A stretch of 64,000 nt of DNA from Acidobacteriota bacterium (GTDB taxonomy: Bacteria > Acidobacteriota > Vicinamibacteria > Vicinamibacterales > UBA823), in NCBI GenBank assembly GCA_002730525.1, contig PCAK01000040.1, positions 186,001 to 250,000 of the forward strand. The letters are read 5' to 3'. Position numbers and translations under genes: made by a program. Of this stretch, positions 1-64,000 are shown piece by piece. The notes beneath the pieces were generated by a model that ran no database searches, had not been told where the DNA came from, and saw nothing but the letters and a program-made list of their open reading frames with translations. The first letter of the stretch is position 1, and each line of letters begins with the position of its first letter.

Positions 1-209
1 CGGAGGAGATGCGCGGCATCCAGGTGCCGACGCTGATCGTCTGGGGGCGCGAGGACGGCGTCAGCAACGTCGCCACCGCGGACCGTGTCCATGCCGACAT
101 CGTCGGATCGCAGCTCGTCATCCTCGATGGCTCCGGGCACTTGCCTCAATTGGAGAAGACCGAGGAATTTCTGTCGGCGGTGCAGAGCTTTCTGGGAGTG
201 GCTCGATAG
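1..209 (+). CDS. Alpha/beta hydrolase, C-terminal fragment (cut by window edge)
   Basis: The reading frame is open from the window edge (first full codon at base 3), so the gene begins upstream. About 68 C-terminal residues are visible. They hold the typical end of an alpha/beta-hydrolase fold: a strand followed by WGREDG, where the Asp is the usual acid of the triad, and SGHLPQLE, where the His is the general base. The nucleophile Ser lies outside the window, so substrate class cannot be judged. It converges on the esterase gene on the other strand, 60 bp away. Confidence 0.8.
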   Translation, partial: EEMRGIQVPTLIVWGREDGVSNVATADRVHADIVGSQLVILDGSGHLPQLEKTEEFLSAVQSFLGVAR

Positions 210-269
210 CTCCGCGGGTTCCTCACTGATCGGAGCGGAGGAGACCGTCCTCGAAGCGTCGGGCTACCA

Positions 270-1964
270 TTACCGCCAGCTGCTGACATCCGCGCCGGCC
301 GGCGCGGTGCTCAGGATCCGCTCCCGCATCCGCGGCAGCACCCGCTGGTACGACGTCTGGCCGGGAAACTCCGGCGTGCCCGAGTAGCAGTGCGGCTGAC
401 GCGCGCCCCAGTCGAACGACCCGTCGTAGTACGGGGCGGTTGTCCCCTCCAAGAACTCCTCCATGAGGCGGGTCGCCTCTTCCAGGAAGTACGTGTCCAT
501 GTCGCCCATGTAGAAGTGGAGCTTACCGACGAGCTTCGGCCCGAGCGTGGCCCAGTCGCGCTCGAGGATGTGCCGGAGGTCGTAGTTCTCGCGCCAGTGC
601 TCGGCGACGCTCCTGTCGATCTCGCCGGTCCACTTGTCGTAGAGGAGCTTCGGGTAGCCGTCGTCGCCGACCGGGCCGTAGACGCTCATGAAGATGTCCA
701 TCTGGTCGCCGGAACGCCCGCGCGAGCCGAGCACCGCCTCGAGGTGGCTGGCGTCGCGCTGGTTGAACCGGACCTGATCGTCCGTGCCGCGCTGCCATGG
801 CCGAACGGCGCTGGTCTTCCAGGCAGAGTTCGGGTAGAAGGCGTTGTCGTCCTCGTAGATGTTCACCATCTGGAAGTACCGGAAGTCGACCGGGTCGGGG
901 CAGAACGTCCAGACGCCGTTGAACATGTCGGGGTAGAAGACCTGCCAGGCGAGCGACTCCCAGCCGCCGGTCGAGCCGCCCGAGAGTGTGCGCGCCCAGG
1001 GTTCGCCGATCGCTCGAAACTGTTCCTCCACGCGCGGCATCAGTTCCTGGGTCAGCGCGTCGCCGTACGGCCCGTTGTTCGCCGAATTGACGGCGTAGGA
1101 ATCGTCGTAGAACGGCGTCGGGTGCTGCATCTGGACGATCAAGAACCGGCCCAGATCGCCCGAGACCCAGTCCTGGAAGAACCGGTAGCGCCCCTCGGCC
1201 CGCTCGCGCGCGGCGCCGGTGAGCGAGGGGTCCGATGGCTCCTCCTGGAAGCCGGTGAACGTTCGAGGGAAATGGCCGTGCCAGTAGACGATCGGATAGC
1301 GCGCCTCGGGGTGCTCGTCGAATCCTTCCGGCAGTACGACGACCGCGCCGAGATCGATGTCGCGGCCCCACCAGTCGCTGAGGAGGTCGCTCCGGAATTT
1401 GATATGTTTGACGTACTTCGTGTCGGCGGGCGGGTCGATCGGTGGGACCTCCTCGGTCAGGGCGATCGACACCACGCCGCCCGACGCCTGATCGACCGTC
1501 ACCAGTTCGACCGGGCTGTACAGATTGCCTGGTGACCGGTTCCAGTGCTGGCCTTCCCATTGATCCATGTGGGCCTTGATGGTGTGGCCGTCGGCACGGT
1601 CGAACGTCGTGTAGATATTCAGCACCGCCTGCACGAAGTACTCGCCTGTCGGGATCGCGGTGACCGATTCCAGCGGGAAGCCGCGCGCGTCGGTGTCGAC
1701 GACCGCCGGCTGTCCCGGCAGAAATCCCTCGACGTCGACGCCGAAGATGAGCGGCGTGTCGAGGCTGCGCAGCCGCTGAAACCTCGGCTCGGGATCATCG
1801 GAATGTGAGACCAGCAGCAGAATCCGCCCATCGACCGGGCCGTCGCTCATGCCGTCCGGGATCGTGACTTCGAACCGGAGCTCCTGCGCGGCCGCACCGA
1901 CGCTCAGCGATCCGACCGCCACCACCGCGAGTAGTCCACTCAGTCTCAAGTGACGCATCGTCAT
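270..1964 (-). CDS. Secreted esterase-like alpha/beta hydrolase
   Basis: The protein has 564 residues. It starts with a signal peptide (basic start, hydrophobic stretch, AAAQ cleavage-like end near residue 27), so it probably acts outside the cytoplasm. Residues about 30-190 form a beta-rich region. The remainder resembles the enterochelin-esterase/esterase D type of alpha/beta hydrolase: VVLPEGFD and PIVYWHGHF lead into the fold, the putative nucleophile Ser is in GGSTGGW near residue 329, and a late His (QPHC, about 524) could complete the triad. The ATG at 1964 is preceded by AGGAGGG with a 5-nt spacer, which favours it over the ATG six bases later. The substrate is unknown; an ester or a peptide-like bond is possible. 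Confidence 0.75.
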   Translation of the reverse strand: MTMRHLRLSGLLAVVAVGSLSVGAAAQELRFEVTIPDGMSDGPVDGRILLLVSHSDDPEPRFQRLRSLDTPLIFGVDVEGFLPGQPAVVDTDARGFPLESVTAIPTGEYFVQAVLNIYTTFDRADGHTIKAHMDQWEGQHWNRSPGNLYSPVELVTVDQASGGVVSIALTEEVPPIDPPADTKYVKHIKFRSDLLSDWWGRDIDLGAVVVLPEGFDEHPEARYPIVYWHGHFPRTFTGFQEEPSDPSLTGAARERAEGRYRFFQDWVSGDLGRFLIVQMQHPTPFYDDSYAVNSANNGPYGDALTQELMPRVEEQFRAIGEPWARTLSGGSTGGWESLAWQVFYPDMFNGVWTFCPDPVDFRYFQMVNIYEDDNAFYPNSAWKTSAVRPWQRGTDDQVRFNQRDASHLEAVLGSRGRSGDQMDIFMSVYGPVGDDGYPKLLYDKWTGEIDRSVAEHWRENYDLRHILERDWATLGPKLVGKLHFYMGDMDTYFLEEATRLMEEFLEGTTAPYYDGSFDWGARQPHCYSGTPEFPGQTSYQRVLPRMRERILSTAPAGADVSSWR

Positions 1965-2018
1965 CGAACCCTCCTAGCAGCCCCTGGCGAAAGTGCCACG
2001 GCATTCTTACCAGGGGCG

Positions 2019-2492
2019 CTAGCGAATCTTTCGCCACACCCACTCGTAGCGGTCACCGTTTGGCAGCCCAAAGCTGATGACCAGCAGATCGTCTCGGCGC
2101 TCGAATGCCAGCCGCGAGGTCGTTTCCACCTGAGTAGGATCCTCGTTGATGTCGCGGTGCCAGACGAGCGTTTGGCCGTCCACCTCGTAGCGCCCCGCAT
2201 GCGCGTTCATTTGCAGCCATGCTTGGAGGAAGGCGACTTGCTCGGCCTCCGACCTGTCGGCCAGCTGCTCGCCACGGGCAAGCGCAGGCCGGTCTGGCTT
2301 GATCGTCATCATTGCATAGTGCTCGCGGGTCATGATGAGCAGACCACGTTGTCCGGGGTCCATCTCCAGCCCGCTGGTCGTGTTCGTGAGCGACACGCGC
2401 TCGTACACGCCGGCCAGTTCCTCGGCCGATTGTGCGCCGACCGTGGTCGTTGCGAGTAGTAGCGATGGAACGACAGCGAGAAGGTGGAGCAT
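2019..2492 (-). CDS. Exported lipocalin-like small protein
   Basis: The 157-residue product begins with a signal peptide ending near VGAQ. I chose the ATG at 2492 because GGGAGGA precedes it and because the signal peptide then sits at the N-terminus; a longer frame upstream is low-complexity shadow. The mature part has the pattern of bacterial lipocalin-like proteins: a G-Y/E start (LAGVYERVSL), a repeated strand series, REHYAMMTIK in the middle and a final strand YEWVWRK. Such proteins usually bind or sense small hydrophobic molecules, but no ligand can be named. It lies 54 bp upstream of the esterase on the same strand and may be co-transcribed with it. Confidence 0.6.
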   Translation of the reverse strand: MLHLLAVVPSLLLATTTVGAQSAEELAGVYERVSLTNTTSGLEMDPGQRGLLIMTREHYAMMTIKPDRPALARGEQLADRSEAEQVAFLQAWLQMNAHAGRYEVDGQTLVWHRDINEDPTQVETTSRLAFERRDDLLVISFGLPNGDRYEWVWRKIR

Positions 2493-2562
2493 TGTTCCTC
2501 CCGGGACTCTGCGTGGCGATAGACTAGACGGGTTCCATAGAGATGATCTTATCCGCTTGCGG

Positions 2563-2574
2563 GTCGGTACCGAC
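2563..2574. promoter_or_regulatory. Perfect 12-bp palindrome in divergent promoter region
   Basis: GTCGGTACCGAC reads the same on both strands and lies in the 107-bp gap between the lipocalin-like gene (minus, start 2492) and the phosphatase-like gene (plus, start 2600), 25 bp before the latter. It could be an operator for one or both genes. It is a single occurrence with no known regulator, so this is a weak call. Confidence 0.25.
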
Positions 2575-2599
2575 ACCGACCGCGCGACTGGAGGCGAAT

Positions 2600-3124
2600 A
2601 TGCAGCGAGGAGTCTTGGTTCTGGCGCTGGTGGCGGTGCTTCCGTGGGGGGCATCGGCCCAGAGCGACGACGGGCTGGCCGACGCGCGCGCCTATCTGCG
2701 GATTTCGGACCAACTCGGCACGGCCGGGCAAATTACCTACGACGAGGTGGCGGCGGTGGAGGCGGCGGGCTTCGATGTCGTCATCAACCTGGCGCCGGCC
2801 AACGAAGAGCGGAACGAACTGGAAGGATTCCATGTCACGCAAGCAGGGATGACCTACATCCAGATCCCCGTGTCGTGGCAGGAGCCGAGCCAGCGCGACC
2901 TGCAGCTCTTCTTCGACGTCATGGAGGCGAATGCTGACCGCGACGTCCTGGTGCACTGCTTCGCCAACATGCGCGCGTCGGCGTTCGTCTATCTCTATCG
3001 AACGCTCCACGGCGGCGTGTCCGAAGCGGACGCCCGCGCCGACCTGGTCAAGATCTGGGATCCCGCGTCACAGCCGCAGTGGGAGGCCTTCATCGCAGAA
3101 GCCCAGCGGCAGGCGAGTCGGTAG
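2600..3124 (+). CDS. Exported protein-tyrosine-phosphatase-like protein
   Basis: The 174-residue product has a signal peptide (hydrophobic LVLALVAVLPW, cleavage-like ASAQ). The mature part follows the DUF442/beta-lactamase-hydrolase-like phosphatase pattern: FDVVINLAP, then ITYIQIPV-like strands, then VHCFANMRAS near residue 120, which occupies the place of the PTP P-loop. The Cys and Arg are separated by four residues, not the classical five, so catalysis as a standard Cys phosphatase is uncertain. The ATG at 2600 has GGAGG upstream. Family membership is fairly clear; the substrate is unknown. Confidence 0.65.
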   Translation: MQRGVLVLALVAVLPWGASAQSDDGLADARAYLRISDQLGTAGQITYDEVAAVEAAGFDVVINLAPANEERNELEGFHVTQAGMTYIQIPVSWQEPSQRDLQLFFDVMEANADRDVLVHCFANMRASAFVYLYRTLHGGVSEADARADLVKIWDPASQPQWEAFIAEAQRQASR

Positions 3125-3217
3125 CGTGCCGGTTGCCACCCACGGGTGCCGTGCCGCGCGGCCGACGGCAGCGTCGAGTCGCGCCGCGGCAGAACGACGC
3201 CGTACAATGGGCGGTCG

Positions 3218-4342
3218 ATGCCGTTGACCGACCCCGTTGCCCTCACGTCCGAACTGATTCGGTTCCAGACGGTCAATCCTCCTGGAGCGGAACGGCCCTG
3301 CGCGCAGCGGATCGGCCAACTGCTGGAGGTGGCCGGCTTCAGCGTCGCGTACCACGAGTTCGAGGAAGGCCGGACGAGTCTTGTGGCCAGCCTCGGCGGG
3401 TCGGGCGACAAGCCGCCGATCTGCTTCACCGGCCATATCGACGTCGTCCCGCTGGGCAAGGCCGTGTGGGCTCACGACCCGTTCGCGGGCGAGCGCGACG
3501 GCGACCGGCTGTACGGGCGCGGCACGACCGACATGAAGGCGGCGCTCGCGGCGATCGTCCTGGCCGCCACGCGCCTCGCGTCGTTGCCGCGGAAGGCCGG
3601 GATCGTCCTGGTGTTCACGGCGGGGGAGGAGACGCGCTGCGAGGGCGCGCACCACTTGGCGGCGCAGCCAGGCGTGTTGGGGGAGGCCGGGGCGATCGTC
3701 ATCGGCGAGCCGACCGCCAACCGGCCGCTCGTCGGCCACAAGGGTCTCGTGCGCTACCTCGTCAGGACGACCGGTGTCACGGCCCACGCGTCGATGCCCG
3801 AGGAAGGTGACAATGCGATTCACAAGATCGCCGAGGTCGTGCAGAGGCTCGAGGGGTTCGACTTCGGCGTTGCCCCGCATCCGGTGATGGGATCGCCGAC
3901 GCTCAACATCGGCACGATCGCAGGCGGCCTGAACATCAACTCGGTGCCGGACGAGGCGGAGATCGGCATAGACATCCGGACGATTCCCGGGCAAACGGCC
4001 GAAGAGATCCAGGGCCGGCTGGAGGCGGTGCTCGGGAGTGACGCGGCCGTGACGAACATCGCGAGCGAGCAAAGCGTCGTGACCGACGCCGGCGATGCAT
4101 GGGTGCAGGACGTCTACGACGTCATGGAGCCGTTGCTCGGCCAGCGGCCCGAGCCGGCGACCGCCGTCTACTTCACCGACGGGTCGGTGCTGAAGCCGGC
4201 CTACGGCGGACCGCCGACCGTCATCCTCGGTCCGGGCGAGCCAACCTGTGCCCACAAGACCGACGAGTTCTGTTCGATCACGAAGCTGGAGAGTTCGACC
4301 GAGGCCTATCTGGAGATCATGCGCCGTTGGTGCGGTGTCTGA
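3218..4342 (+). CDS. M20-family deacylase (ArgE/DapE-like)
   Basis: The 374-residue product carries the full M20 dizinc-peptidase signature. GHIDVVP near residue 72 gives the first His and Asp, GRGTTDMK about residue 107 the bridging Asp, GEETRC about residue 137 the catalytic Glu pair, and AHKTDE near residue 345 the last metal His. Members remove acyl groups from amino acids, as acetylornithine deacetylase or succinyl-diaminopimelate desuccinylase do. No arginine or lysine biosynthesis genes are nearby, so a catabolic N-acyl amino acid or peptide role is as likely. I took the ATG at 3218 because homologues begin just there (xLTDPVALTSEL); an upstream in-frame start at 3146 is less likely. 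Confidence 0.85.
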   Translation: MPLTDPVALTSELIRFQTVNPPGAERPCAQRIGQLLEVAGFSVAYHEFEEGRTSLVASLGGSGDKPPICFTGHIDVVPLGKAVWAHDPFAGERDGDRLYGRGTTDMKAALAAIVLAATRLASLPRKAGIVLVFTAGEETRCEGAHHLAAQPGVLGEAGAIVIGEPTANRPLVGHKGLVRYLVRTTGVTAHASMPEEGDNAIHKIAEVVQRLEGFDFGVAPHPVMGSPTLNIGTIAGGLNINSVPDEAEIGIDIRTIPGQTAEEIQGRLEAVLGSDAAVTNIASEQSVVTDAGDAWVQDVYDVMEPLLGQRPEPATAVYFTDGSVLKPAYGGPPTVILGPGEPTCAHKTDEFCSITKLESSTEAYLEIMRRWCGV

Positions 4343-4372
4343 ACGGATCCCTATCGAGAAGAGGAGATCGCA

Positions 4373-4508
4373 ATGCGATTCGTCGTCAAAGCCAACATGC
4401 CGGTCGAAACGTTCAACGCGGCGGTGCGCGACCGACGCCGGGTTCGCTGACGTCGAGATCCTGCCGATCGAGAACTTCTTCTTCAGGTTCTACCGACTGC
4501 GGGGTTGA
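4373..4508 (+). pseudogene. Frameshifted remnant of a small (about 90-aa type) protein
   Basis: A strong ribosome site (AAGAGGAG) precedes an ATG at 4373 that encodes MRFVVKANMPVE and continues to a stop at 4448. The sense then continues in another frame as AGFADVEILPI up to a stop ending at 4508. The N-terminal text resembles small proteins that start with a (K/R)F-(L/V)-(V/I)KAN-P-E pattern and are about 90 residues long; here the middle appears shortened as well as frameshifted. It is either a decayed gene or a sequencing/assembly error. Confidence 0.4.
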
Positions 4509-4521
4509 CGGGGGGGCGAGT

Positions 4522-4537
4522 TATGATACTCGTCATA
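4522..4537. promoter_or_regulatory. Palindromic operator candidate, TATGA-N6-TCATA (site A)
   Basis: An exact TATGA-tactcg-TCATA inverted repeat lies 55 bp before the start of the small secreted protein gene at 4593. The same 16-bp arrangement recurs at 16258, 35509 (one mismatch) and 55487. The TGA-N6-TCA core is the geometry of CRP/FNR-superfamily sites. Confidence 0.55.
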
Positions 4538-4592
4538 CCTGGTGCGTCCGTCGCGGTGCAGACTGGCGACATACTAACTGGCGAGGTGCACG

Positions 4593-5003
4593 ATGAAGGT
4601 AAGAATCCCCGGACGATGGTTCGTGGCGGCGACGATCCTGGCGCTCTGCGCTTCACCAGCTGCTGTATCGGCTCAGGATGGCGAGGCGCATCCGGCGGCC
4701 GGAGTGTGGGCGCACTCGCTCGATACCGACCAGGGTGTGATGGGCGGTGACCTGACGATCGAGGTCGAAGGCGAAGCGCTCAGCGGCAGCATCACCGTCG
4801 TCGAGCGCGGCTTGTCCGAGTCGCTCGATGACGTCACGTTCGATGCCGGCGAGTTGACGTTCGCGTTCGACACCGAGTTCGGGGTCGCGGAGGTGGCGAT
4901 GACGCTCGAGGATGGCGCGTTCAGCGGCTCGCTGGATCTGCCGGGTGCCGACGCCTACGGGCTCTACATGAGCGCGAAACGGAAGGCCGGAAGCGAGCAA
5001 TGA
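4593..5003 (+). CDS. Small secreted beta-rich protein of unknown function
   Basis: The 136-residue product has a clear signal peptide (hydrophobic core about residues 9-25, VSAQ cleavage-like site). The mature 110 residues alternate short strands with Gly and acidic residues ([35 protein letters not shown]), as in small beta-sandwich or beta-barrel proteins. I do not recognise a catalytic motif. Its last codons overlap the ATG of the CocE/NonD hydrolase (ATGA at 5000), so the two are translationally coupled, and a palindromic operator candidate sits upstream. A partner or accessory role for the hydrolase is possible but unproven. Confidence 0.65.
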
Positions 5004-6913
5004 GACCGGTCGGGGTGTTCTGGCTCGCGACGTTCGTCGTCGTCGCGACGGTCCTTCCGGCGGCTGCCCAGGGCGGCGCGGACGTCCTGGCGCGACTCGA
5101 GTCGGAGGCGGTCGTCGACCAGAAGTTGATGGTGCCGATGCGGGACGGCGTCAGCCTGGCGACCGACATCTACCGCCCGGACACGGCCGAGCCGGTGCCG
5201 ACGATCTTCGTGAGAACGCCCTACAACTTCAATTCCTACCGCGACGGCGAACTGCAGACACGACAGATCGACTCGGCGCTCGACGCGGTGGAGCGAGGCT
5301 ACGCCTACATCGTCCAGAACGAGCGCGGGAGGTACTTCTCGGAGGGCGAGTGGGACATCCTCGGGCCGCCGAAGACCGACGGCTACGACGCCCTCTCCTG
5401 GATCGCCGATCAGTCCTGGTCGAACGGTAAGGTGGGCACGATCGGGTGCTCATCGACCGCCGAGTGGCAGATGGGGCTGGCGGCGCTCGATCACCCGGCG
5501 CACGCCGCCATGATCCCGCAGGGATTCGGTGCGGGCGTCGGGCGCGTCGCCCCGTTCCACGAGCAGGGCAACTGGTATCGCGGCGGCGCCGAGCAGATGC
5601 TCTTCTTCGCCTGGCTCTACGGTGTCCAGAACACGCAGCGGCCGACCTTTCCGGTCGACATGCCGCGACAGGACATGGTGCGGCTGTCGAGGTACTTCGA
5701 CCTGGCGCCCGAGATGCCGCGCGTCGATTGGTCCGAGGCGCTCTGGCACCTGCCGGTCGAGGACATCCTCAGGAACGTCGACGGGCCGGCTGGCATCTTC
5801 GCCGATCCGGCTCCGGTCGCCACCGGTGGCCGGATGATCCAACGGACGCCGGACGATCCGGCCTGGTACCGAGGGGGCCTCTACCACGACGACGAGCCGT
5901 TCGGCGTGCCCGCCTTCTGGTGGATGTCGTGGTACGACGTCTCGGTCGGTCCGAACCTCGCGCTGTTCAACCACGTGACGAAGCAGGCCACCGACCCGGA
6001 GGTCGCCGGCAACCAGTTCGCGCTGGTCGCCCCGGTCGGCCACTGCGCGTTCCGGCGGGCGACCGAGGAAACGATCGTCGGCGAGCGCAGCATGGGCGAT
6101 CCACGTCTCGATTGGGACGCGCTGACCTACGGCTGGTTCGACTACTGGCTCAAGGGAGAAGAGAACGGCTTTCTCGAGGCGACGCCCAGGGTGCAGTACT
6201 ACACGATGGGCCAGAACGAGTGGAATGCGTCCGAGACCTGGCCGCCGGCCGGGGTCGAGACGACGACCTACTACCTGTCGAGCGACGGCGAGGCGAACAG
6301 CCTCTTCGGAGACGGCCGCCTCGTGATGGAGGCGTCGGCCTCGGATGCCGCCGACACGTTCACGTACGACCCGTTCAATCCGGTGCTCTCCTACGGCGGC
6401 AACGTCTGCTGCACCGGCAACGCGATCCAGGCCGGCTCGTTCGATCAGCGGCGGATGGAAGCGCGTCAGGACATCCTCGTCTACACGAGCGATCCGTTGT
6501 CGGAGGGGATCGAGGTCAGCGGCACGATCGACGTGACCTTGTACGTCTCGTCGGACGCGCGCGACACCGATTTCACCGTGAAACTCATTGACGTCCATCC
6601 CGATGGGCGAGCCTACAACTTGGACGAGACGATCCAGCGCGCGCGCTACCGCGACGGCTACGACCAACAGGTCTTCATGGCGGAGGGTGAGGTCTACGAG
6701 CTCGCGGTCGGCCCGCTGTCGACCAGCAACTACTTCGACGCGGGTCACCGGATCCGGATCGAGGTGTCGTCCAGTAACTTCCCCAGGTTCACCCGCAACC
6801 TCAATACTGGCGGCAACAACTACGACGAGACCGAAGGCGTCGTGGCGCACAACGCCGTGCACCACTCGCGGCAGCACCCCTCACGGATCCACGTGCCGAT
6901 CGTCAAGCGCTGA
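5000..6913 (+). CDS. Secreted CocE/NonD-family hydrolase (X-Pro dipeptidyl-peptidase fold)
   Basis: The 637-residue product starts with a signal peptide ([11 protein letters not shown]). The catalytic domain begins with [17 protein letters not shown], typical of the CocE/S15 group, followed by RTPYNF. The nucleophile region is [11 protein letters not shown] near residue 151, and VAPVGHC near residue 346 probably supplies the His. Residues about 400-630 match the C-terminal jelly-roll of X-Pro dipeptidyl-peptidases ([37 protein letters not shown]). The family includes cocaine esterase, glutaryl-acylase-like and X-Pro peptidases, so it hydrolyses an ester or amide in the periplasm or outside. 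The nucleophile elbow lacks the last Gly of the usual G-x-S-x-x-G. Confidence 0.85.
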
Positions 6914-6973
6914 ACTGGTGGCTCGACCGATCGGCGCCCCGAGCGGCAGTTGCAGGAGGTGGCCATACAGGAC

Positions 6974-7246
6974 ATGCCTTTGGGTGCGTTGAGCACTGCC
7001 GCTGCCGTGATCCCGATCGTGCTGGTGGTGATCGTGTTGCTCGTTCTGTACCTCGTGTTCATGGTCAGGGCGATCATCGACATGCTGCGACACGACGTGC
7101 ACGGCGTGCTGCTCACATTCGCCTTCTTGTCACTGATCCCGTTTCCGCTCATCCTGGTTCTGGGGATCATGATTCTCATCATCTGGCACTACCACAAGAA
7201 GGATCTCATCGCCCGAAGAGCCGGACAGGGCAATCAGACCGTCTGA
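6974..7246 (+). CDS. Small two-helix membrane protein
   Basis: The product is about 90 residues with two strongly hydrophobic segments (about residues 8-30 and 45-70) separated by a short charged loop (RAIIDMLRHDVHG), ending in a basic tail (HYHKKDLIARR). This looks like a two-pass inner-membrane protein with a cytoplasmic basic end. A TTG at 6950 is an alternative start; GGAGG at 6955 lies 14 nt before the ATG, somewhat far. I do not recognise the family. It stands 60 bp after the CocE/NonD hydrolase gene and 61 bp before the kinase remnant, without evident partners. Confidence 0.55.
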   Translation: MPLGALSTAAAVIPIVLVVIVLLVLYLVFMVRAIIDMLRHDVHGVLLTFAFLSLIPFPLILVLGIMILIIWHYHKKDLIARRAGQGNQTV

Positions 7247-7307
7247 ACAGGACCGAACCACCGCACGGACACAGCGCCAGGCTTCCGCAACGGCCGGGCA
7301 GTTCAGC

Positions 7308-8405
7308 ATGACCTTGGAGCGCGGCACGCGCCTCGGCCCGTACGAAGTCACCGCGCAGATCGGGGCGGGCGGCATGGGCGAGGTCTACCGCGCGCGTGAC
7401 ACGAAGCTCGAGCGCGACGTCGCCCTGAAGGTCCTCCCGGAAGACTTCGCTACCGACCCTGAGCGGCTGGCGCGCTTTCAGCGCGAAGCGAAGGTCCTGG
7501 CCTCGCTCAACCACCCGAACATCGCCACGCTTTACGGGTTCGAGGAGGCGGACGGCATCCACTATTTGGAAATGGAGCTGGTGGATGGGCAAACGCTCGC
7601 TGAGCGCATCGCCCAAGGCGCTATCTCGATCGACGAAGCCCTTCCCGGCGGCAAGCTCAAGATTTTCCACCAGGACGCTTGGGAAGCGTTCGTGTCCAAG
7701 GCTCTGGAGGTTTCATGATTGAAGCTCGCACTATGGAGCAGATCTTGGCCGATGTCATCAACGGCGTTGCGCGCCCGGATGACGATGACGAGGAGCGAGC
7801 GTTCGCCGCGACGATGAAGCAGCAGGTGGGCGCGATCACCGACCGAGGCCGCACCACGGGTCGGATCCGCCTGATCGTTGATCCCGAGGCACGGACGCTC
7901 ACGCGCACCGATGAGGGCAGCTTCGAGACGGACGGCTTCCAGCGCATGAACGTCGTCAGGCTCGTGGGGGTGATGGCGGCGGATACCCGGGCCACGATCG
8001 AGACGGTTGAGCCGAAGGTCATCACGCTGTGGAGCGCGGTGGCGCTTCATGCGGTGACGGTGACGGCGGAGTTGAAGACCATCGGCGGCGGCATCGACAT
8101 CCCGTCCGAGATCCCTGAGTTGGATCCCGACTTGGACGACAGCCCCGACGGACCTGCGCCTGATGGGCGTGACGATCGAGACGGGCCCTTCATTGACGGT
8201 GGGAAATCCTGAACGAGTCTTCGAGGGCCAGTATTACTTTAGCGATTTCGGCCGACAGTACGACGTTGCACCCGACGGGCAGCGGTTTCTGATGCTTAAG
8301 AACGCAGCGATTGCTGACACCGACGACCCGTTCGCCGGCTTGACGCAGATCGTCGTCGTCCAAAACTGGTTCGAGAAGTTGAAGGCTCGCGTACCGGTGC
8401 CGTAG
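7308..8405 (+). pseudogene. Broken Ser/Thr protein kinase gene (PknB type with TolB-like propeller)
   Basis: The 5' part (7308 to about 7643) encodes the N-lobe of a bacterial Ser/Thr kinase: the Gly-rich loop IGAGGMGEVYRARD, the VAIK-type lysine in DVALKVLP, HPNIATLYGFEE and ELVDGQTLAERI. It then stops matching before the catalytic HRD loop. The 3' part (about 8145-8405) matches the very end of the same large family, whose members carry a TolB/WD40-like propeller: RLMGVTIETG, YDVAPDGQRFLM and IVVVQNWFEKLK. Between them lie about 500 bp of unrelated sequence. Catalytic loop, DFG, membrane helix and most of the propeller are missing, so no kinase can be made. Confidence 0.7.
7715..8212 (+). 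CDS. Hypothetical protein in the segment inserted within the kinase remnant
   Basis: A 165-residue frame starts at an ATG preceded by TCTGGAGG and overlaps (ATGA) the stop of the frame that reads on from the kinase N-lobe and ends in KLKIFHQDAWEAFV. So the inserted piece seems to carry the end of one gene and most of a second, in a normal coupled arrangement. The N-terminal 135 residues look like a real folded protein (MEQILADVINGVARPD, RIRLIVDPEARTLT, ATIETVEPKVITLW). The last 30 residues are Asp/Pro/Gly-rich and run into kinase-derived DNA in a foreign frame. I do not recognise the family. Confidence 0.4.
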   Translation: MIEARTMEQILADVINGVARPDDDDEERAFAATMKQQVGAITDRGRTTGRIRLIVDPEARTLTRTDEGSFETDGFQRMNVVRLVGVMAADTRATIETVEPKVITLWSAVALHAVTVTAELKTIGGGIDIPSEIPELDPDLDDSPDGPAPDGRDDRDGPFIDGGKS

Positions 8406-8430
8406 GCTTGACGCGAGTCAGGAGGGATCC

Positions 8431-10083
8431 ATGAGGAACTCCGCCGCACGGTGGCGCCTGATCCGGCTAGCCGCCTGCATCGTCGTCGTCATCATCGTCG
8501 CTGGCAGCGCCTGCACGGAGGTCAACCCGCGCCGGCTCGACATCGGGTGGAGCGAGAGTCCCCAGGCTGGGCTCAACCCGTTCCTCGCGCGAAATGAGGG
8601 GGACTACCTCTTCCTCGGTCTCATCTACGAGCCGCTCTGCATGCCGATGATGGACGGCTCGGTCGAGCCCTGGATCGCCGAGAGCTGGGAGTTCGACGCG
8701 GATCGGAACGAGTGGCTGTTCCATCTGGACGCGCGCGCGCGCTGGAGCGACGGCACTCCGCTCAGCGCGGATGACGTCGTCTTCACGTTCGAGACTATCT
8801 ACCAGGGCGACTTCCCGATGGGATCGACGACGAAGGCGTTCGTGAAGTCGGTCGAGGCGGTCGACGCGCAGACCGTTCGCTTCGCGATGAACGGCGGTTT
8901 CGCCGGCGCCCTCTCGCTGCTCGGCGGCACCTTGATCATGCCGAGGCACGTCTGGGCTGAGGTGGAAGACGTCGCACAGCACCAGAACGCCATGCCGGTC
9001 GGAAGCGGCCCGTTCGTCCTTGAGGAGTTCCAGCCTCGCAGCTTCCTCCACGTCGTACGCGACGCCGACTACTGGCGCGGGGCCGCCCGGATCGACGAGG
9101 TCGTGATCCGCGTCTTCCTGAACCTCGAAGCCGAGGTCGTGGCGCTGATGAAGGGGGAGCTCGACCTCATGCCCGACCTGTCGGGCAGCGAGGCGCTGAT
9201 CCCACCCCTGGAGGAGGACGCCAACGTCGAGGTGCTCATCGACCGCTGGCCGCACATCTTCTATCTGGCGCCGAATCATCGGGTCGATCCCTGGGGACGC
9301 AAGGAGTTCCGGCAGGCGGTCGACCTCGCGCTGGACAAGCAGGCGATCCTCGATACCTCGCTGGCTGGATTCGCCGAGATGCCGCTGATGGGCTACGTGC
9401 CGCCGCTCGCGACCAAGTGGGCGAACCCATCGGTCGAGTGGCGGGGCGTTGGGATGACCGAGGCCGAGCGACTCGCGGCGGCGAACGGCCTCTTGGACGA
9501 CCTCGGACTCGCCCGAGATGACGCCGGCCTCCGGCAAACAAGCGACGGAGAGCCGCTGGCCTTCACGGTCAGCAGCCTGACCTACCCCTCCTACATCCGG
9601 GCGGCGGAGCTGGCCAAGGAGAGCCTGGCGAAGGTGGGGATCGAACTCACCGTGCAGGTCTCGGATCCGGAAACGCTGTACGGGGGCATCGTCTTCAGCG
9701 GCGAGCGGTCGCTGGACTGGCAGCTCCTCGTGCACGGCTCGACGCTGCACCCCGATCCGGATCACTTCGCGAGGGAATTCGCGCCCGTTCCTCCCAACCC
9801 GTGGGACAACGCCGTCGCCTTTGGGTGGGAGCACGAGGGTCTGCAGTCGCTGCTGCGGGATTCCCGAACGGAGATGGACGACACCCGGCGCCAGCAGATG
9901 ATTCAGGACGCCCAGGCGCTGTTCGCCGAGGAGCTCCCGGTGATCACCCTGGGACACCGGTTGCATCCAGCCGCGCATCGCACGGACAAGTTCATGGGCT
10001 GGAACCCGGCGAAGATCATCTACGGTGGGATGGTGCACCCGCTGGGTTCGATCGTGAACCTGCTGTCGCTCGAACCGATCTGA
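8431..10083 (+). CDS. ABC transporter substrate-binding protein, family 5 (dipeptide/oligopeptide)
   Basis: The 550-residue product begins with a long hydrophobic segment ending in AGSAC (Cys 28), a plausible lipobox, so it is probably a membrane-anchored lipoprotein facing the periplasm. The family-5 SBP pattern follows: LNPFLARNEGDYLFLGLIYEPL, then WIAESWEFD, WSDGTPLSADDVVFTFE and FRQAVDLALDK. It captures the ligand for the two permeases and two ATPases that follow directly. AGGAGGG precedes the ATG by four bases. The ligand cannot be read from sequence: peptides are usual, but family 5 also takes nickel, heme or oligosaccharides. Confidence 0.88.
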   Translation: MRNSAARWRLIRLAACIVVVIIVAGSACTEVNPRRLDIGWSESPQAGLNPFLARNEGDYLFLGLIYEPLCMPMMDGSVEPWIAESWEFDADRNEWLFHLDARARWSDGTPLSADDVVFTFETIYQGDFPMGSTTKAFVKSVEAVDAQTVRFAMNGGFAGALSLLGGTLIMPRHVWAEVEDVAQHQNAMPVGSGPFVLEEFQPRSFLHVVRDADYWRGAARIDEVVIRVFLNLEAEVVALMKGELDLMPDLSGSEALIPPLEEDANVEVLIDRWPHIFYLAPNHRVDPWGRKEFRQAVDLALDKQAILDTSLAGFAEMPLMGYVPPLATKWANPSVEWRGVGMTEAERLAAANGLLDDLGLARDDAGLRQTSDGEPLAFTVSSLTYPSYIRAAELAKESLAKVGIELTVQVSDPETLYGGIVFSGERSLDWQLLVHGSTLHPDPDHFAREFAPVPPNPWDNAVAFGWEHEGLQSLLRDSRTEMDDTRRQQMIQDAQALFAEELPVITLGHRLHPAAHRTDKFMGWNPAKIIYGGMVHPLGSIVNLLSLEPI

Positions 10084-10085
10084 TT

Positions 10086-11054
10086 GTGTCCGGGCGTTGG
10101 CTCATCCGCCGGCTCTCGACGAACGCGGTCGTGTTGTTCGCGGCGCTGGTCGTCAACTTCGCGCTCCCGCGCCTGATGCCGGGGAGCCCGGTCGATCGCT
10201 TCGCGGGCGGCGCGAAGATGTCGGCCGAGGCACGCGACGCGCTGATCGAGCGCTTCGGCCTGAACGCCCCGCTGTGGGATCAGTTCTGGCGCTACCTCGC
10301 AGGGACGCTGCAGGCTGACCTCGGCCAATCGTTCGCCTACTTCCCACAGCCCGTCTCCGAGTTGCTGCTGCGGGCGCTGCCCTGGACGCTGCTGCTTCTC
10401 GTCACGTCGCTCGTGCTGCAGGTCGGCATCGGCTACCTCCTCGGGGCGACCTCCGGCTGGCACGCCGGCAGCCGTCTCGATGCCGGGCTCCAGACACTGT
10501 CGCTGATCTTCTTCTCGACGCCGCTGTTCTGGGTGGCGATGGTGCTGCTCTACGTCTTCGGGTTTCAGCTCGGCTGGCTGCCGCTGAGCGGCGCGTTCAC
10601 GATCGGGCTCGACGCCGGTCTCGCGGTCCGGGTCGGCGACGTGGCCCGTCACGCGATCCTTCCGATCGCGTCGCTGACGATCGCGCAGTATGCCTCGTAT
10701 CAGATCATCCTCCGGAACAACATGGTCGGTGTGCTCCAGGAGCAGTACATGCTCATGGCCGAGGCGAAGGGGCTCAGCGATCGGACACTCAAGCACACCC
10801 ATGCGGCCCGTAACGCGCTGCTGCCGGTCGTCACGTTCCTGGGTGTGAGTCTCGCGATGAGCCTCACCGGGTCGGTCTTCGTCGAATCGGTGTTCTCCTA
10901 TCCTGGCCTGGGCAAGCTGATGTACGACTCGGTGCTCAGCCGCGACTACCCGATGCTCCAGGGGTGCTTCCTCATGTTCTCCCTGGTCGTGGTGGCCGCC
11001 AACCTGCTCGTCGACATCGCGTACTGGTTCCTCGACCCGAGGATCACTTACTGA
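10086..11054 (+). CDS. dppB: ABC transporter permease, DppB/OppB type
   Basis: The 322-residue product opens with an N-terminal transmembrane helix followed by LPRLMPGSPVDRF, the conserved DppB N-terminus, and has about six membrane helices. The coupling motif region is QEQYMLMAEAKGLSDR (EAA loop), which contacts the ATPases. I chose GTG at 10086, two bases after the stop of the binding protein, because the usual N-terminal RWLIRRL begins there; the frame is open further upstream but only as shadow of the previous gene. It forms the channel with the next permease. Confidence 0.88.
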   Translation: MSGRWLIRRLSTNAVVLFAALVVNFALPRLMPGSPVDRFAGGAKMSAEARDALIERFGLNAPLWDQFWRYLAGTLQADLGQSFAYFPQPVSELLLRALPWTLLLLVTSLVLQVGIGYLLGATSGWHAGSRLDAGLQTLSLIFFSTPLFWVAMVLLYVFGFQLGWLPLSGAFTIGLDAGLAVRVGDVARHAILPIASLTIAQYASYQIILRNNMVGVLQEQYMLMAEAKGLSDRTLKHTHAARNALLPVVTFLGVSLAMSLTGSVFVESVFSYPGLGKLMYDSVLSRDYPMLQGCFLMFSLVVVAANLLVDIAYWFLDPRITY

Positions 11055-11060
11055 GCAGCC

Positions 11061-11933
11061 ATGCCGAGCAGACGATCCGACCGAGTGCGCGAGCGACGGC
11101 GGCGCTACCTTCGGCGTTTCGCCCGGAGACGGACGGCGCTCCTGGGTCTGGCGGTGGTCGGCGTCTTCGTCGTGGCCAGCGTCTTCGCGCCCTATCTGGC
11201 TCCCTACGACGCGGCGAGCCGGGTCGGCGAACCGTTCGGCTCGCCCAGTTGGGAGCACTGGCTCGGGACCAACGATATCGGCGTCGACGTCCTGAGCGAG
11301 CTGATGTTCGCCGGCCGGATCTCGATGATGGTCGGCTTCCTGGCGGCCGGCGCCATCATCGTTCTGGGAACCGCCGTCGGCCTCGTCTCCGGCTACTTCG
11401 GTGGCGCGATCGACGAGGCGCTCATGCGCGTCACCGACATCGTCTTGATGCTGCCCCGGCTGCCGCTCATGATCGTGATGGCCGCCTACCTGGGGCCGGG
11501 CATCTGGACGATCGTCGTCGTCTACTCCAGCGTCGGCTGGGCGAGCGTCGCCCGCCAGATCCGGTCGCAGGTGCTGTCGATTCGCAAGGCCTCGTTCATC
11601 GAGGCCTCGCGCGGCATCGGCACCGGTCACGCCCGGATGCTCCGGGAGCACGTGCTGCCCAACGTTCTCGGCATCGTCGTGGCCAACGGCGTCATGGAGC
11701 TGATGTTCGCCGTACTCGCCGAGGCCGGGTTGAGCTTTCTCGGGCTCGGGGATCCGGCGAACAAGAGCTGGGGGGTGATGCTCTACTTCGCCCAGATCCA
11801 GGGGGCGTTCCTGCGCGGCGCCTGGTGGTGGATCCTGTCGCCGGGACTCTGCATCGCGCTGCTCAGCTGCTCCGTCGCGTTCATCGGAACGGCGATCAAC
11901 GATTCGCTCTCGCCGGCGAGGGCGGGCCGGTAG
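11061..11933 (+). CDS. dppC: ABC transporter permease, DppC/OppC type
   Basis: The 290-residue product has the Arg-rich cytoplasmic start (RRRYLRRFARRRTALLG) and first helix typical of DppC, then HWLGTNDIGVDVLSELMFAGRIS, the family hallmark, and the EAA loop KASFIEASRGIGTGHARMLREHVLPN. It pairs with DppB to form the membrane channel. It starts six bases after dppB ends and stops four bases before the first ATPase gene, so one transcript is likely. Confidence 0.9.
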   Translation: MPSRRSDRVRERRRRYLRRFARRRTALLGLAVVGVFVVASVFAPYLAPYDAASRVGEPFGSPSWEHWLGTNDIGVDVLSELMFAGRISMMVGFLAAGAIIVLGTAVGLVSGYFGGAIDEALMRVTDIVLMLPRLPLMIVMAAYLGPGIWTIVVVYSSVGWASVARQIRSQVLSIRKASFIEASRGIGTGHARMLREHVLPNVLGIVVANGVMELMFAVLAEAGLSFLGLGDPANKSWGVMLYFAQIQGAFLRGAWWWILSPGLCIALLSCSVAFIGTAINDSLSPARAGR

Positions 11934-11937
11934 CGCC

Positions 11938-12903
11938 ATGCCACTGCTTGCCGTCAACCATCTCGTGACCTACTACCGGACCACCGACGGGCCGGTGCGA
12001 GCGCTCGACGATCTGAGCTTCACCCTCGAGCGCGGGACGTCACTCGGGATCGCCGGGGAGTCTGGGTGCGGGAAGAGCACGGTGGCGCTGGCGCTGCTAC
12101 GGTTGCTCGAGGTGAGAGGCGGCGGGATCGACTCCGGTCGGGTGGTCTTCGACGGCCAGTCGCTCCTCGAGATGAGCAAGGCTGAGCTCAACCGGATCCG
12201 CTGGGAGCGCATCGCGCTCATCCCCCAGGCCGCTATCAGCGGCCTGAATCCGGTGTATCGCGTCGGAGACCAGATCGTCGAGGCGATCCGATCGCATCGA
12301 TCGGTCAGTAAGTCGCAGGCGCTCGAACGCGCGCGCGCGCTTCTGACGCGCGTCGGGCTGGGCGAGTCGACGCTTCGAGCGTTTCCGCACGAGATGAGCG
12401 GCGGCATGCGGCAGCGCGCGATGATCGCCATGGCCCTGGTGCTGGATCCCGACCTGGTGGTCGCCGACGAGCCGACCACGGCACTCGACACCGTGACGCA
12501 GGCACAGATTGTCGGCTTGCTGCGCCGACTGCAGCGCGAGATGAAGATCGCGACGGTCTTCATCTCGCACGATCTCTCCGTCCTGGCGCAGATCTGCGAC
12601 CGGCTGATGGTGATGTACGCCGGTCAGATCGTCGAGACCGCGGATGTCGCGGACCTGTTCCACTCGCCCTGCCATCCCTACACCAAGGCGCTGCTGGGCT
12701 CGTTTCCTGACATCACGGCAGCGCCCAGGCCGATGTCACCCCTGCCCGGCAAGCCCCCGGAGCTGTCCAGCCCGCCACGTGGCTGCCGCTTTCACCCGCG
12801 TTGCCCGGAGAGCGATGCCCGGTGCGAGCAGGTCGAGCCCGATCTACTGGGGGTCGGCGCCGGACGCCAGGTCAGGTGTCATCTCTGGAGCGAGGGGAGA
12901 TGA
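11938..12903 (+). CDS. dppD: ABC transporter ATPase, DppD/OppD type
   Basis: The 321-residue product contains Walker A GESGCGKST (about residues 40-48), Q-loop in ALIPQAAISGLNP, signature MSGGMRQRAM, Walker B VVADEPTTALD and the H-loop ISHDLSVLA. The C-terminus carries the oligopeptide-transporter domain with a Cys-containing end (GCRFHPRCP). It powers peptide uptake together with the next ATPase. Its stop overlaps the ATG of that gene (ATGA at 12900). Confidence 0.92.
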   Translation: MPLLAVNHLVTYYRTTDGPVRALDDLSFTLERGTSLGIAGESGCGKSTVALALLRLLEVRGGGIDSGRVVFDGQSLLEMSKAELNRIRWERIALIPQAAISGLNPVYRVGDQIVEAIRSHRSVSKSQALERARALLTRVGLGESTLRAFPHEMSGGMRQRAMIAMALVLDPDLVVADEPTTALDTVTQAQIVGLLRRLQREMKIATVFISHDLSVLAQICDRLMVMYAGQIVETADVADLFHSPCHPYTKALLGSFPDITAAPRPMSPLPGKPPELSSPPRGCRFHPRCPESDARCEQVEPDLLGVGAGRQVRCHLWSEGR

Positions 12904-13898
12904 ACGGACCACTGCTCCAGGTGGATCACGTCAGCAAGCTGTTCGTCCCGCGCGGTCCGGGCCTGCTCGCGAGGCGACGCGAGCCTCACCGCGCCCTCGA
13001 CGACATCAGCTTCGAGGTGCGCCGAGGCGAAACGCTCGGCATCGTGGGCGAGAGCGGCAGCGGAAAGACGACGCTGGCCCGCCTGATCGTCGGACTCGCG
13101 ACGCCGAGCGAGGGGAGAGTCTCGTTCGACGGTCGTGACATCAACGCGCTGGGGAGGCGTGAGACCAAGGCGCTACGCCGCCAGGTTCAGCTGGTGTTTC
13201 AGGATCCCTACGGCTCGCTCGACCCGAAGCAGAGCGTCTTCGAGATCCTGACGGAACCGGCCCGGGTCCACCGCCTCTGCGATGCCGACGCGCTGGAAGA
13301 ACGAGCAGGAGAGATGCTCGAACTCGTCGGCCTCCCGTCCACCCGCGAGTTCCTGATGAAGGTGCCCAGCGAGCTCAGCGGGGGGGAACGGCAGCGGATC
13401 GGTATAGGCCGATGTCTCATGATCGGCGCGCACCTCATCGTTGCGGACGAACCGGTGAGCATGCTGGATGCCTCCGTCAAGGCCGGCATCGTCTCCTTGC
13501 TGATGGATCTCAAGCGCACCCAGGCGCTGACCTACATCCTGATCACCCACGAGTTGGCCCTGGCCTACCGGACGTGCGACCGGATCGCGGTGATGCACGC
13601 CGGGCGGCTCGTGGAGCTTGGCCCGGCCGAGGCGGTCGTCAGGACCCCGCGCCATCCCTACTCGCAGCTGCTCATGGATTCGGTTCCGCCGCTGGTTCCG
13701 GACCCCGGGTGGGTAGCCCTGGAACGCGCTGCGATCGCGCCGCCCGCCGCCGACGCGTGCTGCCCGGACGGTTGCGCGTACTACGCCCCGTGCCCTCGAA
13801 AGGCGGATGTCTGTCGGGTGAAGCGCCCGCCGTTCCTCGATGTCGGCACGCACCACTTCCTGGCGTGTCACCTCAACGCCGCGCGCGACGACGGCTAA
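12900..13898 (+). CDS. dppF: ABC transporter ATPase, DppF/OppF type
   Basis: The 332-residue product has Walker A GESGSGKTT, Q-loop VFQDPYGSLDPK, signature LSGGERQRIG, Walker B LIVADEPVSMLD and H-loop ITHELALAY. The C-terminal oligopeptide domain is Cys-rich (CCPDGCAYYAPCPRKADVC), as in ATPases of this group. The ATG at 12900 overlaps the stop of dppD, which fixes the start. The last four bases overlap the 3' end of the ferredoxin gene on the other strand, leaving no room for an intergenic terminator. Confidence 0.92.
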   Translation: MNGPLLQVDHVSKLFVPRGPGLLARRREPHRALDDISFEVRRGETLGIVGESGSGKTTLARLIVGLATPSEGRVSFDGRDINALGRRETKALRRQVQLVFQDPYGSLDPKQSVFEILTEPARVHRLCDADALEERAGEMLELVGLPSTREFLMKVPSELSGGERQRIGIGRCLMIGAHLIVADEPVSMLDASVKAGIVSLLMDLKRTQALTYILITHELALAYRTCDRIAVMHAGRLVELGPAEAVVRTPRHPYSQLLMDSVPPLVPDPGWVALERAAIAPPAADACCPDGCAYYAPCPRKADVCRVKRPPFLDVGTHHFLACHLNAARDDG

Positions 13899-14272
13899 AC
13901 CGGTGGGCGAGTGTTGGGTGGCGGCGGATTCTTCATCCCGAGGCGGAAGTGCTCTCCGGTTGCCTGCCGCTTCCAGCGGGCGCGCTGCATCAACGGCAAG
14001 TTGACACGGATCGCGCCTTCCTCATACTCGGGGCACCGCATCTCACAACAGCCGCAATACCAGCACTCGTCGGGGTAGAGGACCAAGGGCACCGTTCCCT
14101 TACCCGCCTGCGGGGCCAGCACGTCGATCGGACACGCCTCGACGCACAGCTTGCAGCCGTTGCACGCCTCCTCGTCGAAGACGATCGGCTGGTTGGGCGT
14201 GACCAGATTCGGTCCGCGCGTCGCCTTGCGATCCGCGAGACCCGTGAGTCCCGGCGCAGTGGATTCGTTCAT
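13895..14272 (-). CDS. AprB-like ferredoxin with two [4Fe-4S] clusters (copy 1)
   Basis: The 125-residue product has two cluster motifs: Cys 37, 40, 43, 47 (CNGCKLCVEACP) and Cys 70, 73, 76, 80 (CWYCGCCEMRCP), with one extra Cys at 75. The order resembles the beta subunit of adenylylsulfate reductase. The C-terminal tail ends in RLGMKNPPPPN, which is shared almost exactly with the ferredoxin at 43190-43528 and may bind the flavoprotein encoded just upstream. It starts six bases after the flavoprotein gene ends. No sulfate-activating genes are near, so an electron-transfer role for the flavoprotein is inferred, not APS reduction. Confidence 0.82.
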   Translation of the reverse strand: MNESTAPGLTGLADRKATRGPNLVTPNQPIVFDEEACNGCKLCVEACPIDVLAPQAGKGTVPLVLYPDECWYCGCCEMRCPEYEEGAIRVNLPLMQRARWKRQATGEHFRLGMKNPPPPNTRPPV

Positions 14273-14278
14273 GACTGG

Positions 14279-16213
14279 CTACGCCTCAACAGAAGACAGA
14301 TTGTGGTGCGCGTAGTTGCGCTCGAGATCGCCCGCGTAGTCGAGGGCCAGATCGCCCGCCACCACCTTGTCGCCGTCGAGCCTGATGGTGACCCACTTGT
14401 GCCACGCCGCCGGATCGTCATCCGGGAAATCGAGCCGCTCGAAGAAGAGCCAGCTACAACTCGCCTGGCGAGCGAGGCTCGCGTGTGTGATCATCTCGCA
14501 GCAGGTGAGGATGTCCAGCGCCTCGATCGCCCGCATCAGTTCGTGCGGGTTCCGCGCGCAGAGCGTCGTCGCCTCGGCCTCCTTTAACTCTTCGAGGTAC
14601 CGGAGGCCGATCCGCATCAGCGTCTCGTTCTTGCGATCGCCGCAATACTCCTGCATGACCTTCGCGATTCCGCCGGACAGCTCCTTCCAGCTGACGCCGT
14701 CGTCGCGCATCACTGGCCCGTAGACCCGCGCCTTCTCCGCGTCCACCTGACACCGAACGATCGGGGCGTGAGCGATGCCACTGGCGAACTCCGCGGCGTG
14801 CGTGCCGGCCCACCGACCGGTCGAGCAGGCCTGCGCGACCCCAATCCCATCGAAGACCTGCTGTCCCGCCGCCCAGAGACCGTCGAGCGTCGTCTTGAGT
14901 GTCCAGTCGTGGGTCATCGCGCCGTAGCGGAGGCGGCGCCAGCCGAGTGGCGCGTTGCCCCGCTCGCAGACCTGGAGCTGGTCCTTGTCGGGGTCGAAGC
15001 CGGCCTGCGTGAGCTGCCGGTAGATCGTCCAGGTGTGTCCTTCCTGACCGATCATCAGGCCGAAGATAGCGCGCCGGTCGGCGGCGGGCATGCCGGGAAG
15101 GTTGGCATACAGCGGCAGCGTGTACTCGCCCCGCTCGATCCGTTCCTGCAGATCGGGAATCAGTTGGGGAATCGACGGCGCCTGGCCCTCCTCCGGCCCG
15201 AGGACAAGGTGAAAGAAGCCGTCCTCCGGCCGGGGATGCGTCCGCTCGGCGACAGTCTCGAGCGGCTGCCCCCCCTTGCCCAGCCAGGGGACCTCCTTTC
15301 CGTTAGCGTCGACGATCGAGCAGGGATACCAAGAGGCGAAGTTGGACCCGCTGCCGAACATGACGGTGCCGATGCCGGTCGCCCCGCCCCACTCTTCGTG
15401 AGTCGACGATTCCATGCGGGCGAACTCGGCCCCGGCCCTGAAGGCCATCGCATGACCGTTCCCGGCGTTGGTCGGCGGCCCGTCCCGGCCCACGAGGCCG
15501 GTCAACTCGCTCGAGAAGATCCAGAGGCGCTCGGGCGTCGCCATGCACATGACGACGGCCTTGGCCTTGCAGACGAGGAACGCGCCGGTCCGGACGTTGA
15601 CGGCCGTGCAGCCGACGACGCGCGACCCAGTCGCTCCGGTTTCCGTCAAGAGCGAGGTCGCCATCGTCCGTTCGAAGAGCTGGATCCGGTTGCGCCGGAG
15701 CGCCTTGTGCAGGGCCGGCTTGAGTCCGGTCCCCCAGACCCTGAGGCAGTTGCGCGTCGCGTAGTCGTAGGCGTACAGGAACTTCGTCTCTTCGTCCCGG
15801 AACGGCGCGCCGACGAATTCGTCGTTCACGTCCCGGACCTGCATCCCTAGCTGCTCCAGCTCGAGCAGGACATCGTAGCTGTCCCTCGCCGTGATGTAGG
15901 TCGAGATGTAGTTGCCGTAGCCGCCCTTGTAGTCGTCGATCGGCATCCGGGTGTAGTACTCCGGGTCGACCGTGCTCGCCGGGTTCGACGGGCAGTCCAT
16001 CCAGTGGTCGAAGCCAGAGCCGGCGGCACCGCTGGACCGCGTCGCGCCCTTCTCCAGGACGACCACCCGGGCTCCCGCCCGGGCCGCCGCGAGAGCGGCG
16101 CTGCAGCCCGACGCGCCGCCACCGAGGATGAGGACGTCCGCCTCCACCTCCAGCTCGTTCCCGTAGGTGACCGGGTAGGGCCAGGCCGCGTTGTTGTCCG
16201 ACGGGACGTCCAT
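14279..16213 (-). CDS. AprA-like FAD-dependent oxidoreductase (fumarate reductase/SdhA superfamily, copy 1)
   Basis: The 644-residue product has an N-terminal FAD-binding Rossmann motif (LILGGGASGCSAALAAARAG, residues about 28-47) with the Glu of the second strand in VVLEKG, and a late FAD contact region (LWAAGQQVFDGIGVAQACSTGRWAG). Length and layout fit the fumarate reductase/adenylylsulfate reductase alpha group. It is paralogous to 43542-45560: both share RRAIFGLM-GQE, AGFDPD-D and VYGP. Substrate is unknown. AGGAG lies nine bases before the ATG. The paired ferredoxin follows, and a palindromic operator candidate lies 45 bp upstream. Confidence 0.8.
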   Translation of the reverse strand: MDVPSDNNAAWPYPVTYGNELEVEADVLILGGGASGCSAALAAARAGARVVVLEKGATRSSGAAGSGFDHWMDCPSNPASTVDPEYYTRMPIDDYKGGYGNYISTYITARDSYDVLLELEQLGMQVRDVNDEFVGAPFRDEETKFLYAYDYATRNCLRVWGTGLKPALHKALRRNRIQLFERTMATSLLTETGATGSRVVGCTAVNVRTGAFLVCKAKAVVMCMATPERLWIFSSELTGLVGRDGPPTNAGNGHAMAFRAGAEFARMESSTHEEWGGATGIGTVMFGSGSNFASWYPCSIVDANGKEVPWLGKGGQPLETVAERTHPRPEDGFFHLVLGPEEGQAPSIPQLIPDLQERIERGEYTLPLYANLPGMPAADRRAIFGLMIGQEGHTWTIYRQLTQAGFDPDKDQLQVCERGNAPLGWRRLRYGAMTHDWTLKTTLDGLWAAGQQVFDGIGVAQACSTGRWAGTHAAEFASGIAHAPIVRCQVDAEKARVYGPVMRDDGVSWKELSGGIAKVMQEYCGDRKNETLMRIGLRYLEELKEAEATTLCARNPHELMRAIEALDILTCCEMITHASLARQASCSWLFFERLDFPDDDPAAWHKWVTIRLDGDKVVAGDLALDYAGDLERNYAHHNLSSVEA

Positions 16214-16390
16214 TATCTGATCTCCTGGCTACTCTCGGTCGGTCTCGACCTCTTCCGTATGACCGGCATCATATCGCGCTGGCTCGCCCTCCAACTACAT
16301 TGGCCCTTGCGTGCGAGATCGATTCCCTCGACCACCCCTCTCACCAAGACAGGTTTCTTCGTCCCGCGACACCGGAATGGAGCATCAGCC
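16214..16390. other. Divergent intergenic region, 177 bp
   Basis: This gap separates the minus-strand flavoprotein/ferredoxin pair from the plus-strand ThDP enzyme and must hold both promoters. Besides the palindrome at 16258-16273 and the ribosome site of the flavoprotein (AGGAG, 16222-16226), I see no gene and no convincing -35/-10 pair. Confidence 0.6.
16258..16273. promoter_or_regulatory. Palindromic operator candidate, TATGA-N6-TCATA (site B)
   Basis: Exact TATGA-ccggca-TCATA, flanked by CG on the left and TC on the right. It lies 45 bp from the flavoprotein start and 118 bp from the ThDP-enzyme start, so it could govern either direction. It is the same element as at 4522, 35509 and 55487. 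Confidence 0.6.
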
Positions 16391-18331
16391 ATGCGTGAAC
16401 TCGTAGCGGACCTGCTCGGCAACGGACTCTCAAGGCGCGGCTTCATCAAGAGCATGACCGCCATCGGCTTCACCGCTCAGGCTGCCAGCGCGGTCCTGGC
16501 CAACGTGGAGGCGGCGCAGCCCGATGATCCCGGCGCCTACCGGACGGTGACGGCCATCGGTGGCGAGCTGTGGGTCGACCAGCTCCAGGCGTCAGGCGTC
16601 GAGTATGTGTTCACCAATCCAGGGTCGGCCGAGACGGGCTTCTTCGACGCAATGACCGACCGCCCCGGTCTCCAGCTCATCATGGGGCTGCACGAGGGCG
16701 TGGTCATCGCGATGGCGGACGTCTACCACCGCGTGACTGGCAAGCCAGCCTTCGTGAACGTGCACGCCATGCCGGGCACGGCGCAGATGGGCGGGCAACT
16801 CTACAATGCCCAGAAGGCACGGTCGGCCATCGTCGTGACAGCCGGGTTCTCCGACAACACAATCTTCAGCGACACGCCGGGACTGGGACCGGCCCCGGGC
16901 TACGGTCAGGCGGACGTCACCAGGCCGGTTACCAAGCTCGCGTGGGATGTCCGGCAACCCGAGAGCATCCCGCTGGCCCTGAGACGCGCCTTCAAGGTGG
17001 CGAGTGCCCCGCCCGGGGGACCTGTGTACGTCGCCATCACCACCGGCGCCCAGCGCAGTGGCCCGGTCACGGCGCAACTGGTCGACCAGACGCGGTTCGA
17101 TATTCCGATGCGGCCTCGGCCTGACGCCGATCGGATCGAGCAGGTGGCGCGGCGCCTCATCGAGGGGCGGCAGCCGTTGCTCGTGGTCGACCCGGATCTC
17201 CACAAGTCGGGGGCCGTCGAGTCGGCCGTCGAACTGGTCGACCTGCTCGGTCTGGCGGTCCTCGATCCGCGTGCGGCCGCTTCGACCAACAGCGGGTTCC
17301 CGAATCAGCATCCGCTCTACTGGGATGGCAAGGTGTTCGGCGGCGCGAATCTGTCCCGCACGGCCAATCCGTACGAGGCTTACGATGTCCTCCTCGGGAT
17401 CGGGACGGAGAACATCGCCTCGGGCCGGTCACCCGAGCAGGTCACACGTGCCGCGCATGCCTGGAAGGCGGTCGTCGGCGTCGACGTCGAAACGATGGGC
17501 CGCACGGCACCGTTCGAGCTCGGTGTGGTCGCCGACCCGAAGGCCGCCGTCGAGGACCTGCTCGACACGGTGAAGAGCCTAGCCACTGAGCAACGGCTCG
17601 CTGCCATTCGCAGAGATCGGGTCGATCGGATCGCGCCAGCGGTCGCCGCGGCTCGCACGCAGGTGGAGCATGAGGTCCAGGAGGCGTTCGGGAAGCAGCC
17701 GATGCATCCGGACGAACTCGGCATGGCCATCGGTCGCTCCATCGAGCGGGACGCCTACATCGTGAACGAGAACATGAGCCACGACTTCTCGCTGCGTCAT
17801 GGTGTCATCCAGCGCTACGGCGGCGACGGGAGGATGCGGATCGGCTCGGGCGGCGGCAGCCTGGGCTGGGGTGTCGGGGCCGCCATCGGCGCGAAGATCG
17901 GCGATCCGAACCGTCAGGTCGTGCTGAACATCGGCGATGGGTCGGTGATGTACAGCGCGTCCGGGTTCTGGACGATGGCTCGCTACGAGATCCCGGTCCT
18001 GACGATCGTCTGGAACAACCACAACTACCAGACCGTTCGACACGGCTTTGCCGCCTTCGGCGGCAAGATGGCCGACACCGGGCACTATGCCGGGATGCAC
18101 CTCGGGAATCCCGACATCGATTTCGTCGGGTTGGCGAAGAGCCAGGGGGTCGAAGGGGTGAAGGTCACGACGGCGAGCGAGCTCGCCGACGCGCTGACGC
18201 GCGGCACGGCGGCGACCCGAGCCGGGAGCCCGTATCTGATCGACGTCGCGATCAGCCAGATCGGTGGCGGCGCGGGCTCCGACTGGTATCAGACGTTCAG
18301 CGTCGCCAAGACGCGGACTCGACTCGTGTAG
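16391..18331 (+). CDS. ThDP-dependent enzyme with Tat-type signal (acetolactate synthase/benzoylformate decarboxylase superfamily)
   Basis: The 646-residue product opens with a twin-arginine signal: LSRRGFIKS (Arg 15-16), a hydrophobic stretch to about residue 38 and an AxA-like EAAQ. The rest is a complete ThDP enzyme. LHEG near residue 102 carries the catalytic Glu of the N-terminal domain, a middle domain begins near residue 245, and the cofactor motif GDGS...WNNHNYQ lies at about residues 516-543. It therefore probably decarboxylates or ligates 2-oxo acids, perhaps outside the cytoplasm if Tat export is real. ATG 16391 is the only start that puts the signal at the N-terminus. Its 3' end overlaps the aminotransferase gene on the other strand by 35 bp. 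Confidence 0.8.
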   Translation: MRELVADLLGNGLSRRGFIKSMTAIGFTAQAASAVLANVEAAQPDDPGAYRTVTAIGGELWVDQLQASGVEYVFTNPGSAETGFFDAMTDRPGLQLIMGLHEGVVIAMADVYHRVTGKPAFVNVHAMPGTAQMGGQLYNAQKARSAIVVTAGFSDNTIFSDTPGLGPAPGYGQADVTRPVTKLAWDVRQPESIPLALRRAFKVASAPPGGPVYVAITTGAQRSGPVTAQLVDQTRFDIPMRPRPDADRIEQVARRLIEGRQPLLVVDPDLHKSGAVESAVELVDLLGLAVLDPRAAASTNSGFPNQHPLYWDGKVFGGANLSRTANPYEAYDVLLGIGTENIASGRSPEQVTRAAHAWKAVVGVDVETMGRTAPFELGVVADPKAAVEDLLDTVKSLATEQRLAAIRRDRVDRIAPAVAAARTQVEHEVQEAFGKQPMHPDELGMAIGRSIERDAYIVNENMSHDFSLRHGVIQRYGGDGRMRIGSGGGSLGWGVGAAIGAKIGDPNRQVVLNIGDGSVMYSASGFWTMARYEIPVLTIVWNNHNYQTVRHGFAAFGGKMADTGHYAGMHLGNPDIDFVGLAKSQGVEGVKVTTASELADALTRGTAATRAGSPYLIDVAISQIGGGAGSDWYQTFSVAKTRTRLV

Positions 18332-19475
18332 GCGCGTTGCCCTCGGCCGGTAGCGCCTCTTCGAGCATGCCGATGAGCAGGTCGATCTGCTCATCGGTCC
18401 CGGTGGTGATCCGCAGGCAGGTGCGCAGGCGCGGTTCGTGAACCGGGCGTACGATCAGGCCACGGCGCAGCAGGCGCTCGAAGACGGTGTCTGCCTCGAG
18501 CGCCACATCGACCAGCACGAAGTTCGCTTCCGATCGAACGGCCGATAGCCCGAGACGATCGAACTCGCGGTACAGCCGCACGCGCATCTTCTCGTTCAAG
18601 ACCACCGAGCGCTCCGTGTGCGCGACGTCGCTCAGGGCGACCTCGGCCGCGTGCAGGGCCGCTGTACTCGTACTGAACGGCAGTTGACCCAGCAGGAGCG
18701 CCCGCGCGACGGTCGGATGCGTGACAGCGTAGCCGACGCGCAGCCCCGCGAGCCCGTAGACCTTCGAGAAGGTTCGGAGCACGATGACGTTCGGGTGGCG
18801 CTCGACGACACGGGCGGGGTCCACGCGCAATGAGGGATCGACGTACTCGTTGTAGGCCAGGTCCAGGACGCAGACTACCTCGGGCGCGAGTTTCTCCAGG
18901 AAGAGTTCGAGATCCGCGGTGGGAATCGCCTTGCCCGTCGGGTTGTTCGGCGAGGCGAGGAAGATCGCGCGGGTCCGGCCGGAGACCGTCGAGAGCATCC
19001 GTTCGAGGTCGTGGTCCAGTCGATCGTCGAGCGGCACGATGGCGGGGGTGGCGTCGGCGAGCCGCGTCACGTTCGCGTAGACGGAGAAGCAGAGGTCGGT
19101 CAGGATGACTTCGTCGCCGCGATCGACGAACGCCTCCGCGACCAGGCGCATCAGATCCGATGAGCCGGCGCCGACCACGATCCCGTCGATGCTGATGCCG
19201 AGGTGCCTGGCCAGCGCATCACGCAGGACCCAGCCATCGCAGTCCGGATAGGTGTGCAACTCGAGATCCGATCGGCCCAGGGCGTCGATCGCGCGCGGTG
19301 ACGGTCCCAACGGATTCTCGTTCGACGCGAGCTTGACGACGCGGGTCAGGCCGAGTTCCTGTCGAACTTCCCGGATCGGCTTGCCAGGTTCGTACGGACA
19401 GACCATCTCGATCGCCAGCCGGGGCTTGACGCAGGTGCGAGATGACTTCGCCGGATCGGTCGTTGGCCTGGTCAC
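18297..19475 (-). CDS. hisC: HisC-like PLP aminotransferase
   Basis: The 392-residue product belongs to fold-type I class I/II aminotransferases of the histidinol-phosphate type: KLASNENPLGPSP near the start, SPNNPTGKAIP, DLAYNEYVD, the PLP lysine in RTFSKVYGLAGLRVGY (about residue 236) and the Arg in LRITTGT near the C-terminus. HisC homologues also transaminate aromatic amino acids. With an aryl-2-oxoacid oxidoreductase at the head of the same operon, a catabolic transaminase making aryl pyruvates fits better than histidine synthesis, as no other his gene is present. The start is GTG at 19475, overlapping the previous stop (GTGA). Confidence 0.8.
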   Translation of the reverse strand: MTRPTTDPAKSSRTCVKPRLAIEMVCPYEPGKPIREVRQELGLTRVVKLASNENPLGPSPRAIDALGRSDLELHTYPDCDGWVLRDALARHLGISIDGIVVGAGSSDLMRLVAEAFVDRGDEVILTDLCFSVYANVTRLADATPAIVPLDDRLDHDLERMLSTVSGRTRAIFLASPNNPTGKAIPTADLELFLEKLAPEVVCVLDLAYNEYVDPSLRVDPARVVERHPNVIVLRTFSKVYGLAGLRVGYAVTHPTVARALLLGQLPFSTSTAALHAAEVALSDVAHTERSVVLNEKMRVRLYREFDRLGLSAVRSEANFVLVDVALEADTVFERLLRRGLIVRPVHEPRLRTCLRITTGTDEQIDLLIGMLEEALPAEGNAPTRVESASWRR

Positions 19476-21886
19476 GGCGTGCTCGTCTGCTTCCGCGCGT
19501 TCACCGCGCGCCTGGCGTCGAGGGCCCGGAGGACCTTCTCTGGAGTGATTGGCAGGTCCCGGATCCGCACGCCCACGGCGTCGTAGATGGCGTTGGCGAT
19601 GGCCGGTGCCGTGGGGACGAGGCCGGGTTCGCCCACGCCCTTCGCGCCGAAGGGGCCCGCCGGGTCGTCGGTCTCGATGAACTCGAGGTGCACCGGGAAG
19701 CCCATCTCGTGCGTCGTCGGAATCTTGTAGTCGGTGAAGCTCGGGTTGAGGATGCGGCCCTGCTCGGTGCGGACCTCCTCGTAGAGCGCGTAGCCGACGC
19801 CCTGCGCGAGCCCGCCGTAGGCCTGTCCGGCCAGCGTCTGCGGGTTGAGCACCTTGCCGACGTCGTGCGCCGCGACCATCCTGACGATCCGCACCTCGCC
19901 GGTCTCCTCGTCGACCTCGACCTCGGCCCCCTGTGCGCCGTAGGCGTAAGTGGCCGACATGTTTCCGACCCCTTTCCGCCAGTCCGGCAGCTCGCTCTGA
20001 GGTTCGTAGAAGGCCGCTGTCGTGATCACCTCGCCGCGGCTTCCACGAAAGTGAATCGCTCGGAGGAGGCGGTCGAGATCGACCTTCAGCCAGGGCTCGT
20101 CCGGCGCGCCCGACACGACGATCTGCCCGTCGGTGAGTTCGAAGCGGTCGGCTTTCGCCGCGGTCGCCACGTCGAACGCCGGCACCCGATAGTCCGGATG
20201 CTCCGTGCGGTATCGCTCCAGGTTCTGCCGGGCGAGCCGCGGAAAGACCTCTTCGGCCGCGGCAAAGATCTGCGCGCGGGCCTTCTCGGCAGCGGCGAGC
20301 GCCGCGTTGCAGGCGATGAAGGCTCCGCGGCTCGCGTGGGTCCCCACGTCCCAGGGGCAGGTGCCCGTATCGGTCGGGTTGATCGTGATCTTGTCGGGGC
20401 TCACGCCGAGCGCCTCGGCCACCGTGAGGCTGAGCGCAGAGTGCAGCCCCTGGCCCATCTCCACGCCGCCGTACGAGACGTTGATCTGGCCGAAGTCGTC
20501 GAACTTCATGATGACGCCGCCGCCGTCCGACTTGTAGATCCGGCCGGATCCGCCGACGTGGATGAGCGACGCCATCCCGACGCCGCGCCGCGCGCGCCGC
20601 TCGGCGCCCCAGTCGAGCTTGGCTGCGGTCGCCTCCATGCACTCCTTCAAGCCGCACGTGGTCACCTGGAGGCCCATCGGGGTCGTCTCGCCCGGCTCGT
20701 TGCAGTTCCTCATCCTGAGCTCGTACGGATCGATGCTCGCGGCTTCGGCCAACTCGTCGAGGTTGCTCTCGATGGGCCACGTGACCTCCGGGTTGCCGTA
20801 GCCCCGCATCGCCTGGCAGTAGGTGTTGTTCGTGTACACGAGGCGTGCATCGAACGAGACGTTCGGCACACGGTACAGCGAGGTCACCGGCAGGAGCATG
20901 ACGGTGGGAAACGTCGCGCCCCACGACGCATAGGCGCCGTTGTCCTGCCGGACGCGGACCCGCCGGAACGTCAGCCTTCCCTCACGGTCGCAGCCCTGAG
21001 CGATCTCGACCTCGGCCGACTGGCGGGGCGACAGATTGGCGAACTCCTCCTCGCGGTCGTACAGGATCTTGACGGGGCGATTCGTTCGATGCGCCAGCAC
21101 GATCGCGATGTACTCGTAGGCGTGGGTGTCGAGGCCAGTTCCGAAGGCTCCCCCGAGGGTCGGGACGATGACCCGGCAGTTCCGCCCGGGCAGCCCGAGG
21201 GCCTCGAGCGCCCTCATGAAATCGCGCTGGGCGAGGAAGGGGATCTGCGTCCGGGCCACCATCGACAGGTTGCCGCTCATGTCGAGCTCTGCGATACAGC
21301 CGGCGGTGCCGAGGCAGCTCTGCTGCATCAGTTGCGTGGAGAAACGACCCTCGACGACGTGTGCCGACGCACGCTCGGCAACTGCCAGGTCGCCTGACTC
21401 GTGTCCGTAGCGGAGGCTGAGCTCGTTGGTGGTGAGCGGGTTGCCGCGCGCATCCATTTCATGAACGAGCGGCGCACCCTCGGCCATCGCCTCGTCCAGA
21501 CTGAACACCCCCGGTAGGGGCTCGTACTCCACGTCGATCAGGTCGACTGCCTCGGCCGCGATATCGGGATCGATCGCTGCCACCGCCGCGACCTCGTCGC
21601 GGAACTGGCGGACCTTGCCCCGCTTGAGCGCGAAGTTGTCGTTCAAGAATCCGATACGGATCTCGGGCGTGTCGTAGGCCGTGACCACCGCGCGCACGCC
21701 CGGGAGACGCGCAGCCCGGGAGGTGTCTATCCGCACGATCCTGGCGTGGGCGTGCTCGCTGAACTTCACCTTGCCGTGCAGCATTCCGGGGCGGACCAGA
21801 TCGTTGATGTAGAGCGTGCGCCCCGCCGCCTTGTCCGCGGCGTCCGGGCGCGGGCGTGCCTTGCCGATGTGGCGGTGGCGGCTCAT
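19472..21886 (-). CDS. Molybdenum hydroxylase large subunit (xanthine dehydrogenase family)
   Basis: The 804-residue product carries the Mo-cofactor subunit pattern: an N-terminal a/b hammerhead ([14 protein letters not shown]), [25 protein letters not shown] for Moco binding, and [10 protein letters not shown] near residue 755 with the catalytic Glu. Together with the next two genes it makes a three-subunit hydroxylase that adds oxygen from water to a heterocycle, aldehyde or aryl-CoA. The GVGEPG form is closer to xanthine/aldehyde/CO dehydrogenases than to 4-hydroxybenzoyl-CoA reductase, but the substrate is open. ATG 21886 overlaps the preceding stop. Confidence 0.86.
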
Positions 21887-22380
21887 CGAGGTGTCTCCCC
21901 TCCGCTGCCCGGGCCGATGAGCTCGGCCGCCGCTCGGACCGACTCGATGATCTGCGCGTACCCGGTGCAGCGACAAAGGTTCCCGACGAGGGCGTCGCGA
22001 ATCTCGGCGTCGCTCGGCGCGGGGGTGGCCTCGAGGAGCGCCGTCGCGCTCATGATCATTCCAGGTGTGCAGAACCCGCACTGAATCCCGCCCGTCTCGA
22101 CGAAAGCCTGCTGGACGTGCGACAGCTTGCCACCGGGGCCGAGCAGACCCTCGATGGTGGTGACCGCTCGGCCTTCCACCTCGAGGGCGACCAGCAGACA
22201 TGCGTTGACGGGACGTCCATCGAGGAGCACGGTGCACGAGCCACATTCACCGTTGCCGCAGCCCTCCTTCGTGCCGGTCAACCCGAGGTCCTCGCGCAGG
22301 ACGTCGATGAGCCGGGCGCTCGGCGCGACCTGGAGCGTGGTCGACGAGCCGTTAACCTCCAACGTGCACTCGACGTTCAT
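21883..22380 (-). CDS. Molybdenum hydroxylase [2Fe-2S] subunit
   Basis: The 165-residue product has both clusters of the small subunit: a plant-type ferredoxin motif [12 protein letters not shown] with a later NAC, and the alpha-helical motif [11 protein letters not shown]...CRCTGY. It passes electrons from the Mo centre to FAD. Length is normal. Starts at ATG 22380 overlapping the FAD-subunit stop, and its own end overlaps the large-subunit ATG by four bases, so the three subunits should be made in a fixed ratio. Confidence 0.92.
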
Positions 22381-23228
22381 CTGCTTTCCTCGCAGGCAGC
22401 CGTGATAGCGCGTCGAACGAGCGTGCTCGTCAGCCGGCGCCGGTAGCTCGCGCTCGCTCGGATGTCGGTGATCGGCGCGATCTCGCCCTCGGCCAGGCGG
22501 GCGGCCTCGTCGAGCAGCGCCGCGTCGACCGCCCGGCCTTCGAGCAGGTTCTCGACCGCTCGGAGCCGGAGCGGGCAGGGTGCGACGGCCCCGGCGGCCA
22601 CTCGCGGGCGCGTCAGCCGATTGCCCGCGAGCTGGAAGTGAACCGCGACGCTCGTCAAGGCGATGTCCATGCCCACCCGAGACCTTCGCAGGAAGCAGGA
22701 GCGCGCCTCGGGCCGGGGCGGTTCCAGCACGATGCTGGTGAGCACCTCTCGCGGCGCGAGATCTGTTTGCCCGGGTCCCTTGAAGAACGCATCCAGTGGC
22801 ACCTCGCGCGTTCCCTGCGGACCTTCGATCTCGACGCGGGCGTCGAGTGCGAGAAGCACTGGCGCCATGTCGGCGGCGGGCGACGCGTTGCAGACATTGC
22901 CCCCGACCGTTGCGAGGTTGCGCACCTGGACGGAGGCGAACGGGCGCGCGGCGAGTGCGAGCAACGGATAGGCCGCGGTGAGTTCGGGATGTTCGAGGAC
23001 CTGCCCGATCGTCGTCCGCGCGCCGATTTGCGTGACCGAGCCCAACTCGATTCGCGACAGCGTGTCGATGCGACCGAGTGAGATCAAGGCGCCAGGGCGC
23101 TCGCGGCCGCTACGGATCCGGACCATCATGTCCGTGCCTCCCGCGACATAGCGGGCGCCAGGGATCGCGCCGGCGATCCGAAATGCCTCGGCCAGCGTCT
23201 CCGGGCGGTGATAGTCGAACGGGGTCAT
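22377..23228 (-). CDS. Molybdenum hydroxylase FAD subunit (CoxM/XdhB type)
   Basis: The 283-residue product begins with FDYHRPETLAEAF and has the FAD motifs YVAGGTDMMVRI (about residues 28-38) and TVGGNVCNASPAADMAP (about 107-122), typical of FAD_binding_5/CO_deh_flav_C subunits. It passes electrons from the [2Fe-2S] subunit to an acceptor. The ATG at 23228 overlaps the CoA-transferase stop (ATGA). Confidence 0.9.
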   Translation of the reverse strand: MTPFDYHRPETLAEAFRIAGAIPGARYVAGGTDMMVRIRSGRERPGALISLGRIDTLSRIELGSVTQIGARTTIGQVLEHPELTAAYPLLALAARPFASVQVRNLATVGGNVCNASPAADMAPVLLALDARVEIEGPQGTREVPLDAFFKGPGQTDLAPREVLTSIVLEPPRPEARSCFLRRSRVGMDIALTSVAVHFQLAGNRLTRPRVAAGAVAPCPLRLRAVENLLEGRAVDAALLDEAARLAEGEIAPITDIRASASYRRRLTSTLVRRAITAACEESR

Positions 23229-24445
23229 GCCACGACTCCATCCTGGCGGAGCTGGCGGATCGCGTCCGGCTCGAGGCCGATCTCCGTGAGCACCGTATCG
23301 GTGTGCTCCCCGTACGCCGGAGCGAACGGCAGCCGGCCCTCTTGCTGCTCCAGGTACCGCGTGCTCACGGCCGGAGGCGGCAGGCGGACCCGCCGGCCGT
23401 CCGGTGCCGTCGTCTCGAGGAGCGCGGGGACGATGCACGGCAGGTCCATGACTTCGTCGATCAGGGTGATCGGCGCATGCGGGACGGCGGCGGCCACGAG
23501 CGCCGCGGCGACTTCGGCGGTCGGCCGGCCGCTGGTGATGGCCCGTATGGATCGGTGCAGCTCGTCCTTGACGGCGCGGCGCCCTTCGTTGGTCGACAGG
23601 TGGGGCAGCGCGAGCGAGGCGAACAGCGGGCGCTCGACGAGTCGACCCCACTGGGCGTCGCTGCCCACCGCAATGAAAACGAAGCCATCGCGCGTCGGAT
23701 AGGCGTTCACCGGGATGAACTGGCGATGCTCGTTACCCGCGCGCCGCAGCTCGTCGGCGGCGCTGCCCATGTCGAGCATCGGCAGAAACGTCTGCAGCCA
23801 CGACACGGCACCCTGGGCCATCGACACGTCGATCGGCCGACCGTGACCCGTCTCGGCACGCTCGAGCAGTGCGAGCAGCACTTGCGCGAAAGTTTCGTCG
23901 CCTGCCTTGAGATCGCTCAGCGGCGGGCCACATTGCAGTGGTGGCCCATCCGGATGGCCCGTGATGTCCATGTAGCCGCACAGCGCCTGCATCATCGGGT
24001 CGTAGCCCGGCACGTCGGGGTGGGCGAGTCCCATCGCCGAGATGCTGCACCAGATGAGCTCGGGCCGGATGTCGGCAAGGGTCGCGTAGTCGAAGCCGAG
24101 CGGTGCGTGCCGGGCCGGGAGTGTGTTTGTGCAGAAGATGTCGACCGGGAGATCGCGAACCAGACGATGGAGCAACGCGCGGCCCGATTCCTGCTTGAGG
24201 TCTATCGCGAGCGCCTGCTTCCCGACGTTGGGCGCGACGAAGTAGCTATGGCGGTCGGCACCGGCCACCGGCTGGCCGATATACCGGTTGGGGTCGCCCT
24301 TCGATCGCTGGCCGGATCGGGGCGTGGCCTCGATCCGGATCACTCGCCAGCCGAGTTGCACGAAGCGCTGGGTGGCGTACGACATCGAGAGCGCCTGCTC
24401 GATGCTGAGGACCACCTGTGGCTTTGGTGCGTAACGTTCGCCCAC
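23225..24445 (-). CDS. Family III CoA transferase (CaiB/BaiF)
   Basis: The 406-residue product follows the formyl-CoA-transferase fold: RVIRIEATPRSGQ, NVGKQALAIDLKQESGRALLHRLV, GYDPMMQALCGYM and PLSDLKAG, whose Asp (about 177) is at the place of the catalytic Asp 169 of formyl-CoA transferase, then GRPIDVSM. It would move CoA between an acyl-CoA and a free acid. The start is GTG at 24445, sharing one base with the mutase stop. It lies in the middle of an acyl-CoA operon, suggesting activation of a pathway acid without ATP. Confidence 0.85.
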   Translation of the reverse strand: MGERYAPKPQVVLSIEQALSMSYATQRFVQLGWRVIRIEATPRSGQRSKGDPNRYIGQPVAGADRHSYFVAPNVGKQALAIDLKQESGRALLHRLVRDLPVDIFCTNTLPARHAPLGFDYATLADIRPELIWCSISAMGLAHPDVPGYDPMMQALCGYMDITGHPDGPPLQCGPPLSDLKAGDETFAQVLLALLERAETGHGRPIDVSMAQGAVSWLQTFLPMLDMGSAADELRRAGNEHRQFIPVNAYPTRDGFVFIAVGSDAQWGRLVERPLFASLALPHLSTNEGRRAVKDELHRSIRAITSGRPTAEVAAALVAAAVPHAPITLIDEVMDLPCIVPALLETTAPDGRRVRLPPPAVSTRYLEQQEGRLPFAPAYGEHTDTVLTEIGLEPDAIRQLRQDGVVA

Positions 24446-26058
24446 TAGAACCTCACCGGCTCCTGGTATGTTCCGAAGACCGACTTGAGCGCGCCGCACA
24501 CCTCGCCGACCGTGCCGTACGCCTCGACGGCGTCCATGACGGCCGGCATGACGTTGCGGCCTCCGGAGGCATTCTCTCGCACGCGCGCGAGGGCTCGGGC
24601 GACCGCGTCCGAGTCCCGTTCGGTCCGGATGCGTCGAAGCCGCTCGATCTGACGGCCGGCCTCGGCCTGCCGGTAGGGGTGAAACTCCACCGACGGCTCC
24701 TCCGGTTCGTCTTCCGCGAAGCAGTTGACCCCGACCTTCTTGGTTTCGCCGCGCTGCTGCCGCAGTTCTCGCTCGAACGCCTGGCGATTCACCTCGGCCT
24801 GGACGCGTCCGTCGGTGACGCCCTGGACGATGCCGCCTTCCGCGTCGAGGCGGTCCATCGTCTCCACGATGAGCCGTTCCATCCGGTTGGTCATCGTTTC
24901 CACGAAGTACGAGCCGGCGAGTGGGTCGACCGTGTCGCAGAGCCCGATCTCGAGCATCAGGATCTGCATCGTGCGGAGCGACAACACGGCCGCGCGTTCG
25001 CTCGGAATGGTGTAGGCCTCGTCGTACGAGCAGAGCGCCATGGTCTGGGTGCCCGACAGGGCGCTGGACAGCGCGTAGTAGGCGCCGCGAACGATGTTGT
25101 TCTCCGGCTGCTGGATGGTCAGCCCCCCGCCCCCGCCGCCGGCGATCATGCGCAGCTTCATCGAGCGCGGATCTTTCGCGCCGTAGTGCTCCTTCAGGAT
25201 TTTCGCCCAGAGTCGCCGGCCGGCGCGGAACTTCGCGACCTGCTCCCAGACGTTGCCGTAGATATCGAAGTTGAACGAGAGGCCGCGCGCGAACTCGTCG
25301 ATGTCGAGCCCGCGCTCCAGCACGTGGTCGATGTAGGCCTTGGCGATGGCCAGCCCCGCGGCCATCTCGTAGGCCGGGTTCGCGCCCGATTCACGGATGT
25401 GGTACCCGCAGACGCTCACCGGGCTGTACCCGGGCACTTCGCGGGCGCAGAACTCGATCGTGTCTCCGACCAGCCGCATCGACGCGTCGACGGGAAAGAT
25501 CCAGGTGCCGCGCCCGATGAACTCCTTGAGGATGTCGTTCTGCGCGGTGCCGCGCAGCGCGGAGAGATCGAAGCCGCGCTTCCGGGCCATTGCGAAATAC
25601 ATCGCCATGATGGCGACCGCCGACCCGTTGATGGTCAGTGACACGGTGATCTGGTTCAGATCGATCTCCGCGAACGCCTGCTCCAGGTCGGCCAAGGTGT
25701 CGACCGCCATGCCGACCCGACCGACCTCGCCGTCGGCCATCGGGTCGTCGGAGTCGAGGCCGCACTGGGTCGGCAGATCGAACGCGACGTTGAGGCCGGT
25801 CTGGCCGCGTTCGATCAGGTAGAGAAAACGCTCGTGGGTCTCGGCCGCCGTGCCGAAGCCGGCGTACTGGCGCATCGTCCAGGGACGCGTCCGGTACATC
25901 TCGGCGTGAATGCCGCGTGTGTAGGGGTAGTCGCCCGGCGCTCCGATCGCATCGCTGCCGCCGCTCGCCTCCAGGTCCTCCGGCGTGTAGACGGGGTCGA
26001 TCTCGAGCCCCGACTCCCAGTGCACCCCGGCCGGCGAGTCCTTTCGCCGCTGACTCAT
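24445..26058 (-). CDS. Methylmalonyl-CoA-mutase-type acyl-CoA mutase, large (catalytic) subunit
   Basis: The 537-residue product has the substrate-binding TIM-barrel of B12 acyl-CoA mutases but no B12 domain, which is the next gene. Seen: PWTMRQYAGFGTAAETHERF, LPTQCGLDSDDP, the long internal GGGGGGLT linker-like stretch and SGTQTMALCSYDEAY. The Tyr in RQYAGF matches Tyr 89 of methylmalonyl-CoA mutase, where 2-hydroxyisobutyryl-CoA mutase has Ile and isobutyryl-CoA mutase has Phe. This favours methylmalonyl-CoA, but the active-site neighbour GYHIRESGA differs slightly, so a related dicarboxyl-CoA is possible. The ATG at 26058 overlaps the B12-subunit stop. Confidence 0.85.
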   Translation of the reverse strand: MSQRRKDSPAGVHWESGLEIDPVYTPEDLEASGGSDAIGAPGDYPYTRGIHAEMYRTRPWTMRQYAGFGTAAETHERFLYLIERGQTGLNVAFDLPTQCGLDSDDPMADGEVGRVGMAVDTLADLEQAFAEIDLNQITVSLTINGSAVAIMAMYFAMARKRGFDLSALRGTAQNDILKEFIGRGTWIFPVDASMRLVGDTIEFCAREVPGYSPVSVCGYHIRESGANPAYEMAAGLAIAKAYIDHVLERGLDIDEFARGLSFNFDIYGNVWEQVAKFRAGRRLWAKILKEHYGAKDPRSMKLRMIAGGGGGGLTIQQPENNIVRGAYYALSSALSGTQTMALCSYDEAYTIPSERAAVLSLRTMQILMLEIGLCDTVDPLAGSYFVETMTNRMERLIVETMDRLDAEGGIVQGVTDGRVQAEVNRQAFERELRQQRGETKKVGVNCFAEDEPEEPSVEFHPYRQAEAGRQIERLRRIRTERDSDAVARALARVRENASGGRNVMPAVMDAVEAYGTVGEVCGALKSVFGTYQEPVRF

Positions 26059-26462
26059 CGGGTGACCCGTTCCTCGATGAAGCCGACGACGGCGTCGAAC
26101 GGCGTGCCGGTTGGAAAGATGCCATTCACCCCGAGGGCGCCGAGCGCGGTGTGGTCTCGCCGTGGAATGTTCCCGCCGACGATCCAGACGACGTCGCTCA
26201 GGCCGCGCGCGCGCAGCGCGGCGGCGAGCTTGCCGCACAGCGGCAGGTGGGCGCCCGAGAGGATCGACAACCCGATCACGTCGACATCCTCCTCGAGAGC
26301 GGCCTGGGCGATCTCTTCGTGCGAGCGACGCAGGCCGGTGTAGATGACCTCCATGCCGGCGCGCATCAACGCTCGGGTGACCAGCTTGGCGCCGACGTCG
26401 TGTCCGTCGAGGCCCGGCTTGGCGACGAGGACGCGGATCGGGCGGCGTGGCGTGGCGCTCAG
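26055..26462 (-). CDS. Acyl-CoA mutase small subunit, cobalamin-binding
   Basis: The product of about 135 residues is a stand-alone B12-binding domain: RVLVAKPGLDGHDVGAK has the D-x-H-x-x-G motif, followed by SILSGAH (S-x-L) and VGGNIP (GG). It supplies the lower-ligand His for the mutase encoded next. No ATG, GTG or TTG exists at the expected place; a CTG at 26462 overlaps the previous stop (CTGA) and follows a purine-rich GAGGGGG, giving the normal family length. I therefore infer a CTG start. A much longer upstream frame is shadow of the acyl-CoA dehydrogenase gene. Confidence 0.8.
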   Translation of the reverse strand: MSATPRRPIRVLVAKPGLDGHDVGAKLVTRALMRAGMEVIYTGLRRSHEEIAQAALEEDVDVIGLSILSGAHLPLCGKLAAALRARGLSDVVWIVGGNIPRRDHTALGALGVNGIFPTGTPFDAVVGFIEERVTR

Positions 26463-27574
26463 TACAGCCCCCTCGCGATGTTTACCCGCAGGATCTCCGA
26501 GGTGCCGCCACCGATGAGCGTGAAGCGGACGTCTCGGAGATACCGCTCGATCGGGTAATCCCGGGCGTAGCCGTAGCTGGCGAAGATGCGGGCGGCTCGG
26601 TCGCAGATCCGCAGGGCGGCCTCCGACGCATGCAGCTTGGCCATCGAGGCTTCCTGGGCGCTGCCGCCGCCCTGCTCGCCGCGCCAGGCGGCCCACCACG
26701 TCATCCGCCGCGCCGCCTCGAGGTCGACCGCCATCTCCGCGAGATGCGCCTGGATCGCCTGGAATTTCCTGAGCGGGCGGTCGAATTGGCGGCGTTCGTC
26801 GGCGTAGGCGCGGGCGTCCTCGAAGGCGGCGCGACCCACGCCCAGGGCGAGCGCGGCCGTCAGCAGCCGGATCTCCGCGAGCACATCCCGCAAGCAGGAG
26901 GCGCCCTGCCCCGGGTCTCCCAGCACGCACGTCGCCGGCGTTTCCTCGAAGCCGACCTCCGAGGTGAGCGACGCGCGCACGCCCATCTTGTCTATGCTCC
27001 GTCCGACAGTCAGGCCGTCGGCGCCACGCTCGACGAGGAAGAAGCTCAGCTCGGTGTCTCCCGTGCGGGCCAGGACGGTGAAGAAGTCGGCGACGGGCGC
27101 CGAGGTCACCCAGGTCTTGGCCCCGCTGATCAGCCAGCGATCGCCGCGCGCCTCGGCTCGGGTCGTGACCGCCATCAGGTCGCTGCCGGCGTCCGGTTCG
27201 GTCATGCAGATGGCGCCGATGGCGTCGCCCGTCAGGGCCGGCAGAAAGAGGCGCTCGCGCAGCGCGCCTTCCGTGAACCGGTGGAGGAACCAGGTGCCCA
27301 TGAGCGACTGCATGGCGCAGGCCGCCGCGACCGACAGGCTGCCCCAGGCCAGCTCCTCGATGGCGAGCAGGTAGGAGAGGATGTCGGCCCCGCTGCCCTC
27401 GGGCTCGGGGTAGCGCATTCCGTAGAACCCGAGCGCGCCCACCTTGGTGAAGAGCTCCCGGGGAAAGTCCGGAGCTTCGTCAAGTTGGTCAGCGACGGGG
27501 CGGATCTCCTGCGCCGCGAAGCGATGAAACGTGTCGCGGATGACGCGCTGCTCGTCGCTCAGTGAAAGATCCAT
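26459..27574 (-). CDS. Acyl-CoA dehydrogenase
   Basis: The 371-residue product matches the ACAD family over its length: LSDEQRVIRDTFHRFAAQEI at the start, CMTEPDAGSDL for FAD/substrate binding, KTWVTSAPVADFF, RRQFDRPLRKFQAIQAHLAEM and YGYARDYPIERYLRDVRFTLIGGGTSEI. It oxidises an acyl-CoA to the enoyl-CoA, normally passing electrons to ETF. The usual catalytic Glu before GTS is Gly here; a Glu in LAEIRLL near residue 240 is at the alternative position used by isovaleryl-CoA dehydrogenase. This hints at a branched-chain or aryl substrate. One base separates it from hyuB. Confidence 0.87.
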   Translation of the reverse strand: MDLSLSDEQRVIRDTFHRFAAQEIRPVADQLDEAPDFPRELFTKVGALGFYGMRYPEPEGSGADILSYLLAIEELAWGSLSVAAACAMQSLMGTWFLHRFTEGALRERLFLPALTGDAIGAICMTEPDAGSDLMAVTTRAEARGDRWLISGAKTWVTSAPVADFFTVLARTGDTELSFFLVERGADGLTVGRSIDKMGVRASLTSEVGFEETPATCVLGDPGQGASCLRDVLAEIRLLTAALALGVGRAAFEDARAYADERRQFDRPLRKFQAIQAHLAEMAVDLEAARRMTWWAAWRGEQGGGSAQEASMAKLHASEAALRICDRAARIFASYGYARDYPIERYLRDVRFTLIGGGTSEILRVNIARGLY

Positions 27575-27575
27575 C

Positions 27576-29351
27576 TCAGTTTTCGGTCGTGCGCCGACCC
27601 ACGTCCGCGGCCATCGCCGCGCGGCGGGCCGCGGTCTCGGCTTCGAGGACCTGCCCGCTCTCCGGATCGATGACGACGCCGTAGGCGGATCGGGCGGCGT
27701 CGACGGAGATCAGCTCATCGGCGACCTCCCGACGCACCGTCTCGGCGGGGCGCTCGTGGGGTGGGCCGAAGCCGCCGCCGCCGCCCGCCCGCTGCACGTA
27801 GCCGGTGCCGGCGGGCACGCTCGCGACGATCTCCTTGCTCGCGGTCTTGCGGACCGTGCCGTCCGGTAGGTGGAGCTCGATCGAGTTGAGCGTGGCGTCC
27901 TGGCCGCCGAATAGCCCGAAGGCCGGCTCGACGTCGCCGTCGCCGAAGATGACGAGCTGCGTCTTCTCTCCGCCGACCCGGTACCGCGTCTCGACGCCGA
28001 GACCCCCGCGGAACCGGCCGGCGCCGGCCGAGTCGGTCAGGAACTCGTGCCGCTCCAGCAGGTGCGGGGTCTGCTGCTCGAACATCTCGTAGTCCTGGTC
28101 GAGCAGGCCCCCCGAGGCGTCGATCATGCCGATATGGTCGTAGCCGTCACAGTCGATCGTCGCGCCCGACCCGCCTTTCAAGCCCATGAAGAGGATGTCG
28201 ACGTAGGTATCGAGGCGGCGTGGATCGTGGCCGGTCGAGAGCGAGCAGAGCAGGTTGTTCCAGCCGGCCGTCACGCGGTCGGGGACCACCGGCGCCAGCG
28301 CCCGGATGATCGCGTCGGCGTTCGGCGGGCAGAGGTGGTTCCCGAACGTCGTGGCTGCCGGGTAGGCCGCGTTCAGGATCGTTCCCTCGGGAATGATGAT
28401 CTCCAGCGGTTCGAGCATCCCTTGATTGTGGGGGATTCTCGCGTCGACCATCTGCAGGAAGGTGAGGATGGTGGCGGACGCGCTGGAAGTGTAGGTCCCG
28501 TTGACGAAGCCGTCCGTCTGGGGATCGGTCTCGGAATAGTCGAACACGACGCGATCGTCCTCGACGGTGATCGCGACCCGGATCTGGTAGCGGGAACCTG
28601 GCGTCCGCCCATCGAAGTAGACAGAGGCCTCTCCGGAATAGGAGCCGTTCGGAATGGTTCGAATCTCGCGCTCCATCATCTGGCGGGTCGACTCGAAGAG
28701 CGCCGCCTTGTGTGCCGTGAACCGCTCGAGTCCGTACTTCTCGACGAGCGCGCGGAGCCGGCGTTCGCCGACGGTACAGCTGCCGATCTCCGCGCGCATG
28801 TCCTCCTCGACGATCGGCAGCCGCACGTTCGCAAAGATGAGATCCCACACGTCACGGCGCAGTTCGCCGCGCTCGTAGACCTTGACCGCGGGGATCCGCA
28901 GCGCCTCCTGCCAGACCTCGGTGGCGTTGGGGTTGTAGCCTCCGCGCACGGCGCCGCCGATGTCGGCCTGGTGCCCCTTGCAGGCCGCCCAGGCCGCCAG
29001 CGTGTCGCCGACGAAGATCGGCATGAAGGCCGCGACGTCATTGTTCTGGTTGCCCAGCGAAAAGACGTCGTTGTGGAAGAAGACATCGCCCGGGTAGACG
29101 TGGCCTCGAAACTGCTCGGCGATGTGGCTGCAGACCGGTCCGAGCGAAAAGCTCAGGATTGGCAGGTTCTCGGTCTGCTCGAGCATCCGACCTTCAGCGT
29201 CGTACAGGCCGGTCACGAAGTCCTTCGCCTCGCAGAGGATCGGTGAGCGCGTCGTCTTTTCCATCGCCACGCTCATCTCGTCGGTGATCGCCTTCAGGGC
29301 GCGTCCGATGATCGCCACGAGCACCTTGTCGATCGGGGTGCTACGGCTCAT
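27576..29351 (-). CDS. hyuB: Hydantoinase B/oxoprolinase/acetone carboxylase alpha-type subunit
   Basis: The 591-residue product matches the HyuB family: AITDEMSVAMEKTTRSPILCEAKDF, HNDVFSLGNQNNDVAAFMPIF, GHQADIGGAVRGG, FGNHLCPPNADAII and GGGGGFGPP near the C-terminus. With HyuA it forms an ATP-dependent amidohydrolase of hydantoins or 5-oxoproline, or a carboxylase of ketones such as acetone or acetophenone. No third carboxylase subunit is present, which favours the cyclic-amidase type, though the surrounding acyl-CoA genes leave an aryl-ketone carboxylase open. ATG 29351 overlaps the hyuA stop. Confidence 0.85.
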   Translation of the reverse strand: MSRSTPIDKVLVAIIGRALKAITDEMSVAMEKTTRSPILCEAKDFVTGLYDAEGRMLEQTENLPILSFSLGPVCSHIAEQFRGHVYPGDVFFHNDVFSLGNQNNDVAAFMPIFVGDTLAAWAACKGHQADIGGAVRGGYNPNATEVWQEALRIPAVKVYERGELRRDVWDLIFANVRLPIVEEDMRAEIGSCTVGERRLRALVEKYGLERFTAHKAALFESTRQMMEREIRTIPNGSYSGEASVYFDGRTPGSRYQIRVAITVEDDRVVFDYSETDPQTDGFVNGTYTSSASATILTFLQMVDARIPHNQGMLEPLEIIIPEGTILNAAYPAATTFGNHLCPPNADAIIRALAPVVPDRVTAGWNNLLCSLSTGHDPRRLDTYVDILFMGLKGGSGATIDCDGYDHIGMIDASGGLLDQDYEMFEQQTPHLLERHEFLTDSAGAGRFRGGLGVETRYRVGGEKTQLVIFGDGDVEPAFGLFGGQDATLNSIELHLPDGTVRKTASKEIVASVPAGTGYVQRAGGGGGFGPPHERPAETVRREVADELISVDAARSAYGVVIDPESGQVLEAETAARRAAMAADVGRRTTEN

Positions 29352-31438
29352 TGCGGGCTCCCGTGCCCCTCGCGCTCGAGCACCAGGGTGCCGAGTTCGT
29401 CGACGCGCGTGGTGAATGCGGCGCTGACGAAGAGCGTCGTGTCGACGCGCTCGATTAGCGCCGGCCCCACGATCTCGTGGGCGGTGCGCAGGGCGTGGCC
29501 GTCGTAGACCGGCACCTCGTCGAATCGCTCCGTTTCGGGAACGTAGGCCCGCCGCCGGCCCTTGAGTGCGTCGGAGGCGTCCCCGCCGCTCCCAAGCTTG
29601 GGGTAGCGTGGCTTGTCCGTGCGGCCGACCGAGCGGACCCGCACGGTGATCAGCGTGAGCCCGGTGCCCTCGGCTTCGAGGTCGTAGCCGTACAGCCGGT
29701 TGTGCTCGCGATGGAACGCCGATCCGATGGCATCGAGGTCGCCATTCGCGATCGCCTCCGCCGCCACCGGAACGGTGACCTCGTGGTACTGCTTGGCGTA
29801 GCGCAGGTCGAGGAAGACGCCGTGCTGGCGTCGTGCCTCCGGCACGCCCTCGCGAGCAAGTTCGGCGTCGCCAGACGCCATCAAGTCGGCGACGACCGCC
29901 TGGAGGCGACTCGGATCGAGATCGGAGAGGGCCGTCACGTAGGAGCGGACGTAGTCGTGCTGCAGATCGCTCATCAACATGCCGACCGCGCACAGTACCG
30001 AAGCCGGACTGGGCACCATGATAGTCTGGATGTCGAGTTCCTGCGCGAGCATGCAGGCGTGCAAGGCGCCCGCGCCGCCGGCCACGACCATCGGAAATTC
30101 ACGTGGGTCGAGACCGCGCCTGATCGTGATCTCCCGAACACCGTGCGCCATGTTCGCGTTGATCACGCGGTACATGCCGCCGGCGGCCGTCTCGACGTCC
30201 AGCCCCATCGGTGTCGCGACGTGCGTGGCGATGGCGGTCCGGGCCAGGTCCGGCCGGAGCGTGATCTGCCCGCCGGCGAAGAACGTCGGATCGAGATAGC
30301 CGAGCGCGAGATCGGCGTCGGTGCAGGTGGGACGCTCGCCGCCACGATCGTAGCAGGCCGGCCCGGGCGCGGCGCCCGCGGACTGGGGGCCCATGCGCAG
30401 CAGACCGCCGGCGTCGAGTCGCCCGATGCTGCCGCCGCCGGCCCCGATCGTCGTGATCTCCAGCATCGGCAGCGCGATGCGCAGCCGGTCGAGGTTGCTC
30501 TCGGCCTTCAGCGCGACCTCTCCGTTCCGGACCAGGGAGACGTCGAAGCTCGTTCCACCCATGTCCACGAGGAGCGCGCTTCGCTGACCGCCCGGGTCGG
30601 TGACGCTCAGGGCGGCGTTCGGTCCGGCGGCGGGTCCGGAGAGCAGCGTCGTCGCCGGGCGTTCCAGGATCGCGTCCGGGTGGCCGACCCCACCACTCGA
30701 CTGCATGATCAGCAGGACGCCGCCGAATCCGGCGCCTGCCAGGCGTCGCTGGAGGCTGGTGAGGTAGGTGCGCAGCACCGGACCGACGTAGGCGTTCAGG
30801 ACGGTTGTGGAGAGGCGGTTGTAGAACCGGATGCTCGGCAGGACCTCACTCGACACGCTCACGTAGGCATCGGGCAACTCGGTTCGTACAATCGCGGCCG
30901 CGGCGTCCTCGTGGGCCGCGTTCGCGAACGCGTTCATGAAGCAGACGGCCACGGCCTCGACCTCGGCCGCCCGCAGCACCTCGCACGCCCGGCGGACGCC
31001 GTCGAGATCCAGCGCCTCGATCTCGACGCCCTGGTAGTCCAGCCGGCCGCGCACCACCAGGCGCCAGCGCCTCGGCACGATCGGGGTCACGTTGCGATAG
31101 CGATTGTCGTACTGCTCCTCGCGCACGCCACGTCGCATCTCGAGCGCGTCGCGCACGCCGTGGGTCGTCAGCAACCCCACGCGCGCCCCGCTGCGGGTAA
31201 GCGTCGCATTGGTCGTCACCGTCGTGCCATGGACGATCGTGTCCACCTGGGTGGCCAGCTCGCCCACCTCGAGTTCGAGGCTCTGCGCGATTCGCTCGAG
31301 GCCGTGCAGCACGCCGATCGACGGGTCGTCCGGTGTGGAGAGGACCTTGAACGTGGCGACCTCGTCGCCCGACGAGTGGAGGAAGAGATCGGTGAACGTG
31401 CCGCCGACGTCAATCCCGATCTTGAAGCGATCCGCCAT
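29348..31438 (-). CDS. hyuA: Hydantoinase A/oxoprolinase ATP-binding subunit
   Basis: The 696-residue product has the HyuA layout: GIDVGGTFTDLFLH at the start, HGTTVTTNATLTRSGARVGLLTT, the middle actin-like domain with SGPAAGPNAAL, VDMGGTSFDVSL (second phosphate loop) and TTIGAGGGSIGRLD, and a C-terminal HyuA_C domain. It binds ATP and couples hydrolysis to ring opening or carboxylation by HyuB. ATG at 31438 overlaps the iorB stop (ATGA), and its end overlaps hyuB, so the pair is strictly co-translated. Confidence 0.88.
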   Translation of the reverse strand: MADRFKIGIDVGGTFTDLFLHSSGDEVATFKVLSTPDDPSIGVLHGLERIAQSLELEVGELATQVDTIVHGTTVTTNATLTRSGARVGLLTTHGVRDALEMRRGVREEQYDNRYRNVTPIVPRRWRLVVRGRLDYQGVEIEALDLDGVRRACEVLRAAEVEAVAVCFMNAFANAAHEDAAAAIVRTELPDAYVSVSSEVLPSIRFYNRLSTTVLNAYVGPVLRTYLTSLQRRLAGAGFGGVLLIMQSSGGVGHPDAILERPATTLLSGPAAGPNAALSVTDPGGQRSALLVDMGGTSFDVSLVRNGEVALKAESNLDRLRIALPMLEITTIGAGGGSIGRLDAGGLLRMGPQSAGAAPGPACYDRGGERPTCTDADLALGYLDPTFFAGGQITLRPDLARTAIATHVATPMGLDVETAAGGMYRVINANMAHGVREITIRRGLDPREFPMVVAGGAGALHACMLAQELDIQTIMVPSPASVLCAVGMLMSDLQHDYVRSYVTALSDLDPSRLQAVVADLMASGDAELAREGVPEARRQHGVFLDLRYAKQYHEVTVPVAAEAIANGDLDAIGSAFHREHNRLYGYDLEAEGTGLTLITVRVRSVGRTDKPRYPKLGSGGDASDALKGRRRAYVPETERFDEVPVYDGHALRTAHEIVGPALIERVDTTLFVSAAFTTRVDELGTLVLEREGHGSPQ

Positions 31439-32067
31439 CAGGATTGCCGCTCCCGGCTCACGCCGGCCCCCTCCCGCTGCGCGGCGACGCCGGCTTGGCC
31501 GAGATCGAACGCTTCGCGATTCGCCTGCAGGAACTCTGGTCTGCAGCGCCCGGCCACGGCCCGCCACAGCGCCGAGCCGCCGAACGGCAGCAGGTCGAGC
31601 CCTGCCAGCGCACCGAGCAGGACGATGTTGAGCGTTCGCGCCACGCCGACCTGCTCGACCACGGCGCGGCCGTCTACGAGGTCCAGCCCGCCGGCGACCG
31701 CGCGCAGGTCGCCCAGGATCGAGTCCAAGAGCGGGTAGGGCCGGCCCGCGCGGGTCAGCTCGTCGGGCACGATCCGCCCGGTGTTGAGCAGGACCCGGGT
31801 TCGGGGGCCGATCTTCGGGATGGCGCGCAGGGCCTCGAGGGGCTCGAACCCGACGACGACATCGGCCACTCGAAGGAACGAACTCTCGCTCGGGCCGATC
31901 AGCACCGAGCACTCGACGCTGCCGCCGCGTTGGGACATGCCGTGCAGCTGTCCTTCCACAACCGGCAGACCCGTCGCGTGCGCCGCGTCGCCCAGAATCC
32001 GGCCCGCGGTAAGGACGCCCTGGCCCCCGACACCGACGATGAGGACCTCGAAGCGCGCCTCAGACAC
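31438..32067 (-). CDS. iorB: Indolepyruvate:ferredoxin oxidoreductase beta subunit
   Basis: The 209-residue product has the gamma-type domain of 2-oxoacid oxidoreductases: EVLIVGVGGQGVLTAGRIL, VVEGQLHGMSQRGGSVECSV and GFEPLEALRAI. It is the small partner of IorA and shares in oxidative decarboxylation of aryl pyruvates to aryl-acetyl-CoA. It starts at a GTG (32067) inside the end of the upstream fusion gene, an eight-base overlap that supports co-translation. No ferredoxin domain is attached, unlike the second copy at 51328-52206. Confidence 0.87.
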   Translation of the reverse strand: MSEARFEVLIVGVGGQGVLTAGRILGDAAHATGLPVVEGQLHGMSQRGGSVECSVLIGPSESSFLRVADVVVGFEPLEALRAIPKIGPRTRVLLNTGRIVPDELTRAGRPYPLLDSILGDLRAVAGGLDLVDGRAVVEQVGVARTLNIVLLGALAGLDLLPFGGSALWRAVAGRCRPEFLQANREAFDLGQAGVAAQREGAGVSRERQS

Positions 32068-35000
32068 GCGCCACCATCCGGATCGCGTCGTTCGGGCAGA
32101 TCTTGGCGCAGACGGCGCAGCCGGTGCAGAGGTCGGCGTCGATGTCGACCTGGCCATCGACCTCCACCAGGGCCGGACAAGCGAACAGGTCGATGCAGGC
32201 TCGACAGTTGCCACAGGCGCCGCACAGGAGGCAGCGGGACGCCTCGGCTCGCGCTTCCGCCTCGCTCAATCGCCCGGCGACCTCTCGAAAATCCGAGACC
32301 CTCGTGTCCGGAGGCAGCTCATGCGGTTCCACCCGCGCGGCCTGGAAGGCGGCGTCGGCGGGCGCCGGCGCGGGCGGGTGGCCTACCGGCGCGACTCGGG
32401 CGGGCGGCGGGCGACGGTCGGCCGTCTCCGCGCCCCTCAGTGATCGGTCGATGCCCCAGGCGGCGCGCTGGCCGGCGGCGATGGCACCGGTGACGGTGCG
32501 CTCGCCTCGGGTGAGGTCGCCTCCGGCGAAAACGAGTGGATGCGAGGTGGCGCCGGTCGCCGGGTCGATCTGGATGTGACCGTCGTCGGTCTCGGTCAGG
32601 CCGGTCGACTTTGGCTCGAGGCAGTCGAGGTCGGGCTGCTGGCCGATCGCGAGGACGATCTGGTCGGCGTCGAGCACGAACTCGCCAGCGCCGACTTCGT
32701 CGCCGATGGCCGCGCAGCAGACGCTCTTCGAGCCGAGACGAACCGGTCGCACGCCCGTCCGCACGGCGATGCCTTCCTGCTTCGCTGCGGCGATCTCACT
32801 TCGGATGGCCGGCATCTCGTCGTCGGCCTCGATGCATGCGATCGTCACCTGCTCGGCTCCGAGGCGGCGTCCGGTTCGGGCGGCGTCGATGGCGGCATTC
32901 CCGCCGCCGATGACGACCACGCGGCGTCCGGTGTCGACGGCGGCTCCCCGTGCCACGGAGGCCAGATACTCGAGTGCGGACACCTGGGCAGGCGAGTCCG
33001 GAAGGTCCGCGCCCGCCAGATCGAGCGTTGTGGCCCTGGTGGCCCCGAGGGCCAGGAACACGGCGTCGAAGCCCTGCTCGAGCAATCCGGCGACCGTGAC
33101 ATCGCGCCCGAGCCGTGTGTTTCCGACGAACCTAACGCCGAGGTCGAGGATCTGCGCCAGGTCTCGCTGCACTGCCTCAGGCGGCAGACGGTACGCCGGA
33201 ATGCCGTGGACGAGCAGGCCGCCCGGGCGCTCGGCGGCGTCGTAGAGCGTGACGTCGTAGCCGCGTAGCGCGAGGTCCCGCGCCGCGACGAGCCCTGCCG
33301 GCCCGGCCCCGGCGACCGCCACCTTCAGACCGTGTGCCGGTTCGCGTTCCGGCTCGATGGTCGTGTCAGGCCGATCGGCCGCCCACTCGACCACGAACCG
33401 CTTGAGGCCATTGATCGCAACCGACCCGTCGACACCCTGTCGAACGCAGGCCGCCTCGCAGGGCTGGTGGCAGACCCGGCACACCGACTCCGGCAGGGCG
33501 CACCGATCTGCGATGTGCCCCCACGCTTCGACGTACTCGCCGGCGGCGATGTGTCCGGCGTATCCCTGGATGCAGAGGGAGAGCGGGCATTCGGTGCTGC
33601 ACGGCGCCAAGGGTGTCGACGAGTTCGCGCCGCGAGCGGCGCACCCTCGCGCCAGTTGGCGCTCGAAGCCCGTGGTCACGCACTGGGTGCAGCGCAGATC
33701 GAGCGACTCGCGACCGCAGCTGCGACACCGGTCGTGATCGATCTCGAACAGCGGCAGGGTCGTGTCCGGGCCCCGCTCTCGCGCCTCGTCGACGGGACAG
33801 GTGCGTTCGACGACGATGACGCTGACACTCCGCGCCTCCCGCGCCCGGCGAAAAGCGGCCACCGTCCCGGGCAGGTCGTACGAGTCGACCGTTTCGACAT
33901 GTGACGCGCCCAGCGCGCGGGCAACGGCTTCGATGGAGGCGGAGCCGTTCCGACGGAGACTCGGACTGGCCTGGAATCCAGTCATGGCCGTCGTCTGGTT
34001 GTCCAGGACGACCGCGACCATGTTGACGTCTTCCTTGACGGCGTTGAGCAAGGCGGGCATGCCGGCGTGAAAGAAGGTCGAGTCGCCCAGGAATCCCACC
34101 GTGCGCTGGCCCGTCATCCGGCTGACGCCGGCCGCCAGCGAGAACCCGGCGCCCATGCAGACCAGCGCGTCGGCCGTGTCGAGCGGGGCACCGTAGCCCA
34201 GCGTGTAGCACCCGATGTCGTTGAAGTAGAGCTGCTCCTCGCCGAAGGCCGCGCGCGCCGCCAGGAACGTGGCGCGATGCGGGCAGCCGGGGCAGAGGGT
34301 CGGGGGCCGAGTCGGCACCGGGGCGGGTGCGGGCTGGTCGCGCGCTGTCAGCGGGACGTCGAGCGCGCGTCCGATCGCCTCTTCGAGTCGTTCCGGCGTC
34401 TGCTCGCCGACCTCGCTGAGATGACCGGTACGCTGGCCGAGGATCTCGGTCCGCAGTCCATGGACCGCGCAGAGGTTGCGGACCCGGTCCTCGATGAACG
34501 GCGACAGTTCCTCGACGACGAGCACCTTGTCCACCCCGTCCAGGCGGCGCGCGAGTTGTGCTTCCGGCAGCGGGTAGACGGCACCCAGGGTCCACAGAGC
34601 GATTCGGTCGCCGAGGGCGTGATGCCCGAGCAGGTCGGCGCAGGTCGCCGCCGGCGCGCCCACCGCCAGAATCGCCTCCGTCGAGTTCCCCGTGCATTCA
34701 AAGAAGCCCGCACCCGCCATCAACTCGCCCGCCCGTCCGATTCGCTCCTGGAGCCCGACGCGCATCTGCTGGGCGTTGTGCGGAACAGGCACGTAGCGCT
34801 GCGGGTCTCGCACGAAGCCCCGCACGCTCGGCGCGCGTAGCGATCCGAACGTGACGGTGCCACGCGTGTGGCAGACACGCGTCGTCGGACGCAGCAGCAC
34901 CGGCAGGCGCGTTTTCTCCGAGAGCTCGAAGGCGAAGCGAGCCATGGTGAGTGCCTGCTGGGGCGTGCTCGGGTCGAGAATCGGCAGGTGCAGCATCGGA

Positions 35001-35419
35001 CCGAGATGGCGCTGGTCCTGCTCGTTCGGGCTGGTCTTGCAGCCCGGATCGGCGGCGGAGACGATGACCATGCCGGCCTCGACCCCGATGTACGGGACCG
35101 TGGAGAGCGGGTCGCCCGCGACGAGTAGGCCGAGGTGCTTCATCGAGCAGATCGACCGCGCGCCAGCCAGCGACGCGGCAAACGCCATTTCGAGTGCGAG
35201 TTTCTCGTTGACGGAGTACTCGAAGACGATACCGCGTTCAGCCGAGATCCGGGCGAACGCGTCGCCGATCTCGGACGCGGGTGTGCCCGGGTAGCCGGAG
35301 GCGAACGCCACGCCGGCTTCGAGCGCACCGCGCACGATGGCCTCGTTCCCCAGGAGGTGCCCGGAGTGTCCCGCGCGGTCGATCAGCAGCGGGTGCTCCG
35401 GATTGAACGTTGATTTCAC
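32060..35419 (-). CDS. iorA: IorA fused to a GltD-like NAD(P)H flavoprotein and a C-terminal dicluster ferredoxin
   Basis: The product has about 1119 residues, nearly twice a normal IorA. Residues about 20-565 are IorA: GNEAIVRGALEAGVAFASGYPGTP, the ThDP motif FLGDSTFFHAG...LDNQTTAMTG. Around residue 565-690 come a Cys pair region (CRSCG) and the Fer4_20 domain of glutamate synthase small chain (PCSTECP, CRVCHQPCEAAC). Residues about 700-1000 form the FAD and NAD(P)H domains (AGAGPAGLVAARDL; VIGGGNAAIDAART). The end has CLLCGACGNCRAC and CTGCAVCAKICP. So oxidation of a 2-oxoacid could be coupled directly to NAD(P). I chose GTG 35419, which GGGAAG precedes; a TTG at 35437 lacks a ribosome site. 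Confidence 0.85.
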   Translation of the reverse strand: MKSTFNPEHPLLIDRAGHSGHLLGNEAIVRGALEAGVAFASGYPGTPASEIGDAFARISAERGIVFEYSVNEKLALEMAFAASLAGARSICSMKHLGLLVAGDPLSTVPYIGVEAGMVIVSAADPGCKTSPNEQDQRHLGPMLHLPILDPSTPQQALTMARFAFELSEKTRLPVLLRPTTRVCHTRGTVTFGSLRAPSVRGFVRDPQRYVPVPHNAQQMRVGLQERIGRAGELMAGAGFFECTGNSTEAILAVGAPAATCADLLGHHALGDRIALWTLGAVYPLPEAQLARRLDGVDKVLVVEELSPFIEDRVRNLCAVHGLRTEILGQRTGHLSEVGEQTPERLEEAIGRALDVPLTARDQPAPAPVPTRPPTLCPGCPHRATFLAARAAFGEEQLYFNDIGCYTLGYGAPLDTADALVCMGAGFSLAAGVSRMTGQRTVGFLGDSTFFHAGMPALLNAVKEDVNMVAVVLDNQTTAMTGFQASPSLRRNGSASIEAVARALGASHVETVDSYDLPGTVAAFRRAREARSVSVIVVERTCPVDEARERGPDTTLPLFEIDHDRCRSCGRESLDLRCTQCVTTGFERQLARGCAARGANSSTPLAPCSTECPLSLCIQGYAGHIAAGEYVEAWGHIADRCALPESVCRVCHQPCEAACVRQGVDGSVAINGLKRFVVEWAADRPDTTIEPEREPAHGLKVAVAGAGPAGLVAARDLALRGYDVTLYDAAERPGGLLVHGIPAYRLPPEAVQRDLAQILDLGVRFVGNTRLGRDVTVAGLLEQGFDAVFLALGATRATTLDLAGADLPDSPAQVSALEYLASVARGAAVDTGRRVVVIGGGNAAIDAARTGRRLGAEQVTIACIEADDEMPAIRSEIAAAKQEGIAVRTGVRPVRLGSKSVCCAAIGDEVGAGEFVLDADQIVLAIGQQPDLDCLEPKSTGLTETDDGHIQIDPATGATSHPLVFAGGDLTRGERTVTGAIAAGQRAAWGIDRSLRGAETADRRPPPARVAPVGHPPAPAPADAAFQAARVEPHELPPDTRVSDFREVAGRLSEAEARAEASRCLLCGACGNCRACIDLFACPALVEVDGQVDIDADLCTGCAVCAKICPNDAIRMVARV

Positions 35420-35508
35420 TCTGCTTCCCACCGACAAGGGAGATCAGCTGACGGAGTACCAGTAGCATACTTCCGACGGGATCATGCTCTGGTAGCTCTC
35501 TCCCCGGG

Positions 35509-35524
35509 TATGATTCAGATCATG
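35509..35524. promoter_or_regulatory. Palindromic operator candidate, TATGA-N6-TCATG (site C)
   Basis: TATGA-ttcaga-TCATG differs from the other sites by one base in the right arm. It lies between two divergent operons: 89 bp upstream of the iorA-fusion start and 89 bp upstream of the HAD-ECH start, so it is nearly centred in the gap. Confidence 0.55.
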
Positions 35525-35613
35525 TTCCGACCGATCATTCCGGCCCCGGTCGCCACCTTCGACGAGCTGACGGACCGCTGCCCACGGTGGCTTGGCAACG
35601 CACGAAAGATGTC

Positions 35614-37644
35614 ATGAGCAGAGTGCCGTCGACGACTCGCGAGAATCCCCTCATAGCTCGGCCCAGCCGGCCGATGCCCCAGCGCATCGGCATCGTCGGC
35701 GCTGGCACCATCGGACCGGACATCGGGTACTACCTGAAGAGTGCCATTCCGGACCTGACACTCGTGCTGGTCGACGTGGCGCCCGCCGCACTGGAGCGCG
35801 CCGTCGCTCGGATCGAGGGGTATGTGGACAAGGGGCTCGCCCGACGGAAGCTGACCGAGCAGCAGGCCGTCCAGGTGCGTCGCAACCTGGTCACGACCCA
35901 GGACTATGCCGCGATGGCCGACTGCGACTGGGTCCTCGAGGCGGCGACCGAGAATCTCGAGCTGAAGCGGAAGATCTTCCGGGACATCGAGGCCGTCGTC
36001 CGCCCCGACGCACTCATCACGTCGAACACCAGTTCGCTCCCGGCGTCGAGGCTCTTTGGCGATCTCATACACAAGCGGCGTGCGACCGTCACCCACTTCT
36101 TCGCGCCGGCGTTCAGGAACCCAGCCGTGGAGGTCGTCGGTTGGGAGCACGGCGATCCCGAGGTCCTGGAGTACCTCCGCTGGCTGTTCTGCACGACCGG
36201 CAAGGTCCCGTTCGTGACCGCGGACGCGCTCTGCTTCATGCTCGACCGCGTCTTCGACAACTGGTGCAACGAGGCTGGGTATCTACTCGACCGGGCCAGC
36301 GCGTCAGAGGTGGACAGCGTGGCGGTGGACTACGTTCATGCTGGACCGTTCTTCGTTCTGAACCTCGCACGGGGCAATCCGATCATCGTGGAGACGAACA
36401 CGGTTCAGATGGAGGAGGGCGCGCACTACCGGCCGGCGCCGATCTTTGGGTCGGTGGATCTCTGGAAGACGGCGACGGCGGGCGAGCGGGTGGCGGTGAT
36501 GTCGGAAACCGAGGCGGCCGTGCGCGACCGGCTGCTCGGGGCCCTCTTTTCGCAAACGGTCGACATTCTCGACCGCGACATCGGATCGCCGGCCGACCTC
36601 AACCTCGGCTGCTGCCTGGCGCTCGGCTTCAAGCAAGGCCCGCTCGACCTGATGCGCAGCCTCGGTGACGCGGAGGTCGGGCGCATCCTCGAGCGTTTCG
36701 CGCGGGAGCGTCCCGGCATGCCGACGGCGGTGCGCGATCTCGCCGCTTACCGGGAGTTTCGAAGGGTCGTGCTGGTCGATGAGGTGGACGGCGTCAAGGT
36801 GCTGACGATCAGGCGCCCGCAAGCGCTCAATGCGCTCGATGACGAGGTCACCGACGAGCTGCTTGGCGTCATCCGACAGTTCGAGCAAGACGCGACGGTT
36901 CGCGGTTTCGTGATCGTGGGCTACGGGTCCCGGGCGTTCTGTGCCGGTGCCGACATCGGACGGTTTCCCGAGATGCTGGGGAGTCTGAGCGACTGCGTCC
37001 AGTACTCCCGCGATTGTTCCCGCTTGCTCGTTCACCTCGACCGGATGACCAAGCCGGTGGTCGCCGCACTCAACGGCATGGCGCTCGGCGGTGGCGTGGA
37101 GCTCGCCTTGCGCTGTCGCGGGATCGTCGCGACGCGGGAGACCTGGCTGCAGTTCCCCGAGGTGACCCTGGGGATCGCGCCCGGGATCGGCGGCATGGTG
37201 GTGCCGTATCGCCGCTGGCCCCAGGCGGCATCGGTCTTTCACGACATGCTGCGCCTTGGCCGCAAGCTCGACGCCGCTCGAGCTCACGCGCTCGGTGTGG
37301 TCGACGCGCTGGTGGGCCCGGAGGACGACCTGATTGCGTCGGCGGTGTCCCGCGTGGGCGAGCTTTCGGGAGCGGCGGGCTCTGCCGCCGACCTGGACGG
37401 CCCGGTGGAGATCCCGATGCCGTCCGAACTGGATGACGGGGCGTTTGGGAAGCGGCCGCTCAGCCGGGAGGTCATCGGCATCATCGACCAGGCCATCGTG
37501 GCTGCGGCGCAGGCCGACGGCCTCGAGGTGGCTCTGGAAATCGGCTACGCCGCGTTCGGGGCGACGGCCTGCACCGAGGCGGCCCGCGAGGGCGTCACGG
37601 CATTCCTGGAGAAACGACGTCCGGATTTCGCGCGGACCGGATGA
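35614..37644 (+). CDS. 3-Hydroxyacyl-CoA dehydrogenase/enoyl-CoA hydratase fusion
   Basis: The product has about 676 residues with the dehydrogenase first. Its NAD motif is IGIVGAGTIGPDIG, with SNTSSLP, and THFFAPAFRNPAVEVV near residue 160 carries the catalytic His and partner Glu. The second HAD C-terminal domain follows. Residues about 390-660 are an enoyl-CoA hydratase: AFCAGADIG, ALGGGVELAL and FPEVTLGIAPG hold the oxyanion hole and both catalytic Glu. This order is the reverse of FadB and is known from archaea and some bacteria. It would hydrate an enoyl-CoA and oxidise the hydroxyacyl-CoA. The start could also be ATG 35674 (MPQRIGIVG). Confidence 0.87.
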   Translation: MSRVPSTTRENPLIARPSRPMPQRIGIVGAGTIGPDIGYYLKSAIPDLTLVLVDVAPAALERAVARIEGYVDKGLARRKLTEQQAVQVRRNLVTTQDYAAMADCDWVLEAATENLELKRKIFRDIEAVVRPDALITSNTSSLPASRLFGDLIHKRRATVTHFFAPAFRNPAVEVVGWEHGDPEVLEYLRWLFCTTGKVPFVTADALCFMLDRVFDNWCNEAGYLLDRASASEVDSVAVDYVHAGPFFVLNLARGNPIIVETNTVQMEEGAHYRPAPIFGSVDLWKTATAGERVAVMSETEAAVRDRLLGALFSQTVDILDRDIGSPADLNLGCCLALGFKQGPLDLMRSLGDAEVGRILERFARERPGMPTAVRDLAAYREFRRVVLVDEVDGVKVLTIRRPQALNALDDEVTDELLGVIRQFEQDATVRGFVIVGYGSRAFCAGADIGRFPEMLGSLSDCVQYSRDCSRLLVHLDRMTKPVVAALNGMALGGGVELALRCRGIVATRETWLQFPEVTLGIAPGIGGMVVPYRRWPQAASVFHDMLRLGRKLDAARAHALGVVDALVGPEDDLIASAVSRVGELSGAAGSAADLDGPVEIPMPSELDDGAFGKRPLSREVIGIIDQAIVAAAQADGLEVALEIGYAAFGATACTEAAREGVTAFLEKRRPDFARTG

Positions 37645-37669
37645 CGGATCACGACGACGAGGAGGGTCG

Positions 37670-38863
37670 ATGCCACTCGAGCGAATATTCATTCCGTACG
37701 GGGCCTACTGGAGCACGCCGTTCTGCAAGTGGCAGGGCCGTTTCGCCGGCGAGCACTCGATGAAACTGGCCGCCAGCGTCGCGCGCCGCGCGTTCGACGA
37801 GGGGTGTGGCCAGCTCGAGCGCCTCGACGGCATCGTCCTGGGGACCACGGTGATGCAGCCGCAGAGCTTCTACGGCGCACCCTGGCTCGCCGGCATGATC
37901 GGGGCCGACGGGCTCACCGGCCCGACGATCTCGCAGGCCTGCGCCACTTCGGCCGCCATCGTCGCCAGTGCCGCGCTGCAGATCGAAGCCGGTCAACGAG
38001 GATGCGTGCTCGCGGTCGCCTGCGACCGCACGAGCAACGGCCCGCACGTCTACTACCCGAATCCATCGGGACCGGGCGCCCTGGGGGAGGCCGAGAACCC
38101 GGTCTGGGACAACTTCAACCGGGATCCGTTTGCCGGCAACGCCATGCTCGAGACGGCGGAGAACGTCGCGCGCGAAGCCGGGATCACTCGGGAAGAACAG
38201 GACGCCATGGCGCTGCTCCGCAGCGAGCAGTACCAGGCGGCGCTGGCCGACGACCGCGCGTTCCAGAAGCGCTACATGATGCCGGTCGTTCTGAACGCGG
38301 GTAAGAAGAGCGAGCGCGTCGTCGACCGGGACGAGGGAGTGTTCGGCACGACCGCCGACGGGCTGGCGAGGCTGAAGCCCGTCCTGGACGGTGGGACGGT
38401 GACCTACGGGACGCAGACCTATCCCGCCGACGGGAACGCGGGTGTCGTCCTCTGCGACCGGGAGGCCGCGGAGCACTTCGCGACACGACCCGGCGTGAGC
38501 ATCCAGGTTCTGGGCTTCGGCTCGGCCAGGGCGAAGAAGGGCTTCATGCCGATGGCGGTCGTGCCGGCCGCCCGGCAGGCGCTGGACGACGCCGGCGTGG
38601 CGATCGCGGACTGTGCCGCGGTCAAGACCCATAATCCGTTCGCCGTCAACGATGTCTACCTCTGTCGAGAGCTGGTGCTGGAACCGGCAAAGGTCAATCG
38701 CTACGGGTCGCCGCTGGTCTTCGGCCACCCGCAGGCGCCCACGGGGTTGCGGGCGATGATCGAGCTGATCGAGGAGCTGGTCGAGCGCGGCGGCGGCCTG
38801 GGGCTCTTCTCCGGCTGCGCGGCGGGGGACACCGCGATGGCGGTGGTATTCAGGGTCGGCTGA
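37670..38863 (+). CDS. Thiolase (acetyl-CoA C-acyltransferase)
   Basis: The 397-residue product has the three thiolase active-site regions: QACATSAA near residue 88 with the acylated Cys, FGHPQAPTG near residue 350 with the His, and FSGCAAGDTAM near residue 382 with the second Cys. It would split a 3-oxoacyl-CoA made by the preceding fusion enzyme. GGAGGG precedes the ATG by six bases; 25 bp separate the two genes. Sequence around the first Cys (CATS rather than CASG/CGSG) suggests a branch away from standard acetyl-CoA acetyltransferases. Confidence 0.87.
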   Translation: MPLERIFIPYGAYWSTPFCKWQGRFAGEHSMKLAASVARRAFDEGCGQLERLDGIVLGTTVMQPQSFYGAPWLAGMIGADGLTGPTISQACATSAAIVASAALQIEAGQRGCVLAVACDRTSNGPHVYYPNPSGPGALGEAENPVWDNFNRDPFAGNAMLETAENVAREAGITREEQDAMALLRSEQYQAALADDRAFQKRYMMPVVLNAGKKSERVVDRDEGVFGTTADGLARLKPVLDGGTVTYGTQTYPADGNAGVVLCDREAAEHFATRPGVSIQVLGFGSARAKKGFMPMAVVPAARQALDDAGVAIADCAAVKTHNPFAVNDVYLCRELVLEPAKVNRYGSPLVFGHPQAPTGLRAMIELIEELVERGGGLGLFSGCAAGDTAMAVVFRVG

Positions 38864-38881
38864 GGGCGCGACCTCATAGCT

Positions 38882-39352
38882 CTACTTCGTGAGCTCAAGG
38901 TCGCACGACTTGGCTCCGTCGGAGATCCGGCAGCCGAACCGCAGCGTGTACCCGGCGGTCTCGAACTTGCCGAAGTCGATCTGATGGGCGATGTCGCACA
39001 TCCTCATCCTCTCGTCGGCGGACAGTCCGACCTCGTCCCATGCGTCGACCAACGGACACTGGTTCAGCCGTAGCACCGTGCGCGTCGGGCTCGCCTCGAC
39101 GACTTCCTGTCCAAACGCGTCGATCGTACCCTTCCCCTCGATGAGTACGCGCGCGAGCTGCTCCAGATCCGGCGCGCCGACCCGCTCGGCAAGCCGCTCA
39201 CCCTTGTCGCGGCCGCGCGCGTACACGGCCTTCCCGAGCAGCTCGGTCGCCTTGTCCGGTCCGAGCTCGGCCGCGAGCTGCGAGTAGATCTTCACGTAGA
39301 TCTCCGCCCGGTTCTTGATTTCCTTCGTCAGGGCATTCACGGGTTCGGTCAT
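38882..39352 (-). CDS. L-2-amino-thiazoline-4-carboxylic acid hydrolase-family protein
   Basis: The product is 156 residues, mostly helical in the first half. The second half has the family pattern with conserved Cys and acidic residues: LRLNQCPLVDAWDEVGL, MCDIAHQIDFGKF and LRFGCRISDGAKSCDLEL. The named founding enzyme opens a thiazoline ring on the way to cysteine, but most members are uncharacterised, so the call is by family only. Two ATGs are possible; GGAGG is seven bases before the one at 39352 and only one base before 39358, which decides for 39352. It follows the amidohydrolase gene by 26 bp. Confidence 0.6.
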   Translation of the reverse strand: MTEPVNALTKEIKNRAEIYVKIYSQLAAELGPDKATELLGKAVYARGRDKGERLAERVGAPDLEQLARVLIEGKGTIDAFGQEVVEASPTRTVLRLNQCPLVDAWDEVGLSADERMRMCDIAHQIDFGKFETAGYTLRFGCRISDGAKSCDLELTK

Positions 39353-39378
39353 GGGCATGCCTCCAGGCTGCAGTGTCC

Positions 39379-40293
39379 CTAGCCGTCGATGATCCGCCGG
39401 ATGTTGTCGTTGAAGATGTTGTCCATTTCCGCGGGTGACAGGTTCAGGTCGTTGCAGATCGCGAGCTGTTGCTCGAGGATGTTCGTCCTGAATCCGCGCG
39501 GAAAGAAGCTGGAGTCGGTGCCAAAGATGAGTCGCTCCGATCCGAGCGCGTCGAGCGTGCGTCGGAAGAGATCGGCGACCGTGGTCGGGACCGGAGCGTA
39601 CTGGACCCAGTTGTTCGACGACGAGGTGTCGATATAGACGGTCTGATACTGCGCCGCAAGCATCAAGGCTTCGCGGAAGAACCCGGTCCCGAAGTGCGGG
39701 ATGATCCATCGCACCGAGGGGAACCGCAGGGCGACGTGCGACAGGTCGAGCGGGTTGCCGTACCGCAGGTCGTGCGTGGCGTCGATCGAGATCCCGAAAT
39801 GGATGATCACCGGGATCCCCTTGTCGGCGCAGACCTCGTACACGGGGAAGCACGCTTCGTCGTCCGCATGAAAGTGCCCGGCCATCGGGTAGAGCTTGAG
39901 CCCTCGGACTCCACCTTCGTCGACCTGCCGCTGCAAGCGGTGCGCGTTCTCGCGGTTGGTCGGATCGAAGGTCGTGTACCCGACGAACCGGTCGGGCGCC
40001 GATGCGATGAACGCCAGGAGATCATCCGGCGCGTCGTGGGCTGGAAAGAACACGGCGCGATTGATGCCGGCGGCGTCGAGTTCGGCCAGCCACCGGCGGG
40101 CGACGGTCTCGACGTCCGGAACGTCGGTCTCGGGGCCCTGTTCGTCCCTCGACGCAAGGCTCCGGCTCCAGCGGCCATGGTAGGCCTCGACGAGCCGCTC
40201 GTCGAGTTGGGAAAGACGCGTGCGCCTGGCTCGGGCAGTACCGGCCGTGCTCAGGTGGATGTGCGAGTCGGTGATCGTCGCGGGTCTGTACAT
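39379..40293 (-). CDS. Amidohydrolase-2 family metal-dependent hydrolase or decarboxylase
   Basis: The 304-residue product is a TIM-barrel amidohydrolase_2 member: ITDSHIHLS near residue 8 gives the H-x-H metal site, IIHFG near residue 165 and IIPHFG near residue 200 give further His ligands, and IFGTDSS near residue 262 the catalytic Asp. The group includes ACMSD and gamma-resorcylate decarboxylases and lactone hydrolases, so decarboxylation or hydrolysis of an aromatic-ring product is plausible. ATG 40293 is preceded by GAGTGAG; a GTG at 40305 overlapping the symporter stop (GTGA) is an alternative. Confidence 0.78.
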   Translation of the reverse strand: MYRPATITDSHIHLSTAGTARARRTRLSQLDERLVEAYHGRWSRSLASRDEQGPETDVPDVETVARRWLAELDAAGINRAVFFPAHDAPDDLLAFIASAPDRFVGYTTFDPTNRENAHRLQRQVDEGGVRGLKLYPMAGHFHADDEACFPVYEVCADKGIPVIIHFGISIDATHDLRYGNPLDLSHVALRFPSVRWIIPHFGTGFFREALMLAAQYQTVYIDTSSSNNWVQYAPVPTTVADLFRRTLDALGSERLIFGTDSSFFPRGFRTNILEQQLAICNDLNLSPAEMDNIFNDNIRRIIDG

Positions 40294-40301
40294 ATGGGTG
40301 C

Positions 40302-41801
40302 TCACTCGGCCGAAAAGGCGCGGCGGAGCAGGTCGCTCGAGGGTGGCGTGGAGCACAGGCTGACGGCGGGCACGACAACGAACGGGACCACCATGGCGAC
40401 CGAGGCGGCCAGCGGCACCAGCGTCACCTGTTCGGTGGCAATGAGGTAGCCGCCCCAGACCACCGCGGTGCCCAGGCCCGTGAGCATCCCGGCGAGCGCA
40501 CCGGCTCGCGTGGCCGATCGCCAGAATAATCCGCAGACGTACGGGGCGAGAAACGCGCCGGCCACCGCTCCCCAGCTCAACGACATCAGGCTCACGATGA
40601 ACGCGAACTCGTTGCTCGCGATGACGAAGGAGATCGCGATGAAGAGCGCCGCCACCAGGCGGATCATCACGAGCGATCCGTTCTCCGCGGAAGGAGACCT
40701 GAGCCGCCCGGCTCGGAGGTCGATAGAGATCGACGCTGAGGAGACGAGCACCAGGCTGGAGAGCGTGCTCATCGAGGCTGAGACGACCAGCAGCAGCACG
40801 AGCGCCATCAGCAACTCGGGCAAATTGCCGCTGAGCAGCTCCGGGACCAGCACGTCGTAGCGCATCGTGGTCGTTCCCTGCTCCCCCTGGATCAGCGCGC
40901 TCGCCGGCGGCCCGTCAGCAAAGAAGACGTGTGTCAACGCTCCCGTGAAGTAGGCGGCGAATCCCATGACGGTCGCGAAGATGCCGGTGACGACCGTGGC
41001 CTTCGCAATGTGGCGCTCCGATTCGATCGCATAGAACTTGTGCACCATCTGAGGCAATCCCCAGGGGCCGAAGCTGCTCATGAAGACGACCGACCACAGG
41101 ATCCACCACGGGGGCTGCTGGATCGGGGGAACGTGCGCCGCGGTGTTGGCCCCGATCGTCGCGAAGACGACCCCGATTCCGCCCGCCCGCCCGACGAGCG
41201 CGACGACCATCGCGATGGCCCCGGCGAGCATGACCAGGCCCTGGACCAGATCGGCGATCGCCACGGCGAAGTACCCGCCGATGGTCAGATAGAGGCCGGT
41301 GATGACGCACATGATCAGGAGGGCCGTCTCGTACGACAGCACGCCAGGAAAGCTGATCTCGAACAGGTGACTGAGGCCCTTGAAGACGGACGCCGAGTAG
41401 GGAAGGAGGAACACGAAGATAACGCCGGCCGCGATCACTTGCAGGGCCGGCGCCTGATAGCGCTTCGCGAAGAACTCCGGCATCGTCAACGTGTCGAGAT
41501 TCCGGGTCATCCGGCGCGTGGCCTTGGCCAGGACGACCCATGCCGCGAAGGCGCCGAGGACGGCGTTGCCTGCGGCGATCCAGAGCGCATCCAAACCGAA
41601 CATCCACCCGAACTGCCCCGCGAACCCGATGAAGAGCACGGCCGAGAAGTAACTGGTCCCGTAGGCGAATGCGGAGGCCCACGGCCCGATCTGTCGACCG
41701 CCGAGAAGGAAGTCGGTCGGGGTCTTGGTCCGGCGTCCACCCCAGACGCCGAGCCCGATCATGGCCGCCAGGAATACGCCGAGGATGATCGCAGTGGCCA
41801 T
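40302..41801 (-). CDS. Sodium:solute symporter (SSS family)
   Basis: The 499-residue product has about 13 hydrophobic helices and the SSS layout: DFLLGGRQIGPWASAFAYGTSYFSAVLF near the start, GGYFAVAIADLVQG, GPWGLPQMVHKFYA, SASMSTLSSLVLVSSASI for sodium binding. It imports an organic acid or similar solute with Na+. A TTG-initiated extension of seven residues is possible. It lies 60 bp after the reductive-dehalogenase-like gene and is coupled to the amidohydrolase gene, so the solute may be a substrate of one of them. Confidence 0.85.
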   Translation of the reverse strand: MATAIILGVFLAAMIGLGVWGGRRTKTPTDFLLGGRQIGPWASAFAYGTSYFSAVLFIGFAGQFGWMFGLDALWIAAGNAVLGAFAAWVVLAKATRRMTRNLDTLTMPEFFAKRYQAPALQVIAAGVIFVFLLPYSASVFKGLSHLFEISFPGVLSYETALLIMCVITGLYLTIGGYFAVAIADLVQGLVMLAGAIAMVVALVGRAGGIGVVFATIGANTAAHVPPIQQPPWWILWSVVFMSSFGPWGLPQMVHKFYAIESERHIAKATVVTGIFATVMGFAAYFTGALTHVFFADGPPASALIQGEQGTTTMRYDVLVPELLSGNLPELLMALVLLLVVSASMSTLSSLVLVSSASISIDLRAGRLRSPSAENGSLVMIRLVAALFIAISFVIASNEFAFIVSLMSLSWGAVAGAFLAPYVCGLFWRSATRAGALAGMLTGLGTAVVWGGYLIATEQVTLVPLAASVAMVVPFVVVPAVSLCSTPPSSDLLRRAFSAE

Positions 41802-41861
41802 CGGCAGCCTATCGAGCACCAATGCCGGCCGGTCGAGGCCGATGGCCCGTATCGCCCGTCG

Positions 41862-43118
41862 TCACGCGCGATGACCGTTTCGACTCGACGGGCGCCATCT
41901 GTCCCAGAACGACGCCGGGTTCTCCGGCTTGCCGTAGCCGGACAAGACATCCAGCTTCACGTAGATCGAGTCAGCCCACCGCGCATGATCGGTACACCAC
42001 CTCACCGTGCGATGAAACAGCGTGTCGGGCTTGTTGTAGGGGCAGCAGGCGATACAGGTCGTGCACGGCCGATTGACTCGACCCCAGTACATCCGGCAGG
42101 CCTCGGGCTGGATCGGCCACTTCCGTATGCCCGGAAGATTGGAGACACAGCGAGGTTCGATCGTCCGCTCACCAGGCGAGATGCACTGGGCCGGACACTT
42201 GTCCGCGCAGATCTTGCAGGCGTCGCAGAACTCGGTGACGCCGAAATCGATCGGCGCATCGGGTACCAGCGGGAGGTCGGTGATGATCTTGCTGAGCCGC
42301 ACCCTCGGGCCGTACTTGGGTGAGATCAGCAGACCATTTCGCGCGATGTCGCCCAGACCGGCCTGCATCGCCATCGGCACCGTCAGGGCGACATCGTTGG
42401 TGGTGCAGTCAATCGCCTTGCAGCCCAGGTTTCTGATGAACGCCGACAAGTACAGGTTGGTGACAGCCATCTGGCTGTACCCCATGCTCGTTGCCGCGCC
42501 GGAGATGAAGCTCGGATAGTACTTGATCATGTCGTAGTCCATCTCGAACCCGAGGACGACGACAGATTTGAACTCGTCTGGAATGACCTGTGGCTCGTGC
42601 TCCCCGTTGCTCGCTCCGCTCATCTCGTTCGATCCGTCGTTCGGTCCGCTCATCGAAAAGGAGTGTGAGTAGAGCCACCGCCGGTCGAGTTGGCAGATTC
42701 CGACCAGGTCGGCACCGAACCAGCGGGCGACCTTCTTGAGCCGACGGGTGATCTCCTGGCCGTCGCCGACATTGAGTTGCGCACCGTCGGGTGGCCGGTA
42801 GGAGAGTGTCCGACCGGCTGACCTGGCATTGCGGATCGCCTTGGCGACTTCCCTGGTGGCGGCGCTGGGATTCGGCTTGGAGGTGTTGAGGAGTGCCAGG
42901 AGCTGCGTGCCGCGTCGCGCGGCCCACCGGAGCGCCTGGTCCTCGAGGGTGTAGCCTGGCTTCTCGCTCGCCTCACCGATGAAGGACCAGCTGTCCAGCC
43001 GCTCGCGGATCTCTCGGTCCCAACTGGCCCGGAGGAACACCGTATTCTTCTGATCGAATTGCTCGATGGGATGCGCGATGTACTTGCGCTCCCACTCGTC
43101 CATCGTCAGCTTTCGCAC
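41862..43118 (-). CDS. rdhA: Reductive-dehalogenase-like corrinoid iron-sulfur protein, no Tat signal (copy 1)
   Basis: The 418-residue product has the RdhA layout. An N-terminal region IEQFDQKNTVFLRASWD resembles the start of mature RdhA. The core has AGLGDIARNGLLISPKYGPRVRLSKIITDLPL. The two ferredoxin-type motifs FCDACKICADKCP (about 295) and CTTCIACCPYNKP (about 351) would bind two [4Fe-4S] clusters next to a base-off B12, as known for PceA and NpRdhA. No twin-arginine signal and no rdhB-like anchor gene are present, so a cytoplasmic enzyme is inferred. Dehalogenation itself is not shown; epoxyqueuosine reductase shares the fold, but its length and RdhA-type motifs differ. An AprB-like ferredoxin gene ends 71 bp upstream. 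Confidence 0.75.
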   Translation of the reverse strand: MRKLTMDEWERKYIAHPIEQFDQKNTVFLRASWDREIRERLDSWSFIGEASEKPGYTLEDQALRWAARRGTQLLALLNTSKPNPSAATREVAKAIRNARSAGRTLSYRPPDGAQLNVGDGQEITRRLKKVARWFGADLVGICQLDRRWLYSHSFSMSGPNDGSNEMSGASNGEHEPQVIPDEFKSVVVLGFEMDYDMIKYYPSFISGAATSMGYSQMAVTNLYLSAFIRNLGCKAIDCTTNDVALTVPMAMQAGLGDIARNGLLISPKYGPRVRLSKIITDLPLVPDAPIDFGVTEFCDACKICADKCPAQCISPGERTIEPRCVSNLPGIRKWPIQPEACRMYWGRVNRPCTTCIACCPYNKPDTLFHRTVRWCTDHARWADSIYVKLDVLSGYGKPENPASFWDRWRPSSRNGHRA

Positions 43119-43189
43119 TCTGGACCCTCCAAGGGCATTCGCGGGACTCGGACCTGCGCGCCGCTCCTCATTTTATCCTGGTCGCGCCA

Positions 43190-43528
43190 TCAGGCCGGTG
43201 GGGTGTCGTTTGGCGGCGGTGGGTTCTTCATCCCCAGCCAGTAGTGCCGGCCGGTCTCCTTTCGCTTCCAGGGAACCCTCCACATCACCGGGTAGTTGAG
43301 GCGGATCGCTCCTTCGTGGGGACATTCGTCGACGCACGGTCCGCAGTACCAGCACTCGTCGACGAACAAGACGAGCGGCACCCGCCCGGCCTCGGGATTC
43401 GGGACGAACACGTCGGCGGGGCAGACGTTGACGCAGAGATTGCAGCCGGTGCACTTTTCCGGGTCGATGGCGATCGGTCGCGCCGCGGACGCCGGATTCG
43501 GGCTCAGATAGACGTTCTCTTCACTCAC
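43190..43528 (-). CDS. AprB-like ferredoxin with two [4Fe-4S] clusters (copy 2)
   Basis: The 112-residue product has Cys 26, 29, 32, 36 (CTGCNLCVNVCP) and Cys 59, 62, 65, 69 (CWYCGPCVDECP) and ends in WLGMKNPPPPN, the same tail as the ferredoxin at 13895-14272. I chose GTG 43528, preceded by GAGGAG with six bases between; the longer frame upstream is not conserved. It follows its flavoprotein gene by 13 bp and lies just upstream of the rdhA-like gene, so it is a good candidate for bringing electrons to or from both. Confidence 0.83.
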   Translation of the reverse strand: MSEENVYLSPNPASAARPIAIDPEKCTGCNLCVNVCPADVFVPNPEAGRVPLVLFVDECWYCGPCVDECPHEGAIRLNYPVMWRVPWKRKETGRHYWLGMKNPPPPNDTPPA

Positions 43529-43541
43529 GGCGGTCTCCTCT

Positions 43542-45560
43542 TCACGCACCGATCGGGGCGGCGGGGCGGTGGGCCAGGTAGTTCTCCTCGAACGGCGCAC
43601 CGAGGTTCAACGGACGCTCGCCCTGCTTCACGACACCATCCTCCTGCCGGATCGTCACGAACTTCTGCCACTCCGGCGGGTCCATCGCCGGATACTCCGC
43701 CCTGGAGAAGTGCAGAAAGGCGCTGCTCGCCCGGCGGGCGAGGCAGGCCGGCACGATGATGTCGATCCCGGCGGTGAGGATGTCGACCACGCTGAGGGCG
43801 TTGGCGAGGTCGTGCGGATTGACCGCCGCCAGCTCGGTGTCGACCACGTGCTTGAGGTCCTCGCCGGCCTCGAGCGCCATCCGCAGCAACCCTTCACTCT
43901 TCACGGCGCCACAGTATGCCTGCATCGTCTTGTTGATCCCGGCCAGGAGTTCCTTCCAGTGCACGCCGTCCTTCCGCTGCAGCGGACCGTACACTCGGCG
44001 TTTCTCGGCTTCGATCTGCTCTCGAGATCCGGATCGGGCCGTCGCCTGCCTGGCGAACCAGGCCGCGCGCCGGCCGGCGTAGCGGCCGGTTGTTGCGGCG
44101 TGGCTGTGATCGTTGCCGCCGAGCATGCCGTCGCCCGCCGCGTAGAGGCCCTCCAGATTGGTCCGCAGATTCCAGTCGACGACCGGTCCACCGGTCGTGC
44201 CGCTGTGGGCGTTCCGGATGGAGGGGAATCCCAGCACGGTCTTCGCGCCTTCCGCGCTGGTGCCGTAGCCTCCGCCGCCGATGAGCTGCTGGTAGCTCAG
44301 GAGCATGTCTCGGTCGGGATCGAATCCGGCGTGCGTGTAGTTCGCGTAGGTGTGCTTGGTCTTCGCTTCCTGACCGACCATGAGGCCGAAGATGGCCCGT
44401 CGCTCGTGGGCCGGCAGGCTCGGCAGGTCGGCGTACAGCGGAAGCTCGATCTCGCCCTTTTCCACCAGGGTGTCGACATTGGTCAGCCGCGGTCCCTGAT
44501 AGTCCCGCAGACCCTGGTGGGGCAACGAGGACTGCCCCCCGCCCTTGATGAAGAACCGTTGCCCTGGCGCCGGCCGACAGCGCTCCTCGAAGGTTTCCAG
44601 GGCATGCCCGTCGCGATCGACCCACGGCACCTCCTTGCCGTTGGCGTCGACGATCGTGCAGGGGTACCAGGTGTTGCTGGGGTGTCCCGACCCATGTGGG
44701 GCCGATGGATTGATGCTCAGACCGGCCGGAATCGATTTCTCCATCATCGCGAACTCGGTGCCGGCCCTCCAGGCGGCTGCATAGCCGCCCCCCATGGCGC
44801 CCGGCATGCGCAGGTCGCACGAGCCGGCGAGCTCGGTCGAGTACGTCCAGATCCGCTGCGGCCGGGCCGCGCAGAGCACGGTGGCCTTCGCGGTGAACAC
44901 GTTGAACGCGCCGGTTCTGACGTTCAGGCCGGTCGCGCCGACCACGGCGGTCGCGTCCTCGCCGCGCCGCTCCGTGAGCAGACCGGTCAGCGCCACGCGC
45001 TCATGGATGTCGACGCCGAGCCGACGGAGTCTCGAGCGTAGGGCTCGTTTGAACGTCATGCCCCAGACCCTCATGACGATCCGGTTCTCGTAGTCGTAGG
45101 CGAAGAGCAGCTTGGTCTGCTCGTCCCTGAACTCGGCGCCCTTGAACGTGTCCTCGGTATCCCTCACCTTTCCGCCCATCTCCTCCAGCTCGAGGAGCGT
45201 CTCGTAACCGTCCCGGGCTTGAATGTAGCGAGAGATCCCGTTGTTGTAGCCGCCGTGATTGTCGACGAGCGCCTGCGTGAAGTCCTCGGCGCTCAGGCTG
45301 ACACCGGGCACGTCGGTGATGGCCCACTGCCAGTGGTCGCACCCCGTTCCCGCACCGCTTCCGAGGATCGAGCCGCGTTCCAGGATTGCCACTTTCGCAC
45401 CCTGTTCCGCGGCGCTGATGGCTGCCCAGCATCCGGCGATCCCGCCGCCGAGAACCAGCACGTCGACGTCGACGGCATCCTCCTGTCCGTACCGTATGGG
45501 GTACGGCCACTTCATCGCGTCGTTTCCGGCGTTCAGGTCGATCCACGTTCCCCAGGACAT
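43542..45560 (-). CDS. AprA-like FAD-dependent oxidoreductase (fumarate reductase/SdhA superfamily, copy 2)
   Basis: The 672-residue product has the FAD motif VLVLGGGIAGCWAAISAAEQGAK at about residues 34-56 with Glu in AILERG, and the late FAD contact LYAAGDGMLGGNDHSHAATTGRYAG. It shares many blocks with 14279-16213 (RRAIFGLMVGQE, AGFDPDRD, WYPCTIVDANGKEVPW), so the two gene pairs are paralogous modules. Both keep the order flavoprotein then ferredoxin, opposite to aprBA of sulfur metabolism. Substrate unknown. ATG 45560 overlaps the TRAP permease stop, which places it in the paaK-ior-kor operon. Confidence 0.8.
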   Translation of the reverse strand: MSWGTWIDLNAGNDAMKWPYPIRYGQEDAVDVDVLVLGGGIAGCWAAISAAEQGAKVAILERGSILGSGAGTGCDHWQWAITDVPGVSLSAEDFTQALVDNHGGYNNGISRYIQARDGYETLLELEEMGGKVRDTEDTFKGAEFRDEQTKLLFAYDYENRIVMRVWGMTFKRALRSRLRRLGVDIHERVALTGLLTERRGEDATAVVGATGLNVRTGAFNVFTAKATVLCAARPQRIWTYSTELAGSCDLRMPGAMGGGYAAAWRAGTEFAMMEKSIPAGLSINPSAPHGSGHPSNTWYPCTIVDANGKEVPWVDRDGHALETFEERCRPAPGQRFFIKGGGQSSLPHQGLRDYQGPRLTNVDTLVEKGEIELPLYADLPSLPAHERRAIFGLMVGQEAKTKHTYANYTHAGFDPDRDMLLSYQQLIGGGGYGTSAEGAKTVLGFPSIRNAHSGTTGGPVVDWNLRTNLEGLYAAGDGMLGGNDHSHAATTGRYAGRRAAWFARQATARSGSREQIEAEKRRVYGPLQRKDGVHWKELLAGINKTMQAYCGAVKSEGLLRMALEAGEDLKHVVDTELAAVNPHDLANALSVVDILTAGIDIIVPACLARRASSAFLHFSRAEYPAMDPPEWQKFVTIRQEDGVVKQGERPLNLGAPFEENYLAHRPAAPIGA

Positions 45561-47590
45561 CAGCCGCCCTCCTCGTTCGTTCGTTCGCCGCGCCGTCCGG
45601 CCGCCGCAGCCATCGCCTTACCTTGCACGCGCATCCCGGCGCGCTCGATCAATGCACGGTGCCCGCCCTGGCGCACGACCGTCGCGCCCAGCAGTGCACA
45701 TCCGCAGACGCCGAGCAGCGGAGAGTAGAGCATCGAGATGATTCCGAGGCCCGCTGCGATCAGTGCCGCCCGCTCCGCCGCGGTGGCGGCTCGCACGAGG
45801 TAGCCCTGCACCCCTGCGGCCAGCGCGATCAAGCCGACGAGTGAGATCAGCAGAGTGGCCACGGTCTCCACGACACCGTGGCCACCTTGCAGCATGATCG
45901 ACGGATTGAAGACGAACACCCACGGGACGATCACCAGCGCGATCCCCAACCGAACGGCGCAGAGGCTGGTCTTCCACACGCTGGCGCCCGCAATGGCCGC
46001 TCCGACGATCGCCATCGGCATGACGGGTGGCGTGAAGTAGTGCAGGAGCGCGGCCCAGATGACGAACCAGTGCGCGGCCAGCGGCATGATGCCGGCTTCG
46101 ATGAGTGCGGGCGCCGCGATGATGGCCAGGATGAAGTAGCAGGCAATCATCGGCATTCCGGAGCCCAGGATGTAGCTGACGATCGCGGTCAGTCCGAGCA
46201 GCATGACCAGGTTGCCGTCGGCCAGGGAGGTCACGATGCCGGCAAGGCGCACCGGCATGCCTGTCAGCTCGAGACTGCCCATGATCACGCCCAAGCCGGC
46301 GAAGATCGGCGCCATCAGGACGAGCACCCAGACTCCGCGGTGAAACCCCGCCAGGATCGCTTTGGGCCCCAATCGCACCTCACGCCCGCCAAACTGCCCG
46401 ACGACGACGGTCAGGCCCGCCGAGTAGAGGACGGCCGACTGCACAGACCACCTGAAGCCGAGCAGCAGAACCACGAACAGGACGATCGGCGCCAGGTAGT
46501 GACCGTCTTGCTTCAACGCCGCCCACGCGCTGGGAAACGTCCGTCGCTCGATCACCGGGATCTCGCGTCGTCGTGCGTGGAAATCGACCATCGCGATCAG
46601 CGTGGCGTAGTAGAGGAACGCCGGAAGAATGGCGCCCAGGATGACCTTGTAGTAAGGCAGCTCCAACCAGTCGGCGATGAAGAACGTCAGGGCGCCCATG
46701 ACGGGCGGCGTCAGGCTACCCGCGCTCGATGAGACCGCCTCGATCGCGCCAGCCTCGGCCGGTGTGTAGCCGCTGCGCTTCATCAGTGGGATGGTCAACG
46801 AGCCCGTGAGCGCCACGTTGGCGGGCCCGGTCGGCCCGAGCGAGCCGAGGCCCCCGCTGGCCAGGATCGCCACCTTCGCCGGTCCACCCCGCAGGTGCCC
46901 GACCGCTCCGAGGGCGAGTTGCATGACGAGTCGGCCGGCGCCGGAGACCATGATCAGCCCGGCAAACACCATGAACAGCACGACCGTCTTGGCCCACAGT
47001 CCGGCCACCTGGCCGAACATGCCGCTGTCGTGCAGGTAGGTCGCCGAGAGCACTTCGTCGAAGTAGACGCGCCGACTCCACAGCACTCCGGGCCAGTAGC
47101 TGCAGGTCCACGCGTAGAGAAAGAAGACGACGATCACCGAGACGACCGACCACCCCATGGTGCGCCGCACACCTTCGAGCAGGACTCCCAGTGTGAGCAG
47201 GCCTGTCAGCATGCCCGCCGACGTGATCGCCCGGCCTTCGGCCATGATGTCGCTGTTCGTGAACATGTAGCCGCAGCCGATCAGCGTGGCCACGATGAGC
47301 AGCACGTCGTACCAGGGGATCGCGGTCCGGGGCGTCCTGGCCTTCGCCGGTACGAACAGGAAGACCAGGACGAAGCTGAGCGCGAGACTCAGGATGACGA
47401 ATCGGTCCGGACCCAGCGGAATCTGCTTGGTCCAGATGTCGAGAGGGTAGGCGATGTGGTACGCGTAGAAGAGGACGATGAAGCCGGAGAGCGCCACGCC
47501 CCGGCGCGTCGTGGGGTCGAGCAGCGCCGCCAACTCGGGCGGCGTGCCCACGGTCGGGCTGGCGAAAGAGGCTTCCGGTCTGTCGTCCAT
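45560..47590 (-). CDS. TRAP transporter fused permease (small plus large membrane subunits)
   Basis: The 676-residue product is very hydrophobic with about 16-18 helices. The first third corresponds to the small DctQ-type part; from about residue 190 it follows the large DctM-type subunit (GLWAKTVVLFMVFAGLIMVSGAG, GGLGSLGPTGPANVALTGSLTIPLMKRSGY, AVSSSAGSLTPPVMGA). This fused form is typical of TAXI-type TRAP systems that take up organic acids with an ion gradient. Its binding protein is the next gene upstream. It sits between the 2-oxoacid oxidoreductase genes and the flavoprotein pair, so an aryl or 2-oxo acid is a reasonable guess for the solute. Confidence 0.88.
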   Translation of the reverse strand: MDDRPEASFASPTVGTPPELAALLDPTTRRGVALSGFIVLFYAYHIAYPLDIWTKQIPLGPDRFVILSLALSFVLVFLFVPAKARTPRTAIPWYDVLLIVATLIGCGYMFTNSDIMAEGRAITSAGMLTGLLTLGVLLEGVRRTMGWSVVSVIVVFFLYAWTCSYWPGVLWSRRVYFDEVLSATYLHDSGMFGQVAGLWAKTVVLFMVFAGLIMVSGAGRLVMQLALGAVGHLRGGPAKVAILASGGLGSLGPTGPANVALTGSLTIPLMKRSGYTPAEAGAIEAVSSSAGSLTPPVMGALTFFIADWLELPYYKVILGAILPAFLYYATLIAMVDFHARRREIPVIERRTFPSAWAALKQDGHYLAPIVLFVVLLLGFRWSVQSAVLYSAGLTVVVGQFGGREVRLGPKAILAGFHRGVWVLVLMAPIFAGLGVIMGSLELTGMPVRLAGIVTSLADGNLVMLLGLTAIVSYILGSGMPMIACYFILAIIAAPALIEAGIMPLAAHWFVIWAALLHYFTPPVMPMAIVGAAIAGASVWKTSLCAVRLGIALVIVPWVFVFNPSIMLQGGHGVVETVATLLISLVGLIALAAGVQGYLVRAATAAERAALIAAGLGIISMLYSPLLGVCGCALLGATVVRQGGHRALIERAGMRVQGKAMAAAAGRRGERTNEEGG

Positions 47591-47691
47591 GCGGCCGATT
47601 TCCAGTCGTCCGTCCGGTTCACGTCAGCTGTGCCCTCCGGACGGGACCTCCCGTTCGGCGGCACTGCTCGTGGCGGGTCACGCTGTCACGA

Positions 47692-48765
47692 CTACCGCGT
47701 CGCACCGAGTTCTCCCAGGAGCCGTTGCTGGTTGGCCTCCATGGCGTCCGTCCAGACGCCGACATCCTTCAGGTATCTGACGGTACCCGCGTGGTACGGG
47801 ACGGAGACCGTCTCGCTCGCGATCCGGTCCACGGCGTAGTCTCGAAAGTAGGGGTGAATCTCCAGGAGGGAATCGAACCGCGCATACATCGTCTCGAGCA
47901 GCGTGTAGACTAGCTTTTCGTCGGCCGAGACATCGACGAAGGTAGCGACCTGGGTCGTGGCCGCGTGGCGAGGATAGTCGAAGCCTGGCCCGACCCCTCG
48001 GTAGTTCTCCTTGTACATCCGCCAGTCGGGCGACGCGGTTTCACCCCAGAACCACGGGTACCTCTGCTGCACGTAGGCCGTTGCCTCATTGGAGAGGTCG
48101 AGCGGTCTCGCCCCGGGTTCGTCCCGCCAGATGACGTCGACGTTGGGCAGCCCTTCCAGGCTGGCGTCAACCCTTCCCTCGATCAAGGCCGCGTGCTTCT
48201 CCCGCATCGACAGGTTCGGGATGTCCCTCACCTGATCTCCGATGCCGTAGAAATCGAGCAATGCCGTGCCGGCCTCGGTCATCGTCACGGCCCGTTTCGA
48301 CGTGTAGGTGATCGTCCGCCCGGCGAGGTCCTCCATTCGCTCGATTCCGGAGTCAGGCAGCACCACGAACGCCAGGTGAACATCGGCCGTCTTGAAGAAG
48401 ATCCGAATGTCGAAATCCGCGTCCTCGTACTCGGCCGAGCCGTGGTTGGCCAGGTAGGCGTCTCGGATGCCGCTCTGCCAGACGTGCAGTCTGCCGGACT
48501 GTAGGTGGGGAAACGCGGCAACCGAGCTGGCGACCTGGGTCGTGAAACACTTGATTCCCAGCTCCTCCTCCCAGGTTCTCAGCAGGGCCAGATCCATGAC
48601 GTAGGTCGTACCTTGCGTCGCCCGCACGCCCCAGAACAACGACTCCGGCAGGCCGTCGGGGCGCGGCTCCGGAGCGGCTCGCTCGCAGCCGACGGCGGCG
48701 AAGATCGCCACTGCCCCCATAAGGAACACGAGAGGATGTCGGCGAGCTGGAGGGCGCACGCGCAT
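47692..48765 (-). CDS. TAXI-family TRAP transporter substrate-binding lipoprotein
   Basis: The 357-residue product starts with a basic, then hydrophobic stretch ending in AVGC (Cys 27), a lipobox. The mature part fits TAXI binding proteins: GVRATQGTTYVMDLALLRTWEEELGIKC at the start, AAFPHLQSGRLHVWQSG, DLAGRTITYTSKRAVTMTEAG and a C-terminal VPYHAGTVRYLKDVGVW. It delivers the solute to the fused permease 101 bp downstream. ATG 48765 was chosen because the signal starts there. It follows the korC-type gene by 17 bp. Confidence 0.83.
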   Translation of the reverse strand: MRVRPPARRHPLVFLMGAVAIFAAVGCERAAPEPRPDGLPESLFWGVRATQGTTYVMDLALLRTWEEELGIKCFTTQVASSVAAFPHLQSGRLHVWQSGIRDAYLANHGSAEYEDADFDIRIFFKTADVHLAFVVLPDSGIERMEDLAGRTITYTSKRAVTMTEAGTALLDFYGIGDQVRDIPNLSMREKHAALIEGRVDASLEGLPNVDVIWRDEPGARPLDLSNEATAYVQQRYPWFWGETASPDWRMYKENYRGVGPGFDYPRHAATTQVATFVDVSADEKLVYTLLETMYARFDSLLEIHPYFRDYAVDRIASETVSVPYHAGTVRYLKDVGVWTDAMEANQQRLLGELGATR

Positions 48766-48782
48766 CGGTCTGATCGCTGACC

Positions 48783-49328
48783 TTAGGCCGGCTGTTTCGA
48801 CTCCGCTCCGAGGCCGCAGCCGACCTCGATCGCACGCTGATTGATCTGCTGGAATCCCTTCGGGCTCACGCGCAGCATGGCAGCCTCCAGCGAGTCTCGC
48901 TGGCAGACGTCGGTCAGGGCGACCAGGGCCCCGAGGGCGACCATGTTCGCCGCCCGAAGATTCCCAAGCGTCCGTGCGGTTTCCACCAGAGGCAGCCTGA
49001 TCGGACGACACGCGTCTAACACGTCGGTCGCGACGCGCTCCGAGTCAAGCAGGATCGAGCTGGCCGGCGTGAGCAACTCGTGGGTACCCGCCACCGCCAG
49101 TTCGTCGAGAACCAGCAGGAAGTCGAGGTCGCTCACGAGTGGGAAGTCGACCATCGAGCTGCTGATGACGAGGTCGGCCTGGCTGACACCTCCACGAGAC
49201 AACGGCTCGAACGCCTGAGACTGTGCGACCCACCGTCCCTCCCGCACCACCGCGTCCGCAAGGATGCGCCCGGCGAGAATCAGGCCCTGCCCACCCGTGC
49301 CGCAGAGGCGGATCTCGTAGCTATCCAT
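48783..49328 (-). CDS. 2-Oxoacid:acceptor oxidoreductase gamma subunit
   Basis: The 181-residue product has the gamma-domain start EIRLCGTGGQGLILAGRILADA and SQAFEPLSRGGVSQADLVIS, then LGNLRAANMVALGALVAL. With the two genes upstream it completes an alpha-beta-gamma 2-oxoacid oxidoreductase. The ATG at 49328 lies inside the end of the beta gene (eight-base overlap), so translation is coupled. KorC/VorC-type subunits are hard to tell apart by sequence. Confidence 0.85.
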   Translation of the reverse strand: MDSYEIRLCGTGGQGLILAGRILADAVVREGRWVAQSQAFEPLSRGGVSQADLVISSSMVDFPLVSDLDFLLVLDELAVAGTHELLTPASSILLDSERVATDVLDACRPIRLPLVETARTLGNLRAANMVALGALVALTDVCQRDSLEAAMLRVSPKGFQQINQRAIEVGCGLGAESKQPA

Positions 49329-50169
49329 CGCTTGGTGCAGTCTCTGGATCGGGCGAGGACGCTCTGGCGAAGAACCGTTGCCGGTAGGTCTCGCCGAACT
49401 CCGGGTAGTCATGCCGGCAGAAGACACCGGTCTTCCAGGGTGACGGCCGGAAGGGAGAATCGACTGCGCCGCCGTAGCTCTCCGGCCGGATGGCGCCCTT
49501 CTGGCTCAGGATCATCTCGACCGAATTACCCAAATCGTTCTTGCGCCCGTAGATCTCGGTGCAGTCGGAGATCACTTCGACGAACGAGAAGCCCTTGAAC
49601 GCGATCCCGTCCTTGATGAGATCCTTGAGCGCTGGAGTCTGGAGTGTGACCTCGCGTCCGACGAGCCCCGCACCGGCCGCCTCGGCCAGTCTGCACGAAT
49701 CGAACGCCGGATCGGCATTGCCCTGCGGAGTCGTCGTGGTGAACCGATCGTGGGACGTCGTGGGAGACAGCTGCCCCCCGGTCATGCCGTAGATCTCGTT
49801 GTTCAACATCAGGCAGGTGATGTCGAGGTTGCGCCGGCACGCATGAATCAGATGGTTGCCGCCGATGGCCAGGCCGTCGCCGTCACCGGTGATCACGACG
49901 ACCGTCAAGTCGGGTCTCGCTAGCTTCAGCCCGGTCGCGAACGGTATCGGACGTCCGTGCGTCGCATGCACCGTGTTGGCGTCGATGTAGGCCGACAGGC
50001 GTCCGGAACATCCGATTCCCGAGACGACAGCCAGCGAGTCCTTGTCGATACCGAGCTCGTGGACCGCCCAGAGCAGCGCGCGCAGCGCGATGCCGTGGCC
50101 GCAGCCGGGACAGAGAAAGTGAGGAAACAGTTCCGCCCGGATGTAGTCGCGGACGTCGAATTCGGTCAT
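49321..50169 (-). CDS. korB: 2-Oxoacid:ferredoxin oxidoreductase beta subunit (ThDP-binding)
   Basis: The 282-residue product carries the ThDP domain: FLCPGCGHGIALRAL near the start with the cluster-side Cys, GIGCSGRLSAYID, and the cofactor motif VITGDGDGLAIGGNHLIHACRRN...LNNEIYGMTGGQ. It oxidatively decarboxylates a 2-oxoacid to an acyl-CoA with the alpha and gamma subunits. ATG 50169 overlaps the alpha stop (ATGA). Conserved TTPQGNADPAFD is common in Kor/2-oxoglutarate-type subunits, but specificity is not certain. Confidence 0.88.
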   Translation of the reverse strand: MTEFDVRDYIRAELFPHFLCPGCGHGIALRALLWAVHELGIDKDSLAVVSGIGCSGRLSAYIDANTVHATHGRPIPFATGLKLARPDLTVVVITGDGDGLAIGGNHLIHACRRNLDITCLMLNNEIYGMTGGQLSPTTSHDRFTTTTPQGNADPAFDSCRLAEAAGAGLVGREVTLQTPALKDLIKDGIAFKGFSFVEVISDCTEIYGRKNDLGNSVEMILSQKGAIRPESYGGAVDSPFRPSPWKTGVFCRHDYPEFGETYRQRFFARASSPDPETAPSDG

Positions 50170-51323
50170 CCCATCTGTTCCAGGCGTTGGAGGATTGCCG
50201 CCGGAGCGATCGGCTCCCCATCGATCCGGTTGAGCCGCTCGACCGACCCGTACGCCGCGCATAGTCGCTCGACTTCCAGGCAGAGCTGCCCGGCATTCAT
50301 CTCGGGGACGAGTATCGCCTTCGCGTGCGCCGCGAGGTCTCGCAACGGCCGCTCGGGAAACGGCCAGAGTGTCACCGGACGGAACAGGCCAGCCTTGATC
50401 CCTCGATCTCGAGCGAGTCGCACGGCTCGCCGCGCGGCTCGGGCCGTGATCCCGTAGGCGACGACGACCAGCTCGGCATCGTCGACCGCGTGCGTTTCGT
50501 AGGATTCGATCAACTCGACGTGATGGTCCAGCTTGTTCAGCACCCGCCGCATGACCCGGTCGATGACTTCGGGCGCCTGCGTCGGAAAGCCATCCTCACC
50601 GTGCACCAACCCGGTGGTGTGAATGCGGTTCCCATCGCCGAAGCGCGCCATCGGCGGTACGCCATCCGGCGTATCGGCGAACGGAACGAACGCTGCCTCG
50701 TTCGGCGGCGGTGCCTTCCGAGCGGTCAGGGCGACGGTGCCTGGAGCCGGCAGCGTAACGGTCTCGAGGAGGTGCCCGACCACCTCGTCATACAAGACCA
50801 CGACCGGAACGCGACACGCTTCCGCGAGGTTGAACGCTCGCACCGTCTGTTCGTAGATCTCCTGGACGGAGGCGGGCGTCAGGACGATGATCGGATGATC
50901 TCCGTGCGTACCCCACCGCGCCTGCATGACATCTGCCTGGGAAGGGCGTGTCGGTAGACCGGTGCTCGGCCCGCCTCGCATCACGTTGACGACGACGCAC
51001 GGGATCTCGGCCATCCCCGCGTAGCCGATATGCTCCTGCTTGAGCGAGAACCCTGGTCCGCTCGTGGCGGTCATCGCCTTCACGCCACCGAGCGACGCAC
51101 CCAGCACCGCGCCCATGGAGGCGATCTCGTCTTCCATCTGGACGAACACTCCACCTGCCTTCGGAAGTTCTCCGGACAGACGCTCGGCGATCTCGGAGGA
51201 CGGCGTGATCGGGTAGCCCGCGAAGAATCGGCATCCTGCCGCGACCGCCGCGTGGGCGCAGGCCGCATTGCCCTGCACAAGTCGCCGTCCGTTCTGCGTG
51301 GACGCGCTGGTGGCGTTCGGCAT
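50166..51323 (-). CDS. korA: 2-Oxoacid:ferredoxin oxidoreductase alpha subunit
   Basis: The 385-residue product has the pyrimidine-binding domain: LVQGNAACAHAAVAAGCRFFAGYPITPSSEIAE at the start, QMEDEIASMGAVLGASLGGVKAMTATSGPGFSLK with the catalytic Glu, and a transketolase-C-like end (LVVVAYGITARAARRAVRLARDRG). It is the partner of the beta and gamma genes that follow with overlaps. It starts five bases after the iorB-ferredoxin gene stops. Confidence 0.88.
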   Translation of the reverse strand: MPNATSASTQNGRRLVQGNAACAHAAVAAGCRFFAGYPITPSSEIAERLSGELPKAGGVFVQMEDEIASMGAVLGASLGGVKAMTATSGPGFSLKQEHIGYAGMAEIPCVVVNVMRGGPSTGLPTRPSQADVMQARWGTHGDHPIIVLTPASVQEIYEQTVRAFNLAEACRVPVVVLYDEVVGHLLETVTLPAPGTVALTARKAPPPNEAAFVPFADTPDGVPPMARFGDGNRIHTTGLVHGEDGFPTQAPEVIDRVMRRVLNKLDHHVELIESYETHAVDDAELVVVAYGITARAARRAVRLARDRGIKAGLFRPVTLWPFPERPLRDLAAHAKAILVPEMNAGQLCLEVERLCAAYGSVERLNRIDGEPIAPAAILQRLEQMG

Positions 51324-51327
51324 CGCT

Positions 51328-52206
51328 CTAGGTAATGTGCACCGCGATCGCGAAGTCAGGGCAGAGCATCTCGCAGATCCGGCATCCGGTACACGCGTCG
51401 GGTTCCTTGAGCTCGACGATCTGCTGATGGTCCAAGCGGAGACATCGCTCCGGGCACATCTTGACGCAGATGTCACAGCTCTTGCACCAGGTCGCGGTGA
51501 TTTCGAGTGTGACCGACTGTGACTTCTCCGCTTCGGACCGAGCGGGCTCCGGAGGAGGAATCGTCGGATTGACGGCCCACGCTCGGCCCTTGAGGAACGC
51601 GTCACGATTGATCGCCTGGCTCTTTGCCGGAACGAGATCGGTCAGCGTGTCGAGCCACTGCTCTTCGGGAAAGTCGAGGACGGTCGACAGGACTCCGAGC
51701 AACACCGTATTGGCGGTCCTGGGGTTACCCAGCTCGCCCGCCATGCCGGTGGCGTCCAGCGCATAGCCGGTGTCGACTCGAGAAAGGATCTCCGCCGCGG
51801 TGTCGGTGACGTACCCGGATGGAGCCCCGGGTCGACGATCCCGGCAGGCGAATGGCGGGACCAACCGCCGCGTGTCGGAGATGAAGGTGCCGTCGTGCGG
51901 TTTCAAGTGGGGCAACCAGCGGATCCCCTCCGCCCACTCCAGTGCCAGGAGCACGTCGGCCTCTCCGGCTGGGATCGTCGGAGACCAGACCTTTGCGCCG
52001 AATCGGACGTGGCTGAACACCACGCCTCCCCGCTTGGCCATCCCGTGCACTTCACTCTGCTTGACCGTGAAACCGTTCGCCTGGCACAGCCGAGCCAGGA
52101 CCTTGGAGACCAGAAGCACGCCCTGCCCGCCGACCCCGACCACGAGCACGTTCGTGGGAGGGGGGTGATCCAGAGTCGACGGCGATCGGGCCGGCCGCTC
52201 GTGCAT
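51328..52206 (-). CDS. iorB: IorB fused to a C-terminal dicluster ferredoxin
   Basis: The 292-residue product combines an IorB domain (NVLVVGVGGQGVLLVSKVL; VKQSEVHGMAKRGGVVFSHV) with a ferredoxin of about 60 residues containing CKSCDICVKMCP and CTGCRICEMLCP. Normal IorB has no ferredoxin, and korABC lacks a separate delta subunit, so the attached ferredoxin may serve both the IorAB and KorABC enzymes of this operon. The ATG at 52206 overlaps the iorA stop (ATGA). Confidence 0.85.
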   Translation of the reverse strand: MHERPARSPSTLDHPPPTNVLVVGVGGQGVLLVSKVLARLCQANGFTVKQSEVHGMAKRGGVVFSHVRFGAKVWSPTIPAGEADVLLALEWAEGIRWLPHLKPHDGTFISDTRRLVPPFACRDRRPGAPSGYVTDTAAEILSRVDTGYALDATGMAGELGNPRTANTVLLGVLSTVLDFPEEQWLDTLTDLVPAKSQAINRDAFLKGRAWAVNPTIPPPEPARSEAEKSQSVTLEITATWCKSCDICVKMCPERCLRLDHQQIVELKEPDACTGCRICEMLCPDFAIAVHIT

Positions 52207-54056
52207 CACGCGTCCTGACCTGCGACCAGCCGGATGCAGTCGGTCGGGCACACCTGGACGCACAGCGTGCAGCCGACGCACGAGATGGCGTCGATTCGAA
52301 CCTTGTGACGACCTTCGTACCAGCCGTCGCCCCAGGTGATAGACGGGCAGCCCAGGTTCATGCAGGCCTGGCACGCGGTGCACCCCTCGGCGTGAACCTC
52401 GAACGGCGGCCCCTTGATCTTGACCGGATCGAGTACGCACGGCCGATTCGAGATCACCACCGCCACGCCGTCGAACTGCGTGGCTTCCCGATACGCCTGG
52501 TAGAGGGCAGGCACGTCGTAGGAATCCACGACCTTGACCCACTCCACACCGAGGGCGCGAACCAGTTGCTCGAAATCGATGCGATGGGTCGCCTCTCCCC
52601 TGAGTGTTCGCCCCGTGCCTGGGTGTTCCTGCCCGCCGGTCATCGCCGTCGTGTGGTTGTCGAGGAGGGCCACGGTGATGTTGGACCGGTTGTAGACCGC
52701 ATCCATCAGGGCCGGCACGCCGGCGTGCAAGAAAGTCGAATCGCCGATCGTCGCGACGATCGGGACCGAGCCGTCGGTCGTCCGGGCCATGCCCGCGGCG
52801 ATCCCGATACTCGAGCCCATGGAGACGCAGATGTCGGTGGCCCTCACCGGCTCGATGACCGACAGGGTGTAGCAGCCGATGTCACCCGCCACTCGAGCCT
52901 CGAGTGCTCGCATCGCCATGAAGGTGCTCATGTGCGGGCAGCCCGCACACAGTACTGGCGGACGCGGCATCGGGGTCAAGGCGTGCGTCGATGGGCGGTT
53001 ACCGGCGGGTAGCACGTTCGCCTTGACGAGTCCGGCCCTGACGCCTTCTGCACTGAGCTCTCCGGTGCGATCGAAGTACTCTTTGCCCTCTGTCGCGAGA
53101 CCCATCGCACGGAGTGCGGTCTCGACGACCGGCTCGAGCTCCTCGACGACCATGAGACGATCGACCGAGGCCGCGAAGCTGCGCAGCGTGCGCTCCGGGA
53201 GCGGATAGGAACCAGCGAGTTTCAGGATGCTGGCTGGCGGGGCGACCTCCTTGACGTAGCTGTAGGCCATGCCGACCGTGACGATCCCGATGCTGGACGC
53301 GCCCGCCTCCAGGATGCTGAGCTCGCCGGCGTCGACCCAGGCGGCGACCTTCGCCTCGCGCTCGAGGACCAGCGGATGCCGGGTACGCGCGTAGGCCGGA
53401 ATCATGACCTGCTTCGCCGGGTCGTCTCGATACGGTCGCCTCGGGGGCTCGACCCGGGGTCCCACGGTTACCGGACTCCGGGTGTGGGAGAGTCGAGTCG
53501 TGCTGCGGAGCATGACCGGCGTGTCGAACCGCTCGCTCAGCTCGAAGGCGAGCTTCGTAAGCTGGAGCGCCTCCTGGGCGTCCGAAGGTTCGAGCACGGG
53601 GATCTGGGCGAATCTGGCGAAGTAACGCGAGTCTTGCTCGTTCTGTGAGGAGTGGATACCCGGATCGTCGCACACCGCGAGGACCAGACCGGCGTTGACG
53701 CCGATGTAGGACTGAGACATGAGCGCGTCGGCGGCCACGTTGAGGCCCACGTGCTTCATCGCAGCCAGCGCGCGCACTCCGCCCAGGCTGGCACCTATCG
53801 CCACGTCGAGCGCCACCTTCTCGTTGGGTGACCACTGGGCGTGCAGATCGTCGACCGGGTAGGTCGCGAGCGACTCGAGTATCTCTGTGCTTGGCGTCCC
53901 CGGGTACGCCGCCGCAACCCTCACGCCCGCCTCCCAGGCTCCGCGAGCGATCGCCTCGTTGCCAGTAACCCCGACGATCTGCCCCGGTTCCTCACTCGGG
54001 CCGTGCGGAGCGCTATTGACTGGCTCAACTTCTATCTTGACGTTGATGTCGGTCAC
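52206..54056 (-). CDS. iorA: Indolepyruvate:ferredoxin oxidoreductase alpha subunit (stand-alone copy)
   Basis: The 616-residue product is a normal-length IorA: GNEAIARGAWEAGVRVAAAYPGTPSTEI, AAMKHVGLNVAADALMS, the ThDP motif TIGDSTFLHAG...LDNHTTAMTGGQ, and a C-terminal pair of clusters (CTACQACMNLGCP, CVGCTLCVQVCP). It oxidises aryl pyruvates to aryl-acetyl-CoA and reduces ferredoxin. It lies directly after paaK, with which it is often paired, and shares only the IorA domain with the fusion protein at 32060-35419. Confidence 0.9.
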   Translation of the reverse strand: MTDINVKIEVEPVNSAPHGPSEEPGQIVGVTGNEAIARGAWEAGVRVAAAYPGTPSTEILESLATYPVDDLHAQWSPNEKVALDVAIGASLGGVRALAAMKHVGLNVAADALMSQSYIGVNAGLVLAVCDDPGIHSSQNEQDSRYFARFAQIPVLEPSDAQEALQLTKLAFELSERFDTPVMLRSTTRLSHTRSPVTVGPRVEPPRRPYRDDPAKQVMIPAYARTRHPLVLEREAKVAAWVDAGELSILEAGASSIGIVTVGMAYSYVKEVAPPASILKLAGSYPLPERTLRSFAASVDRLMVVEELEPVVETALRAMGLATEGKEYFDRTGELSAEGVRAGLVKANVLPAGNRPSTHALTPMPRPPVLCAGCPHMSTFMAMRALEARVAGDIGCYTLSVIEPVRATDICVSMGSSIGIAAGMARTTDGSVPIVATIGDSTFLHAGVPALMDAVYNRSNITVALLDNHTTAMTGGQEHPGTGRTLRGEATHRIDFEQLVRALGVEWVKVVDSYDVPALYQAYREATQFDGVAVVISNRPCVLDPVKIKGPPFEVHAEGCTACQACMNLGCPSITWGDGWYEGRHKVRIDAISCVGCTLCVQVCPTDCIRLVAGQDA

Positions 54057-55387
54057 TTCGGCACCCTTTGGGCGGTTGCGGGCATCGCCTCCGTTCGGTG
54101 GTCCTTGACGCGGACCGCTTTCCCCTCGCAGCGGTCGAGCTGGCCCGGCGCCACGACCTCGACCCCGGCACGAAGCCCGAGACTCTGGTGCAGCTCGGTC
54201 TGGGCTAGGCGACGAAGATCGTCAACTGCCGTGGCACCCCGGCCGTAGATCTCTGCCATCGCCTCGACCTGAATGTCCAGCCCGTCGAGCTGATCCGCTC
54301 GCCGATCCACGAGAATCACGTAGTGAGGCGCCAGCCCCTCGAGTTTCACGAGCGCCTCCTCGATCTGCGACGGAAAGACGTTGACGCCACGCACGATGAG
54401 CATATCGTCAGTCCGGCCGTGGACCTTGGTCATTCGTGCGAGTCGCCGACCGCAGGCGCACGGTTCGGTCGCGAGTCGAGTCCTGTCTCGCGTCCGATAT
54501 CTGAGAAGCGGAATGCCGGTCTTCGTCAGGGTCGTCAGGACCAGTTCGCCGTCGCATCCGTCGGGAAGCGGGTCCCCGGTTTCGGGGTCGATGATCTCGG
54601 CCAGGAAGTGGTCTTCGAACAGGTGGAGCCCATCGTGCTCAGCGCACTCCACGGCCACGCCCGGTCCGATGATCTCGCTGAGGCCGTAGATGTCGAACAC
54701 CTCGAGCCCGAGTTGCGACTCGACCTTCGCGCGCAGTGCCTCGGAACTCGGCTCGGCGCCCATCAGGCCGACGCGCAGCTTCAGTCGAGCGTGCACGTCG
54801 ATGTTGAGTTCCCGCGCCATGTCTGCCAACACGAGCCCGTACGAAGGGGTGCATCCGAGCACCGTAGCGCCGAAGTCTTCCATGAGCATCAGATGGCGCT
54901 TCGTGAATCCGCTCGATGCCGGAACGACCACCGCTCCGATGGTCTCCGCCCCGAGTCCGATGCCCAGACCACCCGTGAACAGGCCGTAGCCATAGGCATT
55001 GTGGACCACGTCTGCTGAGGTGACACCGGCGGCGCTCAGGGTCCGGGCCATCAGTTCGGCCCAGACCTCCATGTCGCCGCGCGTGTAGCCCACCACGGTC
55101 GGCTTGCCGGTCGTTCCGCTCGAGGCGTGGATCCGCACGATCGCATCCAGCGGAGCGGCGAACAAGTCGAACGGGTAGTGGTCACGCAGATCGCTCTTCG
55201 TCGTGAACGGCAACCGCGCCACGTCGTCCAGCGTTCGAATAGAAGCGGGGGCAGCTTGGGCGCGTTCGAGTGCGCACCGATAGAAGGGGACGTGGTCAGA
55301 GAGGTAGCTCAGCAGGTCGCGCAGGCGCGCCAGTTGAAGTTCGACGAGGTCCCGCCGCGCAAGGCATTCAGCCTGCTGATTCCACAT
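54053..55387 (-). CDS. paaK: Phenylacetate-CoA ligase
   Basis: The 444-residue product has the PaaK start MWNQQAE, then LSDHVPFYR, the ATP loop IHASSGTTGKPTVVGYT, the adenylate motif FDIYGLSEIIGPGVAVEC and a C-terminal domain with GRTDDMLIVRGVNVFPSQIEE. It activates phenylacetate or a substituted aryl acetate with ATP and CoA. Together with IorAB it lets aryl pyruvates and aryl acetates meet at aryl-acetyl-CoA. It heads the minus-strand operon; its end overlaps iorA. Confidence 0.92.
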   Translation of the reverse strand: MWNQQAECLARRDLVELQLARLRDLLSYLSDHVPFYRCALERAQAAPASIRTLDDVARLPFTTKSDLRDHYPFDLFAAPLDAIVRIHASSGTTGKPTVVGYTRGDMEVWAELMARTLSAAGVTSADVVHNAYGYGLFTGGLGIGLGAETIGAVVVPASSGFTKRHLMLMEDFGATVLGCTPSYGLVLADMARELNIDVHARLKLRVGLMGAEPSSEALRAKVESQLGLEVFDIYGLSEIIGPGVAVECAEHDGLHLFEDHFLAEIIDPETGDPLPDGCDGELVLTTLTKTGIPLLRYRTRDRTRLATEPCACGRRLARMTKVHGRTDDMLIVRGVNVFPSQIEEALVKLEGLAPHYVILVDRRADQLDGLDIQVEAMAEIYGRGATAVDDLRRLAQTELHQSLGLRAGVEVVAPGQLDRCEGKAVRVKDHRTEAMPATAQRVPK

Positions 55388-55693
55388 CCTCCGCTAGCGC
55401 CCTGCCAGCGCAGGACGGACCGTTATGAACCGACGAGAGGAGCGCCGACCGTCTGGCCAAGTAGAAGCTCCCACGCTCAAGATTCGTATGATTGTCGTCA
55501 TATGAGCTATCTCCGCTCCGCGAGAGTATAGCGTCTTCGTCGCCTGTGCTACCCCCTGAGAGGTCAGGAATCCCTCCGGTTCCTGTGCGGATTGGCAAGC
55601 ACGAGGCGACGCCGTCGGCGAGGTGCCATTCTGCCGGAGTCCGTTATTTCGCCCTCGTGTGAAGACGCGAGGCCACGTTCTCGGGAGTGAAAG
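55388..55693. other. Divergent intergenic region, 306 bp
   Basis: No gene is seen between paaK (minus) and the HpaB-type gene (plus). The region holds the palindrome at 55487-55502 and, 25 bp beyond it, a TATAGC (55527-55532) that could be a -10 element for the plus-strand operon, placing the palindrome centre about 44 bp upstream of a likely transcription start. This is close to the class II distance of CRP-type activators, but the promoter is a guess. Confidence 0.45.
55487..55502. promoter_or_regulatory. Palindromic operator candidate, TATGA-N6-TCATA (site D)
   Basis: Exact TATGA-ttgtcg-TCATA with an extended CG...TG flank (CGTATGA/TCATATG, 55485-55504). It lies between the two largest divergent aromatic operons, 100 bp from the paaK start and 192 bp from the HpaB-type start. 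Confidence 0.6.
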
Positions 55694-57247
55694 ATGACCA
55701 AGCAGGCAGCAAGCGCAGCGTCGAGCTACGTTCCGCCGATCAAGTCGGCGATTCCGTCGGCTAAGGGTGAGGGAGCATACACCGGTCAGAGGTACCTGGA
55801 CAGCCTGAAAGACGACCGGGTCATCTGGTACAAGGGCGAGAAGATCACGGATGTCACGACGCATCCGCTGTTCTCGGAGATGGCGCACGAGATTGCTCGC
55901 ATCTACGATCTGCAGCATGCGTCCGAGACCCGGGACGTCATGACGTTCGAAACCGAGGAGGGCCGGCGGGTTTCTCGATCATTTCAGCTCCCGATGGAGC
56001 CGGCCGACCTCCAGAGCAAGCGCGAGAACACGCAGCTCTGGTGTACCGAGGTCAAGGGGATGTGCGGTCGCCTCCCTGATTTCTGTGCCGCCATGACCAT
56101 CGGGTTCTATGACCTCCGCAACGAACTGGCCAAGCTGAATCCCGACCTGGCGAAGAACGCGGAAGCCTATTACCACTATGCGCGAGACAACGACATCTGC
56201 ATTTCGCACGCCCTGCACGATCCGTGCATGGACAAGTCGTTGCGCCCGAGCGAGGATCCCGATCGCTGCCTTCGCGTGGTCGAGGAACGGGACGATGGCA
56301 TCGTGGTTCGGGGTGCGCGCTTCAACACGTTCGGCCCGTTCTCCAACGAGATCGTCATTGCGCCGACCGTCGCCTTCACGAAGGAAGAGGAGGAGTTCGC
56401 GATCTGGTTCACCGTGCGGTGCGACGCGCCGGGCCTGAGTCAGATGTGCCGCGAGATCTACTCCGGTCGGTCCAAAGCGGACCATCCGATGTCGGCTCGG
56501 TACGACGAGATCGACACGGTCGTGATTTTTGACGACGTCTTCATTCCGTGGGAACGGGTGTTCCTGTACAAGCAACCACTCGAGGCGACTCGAATGATCC
56601 GCGGCGGTGTGATGATGTGGGCGACCTTCTGCGGCTCGCAGCTAACACAGACGCGCCTGGAGTTCCTAATCGCCGTGGGTCACCTCCTGGCGGAAACGTC
56701 GGGTGTCCACAAGCGGCCGGAGATCATTGCGGCGCTCGGCGAGATGTGCATGAACCTGAAACTCATGCGGTCGAGCCTTCGCGCCGCAGAGATCGACAGC
56801 CGGCGAAGCGCCTCCGGATTGCTTCGTCCCGCAACGACACCGGAGCGGCGGGCCCTCGTGGCGAAGGTCTCGGAACGCTTCATCAACCTCATTCAGCAGA
56901 TCGGCACGAGCTCGATTATCTTCCTGCCCATGGCGGAGGATTGGGACAATCCGACGCTGAAGAAGTATCTCGACCGCTGGTGGCGGGGCCGGCAGTCGTC
57001 GCCGGAAGATCGCTACAAGATCTGCAAGCTCGCCTGGGAGCTGTCCGGCGACGCCTACGGCGCGCGTCAGCAGATGTACGAACGTCTGCACTCCGGTGAT
57101 CCCGCCGGCATGGTGGCCGGCTCCTATCGGAACTTCGATCTGCAGCCGGGTCTCGAGATGGTGTCGAACTACCTCGGTCTCGAGACGCCGCTGGCGGTCG
57201 CGCCTCCGTTGCCCTCTCCCCCCGGAGTGAGTGACGAGACTCGGTAA
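55694..57247 (+). CDS. hpaB: HpaB-type FADH2-dependent aromatic monooxygenase (4-hydroxyphenylacetate 3-hydroxylase family)
   Basis: The 517-residue product matches the HpaB/PvcC/4-hydroxybutyryl-CoA dehydratase family: TGQRYLDSLKDDRVIWYKGE, GMCGRLPDF near residue 126, NDICISHALHDP near residue 172, DDGIVVRGARFNTFGPFSNEI and FDDVFIPWERVFLY. The Arg of GRLPDF and the His of SHAL match substrate-side residues reported for Thermus HpaB, but the Tyr of that motif is Phe here. The Fe-S ligands of the dehydratase branch are absent, so oxygenation of a phenol is likely. GGAG lies six bases before the ATG. No flavin reductase (hpaC) is visible. Confidence 0.8.
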   Translation: MTKQAASAASSYVPPIKSAIPSAKGEGAYTGQRYLDSLKDDRVIWYKGEKITDVTTHPLFSEMAHEIARIYDLQHASETRDVMTFETEEGRRVSRSFQLPMEPADLQSKRENTQLWCTEVKGMCGRLPDFCAAMTIGFYDLRNELAKLNPDLAKNAEAYYHYARDNDICISHALHDPCMDKSLRPSEDPDRCLRVVEERDDGIVVRGARFNTFGPFSNEIVIAPTVAFTKEEEEFAIWFTVRCDAPGLSQMCREIYSGRSKADHPMSARYDEIDTVVIFDDVFIPWERVFLYKQPLEATRMIRGGVMMWATFCGSQLTQTRLEFLIAVGHLLAETSGVHKRPEIIAALGEMCMNLKLMRSSLRAAEIDSRRSASGLLRPATTPERRALVAKVSERFINLIQQIGTSSIIFLPMAEDWDNPTLKKYLDRWWRGRQSSPEDRYKICKLAWELSGDAYGARQQMYERLHSGDPAGMVAGSYRNFDLQPGLEMVSNYLGLETPLAVAPPLPSPPGVSDETR

Positions 57248-57277
57248 CCCTCGAACGAGTGAGAGTGGAGGAACCAG

Positions 57278-58288
57278 ATGGCGGAAATCATCTACGGCAT
57301 GGGCGTCTCCCACAGCCCGCATCTGTCCACGCCGCCCGAGCAGTGGGATCGCCGGGCCGTTGCTGACAAGCGGAACCCGGCCCACCCGTTCCGGGGCGGT
57401 ACCTACACGTTCGACGAACTGGTCGAGCTTCGGAAGGGCGAGAACCTCGCGGCCCGGTGCAACCTCGACGTCTACCGAGAGCTCGACGCCAAGAATCAGG
57501 CGCGCCTGAAGCAGCTCGCGGACAGGTTCGCCGAGGCCGCGCCGGACATCCTGGTCATCATGGGGAACGACCAGCGCGAGGTCTTCCAGCCGAGCCACAC
57601 CCCAGGATTCCTCGTGTACTACGGCGACACCGTCGTGAACAAGGCGGTCACGGCCGAGGCTATGCAGGGGATGTCGCCGGGAATCGCCGAGTCGATCTGG
57701 GGAACCAATCCAGAGACGGACATCACCTATCCGTGCGAGCCGGCGCTCGCCAACCACATCATCTCCACCCTGATCCGCGAGGAATTCGACGTCTCGGCAT
57801 CGAACGAACTGCCACGCGGGGACGACAACCCACGGAGCATCCCGCATGCCTTCGGATTCTTGTACCGACGGATCTTGAACGACAGGCCGATCATTACCGT
57901 GCCGATCTTTACGAACACGTTCTTTCCGCCGAATCAGCCAACGGCCAAGCGCGTGCTGGAGTTTGGGAAGGCCGTCGGTCGGGCGATCAAGTCCTGGGAC
58001 AGCGACCTCAAGGTTGCCGTGTCGGCCACGGGTGGATTCAGCCACTTCGTGATCGACGAGGAGTTGGATCGCCGGGTCCTCGACGCGCTCGCGAATCGGG
58101 ACGACGCAGCCATCATCGGCGAGCCGGAGAGCAGCTTCCAGTCCGGATCGTCGGAGATCAAGAACTACATCGCGACGGCGGGCGTGCTCGACGGCACCGG
58201 CTTGAAGATGGAGCTTCTGGACTACATTCCGTGCTACCGGTCCGAGGCCGGAACCGGGAACGCCATGGTCTTTATGACGTGGTCGTAG
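57278..58288 (+). CDS. LigB-type (class III) extradiol ring-cleavage dioxygenase-like protein
   Basis: The 336-residue product has the LigB fold: GVSHSPHL at residues 9-16 with the first metal His, LVIMGNDQREVF near residue 93, and SATGGFSHFVIDEELD near residue 250 with the late His and Glu region. In classical members the second motif is NDH; here it is NDQ, a variant present in a large uncharacterised branch. It would open a catechol made by the preceding monooxygenase. GGAGG lies six bases before the ATG; the genes are 30 bp apart. Confidence 0.75.
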   Translation: MAEIIYGMGVSHSPHLSTPPEQWDRRAVADKRNPAHPFRGGTYTFDELVELRKGENLAARCNLDVYRELDAKNQARLKQLADRFAEAAPDILVIMGNDQREVFQPSHTPGFLVYYGDTVVNKAVTAEAMQGMSPGIAESIWGTNPETDITYPCEPALANHIISTLIREEFDVSASNELPRGDDNPRSIPHAFGFLYRRILNDRPIITVPIFTNTFFPPNQPTAKRVLEFGKAVGRAIKSWDSDLKVAVSATGGFSHFVIDEELDRRVLDALANRDDAAIIGEPESSFQSGSSEIKNYIATAGVLDGTGLKMELLDYIPCYRSEAGTGNAMVFMTWS

Positions 58289-58297
58289 CAGTCTGTC

Positions 58298-58552
58298 GTG
58301 AATTCGCGTCGTGCGCCTGGGACGGGAGTGGCGAGCCGGCGCAGGTACGGACTCTACGGGGTGCTCGTCGTCCTGTTCCTGGCGCATAACGATCTCTGGT
58401 ACTGGCGTGACGCCCGCCTCGTGCTCGGACTCCCGGTTGGCCTCCTCTATCATGTCGTCTACTGCCTCGTTGTGGCGGTCGTGCTGGCGGCCGCCGTCTA
58501 CCTCGGCGCGCCCGAGCCGGCGACACCCCACCGAGACCACGACGACGCTTGA
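58298..58552 (+). CDS. Small two-helix membrane protein, likely symporter partner
   Basis: The 84-residue product starts at GTG and has two hydrophobic segments (about residues 18-35 and 45-68) joined by HNDLWYWRDARLVLGLPVGLLYH, a pattern typical of short proteins encoded directly before SSS symporters (DUF3311-like). Its stop overlaps the symporter start (TGATG). It probably assembles with or stabilises the symporter. Confidence 0.55.
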   Translation: MNSRRAPGTGVASRRRYGLYGVLVVLFLAHNDLWYWRDARLVLGLPVGLLYHVVYCLVVAVVLAAAVYLGAPEPATPHRDHDDA

Positions 58553-60030
58553 TGGTCACCACGATCGTACTCGCCTACTTGCTGGTGGTCCTGGCCATCG
58601 GGACCCTCAGTCACCGGCTGTTCCGAGGCACTAGCGAAGATTACTTCGTCGCCAGCCGCACGATAGGGCCTATCGTTCTCCTGATGACGCTGTTCGGCAC
58701 GAACATGACCGCCTTCGCGGTCCTGGGGGCGTCGGGCGAGGCCTACCACGTCGGGATCGGCGTCTTCAGCCTTGTCGGCTCGGCCGCGGCCTTGATCAAT
58801 CCCGTGATCTTCCTGTTCGTCGGGACACGGCTGTGGCGGCTGGGCCGGCGCCACGGGTACCTGACCCAGGTGGGGCTGTTCCGCGACCGATGGGAGTCGC
58901 GTAGCCTCGGGCTGCTGCTGTTCGTCGCGCTCGTCGGTCTGATCATCCCCTACCTGCTGATCGGTGTCATGGGCGCCGGACTGAGCCTCGAGGCGATCAC
59001 CGACGGGGCGATTCCGCGATGGGCCGGTAGCTTGGTCGTTTGCGCGGTCGTGCTAGCTTACGTCTGGTCCGGCGGCTTGCGAGGCACGGCCTGGGTCAAT
59101 ACGTTTCAGACGTCGGTCTTCATGAGCCTGGGGATCGTCACGTTCGCCGTCATCGTGGACAAGCTCGGCGGGTTGACGACCGCGATGGCCTTGGTAGCGG
59201 CCACGACCCCTGACCTGCTGATTCGAGGCGACGCCATCACGCCCTGGCAGTTCCTGACCTACACTTGTATCCCGCTGTCCGTTGGAATGATGCCGCACAT
59301 GTTCATGCACTGGCTGTCGGCGCGTAGCGCCGAGACGTTCCGCTTGTCCGTCGTCGCGTTCCCAATTTGCCTTGCGGTCGTCTGGCTACCCAGCGTTCTG
59401 CTGGGTGTTCTCGGGCGGATCGATTTTCCCGATCTCGAGGGTACCGCGGCGAATTCTGTTCTCATCGAGATGGTCGGACACTACGCCCCCGGAGTGCTGG
59501 GTGGGTTGCTGGCCGCCGGTGTGTGCGCGGCCATCATGTCGTCACTCGATTCGCAGTCGTTGTCGCTTGGGACGATGTTCACCGAGGACATCGTTCGGCA
59601 CTACGCCGCGGGACATCGGTGGAGCGAGCGGCACCAGATTCGCCTCGGGCGCGCCTTTGTCGGCGTCGTCTTGGCGGTGACGTTCGTCTTGGCGCAGATC
59701 CTCGATCAGAGCATCTTCGCGCTCGCGATCTGGTCGTTCTCCGGTCTCGCGGCGCTGTTTCCACTCGTCGCGGCCGCGCTGTTCTGGAGGCGCAGTACGA
59801 GGCAGGGAGCGATCGCCTGCGTCGTCTGCGCCGTGTCCAGCTGGGTATACTTCCTCCTGCGGTCGGGGGGCGACCCGGGCTACACCCTCGGGGAGGCAGG
59901 CGTGATGCCGGTGGTGGTCATGGTGGCCATCTCGACGGCGGCGCTGATTGGGGTCTCACTGATCACGCCTCCCCCCGGGCCACGCGCGATCGAGAAGTTC
60001 TTCGGAAGCGTCGGATGTCGTTCCGTGTGA
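58552..60030 (+). CDS. Sodium:solute symporter (SSS family)
   Basis: The 492-residue product has about 13 helices and the SSS pattern: SEDYFVASRTIGPIVLLMTLFGTNMTAFAVLG, YVWSGGLRGTAWVNTFQTSVFM, GMMPHMFMHWLSARS and GVCAAIMSSLDSQSLSLGTMFTEDI with the sodium-site Ser. It is only distantly like the symporter at 40302-41801. In this operon it likely imports the aromatic acid handled by the monooxygenase and dioxygenase. ATG 58552 overlaps the previous stop. Confidence 0.87.
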   Translation: MVTTIVLAYLLVVLAIGTLSHRLFRGTSEDYFVASRTIGPIVLLMTLFGTNMTAFAVLGASGEAYHVGIGVFSLVGSAAALINPVIFLFVGTRLWRLGRRHGYLTQVGLFRDRWESRSLGLLLFVALVGLIIPYLLIGVMGAGLSLEAITDGAIPRWAGSLVVCAVVLAYVWSGGLRGTAWVNTFQTSVFMSLGIVTFAVIVDKLGGLTTAMALVAATTPDLLIRGDAITPWQFLTYTCIPLSVGMMPHMFMHWLSARSAETFRLSVVAFPICLAVVWLPSVLLGVLGRIDFPDLEGTAANSVLIEMVGHYAPGVLGGLLAAGVCAAIMSSLDSQSLSLGTMFTEDIVRHYAAGHRWSERHQIRLGRAFVGVVLAVTFVLAQILDQSIFALAIWSFSGLAALFPLVAAALFWRRSTRQGAIACVVCAVSSWVYFLLRSGGDPGYTLGEAGVMPVVVMVAISTAALIGVSLITPPPGPRAIEKFFGSVGCRSV

Positions 60031-60043
60031 GGCGCATCGAGCC

Positions 60044-61348
60044 ATGAGCATGGTCACGAGTTTTCTGCGGTCCTTCAACACGCACCGGGTCGATCCCTAT
60101 CCGGTCCATGTCTTGAAGAGAGTGGACCGTCCGACGATCGAGATACGGGACGCGGAGGTGCCAAGAGTCGACGGTCGGGATAGTGGGTTCAATAAGGCCG
60201 CCCGGGGCGAGTACGGGCCGCATCTTCAGCAGCAGAGGGCGCGGCTCGTCACGAAGCACCCGCTCGGTAGCGCATTGAGAGGAATGCAGGTTCACCTTCG
60301 CGACATCGGTGAGACGGACAACCCGGTGGCAGCGAATCAGGCTCCCCTCGGGGATGATCCGGCGCTGATCACCAAGCACATCAAGGAGACGGCCTATTTC
60401 CTGAGGGCCGACATGGTGGGCGTCTGCAAGCTGCCCCCCTACGCGGTCTTCAGCCGCCATCTCTCGACCGGCGAACCTGTGGAATGCGACCACACCTACG
60501 CGATCGCCATCCTGATCGATCAGGATTGGAAGACTTCGGAAGCCAGTTTCGGCAACGACTGGATCAGCGGTTCGCAGAGCCATCTGGCCTACACCAACTC
60601 CAGCTTTGTCGCCCGCATCCTGGCCGACTACATTCGTCAGCTCGGATACCCCGCCAAAGCGCATCACACCTACAGCTACGACGTCGTGGTGCCGCCTATC
60701 TTGCTCTGGGCCGGTCTGGGTGAGCTGAGCCGGATCGGGAGTGTCGTGGTCAACCCGTTCATCGGTCCGCGATTCAAAGCGGCCATCGTGACCACCGACC
60801 TCCCGCTGGTACCGGACAAGCCGATTGATTTCGGGCTCCAGGACTTCTGCTCACGGTGCAAGAAGTGCGCCCGCGAGTGCCCTACCGGGGCGATCAGCGA
60901 CGGCGACAAGGTCTGGCGCAACGGTTACGAGCAATGGCCGCTCGACGTGAAAAAGTGTGTCATCGGGCGGACCGCGAGCAATGCGGGTGCGGGCTGCGGC
61001 ACGTGCATGACGGTGTGCCCATGGAACAAGCCGTACACGCCGTTTCATCGATTCGTGCAATGGACGATGAGAAACATCCCTCTCGCCAGAAGGTTCGCGA
61101 TCTGGGGCGACGATCTCATGGGATACGGGAAGCCAAGAATCGAGAACAAGTGGTGGCTCGACCTGGAATCCAGTGACGGTGCCCTCGAGGTACCCGAGCA
61201 GGCGGGGAACAGAAGGACCCTCCGCGCCGAATACTCCATGCGCCCGGAGATGTTGGACGGAGTATTGCCGCCTTTCCTGACCAGAGGGCAACGCGAGTCG
61301 GGATCGAACAGAGACGACGCGCACCACAGTCGACCGGACGCGGAGTGA
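60044..61348 (+). CDS. rdhA: Reductive-dehalogenase-like corrinoid iron-sulfur protein, no Tat signal (copy 2)
   Basis: The 434-residue product is clearly RdhA-like. The segment KRVDRPTIEIRDAEVPRV, with GRDSGFNKAARGEYGP, is the classical start of mature RdhA. The core has GLGELSRIGSVVVNPFIGPRFKA and DKPIDFGLQDFC. FCSRCKKCARECP (about 268) and GCGTCMTVCPWNKP (about 318) would bind two [4Fe-4S] clusters. A charged tail of about 45 residues (Arg, Glu, Asp, His) follows the conserved end and is not found in the next gene. No Tat signal. It would transfer electrons through the clusters to B12; halogen removal is the family function but not shown here. Confidence 0.8.
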   Translation: MSMVTSFLRSFNTHRVDPYPVHVLKRVDRPTIEIRDAEVPRVDGRDSGFNKAARGEYGPHLQQQRARLVTKHPLGSALRGMQVHLRDIGETDNPVAANQAPLGDDPALITKHIKETAYFLRADMVGVCKLPPYAVFSRHLSTGEPVECDHTYAIAILIDQDWKTSEASFGNDWISGSQSHLAYTNSSFVARILADYIRQLGYPAKAHHTYSYDVVVPPILLWAGLGELSRIGSVVVNPFIGPRFKAAIVTTDLPLVPDKPIDFGLQDFCSRCKKCARECPTGAISDGDKVWRNGYEQWPLDVKKCVIGRTASNAGAGCGTCMTVCPWNKPYTPFHRFVQWTMRNIPLARRFAIWGDDLMGYGKPRIENKWWLDLESSDGALEVPEQAGNRRTLRAEYSMRPEMLDGVLPPFLTRGQRESGSNRDDAHHSRPDAE

Positions 61349-61355
61349 CCTCGCT

Positions 61356-62555
61356 GTGACGATCCTGACGACCTACAAGCGCGCCTATGACGGGACGAAG
61401 CTCGATCCGTATCCCGTCGAGTCCCTCAAGAGGGTCGATCGTCCCACGACGTTCATCGATGAGGAGCGAATTCAGCGCGTGGATCAGAGGGCCGGCGGTT
61501 TTGCGAGGGCCCGGAGCGGAGGTCTCGGGCCCAGCTATCAGAATCTCTTGGGGCTCTTCAAGTATCCTCTGTCTCGGGCGCAACAACGGATGGCGGCGAC
61601 TCTCGCCGACAAGGTCGACGGGCCGGTTGCCGAGCACAGGGCTCCGGGGACGGATGATCCCGAAGCGATGGCGCGCCACATCAAGGCGACGGCCTATTTC
61701 CTCAGAGCCGACGTCGTAGGGATATGCCGACTGCCCCCCTATGCCGTCTACAGCCACAGCCAGGCGACGGGGGAGCCGATCGAATGCGCGCACAAGTATG
61801 CCATCGCCGTTCTGGTCGACCAGGACTGGAAGACCGCTGATGCGAGCTTCGGCAACGACTGGATCAGCACGTCGATGGGCTTTCTTTCGTATTCCACGAC
61901 CGCGTTCATCTCATGCATCCTGGCCGATTACATCCGGAAGCTCGGCTACCCGGCGCGCGCGCATCACATTCGAAACTATCAGGTGATGCTCCCTCCCATC
62001 TTGCTCTGGGCTGGACTCGGCGAAATGTGCCGCACGGGCGACATCGTGCTCAACCCGTTCCTCGGCACGAGATTCAAGGCGGCCGTGGTCACGACGGATC
62101 TCCCGCTCGCGATCGACAGGCCGATCGATTTCGGGCTCCAGGACTTCTGTTCCAAGTGCGCGAAGTGCGCGACGCACTGTCCAGCAGGAGCGATTCCGTT
62201 CGGAGAAGATTCGACGGTCGTGCACAACGGCTACGTCAAGTGGAACAACGACGTGGACAGGTGTCTGAAGTATAGGATCGGGAATCAGTGGGGGTCCGGC
62301 TGTGGGGTGTGCATACACGTCTGTCCATGGAACAAGCCCTTCACACCGTTTCATCGCTTTGTGAGGTGGACCATGACCAACATTCCCCTAGCCAGGCGGC
62401 TCGCCATCTGGGGAGACGACCTCATGGGGTACGGGACCCCGAATCAGAAAAACAAGTGGTGGCACGATCTCGAAGCCGTGGATGGCGTCCTGCAAACTCC
62501 TGACCGATCCGGCAAGCGGTTTGTGAACAGCCCGACAGACAGGGCTTCAGACTAG
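61356..62555 (+). CDS. rdhA: Reductive-dehalogenase-like corrinoid iron-sulfur protein, no Tat signal (copy 3)
   Basis: The 399-residue product is a close paralogue of the preceding gene: same start (YPVESLKRVDRPT, FIDEERIQRVDQR), same core (GLGEMCRTGDIVLNPFLGTRFKA, IDFGLQDFC) and cluster motifs FCSKCAKCATHCP (about 264) and GCGVCIHVCPWNKP (about 315). The start is GTG 61356, seven bases after the previous stop. The pair could be isoenzymes with different substrates or could form a heterodimer, since known RdhA are dimers. The flavoprotein gene follows by 32 bp. Confidence 0.8.
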   Translation: MTILTTYKRAYDGTKLDPYPVESLKRVDRPTTFIDEERIQRVDQRAGGFARARSGGLGPSYQNLLGLFKYPLSRAQQRMAATLADKVDGPVAEHRAPGTDDPEAMARHIKATAYFLRADVVGICRLPPYAVYSHSQATGEPIECAHKYAIAVLVDQDWKTADASFGNDWISTSMGFLSYSTTAFISCILADYIRKLGYPARAHHIRNYQVMLPPILLWAGLGEMCRTGDIVLNPFLGTRFKAAVVTTDLPLAIDRPIDFGLQDFCSKCAKCATHCPAGAIPFGEDSTVVHNGYVKWNNDVDRCLKYRIGNQWGSGCGVCIHVCPWNKPFTPFHRFVRWTMTNIPLARRLAIWGDDLMGYGTPNQKNKWWHDLEAVDGVLQTPDRSGKRFVNSPTDRASD

Positions 62556-62587
62556 ACAGTCCGGCGAAGTGAAAGGAAGGAATCCGA

Positions 62588-64000
62588 ATGAACACCGACA
62601 CCCTGGAGACCGATGTCTTGGTGATTGGCGCGGGCCTTGCGGGCCTCCGGGCGGCTATACAGATCCGGCGCTACGGCCTGGACGTGATCATCGCGGAGAA
62701 GAGTACCGGCCGGACGAACCTGTCGAGCGTCGCCGGCGGAACACAAGGCATCGTCATGAATTACTGGTCACTGTCCATGCCTCGAGGCCTCAAGGCGCTC
62801 TACGAGCGGGGCGTGAAGGGTGGCGCCTGGGAAATCATGTACGGCAAGGACCAGCGGATGGAGGAGATCACGGCCGTCGAGCAGATCCCGTACCAGGATG
62901 AGCTTGCCGAGTTTGGTGTTCTCAATCCCAGGGACCAAAAGACCTACGGCCCGCCGGGGCGGGTGAGCTGGGCCACCACCGGTCCGATGTACAAGTACGC
63001 TCAGGACCAGGGCGCCAAGCTGATGAAGTACTTCAACATCACCGACATCCTCACCGTGGACGGTCAGTGCGTCGGCGCGGTCGGTTTCGACGTCGTGTCT
63101 GGAGACTTCACCGTGGTCAAGGCCAAGGCTGTCGTCATGGCCACGGGCGGCGCGGGCGAGTGCTGGAAGCGAAACAACACGCCGACACGATCGACTGGAG
63201 ATGGTCACGCCATCGCCTATCGCAACGGCGTGGAAATGAACATGATGGAGTACGAGAGCTTCGACGCCTGGATCATCTCCGAGAAGGATCAGCCTCAGTT
63301 CTGGATTCCTCCGTCGTATGCACGAACCATGGTCAATCTGACCAACGCGAACGGAGAGGACTTCCTGCCGAATTACATGGTGCTTGGCGACGGTGCCACC
63401 CTGAAACCTGGCGACCCTTTCCACATCAAGTACGGAACGCCGGTCATTGACAACGTGGCGACGATCGCGCGCGCGATGGCCAACGAGGTTCTCGAGGGAC
63501 GGGGTGATGATGGCGGGGTGCTCGCCGACTTCTCCCACGTCCCCGAGGACGCGTGGACCGCCGAGCCCAAGGGGATCGCCGGCCTCCATGCGATGCGAAA
63601 CTTCGAGTGGGAGAAGAAGCCGATCCGGATGTATCCAGGAGCACTTGGATCGTGGGGGGGGATCAAGATCTCCGAAGAGTGCGAGACCAACATTCCCGGA
63701 TTGTTCGCCGGCGGGGAAGTGTCCTACGGTGAGGATCTCAAGTACACCCTGGTTTTCGGTGTCAGGGCCGGGAGGGCCGGCGCCGAGTACGCCAGAAGTG
63801 TGTCCCGTGTCGAACTGAGCCAGAGTCAGGTGAAAGACAAGAAGGACTACCTCGACAGGTTTTCGTCTAGGTCGAAGACGGCTGACGGGAATCCGAGAGC
63901 GATCCGTGAGGCGATCCAGAAGCTGAGTATGGACAAGTTTGGCGTACTGAAGACCGAGAAGGGGCTTCTCGAGGGCCTGGAGCAGTTGGACGACATTCGG
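62588..64000 (+). CDS. FAD-dependent oxidoreductase, fumarate reductase/SdhA superfamily (cut by window end)
   Basis: The frame is open from ATG 62588 to the window end, 471 residues, with AGGAAGGA before the start. The FAD motif is VLVIGAGLAGLRAAIQIRRYG (about residues 10-30) with the Glu of the second strand in IIAEKS, then TNLSSVAGGTQG and ATGGAGECW; a late FAD contact is GLFAGGEVSYGEDLKYTLVFG. It is only distantly like the two AprA-like proteins and closer to fumarate reductase/L-aspartate-oxidase types. As the next gene after two RdhA-like genes, it may reduce or be reduced with them. The C-terminus and any ferredoxin partner are outside the window. Confidence 0.8.
   Translation, partial: MNTDTLETDVLVIGAGLAGLRAAIQIRRYGLDVIIAEKSTGRTNLSSVAGGTQGIVMNYWSLSMPRGLKALYERGVKGGAWEIMYGKDQRMEEITAVEQIPYQDELAEFGVLNPRDQKTYGPPGRVSWATTGPMYKYAQDQGAKLMKYFNITDILTVDGQCVGAVGFDVVSGDFTVVKAKAVVMATGGAGECWKRNNTPTRSTGDGHAIAYRNGVEMNMMEYESFDAWIISEKDQPQFWIPPSYARTMVNLTNANGEDFLPNYMVLGDGATLKPGDPFHIKYGTPVIDNVATIARAMANEVLEGRGDDGGVLADFSHVPEDAWTAEPKGIAGLHAMRNFEWEKKPIRMYPGALGSWGGIKISEECETNIPGLFAGGEVSYGEDLKYTLVFGVRAGRAGAEYARSVSRVELSQSQVKDKKDYLDRFSSRSKTADGNPRAIREAIQKLSMDKFGVLKTEKGLLEGLEQLDDIR

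Follow-up and report, generated by a model that had tools for sequence, protein, structure and literature searches.

An IorA–GltD-like fusion in an indoleacetate-type operon, a likely NAD(P)+-linked 2-oxoacid oxidoreductase

The usual electron acceptor of 2-oxoacid:ferredoxin oxidoreductases is ferredoxin, and bacteria that respire then have to oxidise it again. We analysed a stretch of 64,000 nucleotides from an Acidobacteriota genome (contig PCAK01000040.1, positions 186,001 to 250,000; hereafter the window), whose host has heme-copper oxidase genes. In this window a single gene joins the indolepyruvate oxidoreductase subunit IorA to a GltD-like flavoprotein and a ferredoxin. What would such an enzyme oxidise, and where would its electrons go? 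From its modules and neighbours we think it likely that the fusion forms the large subunit of a 2-oxoacid oxidoreductase linked to NAD(P)+; indolepyruvate:NAD+ oxidoreductase (CoA-acylating) is the best candidate. Literature searches for an IorA-GltD fusion returned no relevant paper: the architecture is absent from the literature searched, and NAD-linked 2-oxoacid oxidoreductases are already known.

The fusion gene is genuine. The sequence-only reading had described one frame at 32060-35419 joining IorA, flavoprotein and ferredoxin, and the frame is real: the open reading frame (ORF) is intact in the window sequence, with no stop or frameshift, and Pfam and NCBIfam searches recover every module. 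That reading omitted the strand, which is minus (the plus-strand translation is closed by stops), and its start, GTG at 35419, is an in-frame codon of the same ORF. Starting from TTG at 35437 gives a protein of 1125 residues, but the gene probably extends over 32060-35431, because the orthologue from the same genus cannot start earlier than the position matching GTG 35431 (Table 1).

Table 1. Coordinates of the fusion gene, its modules and neighbouring genes in the window
Feature	Coordinates	Strand	Basis or remark
IorA::GltD-like::ferredoxin fusion gene	32060..35437	-	Single ORF; Pfam/NCBIfam; 13 further fusion loci
IorA core, residues about 27-560	33758..35359	-	TIGR03336, POR_N, TPP_enzyme_C; ThDP-binding GDS...DN
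Junction C571-x2-C574-x8-C583	33689..33727	-	Invariant in fusions, missing from stand-alone flavoprotein homologs
Fer4_20 cluster domain (PF14691)	33374..33679	-	Extra fusion-specific Cys622 and Cys653; Lys679
FAD and NAD(P)-binding module (Pyr_redox_2)	32471..33325	-	YRR replaced by CIE
C-terminal CxxC and IorA-type dicluster ferredoxin	32096..32233	-	10 invariant Cys, residues 1069-1114
IorB (POR gamma/beta subunit)	31438..32067	-	PF01558, IOR_beta
HyuA, ATP-dependent lactam hydrolase large subunit, IaaC/E-like	29348..31441 (start approximate)	-	Hydantoinase_A
HyuB, lactam hydrolase second subunit, IaaC/E-like	27576..29354 (start approximate)	-	Hydantoinase_B
IaaF-like decarboxylating acyl-CoA dehydrogenase	26459..27574	-	GGG for catalytic YEG at 26504-26512
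B12-binding mutase subunit, IaaGH-like	26055..26462 (start approximate)	-	TIGR00640
Acyl-CoA mutase large subunit, IaaGH-like	24445..26061 (start approximate)	-	MM_CoA_mutase, 610 bits
CoA-transferase family III, IaaL-like	23225..24499	-	PF02515
Molybdenum hydroxylase, three subunits	19472..23260	-	XdhB 22377-about 23260, XdhC 21883-22380, XdhA 19472-about 21880
HisC-like aminotransferase	18297..19430 (start approximate)	-	Aminotran_1_2; TIGR01141, 303 bits
3-Hydroxyacyl-CoA dehydrogenase/enoyl-CoA hydratase fusion and thiolase, divergent pair	35587..38863	+	Beta-oxidation end of pathway
Canonical IorA	52206..54056		TIGR03336, 679 bits, above cut-off
POR subunit fused to ferredoxin	51328..52542		Neighbour of canonical IorA

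An assembly chimera or annotation artefact might be suspected, as the assembly behind the window consists of 45 contigs and all other fusions found are derived from metagenome-assembled genomes (MAGs). Yet 13 further MAG contigs carry this single frame too. They belong to four phyla (Acidobacteriota, Planctomycetota, Actinomycetota and Myxococcota) and several projects, with identities of 52-93%. Compared with the same-genus copy, dN/dS is 0.09-0.30 for every module, junction included; by this measure every module is under purifying selection. These further loci and the selection on them rule out an artefact, to which we give a negligible chance. In the tree, the fusions form one clade (100/100), sister to plain IorAs from the same operon type. 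A scan of near relatives found no side-by-side unfused IorA and PRK12771 genes.

The N-terminal part of the protein is an IorA, with a POR_N domain and a ThDP-binding C-domain carrying GDS...DN. TIGR03336 (IOR_alpha) matches residues 27-599 with 613.6 bits, below the equivalog cut-off of 650.9. Four alignment columns of this core are invariant cysteines (C376, C379, C404 and C541, in the numbering of a 1119-residue protein), taken as the ligands of the catalytic proximal [4Fe-4S] cluster. Residues 587-1123 match Fer4_20, Pyr_redox_2 and PRK12771/NF009410 (419.9 bits for NF009410, below its curated cut-off of 516), with Fer4/Fer4_21 at the C terminus. Fold searches over PDB libraries, in which the VIA-align rows are a re-ranking of Foldseek hits only, matched residues 15-363 to PFOR/OFOR (Z 33.7 to 9bt4_A) and residues 596-1114 to the GltD-like chains of NfnABC and StnC (Z 32-33.5). 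The full-length predicted model has a pTM of 0.56, so domain packing is only moderately sure.

The flavoprotein looks inserted between the ThDP core and IorA's own ferredoxin, not appended, because the ferredoxin at the C terminus belongs to the IorA type (53-64 bits as such, against 22-32 with the PRK12771-type model). This 2x[4Fe-4S] domain retains all eight cysteines and is displaced to the end of the fusion; HMM comparison ruled out a ferredoxin that arrived together with the PRK12771 partner. Outside the ThDP core the fusions share 20 invariant cysteines, five of them without counterpart in stand-alone flavoprotein homologs. As for the nicotinamide, the 2'-phosphate motif YRR, present in the aligned NADP-binding homologs and in 13/13 stand-alone flavoprotein homologs, is CIE in the window fusion (residues 868-870, 32828-32836), which suggests that this enzyme uses NAD+ rather than NADP+. 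The Glu replacing an Arg in this motif is a suggestive pointer to NAD+, short of proof. Eight of 13 fusions have CIE, CLE or SLE and other fusions keep YRR, a pattern that suggests a switch from NADP to NAD in some of them.

The genomic context bears on the substrate. The fusion gene heads a tight operon matching the indoleacetate (iaa) pathway: a hydantoinase-type pair, a family III CoA transferase, a B12 mutase and a molybdenum hydroxylase all occur together, and transporters and beta-oxidation enzymes are among the neighbouring genes. IorB adjoins the fusion, its GTG start overlapping the fusion-gene stop by 8 nt, and the HisC-like aminotransferase is a candidate tryptophan aminotransferase. 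The acyl-CoA dehydrogenases of related operons have GGG in 11 of 11 cases, where five controls have YEG or FEG; GGG instead of YEG is the diagnostic motif of IaaF (PMC8360864). Once this motif was found, a generic N-heterocycle or aminoadipate pathway was dropped and indoleacetate degradation preferred.

It is nevertheless conceivable, if unlikely, that the substrate is another aryl or branched 2-oxoacid and that the operon breaks down some other lactam-forming N-heterocycle. Several arylpyruvates serve as substrates of IOR-type enzymes, and the best-scoring model of HyuA is the caprolactamase alpha model (685.7 bits; HyuB scores 375.2 with the beta model). Moreover, two fusions (L042 and L047) lie outside any iaa-type operon, without iaa genes nearby, and the substrate may therefore differ between members. 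Against this, the complete gene set and the IaaF-specific GGG of the window operon fit indoleacetate degradation at each step.

With indolepyruvate as substrate, the ThDP core and IorB would decarboxylate it with CoA to indoleacetyl-CoA and CO2. The two electrons would leave ThDP singly through the proximal [4Fe-4S] cluster and pass along a chain of further clusters, as many as five judging from the number of cysteines, to the inserted GltD/StnC-like module. Its FAD would give a hydride to NAD+, or to NADP+ where a fusion has retained YRR. The molybdenum hydroxylase would convert indoleacetyl-CoA to a 2-oxoindole, followed by ATP-dependent ring opening by HyuAB, CoA transfer, the B12 mutase and the IaaF-type decarboxylating dehydrogenase. 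Hydratase/dehydrogenase and thiolase steps would then lead towards anthraniloyl-CoA.

As the oxidase is joined to an NAD(P)-reducing flavoprotein, the fusion probably hands its electrons straight to NAD+, bypassing free ferredoxin. The sequence-only reading had proposed such a path from 2-oxoacid oxidation to NAD(P)+, and both the anatomy of the protein and the comparison with operons carrying a ferredoxin-type IorA support it well. Apart from the GltD module, which some of the operons have and others lack, the gene set is conserved. Because the sister operons have a plain IorA with a normal ferredoxin and no such module, nature seems here to have exchanged the electron acceptor of a single pathway step.

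Other fates of the electrons seem less probable. The GltD module could be a port that is passive or serves as an alternative: free ferredoxin would still be reduced through the enzyme's IorA-type C-terminal ferredoxin, and the flavin would do no more than re-oxidise or regulate it. The retention of that dicluster domain with all its cysteines would fit, but this is improbable given that flavin, nicotinamide and cluster motifs are all conserved under purifying selection, that five extra invariant cysteines came with the fusion, and that sister operons dispense with the module. Reductive carboxylation with NAD(P)H had also been proposed; the enzyme would then run in reverse and turn an aryl-acetyl-CoA into an arylpyruvate for amino-acid synthesis. 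OFOR chemistry is indeed reversible given low-potential ferredoxin, but with about -320 mV NAD(P)H falls far short of the reducing power that a 2-oxoacid couple of roughly -500 mV demands (textbook values). The reaction would be strongly uphill in the midst of a catabolic operon, and we regard this proposal as very unlikely.

Electron bifurcation was another early suggestion. The FAD of the GltD-type module would then split the electrons of the 2-oxoacid between NAD(P)+ and a second carrier, ferredoxin or some other, or merge them (confurcation). The closest solved homologs of the flavin module are chains of the bifurcating NfnABC and StnABC, the Arg of NfnB R201 / StnC R239 is retained in the fusions within GIPxYR, and a dicluster ferredoxin is at hand. 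The FAD of StnC is, however, reported as non-bifurcating, with K170 where NfnB has a Glu as ligand of the proximal cluster (PMC10482914). The fusions have Lys at this position in 13/13 cases (Lys679 in the window), and among those operon proteins that were scanned, no subunit of NfnA (FNR-like), HydBC or ETF type was recognised. Since the ligand next to FAD is that of StnC and not the Nfn Glu, bifurcation is disfavoured and appears quite unlikely. Confurcation of low-potential indolepyruvate electrons with higher-potential ones from the IaaF-type dehydrogenase to NADH would explain how IaaF is re-oxidised, but seems very unlikely.

The genome had also been said to keep a normal IorAB. The window does contain a canonical IorA, yet next to it stands a fusion of a POR subunit with ferredoxin, and a KorAB-like pair comes after that. 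That the two IorA copies have separate roles, as then suggested, is plausible because the fusion lies in the iaa-type operon and the plain copy adjoins KorAB and PaaK.

Direct reduction of NAD+ by the fusion would mean that the acceptor was swapped inside one pathway step by insertion of a flavoprotein. Both operon versions exist, and they therefore offer a clean test of the effect of the swap on energetics and reversibility. Uncultured bacteria of several phyla share this design, and the operon would add uncultured Acidobacteriota, Planctomycetota and Acidimicrobiia to the bacteria with iaa-type (auxin/tryptophan) degradation.

The locus resembles several known systems and differs from each in some respect. 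With the iaa operon of Aromatoleum aromaticum it shares the hydantoinase-type ring opening, the CoA transferase, the B12 mutase and a GGG-motif IaaF, but entry into that pathway is by the CoA ligase IaaB, not IorAB (PMC8360864). The window operon would be entered through the aminotransferase and the IorA fusion with IorB, and no CoA ligase was recognised in it. IorAB (TIGR03336/TIGR03334) has the same ThDP core, proximal-cluster cysteines, IorB partner and dicluster ferredoxin of its own; the fusion differs by the Fer4_20, FAD and NAD(P) module ahead of the ferredoxin, by its extra cysteines and by its sub-threshold TIGR03336 score. Fusion of a GltD-like FAD/NAD(P) module to FeS domains is common to StnC of Sporomusa ovata StnABC (8oh5) and the NfnABC chains (9bov, 9n5u), and the Lys at the K170 position is shared with StnC, unlike the Glu of NfnB. 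StnC, however, carries a fused NuoG-like domain and has a bifurcating partner module of HydBC type, whereas the window module is joined to a 2-oxoacid oxidase and followed by the dicluster ferredoxin alone (Pfam/NCBIfam scans found no NuoG-like domain). In the pyruvate:NADP+ oxidoreductase (PNO) of Euglena and Cryptosporidium, an OFOR is likewise fused to a flavoprotein that passes electrons to NADP+. PNO, however, combines PFOR with a cytochrome-P450-reductase-type FMN/FAD domain, and the window fusion carries a GltD/StnC-type module (Fer4_20 and Pyr_redox_2) in IorA. PadEFGHI of Azoarcus evansii is reportedly a 2-oxoacid:acceptor oxidoreductase with NAD+ as acceptor and an aryl-CoA as product. 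A title cited in PMC5109826 names the phenylglyoxylate:NAD+ oxidoreductase of this species (Hirsch et al. 1998). PadEFGHI consists of separate subunits from another OFOR branch, whereas the window protein is one fused IorA-type large subunit with IorB.

The domain search matches each module of the layout proposed by the sequence-only reading, in which a single ORF joins IorA to a Fer4_20/FAD/NAD(P) flavoprotein of GltD type and a C-terminal ferredoxin. That reading had placed the gene at 32060-35419. The ORF stands, on the minus strand, but position 35419 is an in-frame GTG: the gene probably starts at GTG 35431, giving 1123 aa, because the earliest start possible in the same-genus orthologue corresponds to this codon. 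Residues are numbered on the 1125-aa version from TTG 35437 unless stated. Translation of the plus strand of the interval is interrupted by stops. In the AlphaFold2 model (pLDDT 78.8, pTM 0.56), in which it is uncertain how the two halves pack against each other, a fold search showed that residues 15-363 resemble 2-oxoacid oxidoreductases (9bt4_A, Z 33.7) and residues 596-1114 the GltD-like chains of NfnABC and StnABC (Z 32-33.5; both in 1119-aa numbering).

Features of the fusion protein, of the window and of homologous loci
Feature	Position	Strand	Remark
Fusion ORF from TTG	window 32060-35437	-	ORF reading
IOR_alpha (TIGR03336)	residues 27-599		613.6 bits, under 650.9 cut-off
Fer4_20	residues 587-688		domain match
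PRK12771/NF009410	residues 607-1123		419.9 bits, under its 516 cut-off
Pyr_redox_2	residues 705-989		domain match
Dicluster ferredoxin	end of fusion protein		domain match
3-Hydroxyacyl-CoA dehydrogenase fused ahead of enoyl-CoA hydratase	window 35587-37644	+	FadB/FadJ order reversed
Benzoylformate-decarboxylase-like ThDP enzyme	window 16004-18331	+	adjoins operon
Fumarate-reductase-like flavoprotein	window 14279-16213	-	adjoins operon
Canonical IorA adjoining POR subunit fused to ferredoxin, KorAB-like pair, PaaK-like CoA ligase	window 49321-55387	-	two catalytic pairs may share one gamma subunit
Putative reductive dehalogenase	window 41862-43118	-	passes NCBIfam cut-off (TIGR02486, 227.8 vs 160.35 bits)
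Fusion plus IorB of locus L042	9762-13843		NADP-type YRR retained
Fusion plus IorB of locus L047	10001-14061		NADP-type YRR retained
Fragment of locus L057 (Binatia)	10001-10555		77% identity to IorA start of fusion; cut by contig end; may be another fusion

The flavoprotein looks inserted between the ThDP core of IorA and its own ferredoxin, because the C-terminal ferredoxins of 11 fusions fit an HMM of IorA ferredoxins (53-64 bits) better than one of stand-alone PRK12771 ferredoxins (22-32 bits). Outside the ThDP core, 20 Cys are invariant in fusions where the sequence is complete, and by such counts would suffice for five [4Fe-4S] clusters; Cys 571, 574, 583, 622 and 653 are missing in 13 stand-alone homologs, bar one Cys aligned at 574. 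Four invariant Cys of the core (C376, C379, C404 and C541, 1119-aa numbering) are taken as putative proximal-cluster ligands.

The fusion is absent from near relatives outside the genus. The class-level search added one plain homolog (without the flavoprotein module), and the phylum-level search one fusion, at 60% identity, plus more plain homologs. A conserved-peptide scan of 84,980 species genomes extended its taxonomic spread to MAGs of Acidobacteriota, Planctomycetota, Acidimicrobiia and Myxococcota, giving 14 loci including the window (three cut by contig ends). Recurrence at these loci, together with low dN/dS between the window copy and the same-genus one (0.09 at the junction, 0.14-0.30 elsewhere), rules out an assembly chimera. 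In the IorA tree all fusions form one clade (support 100/100), whose sister group, also at 100/100, is made up of plain IorAs from operons of this type; the two groups join with 99/100. L057 falls among these sequences, and is too short to tell fused from plain.

The fusion gene overlaps IorB by 8 nt; beyond IorB, in the same orientation, lie HyuA, HyuB, an acyl-CoA dehydrogenase, a B12 subunit, a mutase, a CoA transferase III, a molybdenum hydroxylase of three subunits, whose step belongs to O2-independent indoleacetate degradation, and a HisC-like aminotransferase. The genes for a hydroxyacyl-CoA dehydrogenase/hydratase fusion and for a thiolase run divergently. Judged by gene content, the operon is the O2-independent indoleacetate degradation set of Aromatoleum (PMC8360864), with an aminotransferase and IorAB at the entry instead of the CoA ligase IaaB. 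The GGG motif specific to the decarboxylating dehydrogenase IaaF occurs in all 11 cluster dehydrogenases examined, against YEG or FEG in four paralogues from the same genome and in an unrelated neighbour. Since four homologous loci (L032, L033, L048 and L063) have the same operon with a plain IorA carrying its own ferredoxin, the electron acceptor changed while the pathway and the step within it stayed the same. The fusions of L042 and L047 may have a second role, because they retain YRR and stand with IorB alone, with no indoleacetate genes within reach.

Aligned GltD-like homologs of known structure have YRR in the loop that follows strand 2 of the NAD(P) domain, and so do 13/13 stand-alone homologs. 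The window protein has CIE instead; CIE, CLE or SLE is found in 8/13 fusions and YRR in 5/13. Enzymes that have lost the arginines and acquired an acidic residue usually use NAD+, so NAD+ is the better guess for the window protein, and NADP+ for the YRR fusions.

The sequence-only reading also considered electron bifurcation and an NAD(P)H-driven reverse reaction. Electron flow from 2-oxoacids to NAD+ is strongly downhill by established potentials and the opposite direction strongly uphill, which argues against the latter. Bifurcation would agree with the Arg of NfnB R201/StnC R239, but its retention in fusions makes this position uninformative, as it does not discriminate bifurcating from non-bifurcating proteins. 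At the FAD-proximal cluster, bifurcating NfnB has Glu, whereas StnC, whose FAD is reported as non-bifurcating, has Lys170 (PMC10482914). All 13 fusions have Lys, like StnC, against Glu in 12/13 stand-alone homologs. The scan of the operon's proteins turned up nothing recognisable as NfnA, HydBC or ETF type. Plain electron transfer to NAD(P)+ is preferred over bifurcation. Direct flow to NADH would benefit a respiring host, and the genome encodes heme-copper oxidase and Rnf/Nqr-type genes. The putative reductive dehalogenase shares this genome with the heme-copper oxidase.

The literature search turned up no IorA that carries a GltD/StnC-type insert. Euglena PNO is a fusion with NADP+ as acceptor. 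Phenylglyoxylate:NAD+ oxidoreductase, to judge by a title cited in PMC5109826, is NAD+-linked. Given these two, NAD(P)+-linked 2-oxoacid oxidoreductases are an already known kind.
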